DNA of 64,000 nt from Eunapius fragilis (lineage: Eukaryota > Porifera > Demospongiae > Spongillida > Spongillidae). The position numbers and the translations under genes were made by a program. This document shows positions 1-64,000 of this stretch, piece by piece; within the stretch, counting starts at the first letter, position 1, and the number at the start of each line of letters is the position of its first letter. The stretch is taken from assembly GCA_963681505.1 (NCBI GenBank), contig OY811977.1, positions 9,987,007 to 10,051,006 of the forward strand, given 5' to 3'. The notes under the pieces are model-generated. The model saw nothing but the letters and a program-made list of their open reading frames with translations. It was not told the origin of the DNA and made no database searches.

Positions 1-595
1 TTGGGAGCAATTCGTTTGGACCAATTGCTCCCAATTGCTTCCGCGCGAGCGATTGGGAGCAATTCGTTTGTACCAATTGCTCCCTGTTGCTCCCGCGGGA
101 GCGATTGGGAGCAATTCGTTTGGACCAATTGCTCCCAATTACTCCCGCGGGAGCAATTCTGAGCAATTCGTTTGGACCAATTGCTCCTAATTGCTCCCTC
201 ATTCGTTTGGACCAATTGCTCACAATTGCTCCCGCATTCGTTTGGACCAATTGCTCCCGCGGGAGCGATTGGGAGCAATTCGTTTGGACCAATTGCTCCC
301 AATTGCTCCCGCGGCAGCGATTGTGAGCAATTCGTTTGGACCAATTGCTCCCAATTGCTTCCGCGCGAGCGATTGGGAGCAATTCGTTTGTACCAATTGC
401 TCCCTGTTGCTCCCGCGGGAGCGATTGGGAGCAATTCGTTTGGACCAATTGCTCCCAATTGCTCCCACGTGAGCGATTTGGAGCAATTCGTTGTGACCAA
501 TTGCTCCCAATTGCTCCCGCGGGAGCGATTGGGAGCAATTCGTTTGGACCAATTGCTCCCAATTACTCCCGCGGGAGCAATTCTGAGCAATTCGT

Positions 596-3500
596 TTGGA
601 CCAATTGCTCCTAATTGCTCCCTCATTCGTTTGGACCAATTGCTCACAATTGCTCCCGCATTCGTTTGGACCAATTGCTCCCAATTGCTCTCGCGGGAGC
701 GATTGGGAGCAATTCGATTGGAACAATTGCTCCCAATTGCTCCCGCGGGAGCAATTCGGAGCAGTTCGTTTGGACCAATTGCACCCAATTGCTCCCGCGG
801 GAGCGATTTGGAGCAGTTCGTTTGGGCCAATTGCTACCAATTGCTCCAGCGGGAGCGATTGGGAGCAATTCGTTTGGACCAATTGCTCCCAATTGCTCCC
901 GCGGGAGCGATTGGGAGCAATTCGTTTGGACCAATTGCTCCCAATTGCTCCAGCGGGAGCGATTGGGAGCAATTTGTTTGGACCAATTGCTCCCAATTGC
1001 TCCCGCGGGAGCGATTGGGAGCAATTCGTTTGGAGCAATTGCTCCTGCGGGAGCGATTGGGAGCAAATTGTTTGGACCAATTGCTCCCAATTGCACCCGC
1101 GGGAACGATTGGGAGCAAATCGTTTGGACCAATTGCTCGCAATTGCTCCCGCGGGAGCGAATCGGAGCAATTTGTTTCGACCAATTGCTCCCAATTGCTT
1201 CCGTGGGAGCGATTGGTAGCAATTCGTCTGGACCAATTGCTCCCAATTGCTCCCGCGGGAGCGATTCGGAGCAATTCGTTTGGACCAATTGCTCAAAAGT
1301 GCTCCCGCCGGAGCGATTGGGAGCAATTCGTTTGGACCAATTGCTCCCAATTGCTCCCGGGGGAGCGATTGGGAGCAATTCGTTTGGACCAATTGCTCCC
1401 AATTGCTCCCGCGGGAGCAATTTGGAGCAATTCGTTTGGACCAATTGCCCCCAATTGCTCCCACATTCGTTTGGACCTATTGCTCCTAATTGCTCCCGCG
1501 GGGGCGATTCGGAGCAATTCGCTTGGACCAATTGCTCCCAATTGCTCCCGCGTGAGCGATTGGGAGCAATTGGTTTGGACCAATTGCTCCCAATTGCTCC
1601 CGCGGGAGCGATTGGGAGCAATTCGTTTGGACCAATTGCTCCCAATTGCTCCCGCATTCGTTTGGACCAATTGCTCCCGCGGGAGCGATTGGGAGCAATT
1701 CGTTTGGACCAATTGCTCCCAATTGCTCCCGCGGGAGCGATTGGGAGCAATTCGTTTGGACCAATTGCTCCCAATTGCTCCCGCGGGAGCGATTGGGAGC
1801 AATTCGTTTGGACCAATTGCTCCCAATTGCTCCCGGGGGAGCGATTGGGAGCAATTCGTTTGGACCAATTGCTCCCAATTGCTCCCGCGGGAGCAATTTG
1901 GAGCAATTCGTTTGGACCAATTGCCCCCAATTGCTCCCACATTCGTTTGGACCTATTGCTCCTAATTGCTCCCGCGGGGGCGATTCGGAGCAATTCGTTT
2001 GGACCAATTGCTCCCAATTGCTCCCGCGTGAGCGATTGGGAGCAATTGGTTTGGACCAATTGCTCCCAATTGCTCCCGCGGGAGCGATTAGGAGCAATTC
2101 GTTTGGACCAATTGCTCCCAATTACTCCCGCGGGAGCAATTCTGAGCAATTCGTTTGGACCAATTGCTCCTAATTGCTCCCTCATTCGTTTGGACCAATT
2201 GCTCACAATTGCTCCCGCATTCGTTTGGACGAATTGCTCCCAATTGCTCTCGCGGGAGCGATTGGGAGCAATTCGATTGGAACAATTGCTCCCAATTGCT
2301 CCCGCGGGAGCAATTCGGAGCAGTTTGTTTGGACCAATTGCACCCAATTGCTCCCGCGGGAGCGATTTGGAGCAGTTCGTTTGGGCCAATTGCTACCAAT
2401 TGCTCCAGCGGGAGCGATTGGGAGCAATTCGTTTGGACCAATTGCTCCCAATTGCTCCCGCGGGAGCGATTGGGAGCAATTCGTTTGGACCAATTGCTCC
2501 CAATTGCTCCAGCGGGAGCGATTGGGAGCAATTTGTTTGGACCAATTGCTCCCAATTGCTCCCGCGGGAGCGATTGGGAGCAATTCGTTTGGAGCAATTG
2601 CTCCTGCGGGAGCGATTGGGAGCAAATTGTTTGGACCAATTGCTCCCAATTGCACCCGCGGGAACGATTGGGAGCAAATCGTTTGGACCAATTGCTCGCA
2701 ATTGCTCCCGCGGGAGCGAATCGGAGCAATTTGTATCGACCAATTGCTCCCAATTGCTTCCGTGGGAGCGATTGGTAGCAATTCGTCTGGACCAATTGCT
2801 CCCAATTGCTCCCGCGGGAGCGATTCGGAGCAATTCGTTTGGACCAATTGCTCAAAAGTGCTCCCGCCGGAGCGATTGGGAGCAATTCGTTTGGACCAAT
2901 TGCTCCCAATTGCTCCCGGGGGAGCGATTGGGAGCAATTCGTTTGGACCAATTGCTCCCAATTGCTCCCGCGGGAGCAATTTGGAGCAATTCGTTTGGAC
3001 CAATTGCCCCCAATTGCTCCCACATTCGTTTGGACCTATTGCTCCTAATTGCTCCCGCGGGGGCGATTCGGAGCAATTCGTTTGGACCAATTGCTCCCAA
3101 TTGCTCCCGCGTGAGCGATTGGGAGCAATTGTTTTGGACCAATTGCTCCCAATTGCTCCCGCGGGAGCGATTGGGAGCAATTCGTTTGGACCAATTGCTC
3201 CCAATTGCTCCCGCGCGAGCGATTGGGAGCAATTCGTTTGGACCAATTGCTCCCGCGGGAGTAATTCTGAGCAATTCGTTTGGACCAATTGCTCAAAAGT
3301 GCTCCCGCCGGAGCGATTGGGAGCAATTCGTTTGGACCAATTGCTCCCAATTGCTCCCGGGGGAGCGATTGGGAGCAATTCGTTTGGACCAATTGCTCCC
3401 AATTGCTCCCGCGGGAGCAATTTGGAGCAATTCGTTTGGACCAATTGCCCCCAATTGCTCCCACATTCGTTTGGACCTATTGCTCCTAATTGCTCCCGCG

Positions 3501-3713
3501 GGGGCGATTCGGAGCAATTCGTTTGGACCAATTGCTCCCAATTGCTCCCGCGTGAGCGATTGGGAGCAATTGTTTTGGACCAATTGCTCCCAATTGCTCC
3601 CGCGGGAGCGATTGGGAGCAATTCGTTTGGACCAATTGCTCCCAATTGCTCCCGCGCGAGCGATTGGGAGCAATTCGTTTGGACCAATTGCTCCCGCGGG
3701 AGTAATTCTGAGC
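596..3713. repeat. Higher-order duplication in satellite A (2 x 1559 bp)
   Basis: Rare variants recur in the same order 1559 bp apart. For example, the marker TTCGATTGGAAC occurs near 715 and again near 2274, with matching neighbours on both sides. A further copy of the same variant string lies near 5071, with a different spacing of 2797 bp. The array has therefore evolved by unequal exchange of multi-monomer blocks as well as by single-unit turnover. Confidence 0.8.
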
Positions 3714-6700
3714 AATTCGTTTGGACCAATTGCTCCCAATTGCTCCGGCATTCGTTTGGACTAATTGCTCCCAATTGCTCCGGCATTCGTTTGGACTAAT
3801 TGCTCCCAATTGCTCCGGCATTCGTTTGGACTAATTGCTCCCAATTGCTCCGGCATTCGTTTGGACTAATTGCTCCCAATTGCTCCGGCATTCGTTTGGA
3901 CTAATTGCTCCCAATTGCTCCCACGGGAGCGATTCGGAGCAATTCGTTTGGACCAATTGCTCCCAATTGCTCCCGCGGGAGCGATTGGGAGCAATTCGTT
4001 TCGACCAATTGCTCCCAATTGCTCCCGTGGGAGCGATTCGGAGCAATTCGTCTGGACCAATTGCTCCCAATTGCTCCAGCGAGAGCGATTCGGAGCTATT
4101 CGTTTTGACCAATTGCTCCCAATTGCTCCCGCGGGAGCGATTGGGAGCAATTCGTTTGGACCAATTGCTCCCAATTACTCCCGCAGGAGCAATTCTGAGC
4201 AATTCGTTTGGACCAATTGCTCCTAATTGCTCCCTCATTCGTTTGGACCAATTGCTCACAATTGCTCCCGCATTCGTTTGGACCAATTGCTCCCGCGGGA
4301 GCGATTGGGAGCAATTCGTTTGGACCAATTGCTCCCAATTGCTCCCGCGGCAGCGATTGGGAGCAATTCGTTTGGACCAATTGCTCCCAATTGCTTCCGC
4401 GCGAGCGATTGGGAGCAATTCGTTTGTACCAATTGCTCCCTGTTGCTCCCGCGGGAGCGATTGGGAGCAATTCGTTTGGACCAATTGCTCCCAATTACTC
4501 CCGCGGGAGCAATTCTGAGCAATTCGTTTGGACCAATTGCTCCTAATTGCTCCCTCATTCGTTTGGACCAATTGCTCACAATTGCTCCCGCATTCGTTTG
4601 GACCAATTGCTCCCGCGGGAGCGATTGGGAGCAATTCGTTTGGACCAATTGCTCCCAATGTCTCCCGCGGCAGCGATTGTGAGCAATTCGTTTGGACCAA
4701 TTGCTCCCAATTGCTTCCGCGCGAGCGATTGGGAGCAATTCGTTTGTACCAATTGCTCCCTGTTGCTCCCGCGGGAGCGATTGGGAGCAATTCGTTTGGA
4801 CCAATTGCTCCCAATTGCTCCCACGTGAGCGATTTGGAGCAATTCGTTGTGACCAATTGCTCCCAATTGCTCCCACGGGAGCGATTGGGAGCAATTCGTT
4901 TGGACCAATTACTCCCAATTACTCCCGCGGGAGCAATTCTGAGCAATTCGTTTGGACCAATTGCTCCTAATTGCTCCCTCATTCGTTTGGACCAATTGCT
5001 CACAATTGCTCCCGCATTCGTTTGGACCAATTGCTCCCAATTGCTCTCGCGGGAGCGATTGGGAGCAATTCGATTGGAACAATTGCTCCCAATTGCTCCC
5101 GCGGGAGCAATTCGGAGCAGTTCGTTTGGACCAATTGCACCCAATTGCTCCCGCGGGAGCGATTTGGAGCAGTTCGTTTGGGCCAATTGCTACCAATTGC
5201 TCCAGCGGGAGCGATTGGGAGCAATTCGTTTGGACCAATTGCTCCCAATTGCTCCCGCGGGAGCGATTGGGAGCAATTCGTTTGGACCAATTGCTCCCAA
5301 TTGCTCCAGCGGGAGCGATTGGGAGCAATTTGTTTGGACCAATTGCTCCCAATTGCTCCCGCGGGAGCGATTGGGAGCAATTCGTTTGGAGCAATTGCTC
5401 CTGCGGGAGCGATTGGGAGCAAATTGTTTGGACCAATTGCTCCCAATTGCACCCGCGGGAACGATTGGGAGCAAATCGTTTGGACCAATTGCTCGCAATT
5501 GCTCCCGCGGGAGCGAATCGGAGCAATTTGTTTCGACCAATTGCTCCCAATTGCTTCCGTGGGAGCGATTGGTAGCAATTCGTCTGGACCAATTGTTCCC
5601 AATTGCTCCCGCGGGAGCGATTCGGAGCAATTCGTTTGGACCAATTGCTCAAAAGTGCTCCCGCCGGAGCGATTGGGAGCAATTCGTTTGGACCAATTGC
5701 TCCCAATTGCTCCCGGGGGAGCGATTGGGAGCAATTCGTTTGGACCAATTGCTCCCAATTGCTCCCGCGGGAGCAATTTGGAGCAATTCGTTTGGACCAA
5801 TTGCCCCCAATTGCTCCCACATTCGTTTGGACCTATTGCTCCTAATTGCTCCCGCGGGGGCGATTCGGAGCAATTCGTTTGGACCAATTGCTCCCAATTG
5901 CTCCCGCGTGAGCGATTGGGAGCAATTGGTTTGGACCAATTGCTCCCAATTGCTCCCGCGGGAGCGATTGGGAGCAATTCGTTTGGACCAATTGCTCCCA
6001 ATTGCTCCCGCGCGAGCGATTGGGAGCAATTCGTTTGGACCAATTGCTCCCGCGGGAGTAATTCTGAGCAATTCGTTTGGACCAATTGCTCCCAATTGCT
6101 CCGGCATTCGTTTGGACTAATTGCTCCCAATTGCTCCGGCATTCGTTTGGACTAATTGCTCCCAATTGCTCCGGCATTCGTTTGGACTAATTGCTCCCAA
6201 TTGCTCCGGCATTCGTTTGGACTAATTGCTCCCAATTGCTCCGGCATTCGTTTGGACTAATTGCTCCCAATTGCTCCCGCGGGAGCGATTCGGAGCAATT
6301 CGTTTGGACCAATTGCTCCCAATTGCTCCCGCGGGAGCGATTGGGAGCAATTCGTTTCGACCAATTGCTCCCAATTGCTCCCGCGGGAGCGATTGGGAGC
6401 AATTCGTTTCGACCAATTGCTCCCAATTGCTCCCGTGGGAGCGATTCGGAGCAATTCGTCTGGACCAATTGCTCCCAATTGCTCCAGCGAGAGCGATTCG
6501 GAGCTATTCGTTTTGACCAATTGCTCCCAATTGCTCCCGCGGGAGCGATTGGGAGCAATTCGTTTGGACCAATTGCTCCCAATTGCTCCCGAGGGAGCGA
6601 TTGGGAGCAATTCGTTTGGACCAATTGCTCCCAATTGCTCCCGCGGGAGCGATTGGGAGCAATTTGTTTGGACCAATTGCTCCCAATTGCTCCCGCGGGA

Positions 6701-9700
6701 GCGATTGGGAGCAATTCATTTGGACCAATTGCTCCTGCGGGAGCGATTGGGAGCAAATCGTTTGGACCAATTGCTCCCAATTGCTCCCGCGGGAACGATT
6801 GGGAGCAATTCGTTTGGACCAATTGCTCACAATTGCTCCCGCGGGAGCGAATCGGAGCAATTTGTTTCGACCAATTGCTCCCAATTGCTTCCGTGGGAGC
6901 GATTGGTAGCAATTCGTCTGGACCAATTGCTCCCAATTGCTCCCGCGGGAGCGATTGGGAGCAATTCGTTTGGACCAATTGCTCAAAAGTGCTCCCGCCG
7001 GAGCGATTGGGAGCAATTCGTTTGGACCAATTGCTCCCAATTGCTCCCGGGGGAGCGATTGGGAGCAATTCGTTTGGACCAATTGCTCCCAATTGCTCCC
7101 GCGGGAGCAATTCGGAGCAATTCGTTTGGACCAATTGCCCCCAATTGCTCCCGCATTTGTTTGGACCTATTGCTCCCAATTGCTCCCGCGGGGGCGATTC
7201 GGAGCAATTCGTTTGGACCAATTACTCCCAATTGCTCCCGCGTGAGCGATTGGGAGCAATTGGTTTGGACCAATTGCTCCCAATTGCTCCCGCGGGAACG
7301 ATTGGGAGCAATTCGTTTGGACCAATTGCTCAAAAGTGCTCCCGCCGGAGCGATTGGGAGCAATTCGTTTGGACCAATTGCTCCCAATTGCTCCCGGGGG
7401 AGCGATTGGGAGCAATTCGTTTGGACCAATTGCTCCCAATTGCTCCCGCGGGAGCAATTCGGAGCAATTCGTTTGGACCAATTGCCCCCAATTGCTCCCG
7501 CATTTGTTTGGACCTATTGCTCTAATTGCTCCCGCGGGGGCGATTCGGAGCAATTCGTTTGGACCAATTACTCCCAATTGCTCCCGCGTGAGCGATTGGG
7601 AGCAATTGGTTTGGACCAATTGCTCCCAATTGCTCCCGCGGGAGCGATTGGGAGCAATTCGTTTGGACCAATTGCTCCCAATTGCTCCCGCGCGAGCGAT
7701 TGGGAGCAATTCGTTTGGACCAATTGCTCCCGCGGGAGTAATTCTGAGCAATTCGTTTGGACCAATTGCTCCCAATTGCTCCGGCATTCGTTTGGACTAA
7801 TTGCTCCCAATTGCTCCGGCATTCGTTTGGACTAATTGCTCCCAATTGCTCCGGCATTCGTTTGGACTAATTGCTCCCAATTGCTCCGGCATTCGTTTGG
7901 ACTAATTGCTCCCAATTGCTCCGGCATTCGTTTGGACTAATTGCTCCCAATTGCTCCCACGGGAGCGATTCGGAGCAATTCGTTTGGACCAATTGCTCCC
8001 AATTGCTCCCGCGGGAGCGATTGGGAGCAATTCGTTTCGACCAATTGCTCCCAATTGCTCCCGTGGGAGCGATTCGGAGCAATTCGTCTGGACCAATTGC
8101 TCCCAATTGCTCCAGCGAGAGCGATTCGGAGCTATTCGTTTTGACCAATTGCTCCCAATTGCTCCCGCGGGAGCGATTGGGAGCAATTCGTTTGGACCAA
8201 TTGCTCCCAATTGCTCCCGAGGGAGCGATTGGGAGCAATTCGTTTGGACCAATTGCTCCCAATTGCTCCCGCGGGAGCGATTGGGAGCAATTTGTTTGGA
8301 CCAATTGCTCCCAATTGCTCCCGCGGGAGCGATTGGGAGCAATTCATTTGGACCAATTGCTCCTGCGGGAGCGATTGGGAGCAAATCGTTTGGACCAATT
8401 GCTCCCAATTGCTCCCGCGGGAACGATTGGGAGCAATTCGTTTGGACCAATTGCTCACAATTGCTCCCGCGGGAGCGAATCGGAGCAATTCGTTTCGACC
8501 AATTGCTCCCAATTGCTTCCGTGGGAGCGATTGGTAGCAATTCGTCTGGACCAATTGCTCCCAATTGCTCCCGCGGGAGCGATTCGGAGCAATTCGTTTG
8601 GACCAATTGCTCAAAAGTGCTCCCGCCGGAGCGATTGGGAGCAATTCGTTTGGACCAATTGCTCCCAATTGCTCCCGGGGGAGCGATTGGGAGCAATTCG
8701 TTTGGACCAATTGCTCCCAATTGCTCCCGCAGGAGCAATTCGGAGCAATTCGTTTGGACCAATTGCCCCCAATTGCTCCCGCATTTGTTTGGACCTATTG
8801 CTCTAATTGCTCCCGCGGGGGCGATTCGGAGCAATTCGTTTGGACCAATTACTCCCAATTGCTCCCGCGTGAGCGATTGGGAGCAATTGGTTTGGACCAA
8901 TTGCTCCCAATTGCTCCCGCGGGAGCGATAGGGAGCATTTCGTTTGGACCAATTGCTCCCAATTGCTCCCGCGCGAGCGATTGGGAGCAATTCGTTTGGA
9001 CCAATTGCTCCCGCGGGAAGTAATTCTGAGCAATTCGTTTGGACCAATTGCTCCCAAATGCTCCGGCATTCGTTTGGACTAATTGCTCCCAATTGCTCCG
9101 GCATTCGTTTGGACTAATTGCTCCCAATTGCTCCCACGGGAGCGATTCGGAGCAATTCGTTTGGACCAATTGCCCCTATTGCTCCCGCTGGAGCGATTGG
9201 GAGCAATTCGTTTCGACCAATTGCTCCCAATTGCTCCCTTGGGAGCGATTCGGAGCAATTCGTCTGGACCAATTGCTCCCAATTGCTCCCGCGGGAGCGA
9301 TTCGGAGCAATTCGTTTGGACCAATTCCTCCCAATTGCTCCCGCGGGAGCGATTGGGAGCAATTCGTTTGGCCATTTGCTCCCGCGGGAGCGATTGGGAG
9401 GAATTCGTTTGGACCACTTGCTCCCGATTGCTCCCGCGGGAGCGATTGGGAGGAATTCGTTTGGACCAAATCCTCAAAATTGCTCCCGCGGGAGCGATTG
9501 GGAGCAATTCGTTTGGACCAATTGCTCCTAATTGCTCCCGGGGGAGCGATTGGGAGCAATTCGTTTGGACCAATTGCACCCAATTGCTCCCGCGGGAGCA
9601 ATTCAGAGCAATTCGTTTGGACCAATTGCTCCCAATTGCTCCCGCATTCGTTTGGACAAATTGCTCCCAATTGCTCTCGCGGGAGCGATTCGGAGCAATT

Positions 9701-12700
9701 CGTTTGGACCAATTGCTCCCAATTGCTCCCGCGGGAGCGATTCGGAGCAATCGTCTGGACCAATTGCTCCCAATTGCTCCCGCGGGAGCGATTCGGAGCA
9801 AATCGTTTGGACCAATTGCTCCCAATTGCTCCCGCGGGAGCGATTGGGAGCAATTTGTTTGGACTAATATTTCCCAATAGCTCCCGCGGGAGCGATTGGG
9901 AGCAATTCGTTTGGACCAATTGCTCCCAATTGCTCCCGCATTCGTTTGGACCAATTGCTCCCAATTGCTCCCGCGGGAGCGATTGGGAGCAATTCGTTTG
10001 GACCAAATGCTCCCAATTGCTCCCGCGCGAGTGATTGGGAGCAATTCGTTTGGACCAATTGCTCCCAATTGCTCCCGCGGGAGCAATTCTGATCAATTCG
10101 TTTGGACCAATTGCTCCCAATTTCTCCTGCATTCGTTTGGACTAATTCTTCCCAATTGCTCCCGCGGGAGCGAATCGGAGCAATTCATTTGGACCAATTG
10201 CTCCCAATTGCTCCCATGGGAACGATTCGGAGCAAATCGTCTGGACCAATTGCTCCCAACTGCTCCCGCGGGAGCGATTTGGAGCAATTCGTTTCGACCA
10301 ATTACTCCCAATTGCTCCCGCGGGAGCGATTGTGAGCAATTCGTTTGGACCAATTGCTCTCTATTGCTCCCGCGGGAGCGATTCAGAGCAATTCGTTTGG
10401 ACCAATTGCTCCCAATTGCTCCCGCGGGAGCGATTTGGAGCAATTCGTTTCAACCAATTGCTCCCAATGGGAGCGATTCGGAGCAATTCGTCTGGACCAA
10501 TTGCTCCCAATTGCTCCCGCGAAAGCGATTCGGAGCAATTCGTTTGGACCAATTGCTCCCAATTGCTCCCGCGGGAGCGATTGGGAGCAATTCGTTTGGA
10601 CCAATTGCTCCCAATTGCTCCCGTGGGAGCGATTAGGAGCAATTCGTTTGGACCGATTGCTCCCAATTGCTCCCGCGGGAGCAATTGGGAGCAATTGGGA
10701 GCAATTTGTTTGGACCAATTGCTCCCAATTGCTTTCGCGGGAGCGATTGGGAGCAATTCGTTTGGACCAATTGCTTCCAATTGCTCCCGCATTCGTTTGG
10801 ACCAATTGCTCCCAATTGCTCCCGCGGGAGCGATTGGGAGCAATTCGCTTGGACCAATTGCTCCCAATTGCTCCCGCATTCGTTTGACCCAATTGCTCCC
10901 AATTGCTCCCGCGGGAGCGATTGGGAGCAATTCGTTTGTACCAATTGCTCCCATTTGCTCCCGCGGGAGCAATTCGGAGCAATTCGGTTGGACCAATTGC
11001 TCCCAATTGCTCCCGAATTCGTTTGGACCAATTGCTCCCAATTGCTCCCGCGGGAGCGATTCGGAGCAATTCGTTTGGACCAATTGCTCCCTATTGCTCC
11101 CGCTAGAGCGATTTGTAGCAATTCGTTTGGACCAATTGCTCCCACATTCGATTGGACCAATGGCTCCCAATTGCTCCCGCGGGAGCGATTGGTAGCAATT
11201 CGTTTGGACCAATTGCTCCCAATTGCTCCCGCGGGAGCAATTCGGAGCAATTCGTTTGGACCAATTGCCCCCAATTGCTCCCGCATTCGTTTGGACCTAT
11301 TGCTCCTAATTGCTACCGTCGGAGCAATTCGGAGCAATTCGTTTGGACCAATTGCTCCCAATTGCTCCCGCGGGAGCGATTTGGAGCAATTCGTTTGGAC
11401 CAATTGCTCCCAATTGCTCCCACGGGAGCGATTTGGAGCAATTCGTTTGGACCAATTGCTCCCAAATGCTCCCACATTCGTTTGGACCAAATGCTCCCAA
11501 TTGCTCCCGCGGGAGCGATTGGGAACAATTCGTTTCGACGAATTGCTCCCAATTGCTCCCGCGGGAGCAATTCGGAGCAATTCGTTTGGACCAATTGCTC
11601 CCAATTGCTGCCGCTGGAGAGATTGGGAGCATTTTGTTTGGACCAAATCCTCCCAATTGCTCAAGCGGGAGCGATTGGGTGCAATTCGTTTGGACCTATT
11701 GCTCCCAATTGCTCCTGCGGGAGCGATTTGGAGCAATTCGTTTGGACCAATTGCTCCCAATTGCTCCCGCGGCAGCGATTGGGAGCAATTCGTTTGGACC
11801 AATTGCTCCCAATTGCTTCCGCGCGAGCGATTGGGAGCAATTCGTTTGGACCAATTGCTCCCTGTTGCTCCCGCGGGAGCGATTCGGAGCAATTCGTTTG
11901 GACCAATTGCTCCCAATTGCTCCCGCGTGAGCGATTTGGAGCAATTCGTTTTGACCAATTGCTCCCAATTGCTCCCGCGGGAGCGATTGGGAGCAATTCG
12001 TTTGGACCAATTGCTCCCAATTACTCCCGCGGGAGCAATTCTGAGCAATTCGTTTGGACCAATTGCTCCTAATTGCTCCCTCATTCGTTTGGACCAATTG
12101 CTCACAATTGCTCCCGCATTCGTTTGGACCAATTGCTCCCGCGGGAGCGATTGGGAGCAATTCGTTTGGACCAATTGCTCCCAATTGCTCCCGCGGCAGC
12201 GATTGGGAGCAATTCGTTTGGACCAATTGCTCCCAATTGCTTCCGCGCGAGCGATTGGGAGCAATTCGTTTGTACCAATTGCTCCCTGTTGCTCCCGCGG
12301 GAGCGATTGGGAGCAATTCGTTTGGACCAATTGCTCCCAATTGCTCCCGCGTGAGCGATTTGGAGCAATTCGTTGTGACCAATTGCTCCCAATTGCTCCC
12401 GCGGGAGCGATTGGGAGCAATTCGTTTGGACCAATTGCTCCCAATTACTCCCACGGGAGCAATTCTGAGCAATTCGTTTGGACCAATTGCTCCTAATTGC
12501 TCCCTCATTCGTTTGGACCAATTGCTCACAATTGCTCCCGCATTCGTTTGGACCAATTGCTCCCAATTGCTCCCGCGGGAGCGATTGGGAGCAATTCGAT
12601 TGGAACAATTGCTCCCAATTGCTCCCGCGGGAGCAATTCGGAGCAGTTCGTTTGGACCAATTGCACCCAATTGCTCCCGCGGGAGCGATTTGGAGCAGTT

Positions 12701-14767
12701 CGTTTGGGCCAATTGCTACCAATTGCTCCAGCGGGAGCGATTGGGAGCAATTCGTTTGGACCAATTGCTCCCAATTGCTCCCACGGGAGCGATTGGGAGC
12801 AATTCGTTTGGACCAATTGCTCCCAATTGCTCCAGCGGGAGCGATTGGGAGCAATTTGTTTGGACCAATTGCTCCCAATTGCTCCCGCGGGAGCGATTGG
12901 GAGCAATTCGTTTGGACCAATTGCTCCTGCGGGAGCGATTGGGAGCAAATTGTTTGGACCAATTGCTCCCAATTGCACCCGCGGGAACGATTGGGAGCAA
13001 TTCGTTTGGACCAATTGCTCACAATTGCTCCCGCGGGAGCGAATCGGAGCAATTTGTTTCGACCAATTGCTCCCAATTGCTTCCGTGGGAGCGATTGGTA
13101 GCAATTCGTCTGGACCAATTGCTCCCAATTGCTCCCGCGGGAGCGATTCGGAGCAATTCGTTTGGACCAATTGCTCAAAAGTGCTCCCGCCGGAGCGATT
13201 GGGAGCAATTCGTTCGGACCAATTGCTTCCAATTGCTCCCGGGGGAGCGATTGGGAGCAATTCGTTTGGACCAATTGCTCCCAATTGCTCCCGCGGGAGC
13301 AATTCGGAGCAATTCGTTTGGACCAATTGCCCCCAATTGCTCCCGCATTCGTTTGGACCTATTGCTCTAATTGCTCCCGCGGGGGCGATTCGGAGCAATT
13401 CGTTTGGACCAATTACTCCCAATTGCTCCCGCGTGAGCGATTGGGAGCAATTGGTTTGGACCAATTGCTCCCAATTGCTCCCGCGGGAGCGATAGGGAGC
13501 AATTCGTTTGGACCAATTGCTCCCAATTGCTCCCGCGCGAGCGATTGGGAGCAATTCGTTTGGACCAATTGCTCCCGCGGGAAGTAATTCTGAGCAATTC
13601 GTTTGGACCAATTGCTCCCAAATGCTCCGGCATTCGTTTGGACTAATTGCTCCCAATTGCTCCGGCATTCGTTTGGACTAATTGCTCCCAATTGCTCCCA
13701 CGGGAGCGATTCGGAGCAATTCGTTTGGACCAATTGCCCCTATTGCTCCCGCGGGAGCGATTGGGAGCAATTCGTTTCGACCAATTGCTCCCAATTGCTC
13801 CCTTGGGAGCGATTCGGAGCAATTCGTCTGGACCAATTGCTCCCAATTGCTCCCGCGGGAGCGATTCGGAGCAATTCGTTTGGACCAATTCCTTCCAATT
13901 GCACCCGCGGGAGCGATTGGGAGGAATTCGTTTGGACCACTTGCTCCCGATTGCTCCCGCGGGAGCGATTGGGAGGAATTCGTTTGGACCAAATCCTCAA
14001 AATTGCTCCCGCGGGAGCGATTGGGTGCAATTCGTTTGGACCAATTGCTCCTAATTGCTCCCGGGGGAGCGATTGGGAGCAATTCGTTTGGACCAATTGC
14101 ACCCAATTGCTCCCGCGGGAGCAATTCAGAGCAATTCGTTTGGACCAATTGCTCCCAATTGCTCCCGCATTCGTTTGGACAAATTGCTCCCAATTGCTCT
14201 CGAGGGAGCGATTCGGAGCAATTCGTTTTTCTACCAATTGCTCCCAATTGCTCCTGCGGGAGCGATTCGGAGCAATCGTCTGGACCAATTGCTCCCAATT
14301 GCTCCCGCGGGAGCGATTCGGAGCAATTCGTTTGGACCAATTGCTCCCAATTGCTCCAGCAGGAGCGATTGGGAGCAATTTGTTTGGACCAATTGCTCCC
14401 AATTGCTCCCGCGGGAGCGATTGGGAGCAATTCGTTTGGACCAATTGCTCCTGCGTGAGCGATTGGGAGCAAATTGTTTGGACCAATTGCTCCCAATTGC
14501 ACCCGCGGGAACGATTGGGAGCAATTCGTTTGGACCAATTGCTCACAATTGCTCCCGCGGGAGCGAATCGGAGCAATTTGTTTCGACCAATTGCTCCCAA
14601 TTGCTTCCGTGGGAGCGATTGGTAGCAATTCGTCTGGACCAATTGCTCCCAATTGCTCCCGCGGGAGCGATTGGGAGCAATTCGTTTGGACCAATTGCTC
14701 CCGCGGGAGTAATTCTGAGCAATTCGTTTGGACCAATTGCTCCCAATTGCTCCGGCATTCGTTTGGA

Positions 14768-17700
14768 CTAATTGCTCCCAATTGCTCCGGCATTCGTTTG
14801 GACTAATTGCTCCCAATTGCTCCGGCATTCGTTTGGACTAATTGCTCCCAATTGCTCCCACGGGAGCGATTCGGAGCAATTCGTTTGGACCAATTGCTCC
14901 CAATTGCTCCCGCGGGAGCGATTGGGAGCAATTCGTTTCGACCAATTGCTCCCAATTGCTCCCGTGGGAACGATTCGGAGCAATTCGTCTGGACCAATTG
15001 CTCCCAATTGCTCCCGCGAGAGCGATTCGGAGCAATTCGTTTTGACCAATTGCTCCCAATTGCTCCCGCGGGAGCGATTGGGAGCAATTCGTTTGGACCA
15101 ATTGCTCCCAATTGCTCCCGAGGGAGCGATTGGGAGCAATTCGTTTGGACCAATTGCTCCCAATTGCTCCCGCGGGAGCGATTGGGAGCAATTTGTTTGG
15201 ACCAATTGCTCCCAATTGCTCCCGCGGGAGCGATTGGGAGCAATTCATTTGGACCAATTGCTCCTGCGGGAGCGATTGGGAGCAAATCGTTTGGACCAAT
15301 TGCTCCCATTTGCTCCCGCGGGAGCGAATCGGAGCAATTCGTTTCGACCAATTGCTCCCAATTGCTTCCGTGGGAGCGATTGGTAGCAATTCGTCTGGAC
15401 CAATTGCTCCCAATTGCTCCCGCGGGAGCGATTCGGAGCAATTCGTTTGGACCAATTGCTCAAAAGTGCTCCCGCCGGAGCGATTGGGAGCAATTCGTTT
15501 GGACCAATTGCTCCCAATTGCTCCCGAGGGAGCGATTGGGAGCAATTCGTTTGGACCAATTGCTCCCAATTGCTCCCGCGGGAGCAATTCGGAGCAATTC
15601 GTTTGGACCAATTGCCCCCAATTGCTCCCGCATTCGTTTGGACCTATTGCTCTAATTGCTCCCGCGGGGGCGATTCGGAGAAATTCGTTTGGACCAATTA
15701 CTCCCAATTGCTCCCGCGTGAGCGATTGGGAGCAATTGGTTTGGACCAATTGCTCCCAATTGCTCCCGCGGGAGCGATAGGGAGCAATTCGTTTGGACCA
15801 ATTGCTCCCAATTGCTCCCGCGCGAGCGATTGGGAGCAATTCGTTTGGACCAATTGCTCCCGCGGGAGTAATTCTGAGCAATTCGTTTGGACCAACTGCT
15901 CCCAAATGCTCCGGCATTCGTTTGGACTAATTGCTCCCAATTGCTCCGGCATTCGTTTGGACTAATTGCTCCTAATTGCTCCCGCGGGAGCGATTTGGAG
16001 CAATTCGTTTGGACCAATTGCTCCCAATTGCTCCCACGGGAGCGATTTGGAGCAATTCGTTTGGACCAATTGCTCCCAAATGCTCCCACATTCGTTTGGA
16101 CCAATTGCTCCCAATTGCTCCCGCGGGAGCGATTGGGAACAATTCGTTTGGACGAATTGCTCCCAATTGCTCCCGCGGGAGCAATTCGGAGCAATTCGTT
16201 TGGACCAATTGCTCCCAATTGCTGCCGCTGGAGAGATTGGGAGCAATTTGTTTGGACCAAATCCTCCCAATTGCTCCCGCGGGAGCGATTGGGTGCAATT
16301 CGTTTGGACCTATTGCTCCCAATTGCTCCTGCGGGAGCGATTTGGAGCAATTCGTTTGGACCAATTGCTCCCAATTGCTCCCGCGGCAGCGATTGGGAGC
16401 AATTCGTTTGGACCAATTGCTCCCAATTGCTTCCGCGCGAGCGATTGGGAGCAATTCGTTTGGACCAATTGCTCCCTGTTGCTCCCGCGGGAGCGATTCG
16501 GAGCAATTCGTTTGGACCAATTGCTCCCAATTGCTCCCGCGTGAGCGATTTGGAGCAATTCGTTTTGACCAATTGCTCCCAATTGCTCCCGCGGGAGCGA
16601 TTGGGAGCAATTCGTTTGGACCAATTGCTCCCAATTACTCCCGCGGGAGCAATTCTGAGCAATTCGTTTGGACCAATTGCTCGTAATTGCTCCCTCATTC
16701 GTTTGGACCAATTGCTCACAATTGCTCCCGCATTCGTTTGGACCAATTGCTCCCGCGGGAGCGATTGGGAGCAATTCGTTTGGACCAATTGCTCCCAATT
16801 GCTCCCGCGGCAGCGATTGGGAGCAATTCGTTTGGACCAATTGCTCCCAATTGCTTCCGCGCGAGCGATTGGGAGCAATTCGTTTGTACCAATTGCTCCC
16901 TGTTGCTCCCGCGGGAGCGATTGGGAGCAATTCGTTTGGACCAATTGCTCCCAATTGCTCCCGCGTGAGCGATTTGGAGCAATTCGTTGTGACCAATTGC
17001 TCCCAATTGCTCCCGCGGGAGCGATTGGGAGCAATTCGTTTGGACCAATTGCTCCCAATTACTCCCGCGGGAGCAATTCTGAGCAATTCGTTTGGACCAA
17101 TTGCTCCTAATTGCTCCCTCATTCGCTTGGACCAATTGCTCACAATTGCTCCCGCATTCGTTTGGACCAATTGCTCCCAATTGCTCCCGCGGGAGCGATT
17201 GGGAGCAATTCGATTGGAACAATTGCTCCCAATTGCTCCCGCGGGAGCAATTCGGACAGTTCGTTTGGACCAATTGCACCCAATTGCTCCCGCGGGAGCG
17301 ATTTGGAGCAGTTCGTTTGGGCCAATTGCTACCAATTGCTCCAGCGGGAGCGATTGGGAGCAATTCGTTTGGACCAATTGCTCCCAATTGCTCCCGCGGG
17401 AGCGATTGGGAGCAATTCGTTTGGACCAATTGCTCCCAATTGCTCCAGCGGGAGCGATTGGGAGCAATTTGTTTGGACCAATTGCTCCCAATTGCTCCCG
17501 CGGGAGCGATTGGGAGCAATTCGTTTGGACCAATTGCTCCTGCGGGAGCGATTGGGAGCAAATTGTTTGGACCAATTGCTCCCAATTGCACCCGCGGGAA
17601 CGATTGGGAGCAATTCGTTTGGACCAATTGCTCACAATTGCTCCCGCGGGAGCGAATCGGAGCAATTTGTTTCGACCAATTGCTCCCAATTGCTTCCGTG

Positions 17701-19488
17701 GGAGCGATTGGTAGCAATTCGTCTGGACCAATTGCTCCCAATTGCTCCCGCGGGAGCGATTCGGAGCAATTCGTTTGGACCAATTGCTCAAAAGTGCTCC
17801 CGCCGGAGCGATTGGGAGCAATTCGATTGGACCATTTGCTCCCAATTGCTCCCGGGGGAGCGATTGGGAGCAATTCTTTTGGACCAATTGCTCCCAATTG
17901 CTCCCGCGGGAGCAATTTGGAGCAATTCGTTTGGACCAATTGCCCCCAATTGCTCCCACATTCGTTTGGACCTATTGCTCCTAATTGCTCCCGCGGGGGC
18001 GATTCGGAGCAATTCGTTTGGACCAATTGCTCCCAATTGCTCCCGCGTGAGCGATTGGGAGCAATTGGTTTGGACCAATTGCTCCCAATTGCTCCCGCGG
18101 GAGCGATTGGGAGCAATTCGTTTGGACCAATTGCTCCCAATTGCTCCCGCGCGAGCGATTGGGAGCAATTCGTTTGGACCAATTGCTCCCGCGGGAGTAA
18201 TTCTGAGCAATTCGTTTGGACCAATTGCTCCCAATTGCTCCGGCATTCGTTTGGACTAATTGCTCCCAATTGCTCCGGCATTCGTTTGGACTAATTGCTC
18301 CCAATTGCTCCGGCATTCGTTTGGACTAATTGCTCCCAATTGCTCCGGCATTCGTTTGGACTAATTGCTCCCAATTGCTCCCACGGGAGCGATTCGGAGC
18401 AATTCGTTTGGACCAATTGCTCCCAATTGCTCCCGCGGGAGCGATTGGGAGCAATTCGTTTCGACCAATTGCTCCCAATTGCTCCCGTGGGAACGATTCG
18501 GAGCAATTCGTCTGGACCAATTGCTCCCAATTGCTCCCGCGAGAGCGATTCGGAGCAATTCGTTTTGACCAATTGCTCCCAATTGCTCCCGCGGGAGCGA
18601 TTGGGAGCAATTCGTTTGGACCAATTGCTCCCAATTGCTCCCGAGGGAGCGATTGGGAGCAATTCGTTTGGACCAATTGCTCCCAATTGCTCCCGCGGGA
18701 GCGATTGGGAGCAATTTGTTTGGACCAATTGCTCCCAATTGCTCCCGCGGGAGCGATTGGGAGCAATTCATTTGGACCAATTGCTCCTGCGGGAGCGATT
18801 GGGAGCAAATCGTTTGGACCAATTGCTCCCATTTGCTCCCGCGGGAGCGAATCGGAGCAATTCGTTTCGACCAATTGCTCCCAATTGCTTCCGTGGGAGC
18901 GATTGGTAGCAATTCGTCTGGACCAATTGCTCCCAATTGCTCCCGCGGGAGCGATTCGGAGCAATTCGTTTGGACCAATTGCTCAAAAGTGCTCCCGCCG
19001 GAGCGATTGGGAGCAATTCGTTTGGACCAATTGCTCCCAATTGCTCCCGAGGGAGCGATTGGGAGCAATTCGTTTGGACCAATTGCTCCCAATTGCTCCC
19101 GCGGGAGCAATTCGGAGCAATTCGTTTGGACCAATTGCCCCCAATTGCTCCCGCATTCGTTTGGACCTATTGCTCTAATTGCTCCCTCGGGGGCGATTCG
19201 GAGAAATTCGTTTGGACCAATTACTCCCAATTGCTCCCGCGTGAGCGATTGGGAGCAATTGGTTTGGACCAATTGCTCCCAATTGCTCCCGCGGGAGCGA
19301 TAGGGAGCAATTCGTTTGGACCAATTGCTCCCAATTGCTCCCGCGCGAGCGATTGGGAGCAATTCGTTTGGACCAATTGCTCCCGCGGGAGTAATTCTGA
19401 GCAATTCGTTTGGACCAACTGCTCCCAAATGCTCCGGCATTCGTTTGGACTAATTGCTCCCAATTGCTCCGGCATTCGTTTGGACTAA
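14768..19488. repeat. Two near-identical 1.2-kb blocks 3523 bp apart in satellite A
   Basis: The variant pattern of 14768-15965 repeats at 18291-19488 with a constant offset of 3523 bp and only scattered substitutions. The stretch between them (15966-18290) resembles 11300-13000 instead. This is a segmental duplication inside the satellite. Confidence 0.75.
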
Positions 19489-20588
19489 TTGCTCCCAATT
19501 GCTCCCACGGGAGCGATTCGGAGCAATTCGTTTGGACCAATTGCCCCTATTGCTCCCGCGGGAGCGATTGGGAGCAATTCGTTTCGACCAATTGCTCCCT
19601 TGGGAGCGATTCGGAGCAATTCGTCTGGACCAATTGCTCCCAATTGCTCCCGCGGGAGCGATTCGGAGCAATTCGTTTGGACCAATTCCTCCCAATTGCT
19701 CCCGCGGGAGCGATTGGGAGCAATTCGTTTGGCCAATTGCTCCCGCGGGAGCGATTGGGAGGAATTCGTTTGGACCACTTGCTCCCGATTGCTCCCGAGG
19801 GAGCGATTGGGAGGAATTCGTTTGGACCAAATCCTCAATATTGCTCCCGCGGGAGCGATTGGGAGCAATTCGTTTGGCCCATTTGCTCCTAATTGCTCCC
19901 GGGGGAGCGATTGGGAGCAATTCGTTTGGACCAATTGCACCCAATTGCTCCCGCGGGAGCAATTCAGAGCAATTCGTTTGGACCAATTGCTCCCATTTGC
20001 TCCCGCATTCGTTTGGACAAATTGCTCCCAATTGCTCCCGCGGGAGCGATTCGGAGCAATTCGTTTGGACCAATTGCTCCCAATTGCTCCCGCGGGAGCG
20101 ATTCGGAGCAATCGTCTGGACCAATTGCTCCCAATTGCTCCCGCGGGAGCGATTCAGAGCAATTCGTTTGGACCAATTGCTCCCAATTGCTCCCGCGGGA
20201 GCGATTGGGAGCAATTTGTTTGGACTAATATTTCCCAATTGCTCCCGCGGGAGCGATTGGGAGCAATTCGTTTGGACCAATTGCTCCCAATTGCTCCCGC
20301 ATTCGTTTGGACCAATTGCTCCCAATTGCTCCCGCGGGAGCGATTGGGAGCAATTCGTTTGGACCAAATGCTCCCAATTGCCTCCGCGCGAGTGATTGGG
20401 AGCAATTCGTTTGGACCAATTGCTCCCACATTCGTTTTGACCAATTGCTCCCAATTGCTCCCGCGCGAGCGATTGGGAGCAATTCGTTTGGACAAATTGC
20501 TCCCAATTGCTCCCGCGGGAGCGATTGGGAGCAAATCGTTTGGACCAATTGCTGACAATTGCTCCCGCTGGAGCGATTCGGAGCTATT

Positions 20589-20624
20589 CAGTATACTTGA
20601 CTCCTGCAGGAGTCAAGTATACTG
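20589..20624. repeat. Perfect 36-bp palindrome at the A/B satellite junction
   Basis: The 36 bases are identical to their reverse complement. The left half is CAGTATACTTGACTCCTG and the centre is the CTGCAG site. It sits exactly where the 52-bp A units stop (last A-like bases GGAGCTATT) and the B units start. Ordinary B monomers carry only a 16-20-bp palindrome, so this is the longest perfect one at a B core that I noticed. Confidence 0.9.
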
Positions 20625-21131
20625 ACATCCTTGACTCTTGCAGGAGTCATGCAAAATACATAATTGACTCCTGCAGGAGTCATGCAAATCTATAGTCGAC
20701 TCCTGCAGGAGTCATTCATTGAAATACTTGAGTGACATACTTGACTCCTGCAGGAGTCATACATACTGACATACTTGACTCCTGCAGGAGTCATGCATGG
20801 AGATACTTGACTCCTGGAGGAGTCGTACATATTGACATACTTGACTCCTGCAGGAGTCATACATTGAAATACTTGACTCCTGCAGGACTCATACATTGAA
20901 ATACTTGACTCCTGCAGGAGTCAGACATATTGACATACTTGACTCCTGCAGGAGTCATAAATTGAAATACCTGACTCCTGCAGGAGTCAGACATATTGAC
21001 ATACTTGACTCCTGCTTGAGTCATAAATTAAAATACTTGACTCCTGCAGGAGTCATACATTGAAATACTTGAGTGACATACTTGACTCCTGCAGGAGTCA
21101 TACATAGTGACATACTTGACTTCTGCGGGAG

Positions 21132-24100
21132 TCATGCATGGAGATACTTGACTCCTGCAGGAGTCATACATTGAGATACTTGACTTATGCAGGAGTCTTG
21201 CATACTGACATACTTGACTCCTGCAAGAGTCATGCAAATATATAGTGGACTCCTGCGGGAGTCATGCATACTGACATACTTGACTCCTGCAGGAGTCATG
21301 CATGGTGATACATGACTCCTGGAGGAGTCATACATTGAGATACTTGACTCCTGCAGACTCCTGCAGGAGTCATGCATACTGACATACTTGACTCTTGCAG
21401 GAGTCATGCAAATACATAGTTGACTCCTGCTGGAGTTATGCATACTGACATATTTGGCTCCTGCAGGAGTCATGCAAAAATATAGTTGACTCCTGCAGGA
21501 GTCATGCATACTGACATACTTGATTCCTGCAGGAGTCATACATTGACATACTTGACTCCTGCAGGAGTCATGTATACTGACATACTTGACTCTTGCAGGA
21601 GTCATGCAAAACACATAGTTGATTCCTGCAGGAGTTATACATATTGACATACTTGACTCCTGCAGGAGTCATACATTCTGACATACTTGACTCCTGCAGG
21701 AGTCATACATGGAGATTGGTCACTCCTGCAGGAGTCATAAATATTGACATATGACTCATATAGGAGCCATTGATACTGACATACTGGACTCCTTCAGGAG
21801 TCATGCATGGAGATACTTGACTCCTGCAGGAGTCATACATATTGACATACTTGACTCCTGCAGGAGTCATACATTGAAATACAGGACTCATACATTGAAA
21901 TACTTTACTCCTGCAGGAGTCAGACATATTGACATACTTGACTCCTGTAGGAGTCATACATTGAAATACTTGACTCCTGCAGGACTCATACATTGAAATA
22001 CTTGACTCCTGCAGGAATCAGACATATTGACATACTAGACTCCTGCAGGAGTCATAAATTGAAATACTTGACTTCTGCAGGAGTCAGATATATTTACATG
22101 CTTGACTCCTGCTGGAGTCTTAAATTGAAATACTTGACTCCTGCAGGAGTCATACATTGAAATACTTGAGTGACATACTTGACTCCTGCAGGAGTCATAC
22201 ATAGTGACATACTTGACTCCTGCAGGAGTCATGCATGGAGATACTTGACTCCTGCAGGAGTCGTACATATTGACATACTTGACTCCTGTATGAGTCATAC
22301 ATTGAAATACTTGACTCCTGCTGGACTCATACATTGAAATACTTGACTCCTGCAGGAGTCAGACGTATTGACATACTAGACTCCTGCAGGAGTCATAAAT
22401 TGAAATACTTGACTCCTGCAGGAGTCAGACATATTGACATACTTGACTCCTGCTGGAGTCATAAATTGAAATACTTGACTCCTGCAGGAGTCATACATTG
22501 AAATACTTGAGTGACATGCTTGACTCCTGCAGGAGTCATACATACTGACATACTTGACTCCTGCAGGAGTCATGCATGGAGATACTTGACTCCTGCAGGA
22601 GTCGTACATATTGACATACTTGACTCCTGTATGAGTCATACATTGAAATACTTGTCTCCTGCAGGACTCATACATTGAAATACTTGACTCCTGCAGGAGT
22701 CAGACGTATTGACATTTTAGACTCCTGCAGGAGTCATAAATTGAAATGCTTGACTCCTGCAGGAGTCAGACATATTGACATACTTGATTCCTGCTGGAGT
22801 CATAAATTGAAATACTTTACTCCTGCAGGAGTCATACATTGAAATACTTGAATGACATACTTGACTCCTGCAGAAGTCATACATACTGACATACTTGACT
22901 CCTGCAGGAGTCATGCATGGAGATACTTGACTCCTGCAGGAGTCATGCATTGAGATACTTGACTTATGCCGGAGTCTCGCATACTGACATACTTGACTCC
23001 TGCAGGAGTCATGCATATAAATAGTTGACTCCTACAGGAGTCATGCATACTGATGTACTTGACTCCTGCGGGAGTCATGCATGGAGATACATGACTCCTG
23101 GAGGAGTCATTCATTGAGATACTTGACTCCTGCAGGAGTCATGCATACTGACATACTTGACTCTTGCAGGAGTCATGCAAAATACATAGTTGACTCCTGC
23201 AGGAGTTATACATATTGACATACTTGACTCCTGCAGGAGTCATACATTCTGACATACTTGACTCCTGCAGTAGTCATACATGGAGATTGTTCGCTCCTGC
23301 AGGAGTCATACATATTGACATATGACTCCTATAGGAGTCATTTATACTGACATACTGGATTCCTTCAGGAGTCATGCATGGAGATACTTGACTCCTGCAA
23401 GAGTCATACATATTGACATACTTGACTCCTGCAGGAGTCAAACATTGAAATGCATGACTCCTGCAGGACTCATACATTGAAATCCTTGACTCCTGCAGGA
23501 ATCAGACATATTGACATACTTGACTCATGCAGGAGTCATAAATTGAAATACTTGACTCCTGCATGAGTCAGACATATTGACATACTTGACTCTTGCTGGA
23601 GTCATAAATTGAAATACTTGACTCCTGCAGGAGTTATACATTGAAATACGTAAGTGACATACTTGACTCCTGCAGGAGTCATACATAGTGACATACTTGA
23701 CTCCTGCAGGAGTCATGCATGGAGATACTTGACTCCTGCAGGAGTCGTACATATTGACATACTTGACTCCTGTAGGAGTCATACATTGAATTACTTGACT
23801 CCTGCAGGACTCATACATTGAAATACTTAACTCCTGCAGGAGTCAGACATATTGACATACTAGACACCTGCAGGAGTCATAAATTGAAATACTTGACTCC
23901 TGCAGGAGTCAGACATATTGACATACTTGACTCCCGCTGGAGTCTTAAATTGAAATACTTGACTACTGCAGGAGTCATACATTGAAATACTTGAGTGACA
24001 TACTTGACTCCTGCAGGAGTCATACAAAACGACATACTTGACTCCTGCAGGAGTCATGCATGGAGATACTTGACTCCTGCAGGAGTCGTACATATTGACA

Positions 24101-27100
24101 TACTTGACTCCTGTAGGAGTCATACATTGAAATACTTGACTCCTGCAGGACTCATACATTGAAATACTTGACTCCTGCAGGAGTCGGACATATTGACTTA
24201 CTAGACTCCTGCAGGAGTCATAAATTGAAATACTTGACTCCTGCCAGGCGTCAGACTTTGAAATACTTGAGTGACATACTTGACTCCTGCAGGAGTCATA
24301 CATACTCACGTACTTAACTCATGCAGGAGTCATGCATGGAGATACTTGACTCCTGCAGGAGTCATTCATTGAGATACTTGACTTATGCAGGAGTCTTGCA
24401 TACTGACATACTTGACTCCTGCAGGAGTCATGCAAATATATAGTTGACTCCTGCAGGAGTCATGCATACTGACATACTTGACTCCTGCTGGAGTCATGCA
24501 TGGAGATGCATGACTCCTGGAGGAGTCATACATTGAGATACTTGACTCCTGCAGGAGTCATGCATGCTGACATACTTGACTCTTGCAGGAGTCATGCACA
24601 ATACATAGTTGACTCCTGCAGGAGTTATACATATTGACATACTTGACTCCTGCAGGAGTCACACATTCTGACATACTTGACTCCTGCAGGAGTCATACAT
24701 GGAGATTGCTCACTCCTGCAGGAGTAATACATATTGACATATGACTCCTATAGGAGTCATTGGTACTGACATATTGGCCTCCTTCAGGAGTCATGCATGG
24801 AGATACTTGACTCCTGTAGGAGTCATACATATTGACATACTTGACTCCTGCAGGAGTCATACATTGAAATACTTGACTCCTGCAGGACTCATTCATTGAA
24901 ATACTTGACTCCTGCAGGAGTCAGACATATTGACATACTTGACTCATGCAGGAGTCATAAATTGAAATACTTGACTCCTGCAGGAGTCAGACATATTGAC
25001 ATACTTGACTCTTGCTGGAGTCATAAATTGAATTACTTGACTCCTTCAGGTGTCATATATTGAAATACTTGAGTGACATACTTGACTCCTGCAGGAGTCA
25101 TACATAGTGACATACTTGACTCCTGCGGGAGTCATGCATGGAGATACTTGACTCCTGCAGGAGTCATGCATTGAGATACTTGACTTATGCCGGAGTCTTG
25201 CATACTGACATACTTGACTCCTGCAGGAGTCATGCATATATATAGTTGACTCCTACAGGAGTCATGCATACTGATATACTTGACTCCTGCGGGAGTCATG
25301 CATGGAGATACATGACTCCTGGAGGAGTCATACATTGAGATACTTGACTCCTGCAGGAGTCATGCATACTGACATACTTGACTCTTGCAGGAGTCATGCA
25401 AAATACATAGTTGACTCCTGCAGGAGTTATACATATTGACATACTTGACTCCTGCAGGAGTCATACATTCTGACATACTTGACTCCTGCAGTAGTCATAC
25501 ATGGAGATTGTTCGCTCCTGCAGGAGTCATACATATTGACATATGACTCCTATAGGAGTCATTTATACTGACATACTGGATTCCTTCAGGAGTCATGCAT
25601 GGAGATACTTGACTCCTGCAAGAGTCATACATATTGACATACTTGACTCCTGCAGGAGTCAAACATTGAAATGCATGACTCCTGCAGGACTCATACATTG
25701 AAATACTTGACTCCTGCAGGAGTCAGACATATTGACATACTTGACTCATGCAGGAGTCATAAATTGAAATACTTGACTCCTGCAGGAGTCAGACATATTG
25801 ACATACTTGACTCTTGCTGGAGTCATAAATTGAAATACTTGACTCTTTCAGGTGTCATACATTGAAATACTTGAGTGACATACTTGACTCCTGCAGGAGT
25901 CATACATAGTGACATACTTGACTCCTGCGGGAGTCATGCATGGAGATACTTGACTCCTGCAGGAGTCATTCATTGAGATACTTGACTTATGCAGGAGTCT
26001 TGCATACTGACATACTTGACTCCTGCAGGAGTCATGCAAATATATAGTTGACTCCTGCAGGAGTCATGCATACTGACATACTTGACTCCTGCTGGAGTCA
26101 TACATTGAGATACTTGACTCCTGCAGGAGTCATGCATACTGACATACTTGACTCTTGCAGGAGTCATGCACAATACATAGTTGACTCCTGCAGGAGTTAT
26201 ACATATTGACATACTTGACTCCTGCAGGAGTCATACATTCTGACATACTTGACTCCTGCAGGAGTCATACATGGAGATTGCTCACTCCTGCAGGAGTTAT
26301 ACATATTGACATATGACTCGTATAGGAGTCATTGGTACTGACATATTGGCCTCCTTCAGGAGTCATGCATGGAGATACTTGACTCCTGTAGGAGTCATAC
26401 ATATTGTCATACTTGACTCCTGCAGGAGTCATACATTGAAATACTTGACTCCTGCAGGACTCATACATTGAAATACTTGACTCCTGCAGGAGTCAGACAT
26501 ATTGACATACTTGACTCATGCAGGAGTCATAAATTGAAATACTTGACTCCTGCAGGAGTCAGACATATTGACATACTTGACTCTTGCTGGAGTCATAAAT
26601 TGAATTACTTGACTCCTTCAGGTGTCATATATTGAAATACTTGAGTGACATACTTGACTCCTGCAGGAGTCATACATAGTGACATACTTGACTCCTGTGG
26701 GAGTCATGCATGGAGATACTTGACTCCTGCAGGAGTCATACATTGAGATACTTGACTTATGCAGGAGTCTTGCATACTGACATACTTGACTCCTGCAAGA
26801 GTCATGCAAATATATAGTGGACTCCTGCGGGAGTCATGCATACTGACATACCTGACTCCTGCAGGAGTCATGCATGGTGATACATGACTCCTGGAGGAAT
26901 CATACATTGAGATACTTGACTCCTGCAGACTCCTGCAGGAGTCATGCATACTGACATACTTGACTCTTGCAGGAGTCATGCAAATACATAGTTGACTCCC
27001 GCTGGAGTTATGCATACTGACATATTTGGCTCCTGCAGGAGTCATGCAAAAATATAGTTGACTCCTGCAGGAGTCATGCATACTGACATACTTGATTCCT

Positions 27101-28430
27101 GCAGGAGTCATACATTGACATACTTGACTCCTGCAGGAGTCATGTATACTGACATACTTGACTCTTGCAGGAGTCATGCAAAATACATAGTTGACTCCTG
27201 CAGGAGTTATACATATTGACATACTTGACTCCTGCAGGAGTCATACATTTTGACATACTTGACTCCTGCAGGAGTCATACATGGAGATTGCTCACTCCTG
27301 TAGGAGTCATACATATTGACATATGACTCATATAGGAGCCATTGATACTGACATACTGGACTCCTTCAGGAGTCATGCATGGAGATACTTGACTCCTGCA
27401 GGAGTCATACATATTGACATACTTGACTCCTGCAGGAGTCATACATTGAAATACAGGACTCATACATTGAAATACTTTACTCCTGCAGGAGTCAGACATA
27501 TTGACATACTTGACTCCTGTAGGAGTCATACATTGAAATACTTGACTCCTGCAGGACTCATACATTGAAATACTTGACTCCTGCAGGAGTCAGACATATT
27601 GACATACTAGACTCCTGCAGGAGTCATAAATTGAAATACTTGACTCCTGCAGGAGTCAGATATATTTACATACTTGACTCCTGCTGGAGTCTTAAATTGA
27701 AATACTTGACTCCTGCAGGAGTCATACATTGAAATACTTGAGTGACATACTTGACTCCTGCAGGAGTCATACATAGTGACATACTTGACTCCTGCAGGAG
27801 TCATGCATGGAGATACTTGACTCCTGCAGGAGTCGTACATATTGACATACTTGACTCCTGTATGAGTCATACATTGAAATACTTGACTCCTGCTGGACTC
27901 ATACATTGAAATACTTGACTCCTGCAGGAGTCAGACGTATTGACATACTAGACTCCTGCAGGAGTCATAAATTGAAATACTTGACTCCTGCAGGAGTCAG
28001 ACATATTGACATACTTGACTCCTGCTGGAGTCATAAATTGAAATACTTGACTCCTGCAGGAGTCATACATTGAAATACTTGAGTGACATGCTTGACTCCT
28101 GCAGGAGTCATACATACTGACATACTTGACTCCTGCAGGAGTCATGCATGGAGATACTTGACTCCTGCAGGAGTCGTACATATTGACATACTTGACTCCT
28201 GTATGAGTCATACATTGAAATACTTGACTCCTGCAGGACTCATACATTGAAATACTTGACTCCTGCAGGAGTCAGACGTATTGACATACTAGACTCCTGC
28301 AGGAGTCATAAATTGAAATGCTTGACTCCTGCAGGAGTCAGACATATTGACATACTTGACTCCTGCTGGAGTCATAAATTGAACTACTTGACTCCTGCAG
28401 GAGTCATACATTGAAATACTTGAGTGACAT
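21132..28430. repeat. 5572-bp segmental duplication inside satellite B
   Basis: Variant strings at 21132-22860 reappear at 26704-28430 with a constant shift of 5572 bp, including private markers such as ATAGGAGCCATTGATACTG (near 21762 and 27334). Past about 22860 the copies differ by one extra unit of about 45 bp near 28440. Shorter duplications overlap this one: about 23274 with 25495 (2221 bp) and about 24693 with 26265 (1572 bp). Confidence 0.8.
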
Positions 28431-29267
28431 ACTTGACTCCTGCAGGAGTCATACATTGAAATACTTGAGTGACATACTTGACTCCTGCAGAAGTCATACA
28501 TACTGACATACTTGACTCCTGCAGGAGTCATGCATGGAGATACTTGACTCCTGCAGGAGTCATGCATTGAGATAATTGACTTATGCCGGAGTCTTGCATA
28601 CTGACATACTTGACTCCTGCAGGAGTCATGCATATATATAGTTGACTCCTACAGGAGTCATGCATACTGATATACTTGACTCCTGCGGGAGTCATGCATG
28701 GAGATACATGACTCCTGGAGGAGTCATTCATTGAGATACTTGACTCCTGCAGGAGTCATGCATACTGACAAACTTGACTCTTGCAGGAGTCATGCAAATA
28801 CATAGTTGACTCCTGCAGTAGTTATACATATTGACATAATTTACTCCTGCAGGAGTCATTCATTGAAATATTGGACTCCTGCAGGAGTCATGCATACTGA
28901 CACACTTGACTTTTGTAGGAGTCATACAATGAAATACTTGACTCCTGCAGGAGTCATTCATAGTGACATATTTGACTCCTGCAGCAGTCATACAAACTGA
29001 CATACTTGACTCCTGCAGGAGTCATGCAAATATATAGTTGACTCCTGTAGGAGTCATACATATTGACATACTTGACTGCTGCCAGACTCATACAATCATT
29101 GAGTAACTTGACTCCTGCAGGAGTCATACATTGAGTAACTTGACTCCTGCAGGAGTCATGCATACTGATATACTTGACTCCTGCAGGAGTCATGCAAATA
29201 TATAGTTGACTCCTGCAGGAGTCATACATATTGACATATGACTCCTGCAGGAGTCATTCATACTGAC

Positions 29268-29558
29268 ACAAGTAAATAAAAACATTCTCTAACGAGAGAG
29301 TTGTTGGTATATAGGATTGACCAATGGTGGTGTAAAAAGCATGGAAACAAGAGTGACAGAAATATTATTGGAAAATTGAAATAGGCCTATATTTAGCCCA
29401 TTATTCAGGCATGTGTGTTGTATTGTGTGCTAAATATAGGCCTATTTCAATTTTCCAATAATATTTCTGTCACTCTTGTTTCCATGCTTTTTACACCACC
29501 ATTGGTCAATCCTATATACCAACAACTCTCTCGTTAGAGAATGTTTTTATTTACTTGT
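29268..29558. repeat. Perfect 130-bp foldback with a 31-bp loop
   Basis: The left arm (29268-29397) begins ACAAGTAAATAAAAACATTC. The right arm (29429-29558) is its reverse complement with no mismatch that I can find. The spacer is 31 bp. No convincing target duplication flanks the pair. A transcript across it would form a 130-bp perfect duplex, a potential siRNA source. Perfect identity implies recent formation or gene conversion between the arms. Confidence 0.93.
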
Positions 29559-29636
29559 TTCATAAGTTTTTTTTCACCCTGTCATAGCAGTATCATAGTC
29601 AATAATCAAATGTAGGAAGAGGATGGACGATCCCCT

Positions 29637-29897
29637 TTATCTCTTAATGCAAGAACAAATAACTTTAATAGTACTGCTGGTGGTGGGGGCAGCACTGGTG
29701 GTGGGGGCAGGGCTGATGGTGCAGGCAGGAGCGCCGGTGGGGGCAGCGCTGGTGGTGCCGGCGGGAGTAGCTGCTGGTAGTGGTGTGGGCAGTGCTTCTG
29801 GAGGTGGTGGGGTGAAGGGGAGAGGAGTTGGAGGATGAATGCACTCTTCCTCCTCCGACCCCTCGTTGGTGAAAAACCCGCAAAGGTCGTCAGCCAT
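29637..29897 (-). CDS. Hypothetical Pro/Ala/Thr-rich exon or short ORF (86 aa)
   Basis: The product is not recognised. The reverse-strand ORF starts M-A-D-D-L-C-G-F-F, has an acidic patch (EGSEEEE) near residue 13, then a Pro-rich and Ala/Thr/Ser/Pro-rich tail generated by an imperfect GC-rich minisatellite (about 29680-29820). The ATG has G at +4 and is directly preceded by TAG after an AT-rich stretch, so it could also be the start of an internal exon. The opposite strand is open too (Gly/Val/Ala-rich), which weakens the coding case. The next possible exon on this strand is at 30873-31439, but its phase does not join this one at the visible acceptor. Confidence 0.3.
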   Translation of the reverse strand: MADDLCGFFTNEGSEEEECIHPPTPLPFTPPPPEALPTPLPAATPAGTTSAAPTGAPACTISPAPTTSAAPTTSSTIKVICSCIKR

Positions 29898-30727
29898 CTA
29901 CATATACGTAACAGAGATTATGATTAAATTTTTACTTCTTTATTTTTTAAAGCAAAGTGCAAAGCCTTTACACATCCACATAGAGTATTAATTTTTACCT
30001 CTTTTTGCTAGCGGATGAGTGGCTTTTATACCTGCAAAGCCTTAACACGTGTGCAGACTGTGCTATAATTATATTAGTCCAATTCCATCATATTAATGAC
30101 AGAGAGGTGTGTGTCAGTTGTGCTAAAATTCTATTGGTCAAATTTGATCCAGTAAAAATGGTCCCATCTAAACATGGAGGTGTAGCCTACTGTACATGCA
30201 GTTAAGTTGTATAGATGGGTAGTGTGGGAACTAAGGAAGTAGACTACATGGCAGTACAAGGCAGCATGTAGATCCATCGATAAGGATATGTTCTCAGGTG
30301 AGGTCATATCTGTGGACAGGGTCTGCAGCTTTATAAGTGTGGGCAGAAGGTCTGTTTTTATTTCACTATACATAAATGCGAGTGTGCTGCTAGAAGTACC
30401 TGATGGTGGCTTATCTTACTTACTGCTGCACAGGCAGATCACTACCCCTAGGAATAGCTTTTTCAAGACCACCATTATACTCCATTGGTGCATGAGATTT
30501 GGGTTCATACAAGGAGTAGCTATATGGGAAAAGGATATAGTTGCAGCTATTTAGTTCTCAGCCTATGCAACTGTAACTATATTCATACAGTTGCAACATT
30601 CACAGTACATGGCTAGACAAAGAAGTCTTCAGATAAGGAAGCTTTATCAGATTAAAACACTACTGTACACACAGTTGAGTCACCATGCATGCTTAACATG
30701 TGAAGTGAATGGTTTTGTGCAGATCCG

Positions 30728-30822
30728 TGCTGTACATAGTCGGGCTGGCCCTACTACCCACAGGTAGTAGGGTGACAAGCCCGACCAAACGCGGTAGTAG
30801 GGCCGCCCGACTATGCTGTACA
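30728..30822. mobile_element. 77-bp MITE with about 21-bp TIRs and a 9-bp target duplication
   Basis: TGCTGTACA occurs at 30728-30736 and again at 30814-30822. Between them, 30737-30813 begins TAGTCGGGCTGGCCCTACTACC and ends with its near-perfect inverse (one indel). The duplication can be read as 7 to 9 bp because the terminal A/T pair is symmetric. A 9-bp duplication suits the Mutator superfamily and an 8-bp one suits hAT; the sequence alone does not decide. The element is far too short to encode anything. Confidence 0.75.
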
Positions 30823-30872
30823 AATGCTGCATGCACAGCTTTTTAATGTTAATACAACATGCCATAACATAC

Positions 30873-31439
30873 CTTTGGGTGGTAGTGGTAGTTCTGTGAC
30901 CTCTGCGGTACCGCGTCCTCTCGGCAGCACATTTAGCCAATCAGACAGCGGGATCATTCCAATACCGACTCCTTTCAGATGCTTTAATGGTAGCTGATAT
31001 TTCTCCCTATTAGCAGCGCGATTTCCCTCGAGATCCTCTTCATATCGCCGCCTTTAGTTTTAGCAGCACGGTTCTCCTCGAGGTTCTTCATATCGCCGCC
31101 TTTTAGCAGCACGGTTCTCCTCGAGGTTCTCTTCATATCGCCGCCTTTTAGCAGCACGGTTCTCCTCGAGGCCTCTTCGTATCGCCACCTTTTAGCAGAT
31201 CGCTTAGATTCAATATCGGCCTTGTAGTTGTCGCATACAGAGGCCTTCTTCATTTCGGGATCGGCCTTGTAGCTGTCGCGTACAGTGGCCTTCTTCTTTT
31301 CAAGATCGGCCTTGCAGTTGTCGCGTACAGAGGCCTTCTTTTTTTTGGGATTGGCCTCGTATTGCTTTTGGAGGTATTCCGCTCGTTGCTTAGATCTCTT
31401 CTTTAGCATTTTTAGAAAAAGAACATCACTATTAGCCAA
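30873..31439 (-). pseudogene. Degenerate Lys/Arg-rich repeat exon (sponge-type KKASVRD repeats)
   Basis: The reading starts M-A-N-S-D-V-L-F-L. It has three to four tandem blocks of about 17 aa (core K-K-K-A-S-V-R-D, then Y-K-A-D-P-E), followed by repeats of the form N-R-A-A-K-R-R-R-Y-E-E. A frameshift around 31170 moves the second repeat family out of frame; it is coherent only in the shifted frame and continues as NREKYQLPLKHLKG to a good donor (CAAAG/GTATGT) at 30873. I associate such blocks with multi-copy Amphimedon queenslandica proteins, possibly at the N-terminus of transposon-encoded proteins; that is memory, not a search. No catalytic domain is present, and the exon looks like the 5' end of a broken gene. 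Confidence 0.45.
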
Positions 31440-31525
31440 AGTAACATATTAAACTGGAACACCAAATAAATTTAGTGCAGGTTAGAGTATTTATAACTGC
31501 CTAAAATTTTTAATAAATAGCATAA

Positions 31526-31813
31526 TCCTGTACGTAGATTTATTCCCATTCGTGTATTCTCTTGTACCTCAATAATAATAATCTTGTATATGCATTTATT
31601 CCCATTCGTGTATTCTCTTGTAATTCTTCTTCTTATTATTATTAATAATAGAACTTGATATATGTATGACTATATGACATGTAAGGATAACGTGCCGGTA
31701 AATTTCGAAGCGATTGGTACTATTCCCGTCCTCCAAAACCGTTCCTAGCTCGAATTATACCTTCCTAAGAAGAAGAAGAAGAAGACGACGACGACGACGA
31801 CGACGACGACGAT
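31526..31813. repeat. 33-bp direct duplication and (GAA)n(GAC)n microsatellite
   Basis: ATTTATTCCCATTCGTGTAT plus the following nine bases occurs at 31538 and 31594 (56-bp period). From 31767 to 31813 an AGA run turns into a GAC run. Neither is associated with a gene. Confidence 0.85.
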
Positions 31814-32050
31814 GGAGAATTATTTTAGGACTGGGCACGAGAAACAGGAAATTGTTTGTTTCTCTATAACCACACCGTTTTATGACACGGAACAAACGTA
31901 GAACTGTAGATCGTTGTGCTCTCATTCCATCGGGATAAAGAGATAAGCGATCCGTTTCTCCGTTGTCCCTCCAGACGCTAGTGAAGTTTTATTAATGACA
32001 TTCATCAACCCTCAATCAATCCTATATTGAACCTGCTGCCGCAGGTTCAG

Positions 32051-34500
32051 ATACTTGACTCCTGCAGGAGTCATGCATGGAGATACTTGACTCCTTTAGG
32101 AGTCATACATATTGACATATTTCACTCCTGCAGGAGTCATACTTTGAATTACTTGACTCCTGCAGGAGTCATACATTGAAATACTTGACTCCTGCAGGAG
32201 TCATACATTGTAATACTTGAATGACATACTTGACTCCTGCAGGAGTCATCCATACTGACATACTTGCTCCTGCAGGAGTCATGCATGGAGATACTTGACT
32301 CCTGCAGGAGTCATACATTGAGATAATTGACTCCTGCAGGAGTCTTGCATACTGACTTACTTGACTCCTGCAGGAGTCATGCAAATATATAATTGACTCC
32401 TGCAGGAGTAATACATACTGACATACTTGTATCCTGCAGGAGTCATGCATGGAGATACATTACTCTTGGAGGAGTCATACATATTGACATACTTTACTAC
32501 TGCAGGAGTCATTCATTGAAATATTTGACTCCTACAGGAGTCATGCATACTGACAAACTTGACTCTTGTAGGAATCATACATTGAAATACTTGACTCCTG
32601 CAGGAGTCATTCATAGTGACATATTTGACTCCTGCAGCAGTCATACAAACTGTCATACTTGACTCCTGCAGGAGTCATACATGGAGATTGCTCACTCCTG
32701 CAGGAGTCATGCATGGAGATACATGACTTCTGCAGAAGTCGTACATATTGACATGAGTCATACATTGAACTACTCGACTCCCGCAGGTGTCATGCATAGT
32801 GACATAATTAACTCCTGCAGGAGTTATACATTGAGTAACTTGACTCATGCAGGAGTCATACATTGAGTAACTTGACTCTTGCAGGAGTCATGCATACTGA
32901 CATACTTGACTCCTGCAGGAGTCATGCAAATATATAGTTGACTCCTGCAGGAGTCATACATATTGACATACTTGACTCCTGCCAGACTCATACAATCTGA
33001 CATTCTTGACTCCTGCAGGAGTCATACATGGAGATTGCTCACTCCTGCAGGAGTCATACAAATTGACATATGACTCCTGCAGGAGCCATTCATACTAACA
33101 TACTTGACTCCTGCAGGAGTCATGCATGGAGATACTTGACTCGTTTAGGAGTCATAAATATTAACAAATTTGACTCCTGCAGGAGTCATACATTGAAATA
33201 CTTGACTCCTGCAGGAATCATACATTGAAATACTTGACTCCTGCAGGAGTCATACATTGAAATACTTGACTCCTGCAGGAGTCATGCATACTGACATACT
33301 TGACTCTTGTAGGAGTCATAAATTGAAATACTTGACTCTTGCAGGAGTCATTCATAGTGACATATTTGACTCCTGCAGGAGTCATACATACTGACATACT
33401 TGACTCTTGCGGGAGTCATACATGGAGATTGTTCACTCCTGCAGGAGTCATGCATGGAGATACATGACTTCTGCAGAAGTCATACATATTTACATACTTG
33501 ACTCCTTCAGGAGTCATACATTAAACTACTTGAATAAAGCAGGTGTCATGCTTAGTGACATACTTGATTCCTGCAGGAGTCATACATTGAGATACTTGAC
33601 TCCTGCAGGAGTTATGCATACTGACATACTTGAGTCTTGCAGGAGTCATGCAAATACAAAGTTGACTCCTGCAGGAGTTATACATATTGACATACTTGAC
33701 TCATGCAGGAGTCATACATACTGACATACTTGACTCCTGCAGGAGTCATACATGGAGATTGCTCACTCCTGCAAGGGTCATACATATTGACATATGAGTC
33801 CTATAGGAGTCATTGATACTGACATACTTGACTCCTTCAGGAGTCATGCATGGAGATACTTGACTCCTGCAGGAGTCATACATATTGACATACTTGACTC
33901 CTGCAGGAGTCATACATTGAAATACTTGACTCCTGCAGGAGTCATACATTGAAATACTTGACTCCTGCTGGAGTCAGACATATTGACATACTTTACTCCT
34001 GCAGGAGTCATAAATTGAAATACTTGACTCCTGCAGGAGTCAGACATATTGACATACTTGACTCCTGCAGAAGTCATGAATTGAAAGACTTGACTCCTGC
34101 AGGAGTCATATATTGAAATACTTGAGTGACATACTTGACTCCTGCAGGAGTCATATATACTGACATACTTGACTCCTGCAGGAGTCATGCATGGAGATAC
34201 TTGACTCCTGCAGGAGTCATACACATTGAGATACTTGACGTATGCCGGAGTCTTGCATACTGACATACTTGACTCCTGCAGGAGTCATGCATATATATAG
34301 TTGACTCCTGCAGGAGTCATACATACTGACATACTTGACTCTTGCAGGAGTCATGCAAATACATAGTTGACTCCTGCAGTAGTTATACATATTGACATAC
34401 TTTACTCCTGCAGGAGTCATTCATTGAAATATTGGACTCCTGCAGGAGTCATGCATACTGACATACTTGACTCCTGCAGGAGTCATACATATTGACATAC
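32051..34500. repeat. Satellite B, block 2
   Basis: This has the same 32-34-bp palindromic units as block 1, in the same orientation, resuming at the monomer position where block 1 was interrupted. It ends at ...ATTGACATAC (about 34500), followed by unrelated sequence. Variants such as GACTCTTGTAGGAGTC are more common here, so this block looks slightly more diverged. No gene is present. Confidence 0.95.
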
Positions 34501-35789
34501 GTCACAAATGTCTCTAGATAGGGAAGATGTTGTACAAGAGGTGTTGTTAGTAGATGTAGAGGGGATGATGGTGACAACAGAATAGGTTGTGGGGTATGTG
34601 TTAGACAATGAAGGTAATGTAGCTGATCATGTAATGCAGCGTGATATAGTAGGTGTGAATAATGGTTGAGCAAAGTTACCACTTGTTGAAGTGTTAATGG
34701 TTTGTGTAGTCATGTTGATAGTGGTTGTTACAGGGTCTGGACAAAGACTAGAAGTAGTTGTGGATGTGGCTATAACAGGATTTGAACTGGAGCTGGATGG
34801 AGTAACTGATGTGGAATTGGAACTGGAGCTGGATACAAGGACTGGAATGGAACTGGAACTGGATACAATGACTGGAAATTCGAATGGAACTAGAACTGGT
34901 GAAAATGTCTGCAGATAGTGAACTGGAAGATATTGTAGAATTTTTACTAGGTTGTGTATCAGAATATGTGGCATTAGTACTCATATTCAGAGATCTTGGG
35001 GAGATATGGGAGAAGGGATGGGGAGTGGGGAAGGTATACTCAAAGATATGGGTGATGTAGGCAAGCCTTTGTCAAAATACGTTTGTATCGATGAAAGTTC
35101 GTGGTTACGGGTTACGTACCGTCTCTGACGTTTGCCTTTGGGCGCGTCCTTTGAAATTTGTGAGGTCCTTATGTTGGCGTTGGAAGATAGCAGTATATGG
35201 AGGATAGTATGTTTGGAGCAATACAGATTAAAAGATGAAGACGTTAATTAGTACTTATCGGTTGTCGGTAATCGCGCAAGTTCTCTCCGGGTATATGGGC
35301 AAATATATTTCGGCGTTTTCAGCCTTCCTCAGTGCCACGGCGGATACGAATGCGCGGTGTTACAAATTGGGTGTTATATATGTGTGTGCGTGCATAGATT
35401 GAAGACCTTACGGAACTTCAATCTATGGTGCGTGCGTATGGCATGAATTTAGCAGGTGTGTGCGTGAATTTTAGCGGGTGTGTGCGTGCAGCTGAAATTT
35501 CTACTTCTAGATTGTTCTGGTGTTGAGCTGTAGTTTTCCAAAAAAAAGGCGGTGTTAGATCATACGATGGCTTGTAGTGGGCGGTGGTTGCTCATCGTGA
35601 AGGAGGAACTCTTTGTGGATCTATGAATAAAATACAAGTTATTGGAAGATAATAATTGGTAGTAACAAAAATGGTGGTGGGACAAAAGTACGGGAGTCGT
35701 TGTTTCTTTTTGAAGATGGTGCTCTAGGATGAAATGAGAATAAAGGATGATAAGCATATACTTGGGTATGTTGGCGGTAATGTGTGGGG
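34501..35789. other. Intervening sequence; possible 3' region of the Penelope-like element
   Basis: No confident gene. On the minus strand, 34627-34974 encodes a Ser/Thr-rich low-complexity stretch made by imperfect repeats of CCAGTTCCAATTCC type. The same frame continues past one stop (near 34627) as another Ser/Thr-rich segment to about 34500, so it may be a decayed exon. Around 35270-35345 the minus strand reads CTGAGGAAGGCTG...GCCGAAA, a short inverted GGCT/CGCC motif that resembles what I remember of Penelope-like 3' tails. At 35393-35418 is a 12-bp inverted repeat (CATAGATTGAAG / CTTCAATCTATG). Confidence 0.4.
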
Positions 35790-36825
35790 TTATACGAAGA
35801 CTGAGTTCAGACCGTATGGAATGGTTGTATTAAGTTTCTGAATCCAAAGTTATTTTCTGTTCCGAAGTTGATTAGGGGGTACAATTTCAACAGGGATAAA
35901 GGTAGTATTGAACTGGCGGTGCTTGTCAAAATGAATATATAGGTGTTGTCTTGGGGTGACGTTTCTGGCATTGAATTTGTTGCGATGATGTCTGAGTCTG
36001 GCTCTGATAGGTGTGGATGTTTGGCCGACATATTGTGCTTGACAAATGTTACATTGGATGACATAAATAAGATTTCTTGAGTCACATGAGAATCTACTGC
36101 GTATATAATGTTTTTGTTTTGTATTGTTACAAATGAAGGAATTTTTGTTATAGAGAACTTGACAAGTATTGCAGTTATTCTTTAAATAAGGTGTGATGAG
36201 TTTGGGGATTTGATACTTTTTTAGGCTGTTGGGTATATCAAGTTTTATAATATCATTAGTCAGAGCTGTTTTGGTAATAATTTGTCCAATGTTTTTTTTA
36301 TTTTTAAAACAAATAATAGGGGGTTGATCAAATGTCAATTTGTGTTCAGGATCACAATATAAATCTTTCCAATGTTCATGTTTCGGATGTTTTCTTCTAA
36401 GATCATAAGGAATAATTAGGGGAATTATATCCCTTTTTTTAGATTTAAATTTGATAAGGTTGGCTTTATTTTCAAATGTAATATCTTTAATGCATTTTAT
36501 AATGAATATTTTTTTATATCCTCTATGTAAAAAATGTTGTATTAAATCATTTTTATATTTTTCAAAATCTATTTTATTAGTGCATTGTCTGAGATATCTA
36601 AAGCATTCACTTTTTATAATGGATTTTTTAATATGGGGAGCATGTTGGGAATATTTGTGAACATATTGAAATTTATTTGTTTTTTAAAAATGTTTTAGTA
36701 GAAAGTGTTCCTTCTATGGAGAAGTTATCACCTTTGAAAATAGTAAGATCTAAAAAATCTACAGAGGAAAGAGATTGTGTGAAAATATATTTAATAGAAG
36801 GATGATGTTCATTAATTTTTTGCAT
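35790..36825 (-). pseudogene. Penelope-like retroelement fragment: RT C-terminus + GIY-YIG nuclease
   Basis: Penelope-like elements encode a reverse transcriptase followed by a GIY-YIG endonuclease that nicks the target. The minus strand from 36825 reads I-N-E-H-H-P-S-I-K, then FLDLTIFKG, which matches the RT end. A frameshift in an A/T run near 36680 follows, then KFQYVHKYSQHAPHIKKSI. Further on is a Cys-rich linker (CNTCQ; FSCDSRN), then the nuclease core YVIQCNICQAQYVGQTSTP with Arg in RARLRHHRNKF. The expected C-terminal LWIQKLNTTIPYGLN is present, but an in-frame TAA near 35850 precedes it; the last stop is at 35790-35792. The catalytic RT half is missing because the reading ends at satellite C. 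With one frameshift, one nonsense codon and a 5' truncation, it is dead. Confidence 0.82.
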
Positions 36826-38047
36826 GGCATTATTAAGAGAAAGAAAACAGGTTACTCGTACGTTCCATGAATAAGGATTGTTACTCCACATGGTTGTTAA
36901 ATTAACACCATGGTGGGAAGATAGCCAATTATCCCCCACGGGAGGGAACCACTAATCTATTCGCATCATACAGCCAAACCAATGAGCTGATTATAGAGGA
37001 GGCATTATTTTGAGAAAGAAAACAGGTTACTCGTTCGTTCCATGAAGTAGGATCGCAACTCCACTAGTTTGTTAAATTAACACCTTGGTGGGAAGATAGC
37101 CATTTTTATCCCATAGAAATGTATGGGAGGGAACCACTAATCTATTTGCAAAGCACAGCCAAACCAATGAGCTGATTATAGAAGAGGCATTATTTTGAGA
37201 AAGAAAACAGGTTACTCGTTCGTTCTATGAAGTAGGATCGCAACTCAACTAGTTTGTTAAATTAACACCTTGGTGGGAAGATAGCCAATTTTCACCCATA
37301 GAAATGTATGGGAGGGAACCACTAATCTATTTGCATCGTACAGCCAAACCAATGGGCTGAATATATAGGAGGCATTATTTAGAGAAAGAAAACAGGTTAC
37401 TCGTTCGTTCCATGAATACATATCGCAACTCCACTAGTTTGTTAAATTAACACCGTGGTTGGAACATAGCCAATTTTCTCCCATAGAAATGTATGGGAGG
37501 GAACCACTAATCTATTTGCATAGTACAGCCAAACCAATGAGTTGATTATAGAAGAGGCATTATTTTGAGAAAGAAAACAGGTTACACGTTCGTAGCATGA
37601 ATACAGATCGCAACTCCAATTGTTTGTTAAATTAACACATTGGTGAGAAAATAGCCAATTTTTTCCCATAGAAATGTATGGGAGGGAACCACTAATCTAT
37701 TTGCATCATGCAGCCAAACAAATGAGCTGATTATAGAGAAGGCATTATTTTGAGAAAGAAAACAGGTTACCCGTTCGTCCCATGAAGTAGGATCGCAACT
37801 CCACTAGTTTGTTAAATTAACACCTTGGTGGGAAGATAGCCAATATTCTCCCATAGAAATGTATGGGAGGGAACCACTAATCTATTTGCATCGTACAGCC
37901 AAACCAATGAGCTGAATATATAGGAAGCATTATTTAGAGAAAGAAAACAGGTTACTCATTCGTTCCATGAATACATGTCGCACTCCACTAGTTTGTTAAA
38001 TTAACACCTTGGTTGGAACATAGCCAATTTTCTCCCATAGAAATGTA
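36826..38047. repeat. Satellite C, block 1: 185-bp tandem repeat
   Basis: About six and a half monomers. Landmarks in each unit are GGGAGGGAACCACTAATC, CAGCCAAACCAATGAGCTGA, GGCATTATTTTGAGAAAG, AACAGGTTACTCGTTCGTTC, GCAACTCCACTAGTTTGTTA and CCAATTTTCTCCCATAGAAA. Units start 185 bp apart. CTCCCATA-GAAATG-TATGGGAG forms an 8-bp stem. The first unit (36826-36950) is the most diverged and directly abuts the Penelope-like fragment. The last unit is interrupted after ...GAAATGTA by the DIRS element. The roughly 70-90-aa reverse-strand frames in each monomer are artefacts. Confidence 0.95.
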
Positions 38048-38123
38048 ATAGAGTTTAAGGTAGTTAAACGCAGTTAACCGACCATGGCGCACGTGTCGTA
38101 TCGCCCGCCGGGAAAGTTATAGG

Positions 38124-38130
38124 TATATAA
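38124..38130 (+). promoter_or_regulatory. Candidate TATA box of the DIRS-type element
   Basis: TATATAA lies 95 bp upstream of the Gag ATG at 38225 and 77 bp inside the element's left edge. The spacing is compatible with a short 5' UTR; there is no further support. Confidence 0.35.
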
Positions 38131-38224
38131 GGTCCTGGCGCATGCGTCAAACACACGTGCGTTCGAACCTAGCGGTCCAGACCTCGGTAACATTGCCAGC
38201 GCAGTTTTTTCTGTTTCGACTGAA

Positions 38225-39454
38225 ATGGTGGAGAAACCTACCCGGAGTGGAGAGGAGACGCAAGAGGTGCAAGATGGCGAAGACTCTCCTCCATTTAGCA
38301 AGCGCCAGTTGGCATGGATGGCTAATTTCGTGGCGCGTAATGGCCAGGCCTCGTCTTCCTCTACGCAAGCGTCGACCTCCTCTTCCCAATCGTCGTCCTC
38401 CTCCAGTAAGTCCATTGTTAAGTACATTTATTAGTCGTTGCTATAAGAAGACGCATGAGAATGTATTCGATCGATCGAGTGTTTTCACTCGTGACAGAGA
38501 AGCGGTATGGAAGGTTGTCTAAACCAGCGTCGCCCGAATCTAAAAAATCGACATTTACAACGGCAGCGTGGGCATGCATAATCAGTGTATACCGTGGTGC
38601 ATATGTGTTGTATCTCTATATTTATAGATTTGACCACCAAGGCTCCCCCCGAGACGAGCACCGAGATGCCAACGTTTACGCCACTCGGTGAGGCAGGGGT
38701 CACCCTGCTGCAACAGCTGCCAAGAGAGCCCGCAATCGCCGTGCAACTGGCATTCGACCCGGTCGCGACACTACCGGCGCGCTTGGTCAAACGGATTTTG
38801 GACTTCGACTTCGTCGAGATGTCCGATATGCTCCCCGATGCATGGCAGGAAGACTCTATTCCGGGATACGACCCGCTATCATCGTCGCGCCGAGTCGTCC
38901 GAAGGGCACCGATCACGGAGATCACGCTCTGGCTAGAAGGGTTTGGTCGGTTGGCCTCAGTCCTTACCTCAAGGTACCCCGGCAAGGCAGCCGAGATGTG
39001 GGCGTACCAGTCGTCGATAATTCGTGCCGCACGAAACTACGACGGTACTGCGTGGGTAGTCTACGACTGGCAATTCCGTCGCGAGGCCCTGGCTCGAAGG
39101 GACCTAAATTGGTCGGTGACCAATGCGCGGCTATACAGTGAAGGATTTACCGGGCGCGCCAAAGTGATCCCTCATTGCCGTTATTGTCTCAGCGAGACGC
39201 ACGATCTGCGGGCCTGCCCCGTGAACCCTGACAACCTAGACCCGACAAGTCGGAGGCAATCGAGTCCCGGCGCTTCGGGGAAGGACGTGTGCCGCAACTA
39301 TAACGAGGGGAAATGCCGGTACAGCCGCTGCAAGTACCAGCACGTCTGCCGAGAATGCCATTCCCCCCATCCATGGTCTTCGTGCCCTAGGAACACACGT
39401 ACACATCGGGAGGACCGTGATGGTCGGGACCGCTCCCGCCCACCTCGCCAATGA
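38225..39454 (+). CDS. Gag-like zinc-knuckle protein of the DIRS-type element (spliced, 335 aa)
   Basis: This is a putative structural, nucleic-acid-binding protein of the retrotransposon particle. My model joins exon 1 (38225-38405, donor A/GTAAGT) to exon 2 (38628-39454, acceptor TTTATAG); the phases match and give 335 aa. The N-terminus has FSKRQLAWMANFVARNGQ, then a Ser-rich linker. The middle is a helical Gag-like region with ITLWLEGFGRLASVL and WVVYDWQFRREA. The C-terminus carries a CCHC knuckle (CRYCLSETHDLRAC), a CCCH-type finger (CRNYNEGKCRYSRCKYQH) and a third Cys/His cluster (CRECHSPHPWSSC), then a basic Arg-rich tail. Without the splice, an ORF from 38585 would give a shorter start with an unrelated hydrophobic leader, so I prefer the spliced start. 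Confidence 0.75.
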
Positions 39455-39508
39455 CAAACTCGGGACTTGTGCATGTAATTGTTTACCGCGGGTGTTGGAA
39501 CACATGGA

Positions 39509-39602
39509 AAATCACCTCTTATTGATTGGTTTAATGGTTTAAAAGGGAAGGTCGTCCGTAAATCACCTCTTATTGATTGGTTCATTCATGGTTTAAAAGG
39601 GG
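39509..39602. repeat. Direct duplication between Gag and RT genes
   Basis: AATCACCTCTTATTGATTGG followed by TGGTTTAAAAGGG occurs twice with a 51-bp period, the second copy holding a few extra bases. It lies in the Gag-RT intergenic region. Whether it is a structural repeat of the element or a chance duplication is unclear. Confidence 0.8.
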
Positions 39603-39735
39603 GGGTTGCCTCCGCTCAGTTGAGCGTGAACGCCTGCCTTGACAGGCTTGTATTGCTTTGCACCGTCGTTATTGTATATATTATTAGACGCATGCATACA
39701 TAATATAATCATTAAACTGCATAATACGCCTGCAG

Positions 39736-41347
39736 ATCCCTACACGGCCGAACTCGTCGCCCTGCAGTCGTGCATGTCGGCACCGATGCTTCTAATAGGG
39801 AGCTTCGAAGGTGGTCGTAGCCCACAGAAACCCATGGCGTGGGAAATGGCTTTGGCTGGCCATCCGGACAGACGATTCGTGTCTTATATATGCACGGGGC
39901 TCAAAGAAGGATTCAGAATCGGGTTCGATCACCACTCGCACCCGCTGAAAAGCGCCGCAGCCAACATGTTCTCGGCACAGCAGTGTCCGGAGATTATCTC
40001 TCAAATGAGCTGAAGATGGAGAGATTGCTGGGTCCATTGGGTACCAGTCACCATCACGCGATTCACGTCAACAGGTTCGGGGTTATCCCGAAGGGGAACT
40101 CGGGAAAATGGCACTTGATCACCGACCTATCTTACCCACCGGGAAATAGTGTCAATGACGGAATCGACCCCAAGCTATGCTCACTGAAGTATACATCAGT
40201 GGAGGACGTGGCCGGGATAGCCGCAAAGCTCGGCCAAGGAGCGCTAATGGCCAAAGTCGATATTGAAACCGCTTATCGGCTGGTTCCAGTCCACCCCAAG
40301 GACCGCCCCCTCTTAGGTATGGAGTGGAGAGGAGACGTTTTCGTGGACCCGATGTTGCCATTTGGTCTCCGATCGGCTCCCAAAATCTTCAACGCCGTCG
40401 CTGACGCGTTGGAGTGGTACATTAAGGCCCGGGGCGTCACCTACGTGCGGCATTACTTGGACGATTTCGCAGTCATCGGCTCACCAGACTCCGACGAGTG
40501 CGCGGAGGCATTGACAACGCTCCGGGGCGTTTGTAAGGCACTGGGCGTACCCCTAGCTGAACACAAGACTGAAGGCCCAGCAACTCGGATCACTTATTTG
40601 GGGATTGAGATTGACACTCAGGAGGGCCAACTAAGCCTTCCTGCGGAGAAGCTGGAACGGCTGCAATCTCTGCTGGCAAGCTGGGGAGACCGGAAAGTAT
40701 GCTCGAAAAAGGAATTGGAATCCCTAATAGGCACACTGAATCACGCTTGCAAGGTCATCCGCCCCGGTAGATCCTTTCTCAGAAGGATGATCGACTTGCT
40801 CAAACTGAACGAGAAGGCGCATCACCAGATCCGCCTGAATCGGGAGTTTCGGTCCGATCTGCAGTGGTGGACTATGTTTTCCACCTCATGGAATGGAGTT
40901 TCTTACCTAACCGTACGAAACACGGTGGAATTTGCCACAGATGCATCGGGTACGTGGGGGTGTGGCGCCCTCTACGGAGGCTCATGGTTCCAGCTACAAT
41001 GGGACTCGAGTACTTTGGACCTGGCAATAGTCGTTAAGGAACTGCTTCCTATCGTGGTAGCAGCCGCGGTGTGGGGCTTGGTCTGGCGAGATCAAACAAT
41101 CTTATGCCACTGCGATAACCAAGCAGTCGTGGCAGTTCTTCGTTCAAGGACGAGCAAGCATCCACGGCTAATGCACATGCTGCGTTGCCTGTTTTTTATC
41201 GAAGCCTGCTACGGCTTCGAGTTGTCATCGGCATATATTGCCACTAGAGCCAACCATTTGGCCGACGACCTCTCGCGTAATAACCTATCTTCCTTCCTGT
41301 CAAAGGTTCCGTTAGCCCGCAAGTCGCCAGTCCCAATACCCTCATGA
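39736..41347 (+). CDS. Reverse transcriptase-RNase H of the DIRS-type element (frameshifted N-terminus)
   Basis: This polymerase copies the element RNA and removes the template strand. Its N-terminal part is in one frame from about 39736 (P-Y-T-A-E-L-V, then HPDRRFVSYICTGLKEGFRI) to a stop near 40013. The rest is in another frame, recognisable from NELKMERLLGPLG. The two frames meet around 40000, so a 1-nt shift lies there. The open frame that starts at 39839 begins in the wrong frame. RT motifs: VIPKGNSGKWHLITDLS, KVDIETAYRL (catalytic Asp), LPFGLRSAPKIFN, and YLDDF with the paired catalytic Asp. RNase H follows: FATDASGTWGCGAL, a conserved Glu in VVKELLPI, CDNQAVV, and NHLADDLSR. The stop overlaps the recombinase ATG (ATGA). 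A preceding CTGCAG may be a splice acceptor. Confidence 0.85.
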
Positions 41348-42360
41348 CTGTTGGAAGTTCTCCTAGACCCAGCAATGGACTGGACATCACCAGGCTGGAC
41401 GCGGCGCTTCAGGGCTACTATTACAACGGCCTCGCCCCATCGACCCACCGGTCATACGATTGCGCATTGAGGCATTTCAATTCCTTTTGTGTGGAGTATA
41501 ATGTATTCGACCCCTTCCCAGTAAATGAAAAACTACTTTGCTATTATGCAACCAAGCTGGCCAATGACGGCCTCGCCCCTCAGACGATTAAGGTTTACCT
41601 CTCAGCTATTCGGAACATGCAACTGTCCATGGGGCTTCCACCCCCGCGGGAAGAATCCACACTGCTCGTGCTAAAGAGGGTGCTAGATGGGATTCGCAGA
41701 ACTAGGGTGGCACAAGGCCGGAGCACACCGCGCATTCGTCTGCCGATCACAATAGCGGTGCTGAGACAGATTAGAGGGGTAATCGACAGAGCACCAGACC
41801 CCAATAGCCATGCGTTCTGGGCTGTAGCCACCGTTGCATTTTTCGGTTTCTTCCGTCTCGGAGAGCTACTGGTGGGAAACGAAGCCGAATACACGACCAC
41901 TACCCACTTATCATGGGGAGATGTAGCGGTGAATAGCAACTCAATGGCTTCCATGGTCAAAATACATTTGAAGAGGTCGAAGTGCGACCAGTTCGGAGCA
42001 GGGGCCGACGTACTGTTGGGCCGCACCGGATGTGACGTGTGTCCAGTGGAGGCGATAATAGCATATGTGAACCAAAGAGGCAAATCACCGGGGTACTTCT
42101 TCATCGATAGCGGGGGGAATGTTATCACGAAGCCACGGTTTATCACGAAGCTGAGAGACTACTTAAAAGCTATCGGGCTGCCTAGCGATCAGTTCGCAGG
42201 CCATAGCTTCCGTATCGGCGCCGCAACTACAGCTGCACAGGTTGGCATCGAAGACTCAATGATTCAAACTCTCGGCCGATGGCATAGTGCAGCCTTTCTT
42301 CGCTACATCCGAACACCTCACGACCGATTGGCGGCGCTCTCGATATCACTAGCGAAGTGA
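41344..42360 (+). CDS. Tyrosine recombinase of the DIRS-type element (338 aa)
   Basis: The enzyme would integrate the circular DNA copy by site-specific recombination through a 3'-phosphotyrosine. It starts in the ATGA overlap with the RT stop. The N-terminal half is a core-binding domain (LAPSTHRSYDCALRHFNSFC; LAPQTIKVYLSAIRNMQLSM). The catalytic domain has the first Arg in FGFFRLGELLVG, HSFRIGAATTAAQVG (H-x-x-R), GRWHSAAFLRYIRTP with the second His/Trp position and the nucleophilic Tyr. The Arg, H-x-x-R, W-H and Tyr positions of the family are visible and the length is normal. It looks intact, although the upstream RT is frameshifted. Confidence 0.9.
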   Translation: MTVGSSPRPSNGLDITRLDAALQGYYYNGLAPSTHRSYDCALRHFNSFCVEYNVFDPFPVNEKLLCYYATKLANDGLAPQTIKVYLSAIRNMQLSMGLPPPREESTLLVLKRVLDGIRRTRVAQGRSTPRIRLPITIAVLRQIRGVIDRAPDPNSHAFWAVATVAFFGFFRLGELLVGNEAEYTTTTHLSWGDVAVNSNSMASMVKIHLKRSKCDQFGAGADVLLGRTGCDVCPVEAIIAYVNQRGKSPGYFFIDSGGNVITKPRFITKLRDYLKAIGLPSDQFAGHSFRIGAATTAAQVGIEDSMIQTLGRWHSAAFLRYIRTPHDRLAALSISLAK

Positions 42361-42662
42361 CACGGACTGCATTGTCAATGTATTATGTATTCTAGCATCT
42401 ATGCATGTACTTAGTCTAGTGATAAATCTAGTTAACATCAACAGTTTGGGGGTGGACGAGGCACGCCCCCTTCCCACAGGGGCACGCCTCTTCACTGGGC
42501 AGGGTTGGCACGCCCACGGGTGGGCTGTGCCGCGAGAGACCACACACCCAAACAGATGGGGCGTGTACCTAACCCCTCAAAGCCTGGAGTTGGCCAATAC
42601 ATGAATGGGATAAGGGTGCACAGTGACTGGGCTCCGGTGCTCACATCCGAGTGAAGAGGTTA
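42361..42662. other. 3' terminal region of the DIRS-type element
   Basis: Non-coding, GC-rich towards its middle. GGCACGCC occurs three times (about 42461, 42481 and 42507). CCTCTTCAC (near 42486) and GTGAAGAGG (near 42651) form a distant inverted pair. Terminal and internal repeats of DIRS-order elements usually lie in such a region, but I cannot match it to the left end. Confidence 0.5.
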
Positions 42663-45039
42663 ATGGGAGGGAACCACTAATCTATTTGCATGGTACAGCC
42701 AAACCAATGAGCTGAATATAGAGGAGGCATTATTTTGAGAAAGAAAACAGGTTACTCGTTCGTTCCATGAAGTAGGATCGCAACTCCACAAGGTTGTTAA
42801 ATTATCACCTCGGTGGGAAGATAGCCATTTTTCTCCAATAGAAATGTATGGGAGGGAACCACTAATCTATTTGCATAGCACAGCCAAACCAATGAGCTGA
42901 TTATAGAAGAGGCATTATTTTGAGAAAGAAAACAGGTTACTCGTTCGTTCCATGAAGTAGGATCGCAACTCCACTAGTTTGTTAAATTAACACCTTGGTG
43001 GGATAATAGCCTATATTCTCCCATAGAAATGTATGGGAGGGAACCACTAATCTATTTGCATAGTACAGCCAAACCAATGAGCTGATTATAGAGTAGGCAT
43101 TATTTAGTGAAAGAAAACAGGTTACTCGTTTGTTCCATGAAGTAGGATCGCAACTCCCCAAGGTTGTTAAATTAACACCTTGGTGGGTAGATAGCCAGTA
43201 TTCTCCCATCGAACTGTATGGGAGGGAACCACTAATCTATTTGCATAGTACAGCCAAACCAATGAGCTGATTATAGAGAAGGCATTATTTTGAGAAAGAA
43301 AACAGGTTACCTGTTCGTTCCATGAAGTAGGATCGCAACTCCCCAAGGTTGTTAAATTAACACCTTGGTGGGAAGATAGCCATTTTTCTCCCTTAGAAAT
43401 GTATGGGAGGGAGCCACTAATCTATTTGCATAGTACAGCCAAACCAATGAGCTGATTATAGAGAAGGCATTATTTTGAGAAAGAAAACAGGTTACTCGTT
43501 CGTTCCATGAATACATATCGCAACTCCACTAGTTTGTTAAATTAACACCTTGGCTGGAACATAGCCAATTTTCTCCCATAGAAATTTTTGGGAGGGAACC
43601 ACTAATCTATTTGCATGGTACAGCCAAACCAATGAGCTGATTATAGAGAAGGCATTATTTTGAGAAAGAAAAGAGGTTACTCGTTCGTTCTATGAAGTAG
43701 GATCGCAACTCCACTAGTTTGTTTAATTAACACCTTGGTGGGAAGATAGCCAATTTTCTCCCATAGAATTGTATGGTAGGGAACCACTAATCTAATTGCA
43801 TCGTACAGCCAAACCAATAAGCTGAATATATAGGACGCATTATTTAGAGAAAGAAAACAGGTTACTCGTTCGTTCCATGAATACAAATCGCAACTCCACC
43901 AGTTTGTTAAATTAACACCTTGGTTGGAACATAGCCAATTTTCTCCCATAGAAATGTATGGGAGGGAACCACTAATCTATTTGCATCGTACAGCCAAACC
44001 AATGAGCTGATTATAGAGGAAGCATAATTTTGAGAAAGAAAACAGGATACTCATTCGTTCCATGAATACATATCGCAACTCCACTAGTTTGTTCAACTAA
44101 CACCTTGGTTGGAACATAGCCAATTTTCTCCCATAGAAATATATGGGAGGGAACCACTAATCTATTTGCATCGTACAGCCAAACCAATGAGCTGATTATT
44201 GAGGAGGCATTATTTTGAGAATGAAAACAGGTTACTCGTTCGTTCCATGAAGTAGGATCGCAACTCCACTAGTTTTTTTAATTAACACCTTGGTGGGAAG
44301 ATAGCCAATTTTCACCCATTGAAATTTATGGGGGGGAACCACTAATCTATTTGCATCGTACAGCCAATCCAATGAGCTGAATGCATAGGAGGCATTATTT
44401 AGAGAAAGAAAACAGGTTACTCGTTCTTTCCATGAATACATATCGCAACTCCACTAGTTTGTTACATTAACACCTTGGCTGGAACATAGCCAATTTTCTC
44501 CCATAGAAATGTATGGGAGGGAACCACTAATCTATTTGCATGGTACAGCCAAACCGATGAGATGATTATATAGAAGGAATTATTTTGAGAAAGAAAACAG
44601 GTTACTCGTTCGTTCCATGAAGTAGGATCGCAACTCCACAAGGTTGTTAAATTATCACCTCGGTGGGAAGATAGCCATTTTTCTCCAATAGAAATGTATG
44701 GGAGGGAACCACTAATCTATTTGCATAGCACAGCCAAACCAATGAGCAGATTATAGAAGAGGCATTATTTTGAGAAAGAAAACAGGTTACTCGTTCGTTC
44801 CATAAAGTAGGATCGCAACTCCACTAGTTTGTTAAATTAACACCTTGGTGGGATAATAGCCTATATTCTCCCATAGAAATGTATGGGAGGGAACCACTAA
44901 TCTATTTGCATAGTACAGCCAAACCAATGAGCTGATTATAGAGTAGGCATTATTTAGTGAAAGAAAACAGGTTACTCGTTTGTTCCATGAAGTAGGATCG
45001 CAACTCCCCAAGGTTGTTAAATTAACACCTTGGTGGGTA
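42663..45039. repeat. Satellite C, block 2
   Basis: About 13 monomers of the 185-bp unit, resuming at the exact monomer base where block 1 stopped (TGGGAGGGAACC) and cut again at ...CACCTTGGTGGGTA by the Tnp2-type transposon. With the 6746 bp of that insertion and its duplication removed, a variant string at about 44232 matches one at about 53013 after 2035 bp, which is 11 monomers. The array therefore had its higher-order pattern before the transposon arrived. Confidence 0.95.
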
Positions 45040-45049
45040 CCCGGGCGAA
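45038..45049. repeat. Left TIR of the Tnp2-type element with TA duplication
   Basis: TA (45038-45039) is followed by CCCGGGCGAA (45040-45049), matching the right end in inverse orientation at 9 of 10 positions. Beyond that the ends diverge (GCTTTGGG against AATTTAAG). Confidence 0.75.
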
Positions 45050-45057
45050 GCTTTGGG

Positions 45058-45235
45058 CGTTGCAACGCATAGCAGCGCGTTGTAAGAGTACAGTTTATAA
45101 TAGTAATTACTTCATACAACGCGTTGCCACGCTTTAGGCATGCCGTTGTATCGCGGTTTTAGGGCCGTTTTTCAAGCGTAACAGCGCGTTGTATACGCGT
45201 AACAACGCGTTATATGCACAACGCGTTGCAACGGT
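45058..45235. promoter_or_regulatory. Left subterminal AACGCGTT repeats
   Basis: The segment has at least six copies of a GCGTTG / CAACGC motif in both orientations: GCGTTGCAACGC (45058-45069, a perfect palindrome), AGCGCGTTGTA (about 45074 and 45183), ACAACGCGTTGCCA (about 45117), AACAACGCGTTA (about 45202) and ACAACGCGTTGCAACGG (about 45218). Subterminal repeat clusters are transposase-complex binding sites in CACTA elements, so this is the likely recognition region. Confidence 0.65.
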
Positions 45236-45353
45236 ATAATTCAATGTGTTTTTTTTTTTCAGATGATCAAGATGAAGAAAAAAAATGCAGCAAAATGTTA
45301 ATGCACCAAAAATGACTGTTGCACCACAAATGAGTTACAGTGCTACATCTGGC

Positions 45354-47922
45354 TCAGTGCGCCACCTCTCTGCCATTTTTGTTGGCGTTGGCACGAACAG
45401 TTCTACACTTGGAGTTCATGTTTACTTGGATGATGTGCTTCCATGCTGATGCATCCACTTCAGGATATTTGTATTGCACATGTACTAATAAATGTTTATA
45501 AATGATACATAAGGACAATAAAATACTACATCAACGAAACTTACAGCGAATACCATTGATGGTGCGTTGGTCAAGGAGTGGCCTTCCAGTAGGAGTTGGA
45601 GTACAGTTCCCTGTTTGAAGCTGGGCCTCCGTGAATAGCACCGTCATGAGGTGGATTGCAAGCTTGGAGGGTGTATCAGATATAAATTCTGCAGCCAGCA
45701 CCTTCCCCTGTTCCGCTCCTTCTATCCAGACCTGCTCCCCATTAGGATCACCTAGCCAACATCCTGTGAAATCAGAACGTGCTAATACATGTATAATTGT
45801 GGGTTCAAAAAACTTAAATGGGACAGTGTCCAGCAAAACATCTTGTTGTTATACTCTTTCCAGGACAAGCAAAATAAAAGTAACGCTCGCATTGAAATGT
45901 ATGGCTAATTATAAATTCAGTGCCTAATAACTTTGTGATGGATATGTCCAATTTAGGATGCAAAAGGACCATTTGATAGAAGCTCATTGGCGTTCACGGA
46001 AAATCAAACTTGAAAAACTAGCCACAAGGGAGATATTGCTGGACACTGTCCCATATATATATATATATATTTTTTTTTTTCATGGTACAAATGATACATT
46101 GTGCATTGTGCATGCATATACCTTTTTCAGTAGGTGCCATGCTACCACCGACTGCTCCTTTATCTAGGAAATTATAGAATATCAGATAAAAAACAACTTC
46201 ATTGCAACCGTGCTGTACCTTTCATGACTGCAGATTCTGTGCTTCCTTTCAATTGAATCTGTAGAGTTCGTCAATTCAAGTATACAAATGTTGAAATCCG
46301 TAATTGAAAATTACCAAATTCATCTGTCGCTGCAGTTCGTTCACACTCATTTCCAGGTCATACACCCTCTTTTTCATTCCTTGAATTGCCTGCTGCAGTG
46401 TAAAACAAAAGTTACTATGCGCACATTGAAGTCAGCACATTATATGACTAGAACCTTAAGGTCATCATTCGTTTCTTTGCTTGCATATGATTCTACGTTG
46501 TTCAAATTGAAGGCAATTTGTAAGTAAAGTTTTATTCATACCTCCATAACTTGACCAGCTAGTAGACGGTGAAAGCATTATACTAGAATCATTGTCCTAA
46601 GTTAGAAAGTAGAAACTCAAAATACCAGCTCGTACTTATTTTAACACATACCTGATTTTGCATGGAAGACATTGCTTTTCGTTTCTTGACTGGCTGCACA
46701 TAAAACTCTTCAGCATTCTAGAGCAAGTTACATGTAAACAGGTGATTATTTGTACTGCGATGATTTGGAAATTGTACCTCCAATCTGTATCTGCCTTCAC
46801 TGGCAACCTTCACCTGTTCCTAATTAACCAGATATAATAATTGTCATAAAAAAATATATGTATATATACCTTGTCATTCTTCATTGAAGTCAACAGTGCT
46901 GCACTTCGAGCCAGTGCTGCTTCATTCTTCTTTTTTTCTTTGCTGTGCTTCTACATGTATGTAGCATGCATGTTTGTGAAATCATACCACATTATCATCA
47001 TAACATACAGAAAGAGGTCTCCGAACTTGGGCTAAAAAGAAGGTAACAAATGTCTCAGCTCTGAGGATTGCATAATTAAATGGCCATACTACCTGCATCT
47101 TCTGTAGTTACAAGCTCCTCAGCCTCTTTCTCCACCTAACAAGACCAGATGTGTTTGTAATGTCAAACAAATAAATTAATTACATTGTCTTTCTCCAGTA
47201 AATTTGAGAGTGTGCTAGCTGCTTCAGGTTTCTTCTTTTTGCGGTTTTTCTATACAGCATGCATTGTTGTACATAATTATTACCACATTATGTCATAAAA
47301 CCTACGGAATTATGAGCTCTCTGAACTTTTGTGGTTGGAAGTAAAAAAGGAGCACATGTGTCAGTTTCAAGCTAAAGAGTCAAATGGGGCATTTAAGGTT
47401 GTACCTGTATCGTCTGTCAGCTTCCCGTTTTCTTTGTCCACTTTCAACTTCTTTTCCTCGCCCTCATTTCCTTCCTTTTCATCATCTATTATTATGAGCG
47501 GTTAAATTCATATTTAATCCAAACATTGACATACTCGATAACGATCCGTCACTATCGCCGCTTAAAGTGGCCAGCACAGCATCCATTTGCTTCCGCCCCC
47601 CTGCAACAAGAACAGTAATCACACCTATTAGTATTTCCATGAACAGAACCGAGTGCCGTGATTGTTGCCGTGTAGAAGCTGCCGTCCGTCCACTTAACTT
47701 CCACATTATCGCCGACTCTGATGGATTTGTCCGACTCAGAAGTTGATGTAATACACGATAAAGGGACAGCACTCTTTTTTCCGTCAGAAAACTCAACACA
47801 TGCATGTGTCGATGCTGTAAAAGTAGAATCCATATAGTGCCTAGGCTAATAAATAACTTTCACACAGAATCACACTACTTACGACACCAATTCACACTCT
47901 GCTGTCTAAGTGTAGCCGCCAT
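45354..47922 (-). CDS. Tudor-like/BEN-domain protein of the Tnp2-type element (17 exons, 414 aa)
   Basis: My exon model, from 5' to 3' (high to low): 47922-47883, 47814-47650, 47600-47535, 47485-47405, 47325-47306, 47249-47184, 47135-47093, 47031-47009, 46950-46870, 46819-46778, 46717-46652, 46596-46542, 46379-46315, 46258-46219, 46163-46122, 45763-45545, 45484-45354. All junctions are GT-AG and all phases agree. The ATG has A at -3 and G at +4. Residues 43-69 look like a Tudor/chromo-type barrel (SIRVGDNVEVKWTDGSFYTA). The middle is Lys/Glu-rich with nuclear-signal-like KKRK. The last two exons form a BEN domain: LAIHLMTVLFTEAQL, LLDQRTINGIR, then KYPEVDASAWKHIIQVN and KCRTVRA. BEN domains bind DNA and chromatin partners, so a role at the element ends is my inference. 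The exon-16 acceptor could instead be at 45781, adding six residues in frame. Confidence 0.8.
45818..46054. mobile_element. 237-bp MITE-like insert in an intron of the BEN gene
   Basis: A perfect 19-bp terminal inverted repeat, ATGGGACAGTGTCCAGCAA at 45818-45836 and its inverse at 46036-46054, encloses about 200 bp of non-coding sequence. It lies within intron 15 of the BEN gene and may explain why that intron (about 360 bp) is much longer than its neighbours. The TIR contains the near-palindrome GGACAGTGTCC. The flanks are AT-rich (TTAAA and TATATA), so a target duplication cannot be defined. Confidence 0.6.
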
Positions 47923-47982
47923 GTTTAACACGTGTACAAACTGTGATAAACCAGGAATTCTCCGCATACTCTACAATTTAAA
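47923..47982. promoter_or_regulatory. 60-bp divergent promoter region between the BEN and transposase genes
   Basis: Only 60 bp separate the two ATGs, so both mRNAs must start in or near this segment, with 5' UTRs that may overlap. It contains ACACGTGT (47928-47935), a palindromic E-box-like CACGTG. I see no TATA box. An out-of-frame ATG at 47921 on the plus strand lies upstream of the transposase ATG. Confidence 0.5.
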
Positions 47983-50900
47983 ATGTCTAACCCTCGGTTA
48001 GTATTCTTACGTGATGGTGGTCCTATTCCTCCGAGAACGAAAAGGCGTCACAGCTTGTTTTCTTCAACACCGCGTACTAATGCAGTGTCAGAATGTGACT
48101 TTGATTGTCGACCGTTTGAATTGGGCAATGCTAGTTCTGATTCTGACATAGTTTATAGTGATGTCGATGACGTAACTGAACCAGACAGTTCTATAGTAGA
48201 CGATTCGAATGGAAGCGATACCGATAATTTCTGTGATGAAATATGGAATGGAAGTGATACTGATGACGTTAGTGATGATGGAAACCATGATTCATTGTTT
48301 GACGAAGATATTACTGATCGCATGAAGGATGTAGATGGTGAATCTGGTGATTTTTTTGAATATTGTGTACCTTTATATCCAAGTGCTATTAAAACTGTTT
48401 TTGAGTACCATGTAGAGACATATCAGTTTGCATTGAAGCACAATCTCACTAAAGTTGCTTACCAAGATCTCTTAAATCTTATCCCTCAATTTTTACCTTC
48501 CTCTAACTTGGCAATAAAATCCCTACATAAACTCAAGGGCCTCTTTAACAACATTTGGAACAGAGATGTGGCCCTCAGTAAGCACAGGTACTGTTCGATT
48601 TGTCACATTCCATTGACAAAAGATGAAAAAGTGTGCTCACGCAATTGTGGCCAAGCCATTGAACATTTCGTATTGTGTGACATTGAACTACAATTGAGGA
48701 CATTCATGTCAGGTAATTTTTATTTGGCCACAATGTTTTAACTTTATGCTTTTTTATTGTGCAAGATCCAAACATATGGAATTGTTTGCAATTGCGTTTC
48801 AAACATGATGGGAGATTGACAGACATATATGGTGGTGCAGAATACAAAAAACTTATGGAGCCTGGACAATTTCTGTCGCATCCAGAAAATGTATCCTTTT
48901 GTTTGAATACTGATGGTATTCAAGTCTTCAAGTCATCAAATACTGAGATTTGGCCAATTTGGTTACAGATCAATGAACTTCCCCCTGCAATGAGGTAAAC
49001 TTTTTTTCATTTGCAATTATCACATAGTTATACTTGGTCATTTTCTAGATTCTCTAAAAAATATGTCATTTTGGCGGGCATTTGGTATTCCAAAGATAAG
49101 CCAACCATGTCAACCTATCTTCAACCACTAATAGAGAAAATTAATATCCTTTATAATGAAGGTTACAGTATGTTGCATATAATAATGATCTCACATACTA
49201 TATGTGTACCATTTCTCAGGGTTTGATGTGTGTACACCAGCAGGTCAAAGGAAGGCTCATGCCATCATTTTGCACTGCTCTGCTGATCTTCCAGCTGCTG
49301 CTAAAGTTGGAAATCATATGCAATACAATGGATACTATGGTTGTGGCACTTGTGATAGCTCTGGTACATTAGTGGGTCGTACTATGTACTGGCCTTTTGA
49401 TTCTGCAGCACATATTCGAACACATGACTCTATTCTAAAGTGTGCTGAAGAAGCAATAAAACAAAAAAAAGCGGTACACTCTATTAATACACTTTAGCTG
49501 TTATTTTAACATTTCTCATTTTTCATCAGGTATTTGGCATTAAAGGGTTACCAATTATGGCCTTGCACCATCCTTTTCACCTAGTTTACGGCATGGTTAA
49601 AGACATTCTGCACTGTGGATATCTAGGAGTTGTGAAAGCATTGCTTGTAAATCATTGGTTCTCCACAACGAACAGAGATAAAGATTACAACATTGTTGAT
49701 AAGGTAGAGCTGTATCCATGATCTGACATGCACTCAATTTTATGCAACTGTTCATGCACTCAGTTAAGCATTTGTGATAATATTCTTGAGAATATACTTG
49801 TACCAAATACGATTTCAAGACCTCCTAGGTCATTGAGACACTTGGCCAGATGGAAAGGTAATATCTAATATAAAGACATTGTGATAACATTTAAAACATT
49901 TTTTCAGGGTCTGAATTTCAATCATGGCTGCTGTATTACTCTATTCCAGTGTTGAAGGACATTCTTCCAAATAAGTATTTTGAGCATTATGTGCTGCTTG
50001 TGGGAAGTATCCACATTATGATGAGTGATGACATATCTGATTTTGACATTCAGCTTGCTGAGTGCTGTCTTAATCACTTTTACATTCAGTTTTCAGATTT
50101 GTATGGTAATTAAAACATGCATGCTTCTTGCATAATGCATTTCATGTCATCTTAATTCAGGGGTATCTTCCACAACAATGAATGTACATTTACTCAGTCA
50201 CCTATCATTGTATGTTCGGCTGTGGGGTCCATTGTGGACAACATCATGCTTCTGCTTTGAAAGCCTGAATGGTGACCTGAAAAGATTATTTCATGGAACA
50301 AAGAATATGTCAATGCAGGTAAGAGAGAAGTGATAAAAAGATACATTTCAAACACTTCAATTTCAATAGCTGTTATACTCGTTTGGAATGTCGCAACTAC
50401 TTCCACATGTTATGAAGAAGGGAATAGTTAATTGCAACCCAAGCTCAAGGTAAATGTTTGCATTTCTCCCTTTCTACCACTTCAGATACATTTATCCCTT
50501 TGTAGTACCATTTCAGGGCATTCTATTCATTCTACAGTGTACAAACTGGGTAAAGGTTGTAACGCAGATAATTACGTCACAACGACTGTGTTACAACAAA
50601 TGTGTGAAGTAATGGGAACAAGTGTCCGATCACATGATTGTGAAGTATTCTTCAGAGCATCTGTGAGGAATGAAATTTTTAATTCTGTTGCATACACAAG
50701 AACTAAAAAACAAAACAGTTATACAGTTGCATACAATCAGAACACAGGCATTGGAGAAATTGAGTACTATGTTTCATTCAAGCATTCTGAAACAATCCTA
50801 GCAGTCATTACTCCATTCCACATGATGACACCTCCAACTGTATCTTCTTTTGCTTGTATCCAGGAATACATAAGTACGAGACTGGGAGTTCTTGATCAAT

Positions 50901-51031
50901 TGAACAGAGGAAGCAAAATTATAATTTCTGCAAAAGACATATACTGTAAATGTGTGACCATGAGAATAGGATCGAAATTGTATGCTTGTAGGCTTGCAAA
51001 TCATTTGTATAATTCATCATTAATTAAGTGA
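47983..51031 (+). CDS. Tnp2-family (EnSpm/CACTA-type) transposase (10 exons, 851 aa)
   Basis: It would cut and rejoin the element at its inverted ends with an RNase H-fold acidic triad. Exons: 47983-48712, 48766-48994, 49049-49161, 49220-49473, 49530-49703, 49764-49857, 49908-50105, 50161-50318, 50370-50449, 50506-51031. All introns are 46-60 bp and GT-AG, with every phase consistent. The N-terminus (about 1-120) is Ser/Asp-rich and acidic. A Cys cluster follows near 200 (CSICH, then CSRNCG). Tnp2 signatures: CLNTDGIQVFKSS (Asp293), WPIWLQINELPPAMR, LAGIWYSKDKP, YGCGTCDSSG, FGIKGLPIM, KDILHCGYLGVVKALL (Asp467), ISRPPRSL, WLLYYSIPVLKDILP, and CFESLNGDLKRLFHGT (Glu631). These residues are my candidate triad. 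The exon-6 acceptor (49763) is the least certain; an alternative after TTCTTGAG would drop nine residues in frame. No stop or frameshift is seen. Confidence 0.87.
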
Positions 51032-51469
51032 ATTATGTAATACAATTCTTAGTATGAAAAACAGTACTCTGATATTTGTGTTATTGTAATATGCTCTTTC
51101 AGTGTTATTATAGTAATACACAATGTCATGTATTTCTGCAATGTACATGCACATAGTCACTAACTTTACAATCCAAGCATAGTTAACTAAGTGTACTATT
51201 ATTAGCATGCATTTAAGTATTCAATTGTCCAGTTCCATATTTGCATGTGTAAACAGTTACGGTATAAGATTAACACGCTTGGCGTTAGTGCTGTTCAGTA
51301 TATAAAGTGTCGATGTAATCATAGCGCGATGTTTAATTCCCTCCGTATGGTAATTAATGCATATGCGATAAGAGTGTACGAATTTATCGCGAGCTCTTTA
51401 GTAATGAATCTACTTTAAGCTAAACAATTGATGCAGCTACGACTACCATATTTAGGCCGTTTGCATTAG

Positions 51470-51489
51470 CCCCCCCCCCCCCCCCCCCC
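51470..51489. repeat. Poly-C tract (20 C), possible G-quadruplex on the minus strand
   Basis: Twenty consecutive C residues are followed by AACCCCCTTCCCC. On the complementary strand this gives several G runs suited to quadruplex formation. It lies about 300 bp inside the right end of the Tnp2-type element, downstream of the transposase stop. Confidence 0.8.
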
Positions 51490-51644
51490 AACCCCCTTCC
51501 CCGGTTTCTATACGCCTCTGTGCTCAATGGATACTATCATATCTCATAATAATGACCTATGCAGAGCGCGATGATTCCCCTGCTATCTATATAAACTTAT
51601 ACTGATCGATCGAGCAGCGCGGACTCCCGAGCAGGATCCTCAAT

Positions 51645-51666
51645 ACAACGCGTTCCAACGGCAACT
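51645..51666. promoter_or_regulatory. Right subterminal AACGCGTT repeat
   Basis: ACAACGCGTTCCAACGGCA matches the left-end copy at 45218 (ACAACGCGTTGCAACGG) in the same orientation. A related ACGCGTGTAC lies near 51753. Fewer copies than on the left give an asymmetric element. Confidence 0.55.
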
Positions 51667-51773
51667 TTTCTCTCGGGTAGCTGGTGCCCAGTCCCTACAA
51701 ACACGTGAACTAACGGAAGGTAACGCCATCCAACAAAATTGTGCGCATGAATACGCGTGTACACACTTAAATT

Positions 51774-51785
51774 TTCACCCGGGTA
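51774..51785. repeat. Right TIR of the Tnp2-type element with TA duplication
   Basis: TTCACCCGGG (51774-51783) is the inverse of the left end with one mismatch, followed by TA (51784-51785) and the resumed satellite monomer GATAGCCAGTATTCTCC. Confidence 0.75.
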
Positions 51786-54700
51786 GATAGCCAGTATTCT
51801 CCCATCGAACTGTATGGGAGGGAACCACTAATCTATTTGCATAGTACAGCCAAACCAATGAGCTGATTATAGAGAAAGCATTATTTTGAGAAAGAAAAGA
51901 GGTTACTCGTTCGTTCCATGAAGTAGGATCGCAACTCCACTAGTTTGTTTAATTAACACCTTGGTGGGAAGATAGCCAATTTTCTCCCATAGAATTGTAT
52001 GGGAGGGAACCACTAATCTAATTGCATCGTACAGCCAAACTAATAAGCTGAATATATAGGACGCATTATTTAGAGAAAGAAAACAGGATACTCGTTCGTT
52101 CCATGAATACAAATCGCAACTCCACTAGTTTGTTAAATTAACACCTTGGTTGGAACATAGCCAATTTTCTCCCATAGAAATGTATGGGAGGGAACCACTA
52201 ATCTATTTGCATCGTACAGCCAAACCAGTGAGCTGATTATAGAGAAGGCATTATTTAGAGAAAGAAAACAGGTTACTCGTTCGTTCCATGAATACATATC
52301 GCAACTCCACTAGTTTGTTAAATTAACACCTTGGCTGGAACATAGCCAATTTTCTCCCATAGAAATTTTTGGGAGGGAACCACTAATCTATTTGCATGGT
52401 ACAGCCAAACCAATCAGCTGATTATAGAGAAGGCATTATTTTGAGAAAGAAAAGAGGGTACTCGTTCGTTCTATGTAGTAGGATCGCAACTCCACTAGTT
52501 TGTTTAATTAACACCTTGGTGGGAAGATAGCCAATTTTCTCCCATAGAATTGTATGGGAGGGAACCACTATTCTAATTGCATCGTACAGCCGAACCAATA
52601 AGCTGAATATATAGGACGCATTATTTAGAGAAAGAAAACAGGTTACTCGTTCGTTCCATGAATACAAATCGCAACTCCACTAGTTTGTTAAATTAACACC
52701 TTGGTTGGAACACAGCCAATTTTCTCCCATAGAAATGTATGGGAGGGAACCACTGATCTATTTGCATCGTACAGCCAAACCAATGAGCTGATTATAGAGG
52801 AAGCATAATTTTGAGAAAGAAAACAGGATACTCATTCGTTCCATGAATACATATCGCAACTCCACTAGTTTTTGCAACTAACACCTTGGTTGGAACATAG
52901 CCAATTTTCTCCCATAGAAATATATGGGAGGGAACCACTAATCTATTTGCATCGTACAGCCAAACCAATGAGCTGATTATTGAGGAGGCATTATTTTGAG
53001 AATGAAAACAGGTTACTCGTTCGTTCCATGAAGTAGGATCGCAACTCCACTAGTTTTTTTAATTAACACCTTGGTGGGAAGATAGCCAATTTTCACCCAT
53101 AGAAATTTATGGGAGGGAACCACTAATCTATTTGCATCGTACAGCCAAACCAATGAGCCGAATGCATAGGAGGCATTATTTAGAGAAAGAAAACAGGTTA
53201 CTCGTTCTTTCCATGAATACATATCGCAACTCCACTAGTTTGTTAAATTAACACCTTGGCTGGAACATAGCCAATTTTCTCCCATAGAAATGTATGGGAG
53301 GGAACCACTAATCTATTTGCATGGTACAGCCAAACCAATGAGATGATTATATAGAAGGAATTATTTTGAGAAAGAAAACAGGTTACTCGTTCGTTCCATG
53401 AAGTAGGATCGCAACTCCACAAGGTTGTTAAATTATCACCTCGGTGGGAAGATAGCCATTTTTCTCCAATAGAAATGTATGGGAGGGAACCACTAATCTA
53501 TTTGCATAGCACAGCCAAACCAATGAGCTGATTATAGAAGAGGCATTATTTTGAGAAAGAAAACAGGTTACTCGTTCGTTCCATGAAGTAGGATCGCAAC
53601 TCCACTAGTTTGTTAAATTAACACCTTGGTGGGATAAAAGCCTATATTCTCCCATAGAAATGTATGGGAGGGAACCACTAATCTATTTGCATAGTACAGC
53701 CAAACCAATGAGCTGATTATAGAGTAGGCATTATTTAGTGAAAGATAACAGGTTACTCGTTTGTTCCATGAAGTAGAATCGCAACTCCCCAAGGTTGTTA
53801 AATTAACACCTTGGTGGGTAGATAGCCAGTATTCTCCCATCGAACTGTATGGGAGGGAACCACTAATCTATTTGCATAGTACAGCCAAACCAATGAGCTG
53901 ATTATAGAGAAGGCATTATTTTGAGAAAGAAAAGAGGTTACTCGTTCGTTCCATGAAGTAGGATCGCAACTCCACTAGTTTGTTTAATTAACACTTTGGT
54001 GGGAAGATAGCCAATTTTCTCCCATAGAATTGTATGGGAGGGAACCACTAATCTATTTGCATCGTACAGCCAAACCAATATGCTGAATAAATAGGAGGCA
54101 TTATATAGATAAAGAAAACAGGTTACTCGTTCGTTCCATGTATACATATCGCAACTCCACTAGTTTGTTAAATTAGCACCGTGGTTGGAACATAGCCAAT
54201 TTTCTCCTATAGAAATGTATGGGAGGGAACCACTAATCTATTTGCATCGTACAGCCAAACCAATATGCTGAATAAATAGGAGGCATTATTTAGAGAAAGA
54301 AAACAGGTTACTCGTTCGTTCCATGAATACATATCGCAATTCCACTAGTTTGTTAAATTTACACCTTGGTTGGAACATAGCCAATTTTCTCCCATAGAAA
54401 TGTATGGGAGGGAACCACTAATCTATTTGCATGGTACAGCCAAACCAATGAGATGATTATATAGAAGGAATTATTTTGAAAAAGAAAACAGGTTACTCGT
54501 TCGTTCCATGAGGTAGGATCGCAACTCCACAAGGTTGTTAAATTATCACCTCGGTTGGAAGATAGCCATTTTTCTCCAATAGAAATGTATGGGAGGGAAC
54601 CACTAATCTATTTGCATAGCACAGCCAAACCAATGAGCTGATTATAGAAGAGGCATTATTTTGAGAAAGAAAACAGGTTACTCGTTCGTTCCATGAAGTA

Positions 54701-57700
54701 GGATCGCAACTCCACTAGTTTGTTAAATTAACACCTTGGTGGGATAATAGCCTATATTCTCCCATAGAAATGTATGGGATGGAACCACTAATCTATTTGC
54801 ATAGTACAGCCAAACCAATGAGCTAATTATAGAGTAGGCATTATTTAGTGAAAGAAAACAGGTTACTCGTTTGTTCCATGAAGTAGGATCGCAACTCCCC
54901 AAGGTTGTTAAATTAACACCTTGGTGGGTAGATAGCCAGTATTCTCCAATCGAACGGTATGGGAGGGAACCACTAATCTATTTGCATAGTACAGCCAAAC
55001 CAATGAGCTGATTATAGAGAAGGCATTATTTTGAGAAAGAAAAGAGGTTACTCGTTCGTTCCATGAAGTAGGATCGCAACTCCACTAGTTTGTTTAATTA
55101 ACACCTTGGTGGGATAATAGCCTATATTCTCCCATAGAAATGTATGGGATGGAACCACTAATCTATTTGCATAGTACAGCCAAACCAATGAGCTGATTAT
55201 AGAGTAGGCATTATTTAGTGAAAGAAAACAGGTTACTCGTTTGTTCCATGAAGTAGGATCGCAACTCCCCAAGGTTGTTAAATTAACACCTTGGTGGGTA
55301 GATAGCCAGTATTCTCCCATCGAACTGGATGGGAGGGAACCACTAATCTATTTGCATAGTACAGCCAAACCAATGAGCTGATTATAGAGAAGGCATTATT
55401 TTGAGAAAGAAAAGAGGTTACTCGTTCGTTCCATGAAGTAGGATCGCAACTCCACTGGTTTGTTTAATTAACACCTTGGTGGGAAGATAGCCAATTTTCT
55501 CCCATAGAATTGTATGGGAGGGAACCACTAATCTATTTGCATCGTACAGCCAAACCAATGAGCTGATTATAGAGGAAGCATTATTTTGAGAAAGAAAACA
55601 GGATACTCATTCGTTCCATGAATACATATCGCAACTCCACTAGTTTGTTCAACTAACACCTTGGTTGGAACATAGCCAATTTTCTCCCATAGAAATGTAT
55701 GGGAGGGAACCACTAATCTATTTGCACCGTACAGCCAAACCAATGAGCTGATTATTGAGGAGGCATTATTTTGAGAATGAAAACAGGTTACTCGTTCGTT
55801 CCATGAAGTAGGATCGCAACTCCACTAGTTTTTTTAATTAACACCTTGGTGGGAAGATAGCCAATTTTCACCCATAGAAATTTATGGGAGGGAACCACTA
55901 ATCTATTTGCATCGTACAGCCAAACCAATGAGCTGAATGCATAGGAGGCATTATTAAGAGAAAGAAAACAGGTTACTCGTTCTTTCCATGAATACATATC
56001 GCAACTCCACTAGTTTGTTAAATTAACACCTTGGCTGGAACATAGCCAATTTTCTCCCATAGAAATGTATGGGAGGGAACCACTTATCTATTTGCATGGT
56101 ACAGCCAAACGAATATGCTGAATAAATAGGAGGCATTATTAACAGAAAGAAAACAGGTTACTCGTTCGTTCCATGAATACATATTGCAATTCCACTAGTT
56201 TGTTAAATTAACACCTTGGTTGGAACATAGCCAATTTTCTCCCATAGAAATGTATGGGAGGGAACCACTAATCTATTTGAATGGTACAGCCAAACCAATG
56301 AGCTGAATATATAGGAGGCATTATTTAGAGAAAGAAAACAGGTTACTCGTTCGTTCCATGAATACATATCGCAACTCCACTAGTTTGTTAAATAAACACC
56401 GTGGTTGGAACATAGCCAATTTTCTCCCATAGAAATGTATGGGAGGGAACCACTAATCTATTTGAATGGTACAGCCAAACCAATGAACTGAATATATAGG
56501 AGGCATTATTTAGAGAAAGAAAACAGGTTACTCGTTCGTTCCATGCATACATATCGCAATTCCACTAGTTTGAAAAATAACACCTTGGTTGGAACATAGC
56601 CAATTTTCTCCCTTAGAAATGTATGGGAGGGAACCACTAATCTATTTGCATCGTACAGCCAAACCAATATGCTGAATAAATAGGAGGCATTATTTAGATA
56701 AAGAAAACAGGTTACTCGTTCGTTCCATGTATACATATCGCAACTCCACTAGTTTGTTAAATTAGCACCGTGGTTGGAACATAGCCAATTTTCTCCAATA
56801 GAAATGTATGGGAGGGAACCACTAATCTATTTGCATCGTACAGCCAAACCAATATGCTGAATAAATAGGAGGCATTATTTAGAGAAAGAAAACAGGTTAC
56901 TCGTTCGTTCCATGAATACATATCGCAATTCCACTAGTTTGTTAAATTTACAATTTGGTTGGAACATAGCCAATTTTCTCCCATAGAAATGTATGGGAGG
57001 GAACCACTAATCTATTTGCATGGTACAGCCAAACCAATGAGATGATTATATAGAAGGAATTATTTTGAAAAAGAAAACAGGTTACTCGTTCGTTCCATGA
57101 AGTAGGATCGCAACTCCACAAGGTTGTTAAATTATCACCTCGGTGGGAAGATAGCCATTTTTCTCCAATAGAAATGTATGGGAGGGAACCACTAATCTAT
57201 TTGCATAGCACAGCCAAACCAATGAGCTGATTATAGAAGAGGCTTTATTTTGAGAAAGAAAACAGGTTACTCGTTCGTTCCATGAAGTAGGATCGCAACT
57301 CCACTAGTTTGTTAAATTAACACCTTGGTGGGATAATAGCCTATATTCTCCCATAGAAATGTATGGGATGGAACCACTAATCTATTTGCATAGTACAGCC
57401 AAACCAATGAGCTGATTATAGAGTAGGCATTATTTAGTGAAAGAAAACAGGTTACTCGTTTGTTCCATGAAGTAGGATCGCAACTCCCCAAGGTTGTTAA
57501 ATTAACACCTTGGTGGGTAGATAGCCAGTATTCTCCCATCGAACTGTATGGGAGGGAACCACTAATCTATTTGCATAGTACAGCCAAACCAATGAGCTGA
57601 TTATAGAGAAGGCGTTATTTTGAGAAAGAAAAGAGGTTACTCGTTCGTTCCATGAAGTAGGATCGCAACTCCACTAGTTTGTTTAATTAACACCTTGGTG

Positions 57701-60700
57701 GGATAATAGCCTATATTCTCCCATAGAAATGTATGGGATGGAACCACTAATCTATTTGCATAGTACAGCCAAACCAATGAGCTGATTATAGAGTAGGCAT
57801 TATTTAGTGAAAGAAAACAGGTTACTCGTTTGTTCCATGAAGTAGGATCGCAACTCCCCAACGTTGTTAAATTAACACCTTGGTGGGTAGATAGCCAGTA
57901 TTCTCCCATCGAACTGTATGGGAGGGAACCACTAATCTATTTGCATAGTACAGCCAAACCAATGAGCTGATTATAGAGGAAGCATAATTTTGAGAAAGAA
58001 AACAGGATACTCATTCGTTCCATGAATACATATCGCAACTCCACTAGTTTGTTCAACTAACACCTTGGTTGGAACATAGCCAATTTTCTCCCATAGAAAT
58101 GTATGGGAGGGAACCACTAATCTATTTGCATCGTACAGCCAAACCAATGAGCTGATTATTGAGGAGGCATTATTTTGAGAATGAAAACAGGTTACTCGTT
58201 CGTTCCATGAAGTAGGATCGCAACACCACTAGTTTTTTTAATTAACACCTTGGTGGGAAGATAGCCAATTTTCACCCATAGAAATTTATGGGAGGGAACC
58301 ACTAATCTATTTGCATCGTACAGCCAAACCAATGAGCTGAATGCATAGGAGGCATTATTAAGAGAAAGAAAACAGGTTACTCGTTCTTTCCAGGAATACA
58401 TATCGCAACTCCACTAGTTTGTTAAATTAACACCTTGGCTGGAACATAGCCAATTTTCTCCCATAGAAATGTATGGGAGGGAACCACTAATCTATTTGAA
58501 TGGTACAGCCAAACCAATGAACTGAATATATAGGAGGCATTATTTAGAGAAAGAAAACAGGTTACTCGTTCGTTCCATGCATACATTTCGCAATTCCACT
58601 AGTTTGAAAAATAACACCTTGGTTGGAACATAGCCAATTTTCTCCCTTAGAAATGTATGGGAGGGAACCACTAATCTATTAGCATCGTACAGCCAAACCA
58701 ATGAGCTGAATATATAGGAGGCATTATTTAGAGAAAGAAAACAGGTTACTCGTTCGTTCCATGAATACATATCGCAACTCCAGTAGTTGGTTAAAATAAC
58801 ACTGTGGTTGGAACATAGCCAATTTTCTCCCTTAGAAATGTATGGGAGGGAACCACTAATCTATTTGAATGGTACAGCCAAACCAATGAGCTGATTTTAG
58901 AAGAGGCATTATTTAGAGAAAGAAAACAGGTTACTCGTTCGTTCCATGAAGACATATCGCAACTCCACTAGTTTGTTAAATTAACACTGTGGTTGGAACA
59001 TAGCCAATTTTCTCCCACAGAAATGTATCTGAGGGAACCACTAATCTATTTGCATCGTACAGCCAAACCAATATGCTGAATAAATAGGAGGCATTATTAA
59101 GAGAAAGAAAACAGGTTACTCGTTCGTTCCATGAATACATATTGCAATTCCTCTAGTTTGTTAAATTAACACCTTGGTTGGAACATAGCCAATTTTCTCC
59201 CATAGAAATGTATGGGAGGGAACCACTAATCTATTAGCATCGTACAGCCAAACCAATGAGCAGATTATAGAGGAGGCATTATTTTGTAGAAAAAAACAGG
59301 TTACTCGTTCGTTCCATAAAGTAGGATCTCAACTCCACTAGTTTGTTAAATTAACACCTTGGTGGAAAGATAGCCAATTTTCTCCCATAGAAATGTATGG
59401 GAGGGAACCACTAATCTATTAGCATCGTACAGCCAAACCAATGAGCAGATTATAGAGGAGGCATTATTTTGTAGAAAAAAACAGGTTACTCGTTCGTTCC
59501 ATAAAGTAGGATCTCAACTCCACTAGTTTGTTAAATTAACACCTTGGTGGGAAGATAGCCAATTTTCTCCCATAGAAATATATGGGAGGGAACCACTAAT
59601 CTATTAGCATCGTACAGCCAAACCAATGAGCAGATTATAGAGGAGGCATTATTTTGTAGAAAAAAACAGGTTACTCGTTCGTTCCATAAAGTAGGACCTC
59701 AACTCCACTAGTTTGTTAAATTATCACCTTGGTGGGAAGATAGCCAATTTTCTCCCATAGAAATGTATGGTAGGGAACCACTAATCTATTTGCATCGTAC
59801 AGCCAAACAAATATGCTGAATATATAGGAGGCATTATTTAGAGAAAGAAAACAGGTTACTCGTTCGTTCCATGAATACAAATCGCAACTCCACTAGTTTG
59901 TTAAATAAACACCGTGGTTGGAACATAGCCAATTTTCTCCCATAGAAATGTATGGGAGGGAACCACTAATCTATTAGCATCGTACAGCCAAACCAATGAG
60001 CTGAATATATAGGAGGCATAATTTAGAGAAAGATAACAGGTTACTCGTTCGTTCCATGAAGTAGGATCGCAACTCCACTGATTTGTTAAATTAACACCTT
60101 GGTGGGAAGATAGCCAATTTTCTCCCATAGAAATGTATGGGAGGGAACCACTAATCTATTAGCATCGTACAGCCAAACCAATGAGCAGATTATAGAGGAG
60201 GCATTATTTTGTAGAAAAAAACAGGTTACTCGTTCGTTCCATAAAGTAGGATCTCAACTCCACTAGTTTGTTAAATTAACACCTTGGTGGGAAGATAGCC
60301 AATTTTCTCCCATAGAAATGTATGGGAGGGAACCACTAATCTATTTGCATCGTACAGCCAAACAAATATGCTGAATATATAGGAGGCATTATTTAGAGAA
60401 AGAAAACAGGTTACTCGTTCGTTCCATTCATACATATCGCAACTCCACTAGTTTGTCAAATTAACACTGTGGTTGGAACATAGCCAATTTTCTCCCATAG
60501 AAATGTATGGGAGGGAACCACAAATCTATTTGAATGGTACAGCCAAACCAATGAGCTGATTATAGAGGAGGCATTATTTTGTAAAAGAAAACAGGTTACT
60601 CGTTCGTTCCATGAAAACATATCGCAACTCCACTAGTTTGTTAAATTAACACCTTGGTGGGAAGATAGCCAATTTTCTCCCATAGAAATGTATGGGAGGG

Positions 60701-63700
60701 AACCACTAATCTATTAGCATCGTACAGCCAAACCAATGAGCAGATTATAGAGGAGGCATTATTTTGTAGAAAAAAACAGGTTACTCGTTCGTTCCATAAA
60801 GTAGGATCTCAACTCCACTAGTTTGTTAAATTAACACCTTGGTGGGAAGATAGCCAATTTTCTCCCATAGAAATGTATAGGAGGGAACCACTAATCTATT
60901 TGCATCGTACAGCCAAACAAATATGCTGAATGTATAGGAGGCATTATTTAGAGAAAGAAAACAGGTTACTCGTTCGTTCCATTAATACATACCGCAACTC
61001 CACTAGTTTGTTAAATTATCACCGTGGTTGGAACATAGCCAATTTTCTCCCTTAGAAATGTATGGAAGGGAACCACTAATCTATTAGCATCGTGCAGCCA
61101 AACCAATAAGCTGAATATATAGGAGGCATTATTTAGAGAAAGAAACCAGGTTACTCGTTCGTTCCATGAATACATATCGCAACTCCACTAGTTTGTTAAA
61201 TTAACACCTTGGTTGGAACATAGCCGATTTTCTCCCTTAGAAATGTATGGGAGGGAACCACTAATCTATTAGCATCGTGCAGCCAAACCAATATGCTGAA
61301 TATATAGGAGGCATTATTTAGAGAAAGAAAACAGGTTACTCGTTCGTTCCATGAATACATATCGCAACTCCAGTAGTTGGATAAAATAACACTGTGGTTG
61401 TAACATAGCCAATTTTCTCCCTTAGAAATGTATGGGAGGGAACCACTAATCTATTTGAATGGTACAGCCAAACCAATGAGCTGATTTTAGAAGAGGCATT
61501 ATTTAGAGAAAGAAAACAGGTTACTCGTTCGTTCCATGAAGACATATCGCAACTCCACTAGTTTGTTAAATTAACACCTTGGTGGAAAGATAGCCAATTT
61601 TCTCCCATAGAAATGTATGGGAGGGAACCACTAATCTATTAGCATCGTACAGCCAAACCAATGAGCAGATTATAGAGGAGGCATTATTTTGTAGAAAAAA
61701 ACAGGTTACTCGTTCGTTCCATTAAGTAGGATCTCAACTCCACTAGTTTGTTAAATTAACACCTTGGTGGGAAGATAGCCAATTTTCTCCCATAGAAATG
61801 TATGGGAGGGAACCACTAATCTATTTGCATCGTACAGCCAAACAAATATGCTGAATATATAGGAGGCATTATTTAGAGAAAGAAAACAGGTTACTCGTTC
61901 GTTCCATGAATACATATCGCAACTCCACTAGTTTTTTAAATAAACACCGTGGTTGGAACATAGCCAATTTTCTCCCATAGAAATGTATGGGAGGGAACCA
62001 CTAATCTATTTGAATGGTACAGCCAAACCAATGAACTAAATATATAGGAGGCATTATTTAGAGAAAGAAAACAGGTTACTCGTTCGTTCCATGCATACAT
62101 ATCGCAATTCCACTAGTTTGAAAAATAACACCTTGGTTGGAACCTAGCCAATTTTCTCCCTTAGAAATGTATGGGAGGGAACCACTAATCTATTAGCATC
62201 GTACAGCCAAACCAATGAGCAGATTATAGAGGAGGCATTATTTTGTAGAAAAAAACAGGTTACTCGTTCGTTCCATAAAGTAGGATCTCAACTCCACTAG
62301 TTTGTTAAATTAACACCTTGGTGGGAAGATAGCCAATTTTCTCCCATAGAAATGTATAGGAGGGAACCACTAATCTATTTGCATCGTACAGCCAAACAAA
62401 TATGCTGAATGTATAGGAGGCATTATTTAGAGAAAGAAAACAGGTTACTCGTTCGTTCCATTAATACATACCGCAACTCCACTAGTTTGTTAAATTATCA
62501 CCGTGGTTGGAACATAGCCAATTTTCTCCCTTAGAAATGTATGGAAGGGAACCACTAATCTATTAGCATCGTGCAGCCAAACCAATAAGCTGAATATATA
62601 GGAGGCATTATTTAGAGAAAGAAACCAGGTTACTCGTTCGTTCCATGAATACATATCGCAACTCCACTAGTTTGTTAAATTAACACCTTGGTTGGAACAT
62701 AGCCGATTTTCTCCCTTAGAAATGTATGGGAGGGAACCACTAATCTATTAGCATCGTGCAGCCAAACCAATATGCTGAATATATAGGAGGCATTATTTAG
62801 AGAAAGAAAACAGGTTACTCGTTCGTTCCATGAATACATATCGCAACTCCAGTAGTTGGATAAAATAACACTGTGGTTGTAACATAGCCAATTTTCTCCC
62901 TTAGAAATGTATGGGAGGGAACCACTAATCTATTTGAATGGTACAGCCAAACCAATGAGCTGATTTTAGAAGAGGCATTATTTAGAGAAAGAAAACAGGT
63001 TACTCGTTCGTTCCATGAAGACATATCGCAACTCCACTAGTTTGTTAAATTAACACCTTGGTGGAAAGATAGCCAATTTTCTCCCATAGAAATGTATGGG
63101 AGGGAACCACTAATCTATTAGCATCGTACAGCCAAACCAATGAGCAGATTATAGAGGAGGCATTATTTTGTAGAAAAAAACAGGTTACTCGTTCGTTCCA
63201 TTAAGTAGGATCTCAACTCCACTAGTTTGTTAAATTAACACCTTGGTGGGAAGATAGCCAATTTTCTCCCATAGAAATGTATGGGAGGGAACCACTAATC
63301 TATTTGCATCGTACAGCCAAACAAATATGCTGAATATATAGGAGGCATTATTTAGAGAAAGAAAACAGGTTACTCGTTCGTTCCATGAATACATATCGCA
63401 ACTCCACTAGTTTTTTAAATAAACACCGTGGTTGGAACATAGCCAATTTTCTCCCATAGAAATGTATGGGAGGGAACCACTAATCTATTTGAATGGTACA
63501 GCCAAACCAATGAACTAAATATATAGGAGGCATTATTTAGAGAAAGAAAACAGGTTACTCGTTCGTTCCATGCATACATATTGCAATTCCACTAGTTTGA
63601 AAAATAACACCTTGGTTGGAACCTAGCCAATTTTCTCCCTTAGAAATGTATGGGAGGGAACCACTAATCTATTTGCATCGTACAGCCAAACCAATATGCT

Positions 63701-64000
63701 GAATAAATAGGAGGCATTATTTAGATAAAGAAAACAGGTTACTCGTTCGTTCCATGTATACATATCGCAACTCCACTAGTTTGTTAAATTAGCACCGTGG
63801 TTGGAACATAGCCAATTTTCTCCAATAGAAATGTATGGGAGGGAACCACTAATCTATTTGCATCGTACAGCCAAACCAATATGCTGAATAAATAGGAGGC
63901 ATTATTTAGAGAAAGAAAACAGGTTACTCGTTCGTTCCATGAATACATATCGCAATTCCACTAGTTTGTTAAATTTACACCTTGGTTGGAACATAGCCAA
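51784..64000. repeat. Satellite C, block 3: 185-bp tandem repeat to the window end
   Basis: About 66 monomers continue beyond the window, with no insertion. Variants define subfamilies: AAGTAGGATCGCAACTCC against AATACATATCGCAACTCC, and TATTTGCATCG against TATTAGCATCG with ACAGGTTACTCG preceded by GTAGAAAAAA. The first type dominates before about 58 kb, the AGCATCG/GTAGAAAAAA type after 59.2 kb. The single short reverse-strand frames per monomer are not genes. Confidence 0.96.
60680..63640. repeat. Eight-monomer higher-order repeat in satellite C (2 x 1479 bp)
   Basis: The ordered set of variants from about 60680 to 62160 is repeated from about 62160 to 63640 with a constant 1479-bp shift (8 x 185 minus 1) and almost no differences, for instance the private AGTAGTTGGATAAAATAAC at about 61370 and 62849. 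Another duplication of 13 monomers (2404 bp) relates about 55788 to 58192. Confidence 0.85.

Follow-up and report, generated by a model that had tools for sequence, protein, structure and literature searches.

Within the analysed window, a 64,000-nucleotide stretch of contig OY811977.1 of the sponge Eunapius fragilis, a 6744-bp element occupies positions 45040..51783 and is inserted in a 185-bp satellite. Rejoined at a single TA, its flanks matched uninterrupted satellite over 398 bp at identities of up to 99.0%, and six of the 83 satellite monomer sites found carry TGGGTAGATAGC at the insertion place. The borders are therefore exact to the base and the target site duplication is 2 bp long (TA at 45038..45039 and at 51784..51785), so that the base-precise insertion proposed in an earlier sequence-only reading of this DNA was borne out. 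End-to-end comparison revealed a short terminal inverted repeat, CCCGGGCGAA on the left (45040..45049, plus strand), which matches the opposite end at 9 of 10 positions, and CCCGGGTGAA, inverted, on the right (51774..51783, minus strand). Exact 2-bp duplications were present in three of the five copies with both ends mapped (TA in the window, CA and AT in the others) and absent in the other two. The label "CACTA-type" given by the earlier reading proved loose: the window element ends in CCCGGGYGAA and those of two related families (families 2 and 3 below) in CCCGACG/CCCGGG and CCCGTAGGAAAA, instead of CACTA, and the duplications of the window element and two other copies are 2 bp, not the 3 bp of CACTA/EnSpm elements in the narrow sense.

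The element carries two divergent multi-exon genes, both open, whose ATGs lie 60 bp apart, in agreement with the earlier reading. Both gene models were built by hand and every intron is GT-AG. The Tnp2-type transposase gene (47983..51031, plus strand) comprises ten exons (47983-48712, 48766-48994, 49049-49161, 49220-49473, 49530-49703, 49764-49857, 49908-50105, 50161-50318, 50370-50449 and 50506-51031) encoding 851 aa without a stop. Its product exceeded the Pfam cut-offs for Transposase_21 (60.5 bits against 28.6, 1.7e-16) and DUF1258 (37.7 bits against 33.1), and the family 3 transposase scored 48.8 bits with Transposase_21. Candidate catalytic residues, assigned by position and not by structure, are the D of NTDG, the D of SADLPA and the E of FESLNG. 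In an alignment of three families TDG, D-x-P-A and FE-x-x-N-G are invariant, as expected of the D, D, E of the CMCT clade (EnSpm-Mirage-Chapaev-Transib; PMC12730594). The C(2)C feature of this clade, CGTC in the window, is likewise present between the second D and the E as an invariant GCxTC, and no H pair at H(3-4)H spacing is invariant over the same interval. A profile search of viral and prokaryotic collections with the transposase found no relatives.

The second gene (45354..47922, minus strand) has 18 exons, running from 47922 to 45354, and encodes a BEN/Tudor-like protein of 435 aa, also without a stop; the least secure part of the model is its 11-nt exon, 47316-47306. Exon 2 (47650..47814, minus strand) contains the segment THACVEFSDG...VKWTDGSFYTATITAL, with weak PDB matches to the Tudor domains of KDM4A, PHF20L1 and SMN. 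Pfam Tudor_2 scored 20.2 bits in the window and 24.4 bits in family 2, below the cut-off of 31.4, and no Tudor match was reported by the Pfam profiles for families 3 and 4; since all these matches are sub-threshold, we call the N-terminus only Tudor-like. A probable coiled coil upstream of BEN is encoded by the exon at 46315..46392 (minus strand), where 8 of 9 a/d heptad positions are hydrophobic in the best of seven registers over a stretch chosen by us. The longest intron of the gene holds a MITE-like insertion with the inverted repeat GGGACAGTGTCCAGCAA (45815..46057), part of which aligns also in a related copy, C1. The last two exons (45354..45763, minus strand) encode the BEN domain, with the recognition-helix motif WKHIIQVNMNSKCRTVR. 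This domain, whose discovery paper is reportedly that of Abhiman et al. in 2008, reached 22.5 bits in the window protein, slightly below the Pfam cut-off of 23.2, and 19.0 bits, also below it, at a further locus (L053). We nevertheless regard the assignment as safe, since the cut-off was passed in the three sister families 2, 3 and 4 (29.6, 27.8 and 39.5 bits). PF10523 alone was a poor detector in the host genome, where it marked three places and missed the window and all 27 BEN/Tudor loci. In the profile searches proposed by the earlier reading, scores were above threshold for the transposase and, in the sister families, for BEN, and the Tudor part stayed under threshold.

Based on a profile of seven BEN domains, four from element families 1-4 and three from other BEN loci of the host genome, the best PDB match was human BANP (5.5e-10), followed by BEND3 (2.7e-7). 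All seven aligned rows have the equivalents of BANP Lys314 and Arg316, and hence the Arg that marks the CpG-binding BEN group (BANP/BEND3). The Arg316 site is conserved among CpG-binding BEN domains and is key in CpG selection, one CGCG is occupied by two BEN domains, and BANP oligomerises through its own coiled coil (PMC11472053); S313 and R316 make base contacts (PMC10206803). The isolated BANP BEN domain is described in the latter source as binding mainly electrostatically, with TC specificity, insensitivity to methylation and the optimum AAATCTCG. The element protein resembles BANP/SMAR1, the human CpG-island BEN protein, in this best match, in both residues and in combining BEN with a coiled coil. 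However, BANP is a host gene outside transposons, the account of it drawn on here gives a coiled coil, BEN and DBD but no Tudor part (PMC11472053), and its coiled coil is N-terminal whereas that of the element protein lies shortly before BEN.

The ends of the element are rich in the tetranucleotide CGCG. A left subterminal array (45063..45233) contains seven CGCG, at 45076, 45120, 45152, 45185, 45196, 45206 and 45222, three of them inside AACGCGTT, and the right end (51567..51757) has four, at 51567, 51618, 51649 and 51754. Repeats of AACGCGTT lie at 45118, 45204, 45220 and 51647. Allowing up to two mismatches, CAACGCGTTG occurs six times in the first 210 bp, a number reached by none of 1000 dinucleotide shuffles. 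CGCG is concentrated at the ends in all three families with mapped ends: the two 250-bp ends hold 11 of the 14 CGCG of the window element, 12 of 13 in family 3 and 11 of 30 in family 2 (C4 copies). In family 2 the sites are mainly on the left, with one in the right 250 bp and 19 in the interior, which speaks against end binding, as does the difference between AACGCGTT and the optimum of the BANP BEN domain. CGCG is absent from the first 250 bp of two relatives for which no BEN partner is known, and repeats of the TTGGCCAAGA type are found there; this control covers the 5' ends of two families, and in one of the two a copy (C11:7586822) is separated by about 8 kb from a BEN match. In sets of 500 dinucleotide shuffles the observed CGCG count was reached by 34 (left) and 22 (right) for the window element, 0 and 353 for family 2, 206 and 6 for the C4 copy of family 3, 185 and 36 for its C6 copy, and 158 and 2 for locus L054. 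At several ends the CGCG excess is therefore no more than modest, or is lacking, so that CpG richness in general contributes to the signal no less than the tetranucleotide does. The CpG observed/expected ratio of the window element is 1.96 and 1.31 at the ends and 0.50, a depleted value, in the interior.

The pairing of BEN and transposase extends beyond this copy, as the earlier reading had asked. Of 27 BEN/Tudor loci found in the host genome, window included, seven have the two genes side by side and divergent, and these span four diverged families. Six of the 27, again with the window's, have one of 50 Tnp2 loci no farther than 8 kb away, where 0.1 would be expected; the seventh pair, L057, was recognised from its fetched flank. 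The transposases of the four families are 51-63% identical, and the BEN gene, its divergent position and the domain order are common to all four. The two genes travel together, and the outcomes that the sequence-only reading had named as counting against it (other copies lacking BEN, a capture confined to this one, failing profiles) do not refute it. Co-residence in four families rules out a one-off capture of BEN. BEN-linked transposases form a single clade (99/95), and the BEN gene probably joined this clade before the four families split. The trees conflict, the BEN tree joining families 2 and 3 (92/93) and the transposase tree families 1 and 2 (99/98), so simple co-divergence of the two genes is unsupported. 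In one family the same transposase deletion is found in three copies, which retain BEN exons. For family 3, dN/dS over the Tudor and BEN exons was not clearly below 1, and selection on BEN in transposase-less copies, sought by dN/dS, was not demonstrated. At four BEN loci fetched with flanks, a transposase of the BEN-linked clade was absent.

The two genes resemble a cutter and end-binder pair, since the BEN domain is of the CGCG-recognising kind and the ends are rich in CGCG. On balance, we consider the locus to be probably a two-gene Tnp2/EnSpm-like cut-and-paste DNA transposon whose BEN protein would be a TnpA-like binder of CGCG ends, of independent origin. The transposase would cut and join at the short terminal repeats, while the BANP-like protein, as an oligomer, could bind the subterminal CGCG repeats and thereby mark and pair the ends as an accessory factor; the BEN protein may be needed for transposition, and its Tudor-like part may also have a role. 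That BEN is a TnpA analogue acting at AACGCGTT was already suggested by the earlier reading, and the idea gains independent support from the BANP-like domain, the CpG-selecting Arg and the CGCG at the ends of three families, absent from the 5' ends of the two relatives without known BEN; the binding is predicted from sequence. This combination of a BANP-like BEN domain that keeps the putative CpG-selecting Arg with CGCG-rich ends is new in this analysis. A more speculative version, to which we give a minority chance, is that the BEN domain grips only unmethylated CGCG arrays, so that the transposase would act on unsilenced copies only, the Tudor-like part would read local chromatin, and BEN copies without a transposase would proliferate, either aiding the full element or competing with it.

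The BEN protein could instead be an anti-silencing or chromatin factor that maintains the activity of the element by binding to unmethylated CGCG in its ends, with no part in end pairing. Methylation of CGCG repels full-length BANP, which at CpG islands activates some essential genes (PMC11472053), fungal transposons (EnSpm, Plavaka and ESTA) with TET/JBP genes offer a precedent (PMC12730594), and both a chromatin-reader-like N-terminus and the CpG-depleted interior between CpG-rich ends would fit. Yet CGCG is missing from the stretch between the two genes, which places the arrays away from the shared promoter; their position at the ends is better explained by end binding, and we regard the chromatin factor as unlikely. 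That BEN is a captured host gene, a passenger without a role in transposition, seems quite improbable to us: the same gene, position and domain order recur in families whose transposases have diverged as far as stated above, the BEN frame is open in the window, and CGCG ends accompany BEN and are missing from the 5' ends of the two relatives, although the family 3 dN/dS, the conflicting trees and the BEN loci lacking the linked transposase clade are what a passenger might leave. The earlier reading also suggested tethering of the element to satellite heterochromatin by the BEN protein. The element does sit in satellite, and another, 52-bp satellite (1-20592 of the window) contains 266 CGCG; however, the surrounding 185-bp satellite has none in its three blocks (36901-38047, 42663-45039 and 51784-64000) and other copies are spread over several contigs. 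Tethering is thus unsupported and we give it hardly any credence.

Concerning known systems, the favoured transposon with a BEN end-binder is closest in plan to plant CACTA elements (En/Spm, Tam1, Tgm), which also combine a Tnp2-type transposase (Transposase_21; TnpD) with a second element-encoded protein (TnpA), and have short inverted termini, subterminal repeat arrays and deletion derivatives. Besides the termini and duplications, it differs from them in having two divergent genes where CACTA elements have one alternatively spliced unit, and in its BEN/Tudor-like protein, matched by no TnpA-type family in the profile search. In maize En/Spm the subterminal repeats are recognised by TNPA, TNPA and TNPD are both required, and TnpA-type proteins are described there as showing little similarity between different elements (PMC2613891). 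Fungal ESTA and Plavaka elements with TET/JBP genes share an EnSpm-like transposase, 2-bp duplications (TA in ESTA, 2 bp in PlavakaA) and an extra chromatin-related gene, the likeness of ESTA resting on its description; however, they are fungal, their extra gene is given in that source as a dioxygenase and not BEN, and their termini differ (TGT..ACA in PlavakaA) (PMC12730594). Among the matches listed in the literature searched, we found no description of a BEN domain or BANP paired with a transposon. The TnpA-like slot seems to be occupied here by a domain for which crystal structures have already revealed the DNA code (CGCG, Arg316), and with a known DNA reader in that slot the co-evolution of accessory protein and subterminal repeats becomes testable. 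The locus also gives a hint of traffic between transposons and chromatin BEN genes.

The element occupies 45040-51783 of the window (6744 bp), has CCCGGGCGAA and CCCGGGTGAA as termini and is bordered directly on both sides by TA. Joining its flanks restored a 185-bp satellite monomer of the TGGGTAGATAGC subtype, intact at 6 of the 83 monomer sites in the window, and the rejoined empty site was up to 99.0% identical to intact satellite stretches over 398 bp. The base-precise insertion described in the sequence-only reading was thus borne out, as were its two intact, divergent, multi-exon genes: the plus-strand gene has 10 exons and an open product of 851 amino acids, the minus-strand gene 18 exons and an open product of 435 amino acids, their ATG codons lie 60 bp apart and every intron in both models shows GT-AG borders. 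A MITE-like insertion with the inverted repeat GGGACAGTGTCCAGCAA lies at 45815-46057, in the longest intron of the BEN gene; since part of it aligns in a decayed copy of the same family on contig C1, it probably predates the split of the two copies.

In Pfam searches the plus-strand product matched Transposase_21 (1.7e-16) and DUF1258 (2.1e-9), and this transposase is of a known kind, Tnp2/EnSpm-like. The motifs TDG, D-x-P-A, GCxTC and FE-x-x-N-G, invariant in the transposase alignment of families 1 to 3, are read from their position as candidate DDE plus C2C residues; CMCT membership is tentative as regards the H(3-4)H motif, since this alignment shows no invariant H pair at that spacing. The sequence-only reading had called the element CACTA-type, which does not hold in the narrow sense, given the CCCG ends and 2-bp duplications. 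Of the two domains proposed for the minus-strand product, BEN scored 22.5 bits (1.3e-4) in the window's protein, just short of the cut-off of 23.2, and passed it in sister families (7.8e-7, 3e-6 and 6.8e-10); a BEN protein from another locus, L053, was also short of it (0.0017). The Tudor assignment did not find such support: Tudor_2 matched below cut-off in the window (5.1e-4) and in family 2, and families 3 and 4 gave no match in the Pfam profile search. When the four N-termini were combined into a profile, it reached Tudor chains of KDM4A, PHF20L1 and SMN at 0.003-0.1, over aligned stretches of only about 20-30 residues. Upstream of BEN, a heptad run has hydrophobic a/d positions in 8 of 9 cases in the window and 6 of 8 in family 2, as scored in the best of seven registers on stretches picked by the analyst.

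The two genes travel together in four diverged families, the co-occurrence in further copies that the sequence-only reading had proposed to look for. Family 1 comprises the window element and the decayed C1 copy, which is 87-91% identical in DNA and in which the left end is missing along with some of the middle. Family 2 has copies on C11, C4 and C1, the first two being 96.8-98.6% identical in long shared stretches, and it opens with CCCGACGAATAATTTACGCG and closes with CCCGGG. Family 3 has full-length copies on C6 and C4 (98.8-99.3% identical in long stretches) as well as transposase-less copies, and carries CCCGTAGGAAAA at one end and the identical 12 letters inverted at the other; a recent move is probable, as its first 204 bp are 100% identical at five places. 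Family 4 is represented by L057 on C23, whose ends were not found. Identities of families 2, 3 and 4 to the window element were 63, 51 and 52% for the transposase, 53, 50 and 53% for BEN, and 54, 33 and 42% for the Tudor-like segment. Exact 2-bp duplications flank the window element (TA) and the family 3 copies L045 (CA) and L054 (AT); the flanking dinucleotides are inexact in L046 (TA/AA) and in family 2 on C4 (TG/TA). The family 3 copy L045 has an inversion of about 190 bp within its transposase gene (5227-5415), where its close sister L046 reads through. About eight 153-bp tandem repeats lie by the right end of family 3 (L046:7861-9001, L045:7207-8493) and are also matched in L054 and L056. 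What is probably another transposon, with CAGTGTTGCCGCGGCC at its start, apparently interrupts the 3' part of a family 2 transposase at L042:7829.

Comparisons covered the sponge's own genome, plus viral and prokaryotic collections, in which the transposase profile matched no relatives. Searched at the protein level, the genome yielded 45 places for the BEN product, grouped in 27 loci, and at least 71 for the transposase, in at least 50 loci, a lower bound because just 53 of 644 first-look candidates were scored. For six of the 27 BEN loci, counting that of the window, one of these Tnp2 loci is no more than 8 kb away, where 0.1 is expected by chance. A Pfam BEN profile search added three places that are not among the 27. 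The upstream side was fetched for nine further BEN loci, the remaining 12 of the 27 being outside that survey. L057 has a partial transposase of the BEN-linked clade upstream of BEN; L054, L056 and L058 are family 3 copies, all without the same stretch of transposase; the family 2 copy L047 has no recognisable transposase in its fetched upstream side; and L051, L052, L053 and L055 have none of the BEN-linked clade in theirs. L055 (1094-7501) carries a distant intronless Tnp2 gene (about 25% identity) in divergent layout about 4.6 kb from its BEN gene, an arrangement that is either accidental or another type of pairing; L055 and L052 share a 1.3-kb stretch that carries BEN, at 97% identity.

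A tree built from 15 transposases places the four BEN-linked families together in a single clade (99/95) adjoined by mostly intronless Tnp2 lineages, with a long-branch warning that concerns L055 foremost. Judged by coordinates, no place from the BEN-product search maps within 10 kb of 10 of the 11 outgroup rows, the exception being L055. The transposase tree groups families 1 and 2 (99/98) and the weakly resolved BEN tree families 2 and 3 (92/93), a disagreement that makes some exchange possible.

A profile of seven BEN rows, four from families 1 to 4 and three from L051, L052 and L053, retrieved human BANP (5.5e-10) and BEND3 (2.7e-7), and BANP WYRIKQ-SIDSKCRTA aligned to WKHIIQVNMNSKCRTVR of the window. 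With BANP residue numbers derived by the analyst from residues named in papers, equivalents of Lys314 and Arg316 occur in all seven rows, and the Ser313 position holds Ser in three and Ala in four. BANP targets unmethylated CGCG, one CGCG holding two BEN domains, it oligomerises through its coiled coil, and CpG-binding BENs keep the Arg316 site, according to PMC11472053. Base contacts by S313 and R316 are described in PMC10206803, as is mainly electrostatic, methylation-insensitive binding by the isolated domain, with optimum AAATCTCG.

CGCG counts in the left plus right 250 bp, against the whole element, were 7+4 of 14 in the window element, 10+1 of 30 in family 2 (C4), 7+5 of 13 and 7+4 of 12 in family 3 (C4 and C6), and 7+6 of 14 in L054; the interval separating the window element's two genes has none. 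Observed/expected CpG was 0.50-0.72 in the interiors, which are poor, and 1.31-2.97 in the rich ends. Among 500 shuffles per end that preserved the end's own dinucleotides, those reaching the observed count numbered, left and right, 34 and 22 (window element), 0 and 353 (family 2), 206 and 6 (family 3, C4), 185 and 36 (family 3, C6) and 158 and 2 (L054). Two relatives for which no BEN partner is known start with CCCAGTG and CCCAGCA, have TTGGCCAAGA-type repeats and show no CGCG in the first 250 bp of their left ends, their right ends not being securely mapped. A further copy of the CCCAGTG relative (C11:7586822) lies about 8 kb from one of the Pfam BEN places.

The most likely reading of these analyses is that the transposase would work on the CCCG ends and that the BEN protein, as an oligomer, would cover the CGCG arrays and either join the ends together or license them. 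The role proposed here for the BEN protein is the one described for TnpA of En/Spm, and from element to element the accessory proteins have little similarity to one another (both in PMC2613891). The main rival is that the BEN protein acts as a methylation or anti-silencing factor. That the BEN gene is a passenger is unlikely. Among the transposase-less copies, L054 still has its two ends with an exact AT duplication, and the exons read in it, those for Tudor and BEN, are open; L056 keeps both ends and open Tudor and BEN domains, the only ones read, with a stop directly after the aligned helix; L058 keeps the left end, and its BEN gene lies in two parts about 3.7 kb apart and is frameshifted. 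L020 (C14) resembles these copies, its fetched stretch stopping short of the deletion. Selection on BEN in the transposase-less copies, tested on Tudor and BEN exons, found no support. A BEN partner in such a transposon appears undescribed: no such pairing came up in a literature search on the BEN domain or BANP with transposons, most subscription papers and Repbase being outside its scope.

Other repeats occur in the window. Positions 1-20592 are taken up by a 52-bp satellite with CCCGCGGG in its consensus unit and 266 CGCG in total; a 33-bp-type GACTCCTGCAGGAGTC satellite follows it. From 36904 to 64000, the 185-bp monomer subtypes recur, by eye, in orders that form a higher-order repeat pattern. 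An island within this satellite (38048-42662) carries a reverse transcriptase ORF (RVT_1, 8.4e-15) and then an ORF for a tyrosine recombinase resembling phage integrases (0.0012, sub-threshold) and looks, from these ORFs, like a DIRS-type retroelement. On the minus strand, an ORF at 35850-36683 matches the GIY-YIG domain with 22.8 bits, against a cut-off of 22.6, and is of a kind that occurs in Penelope-like elements.
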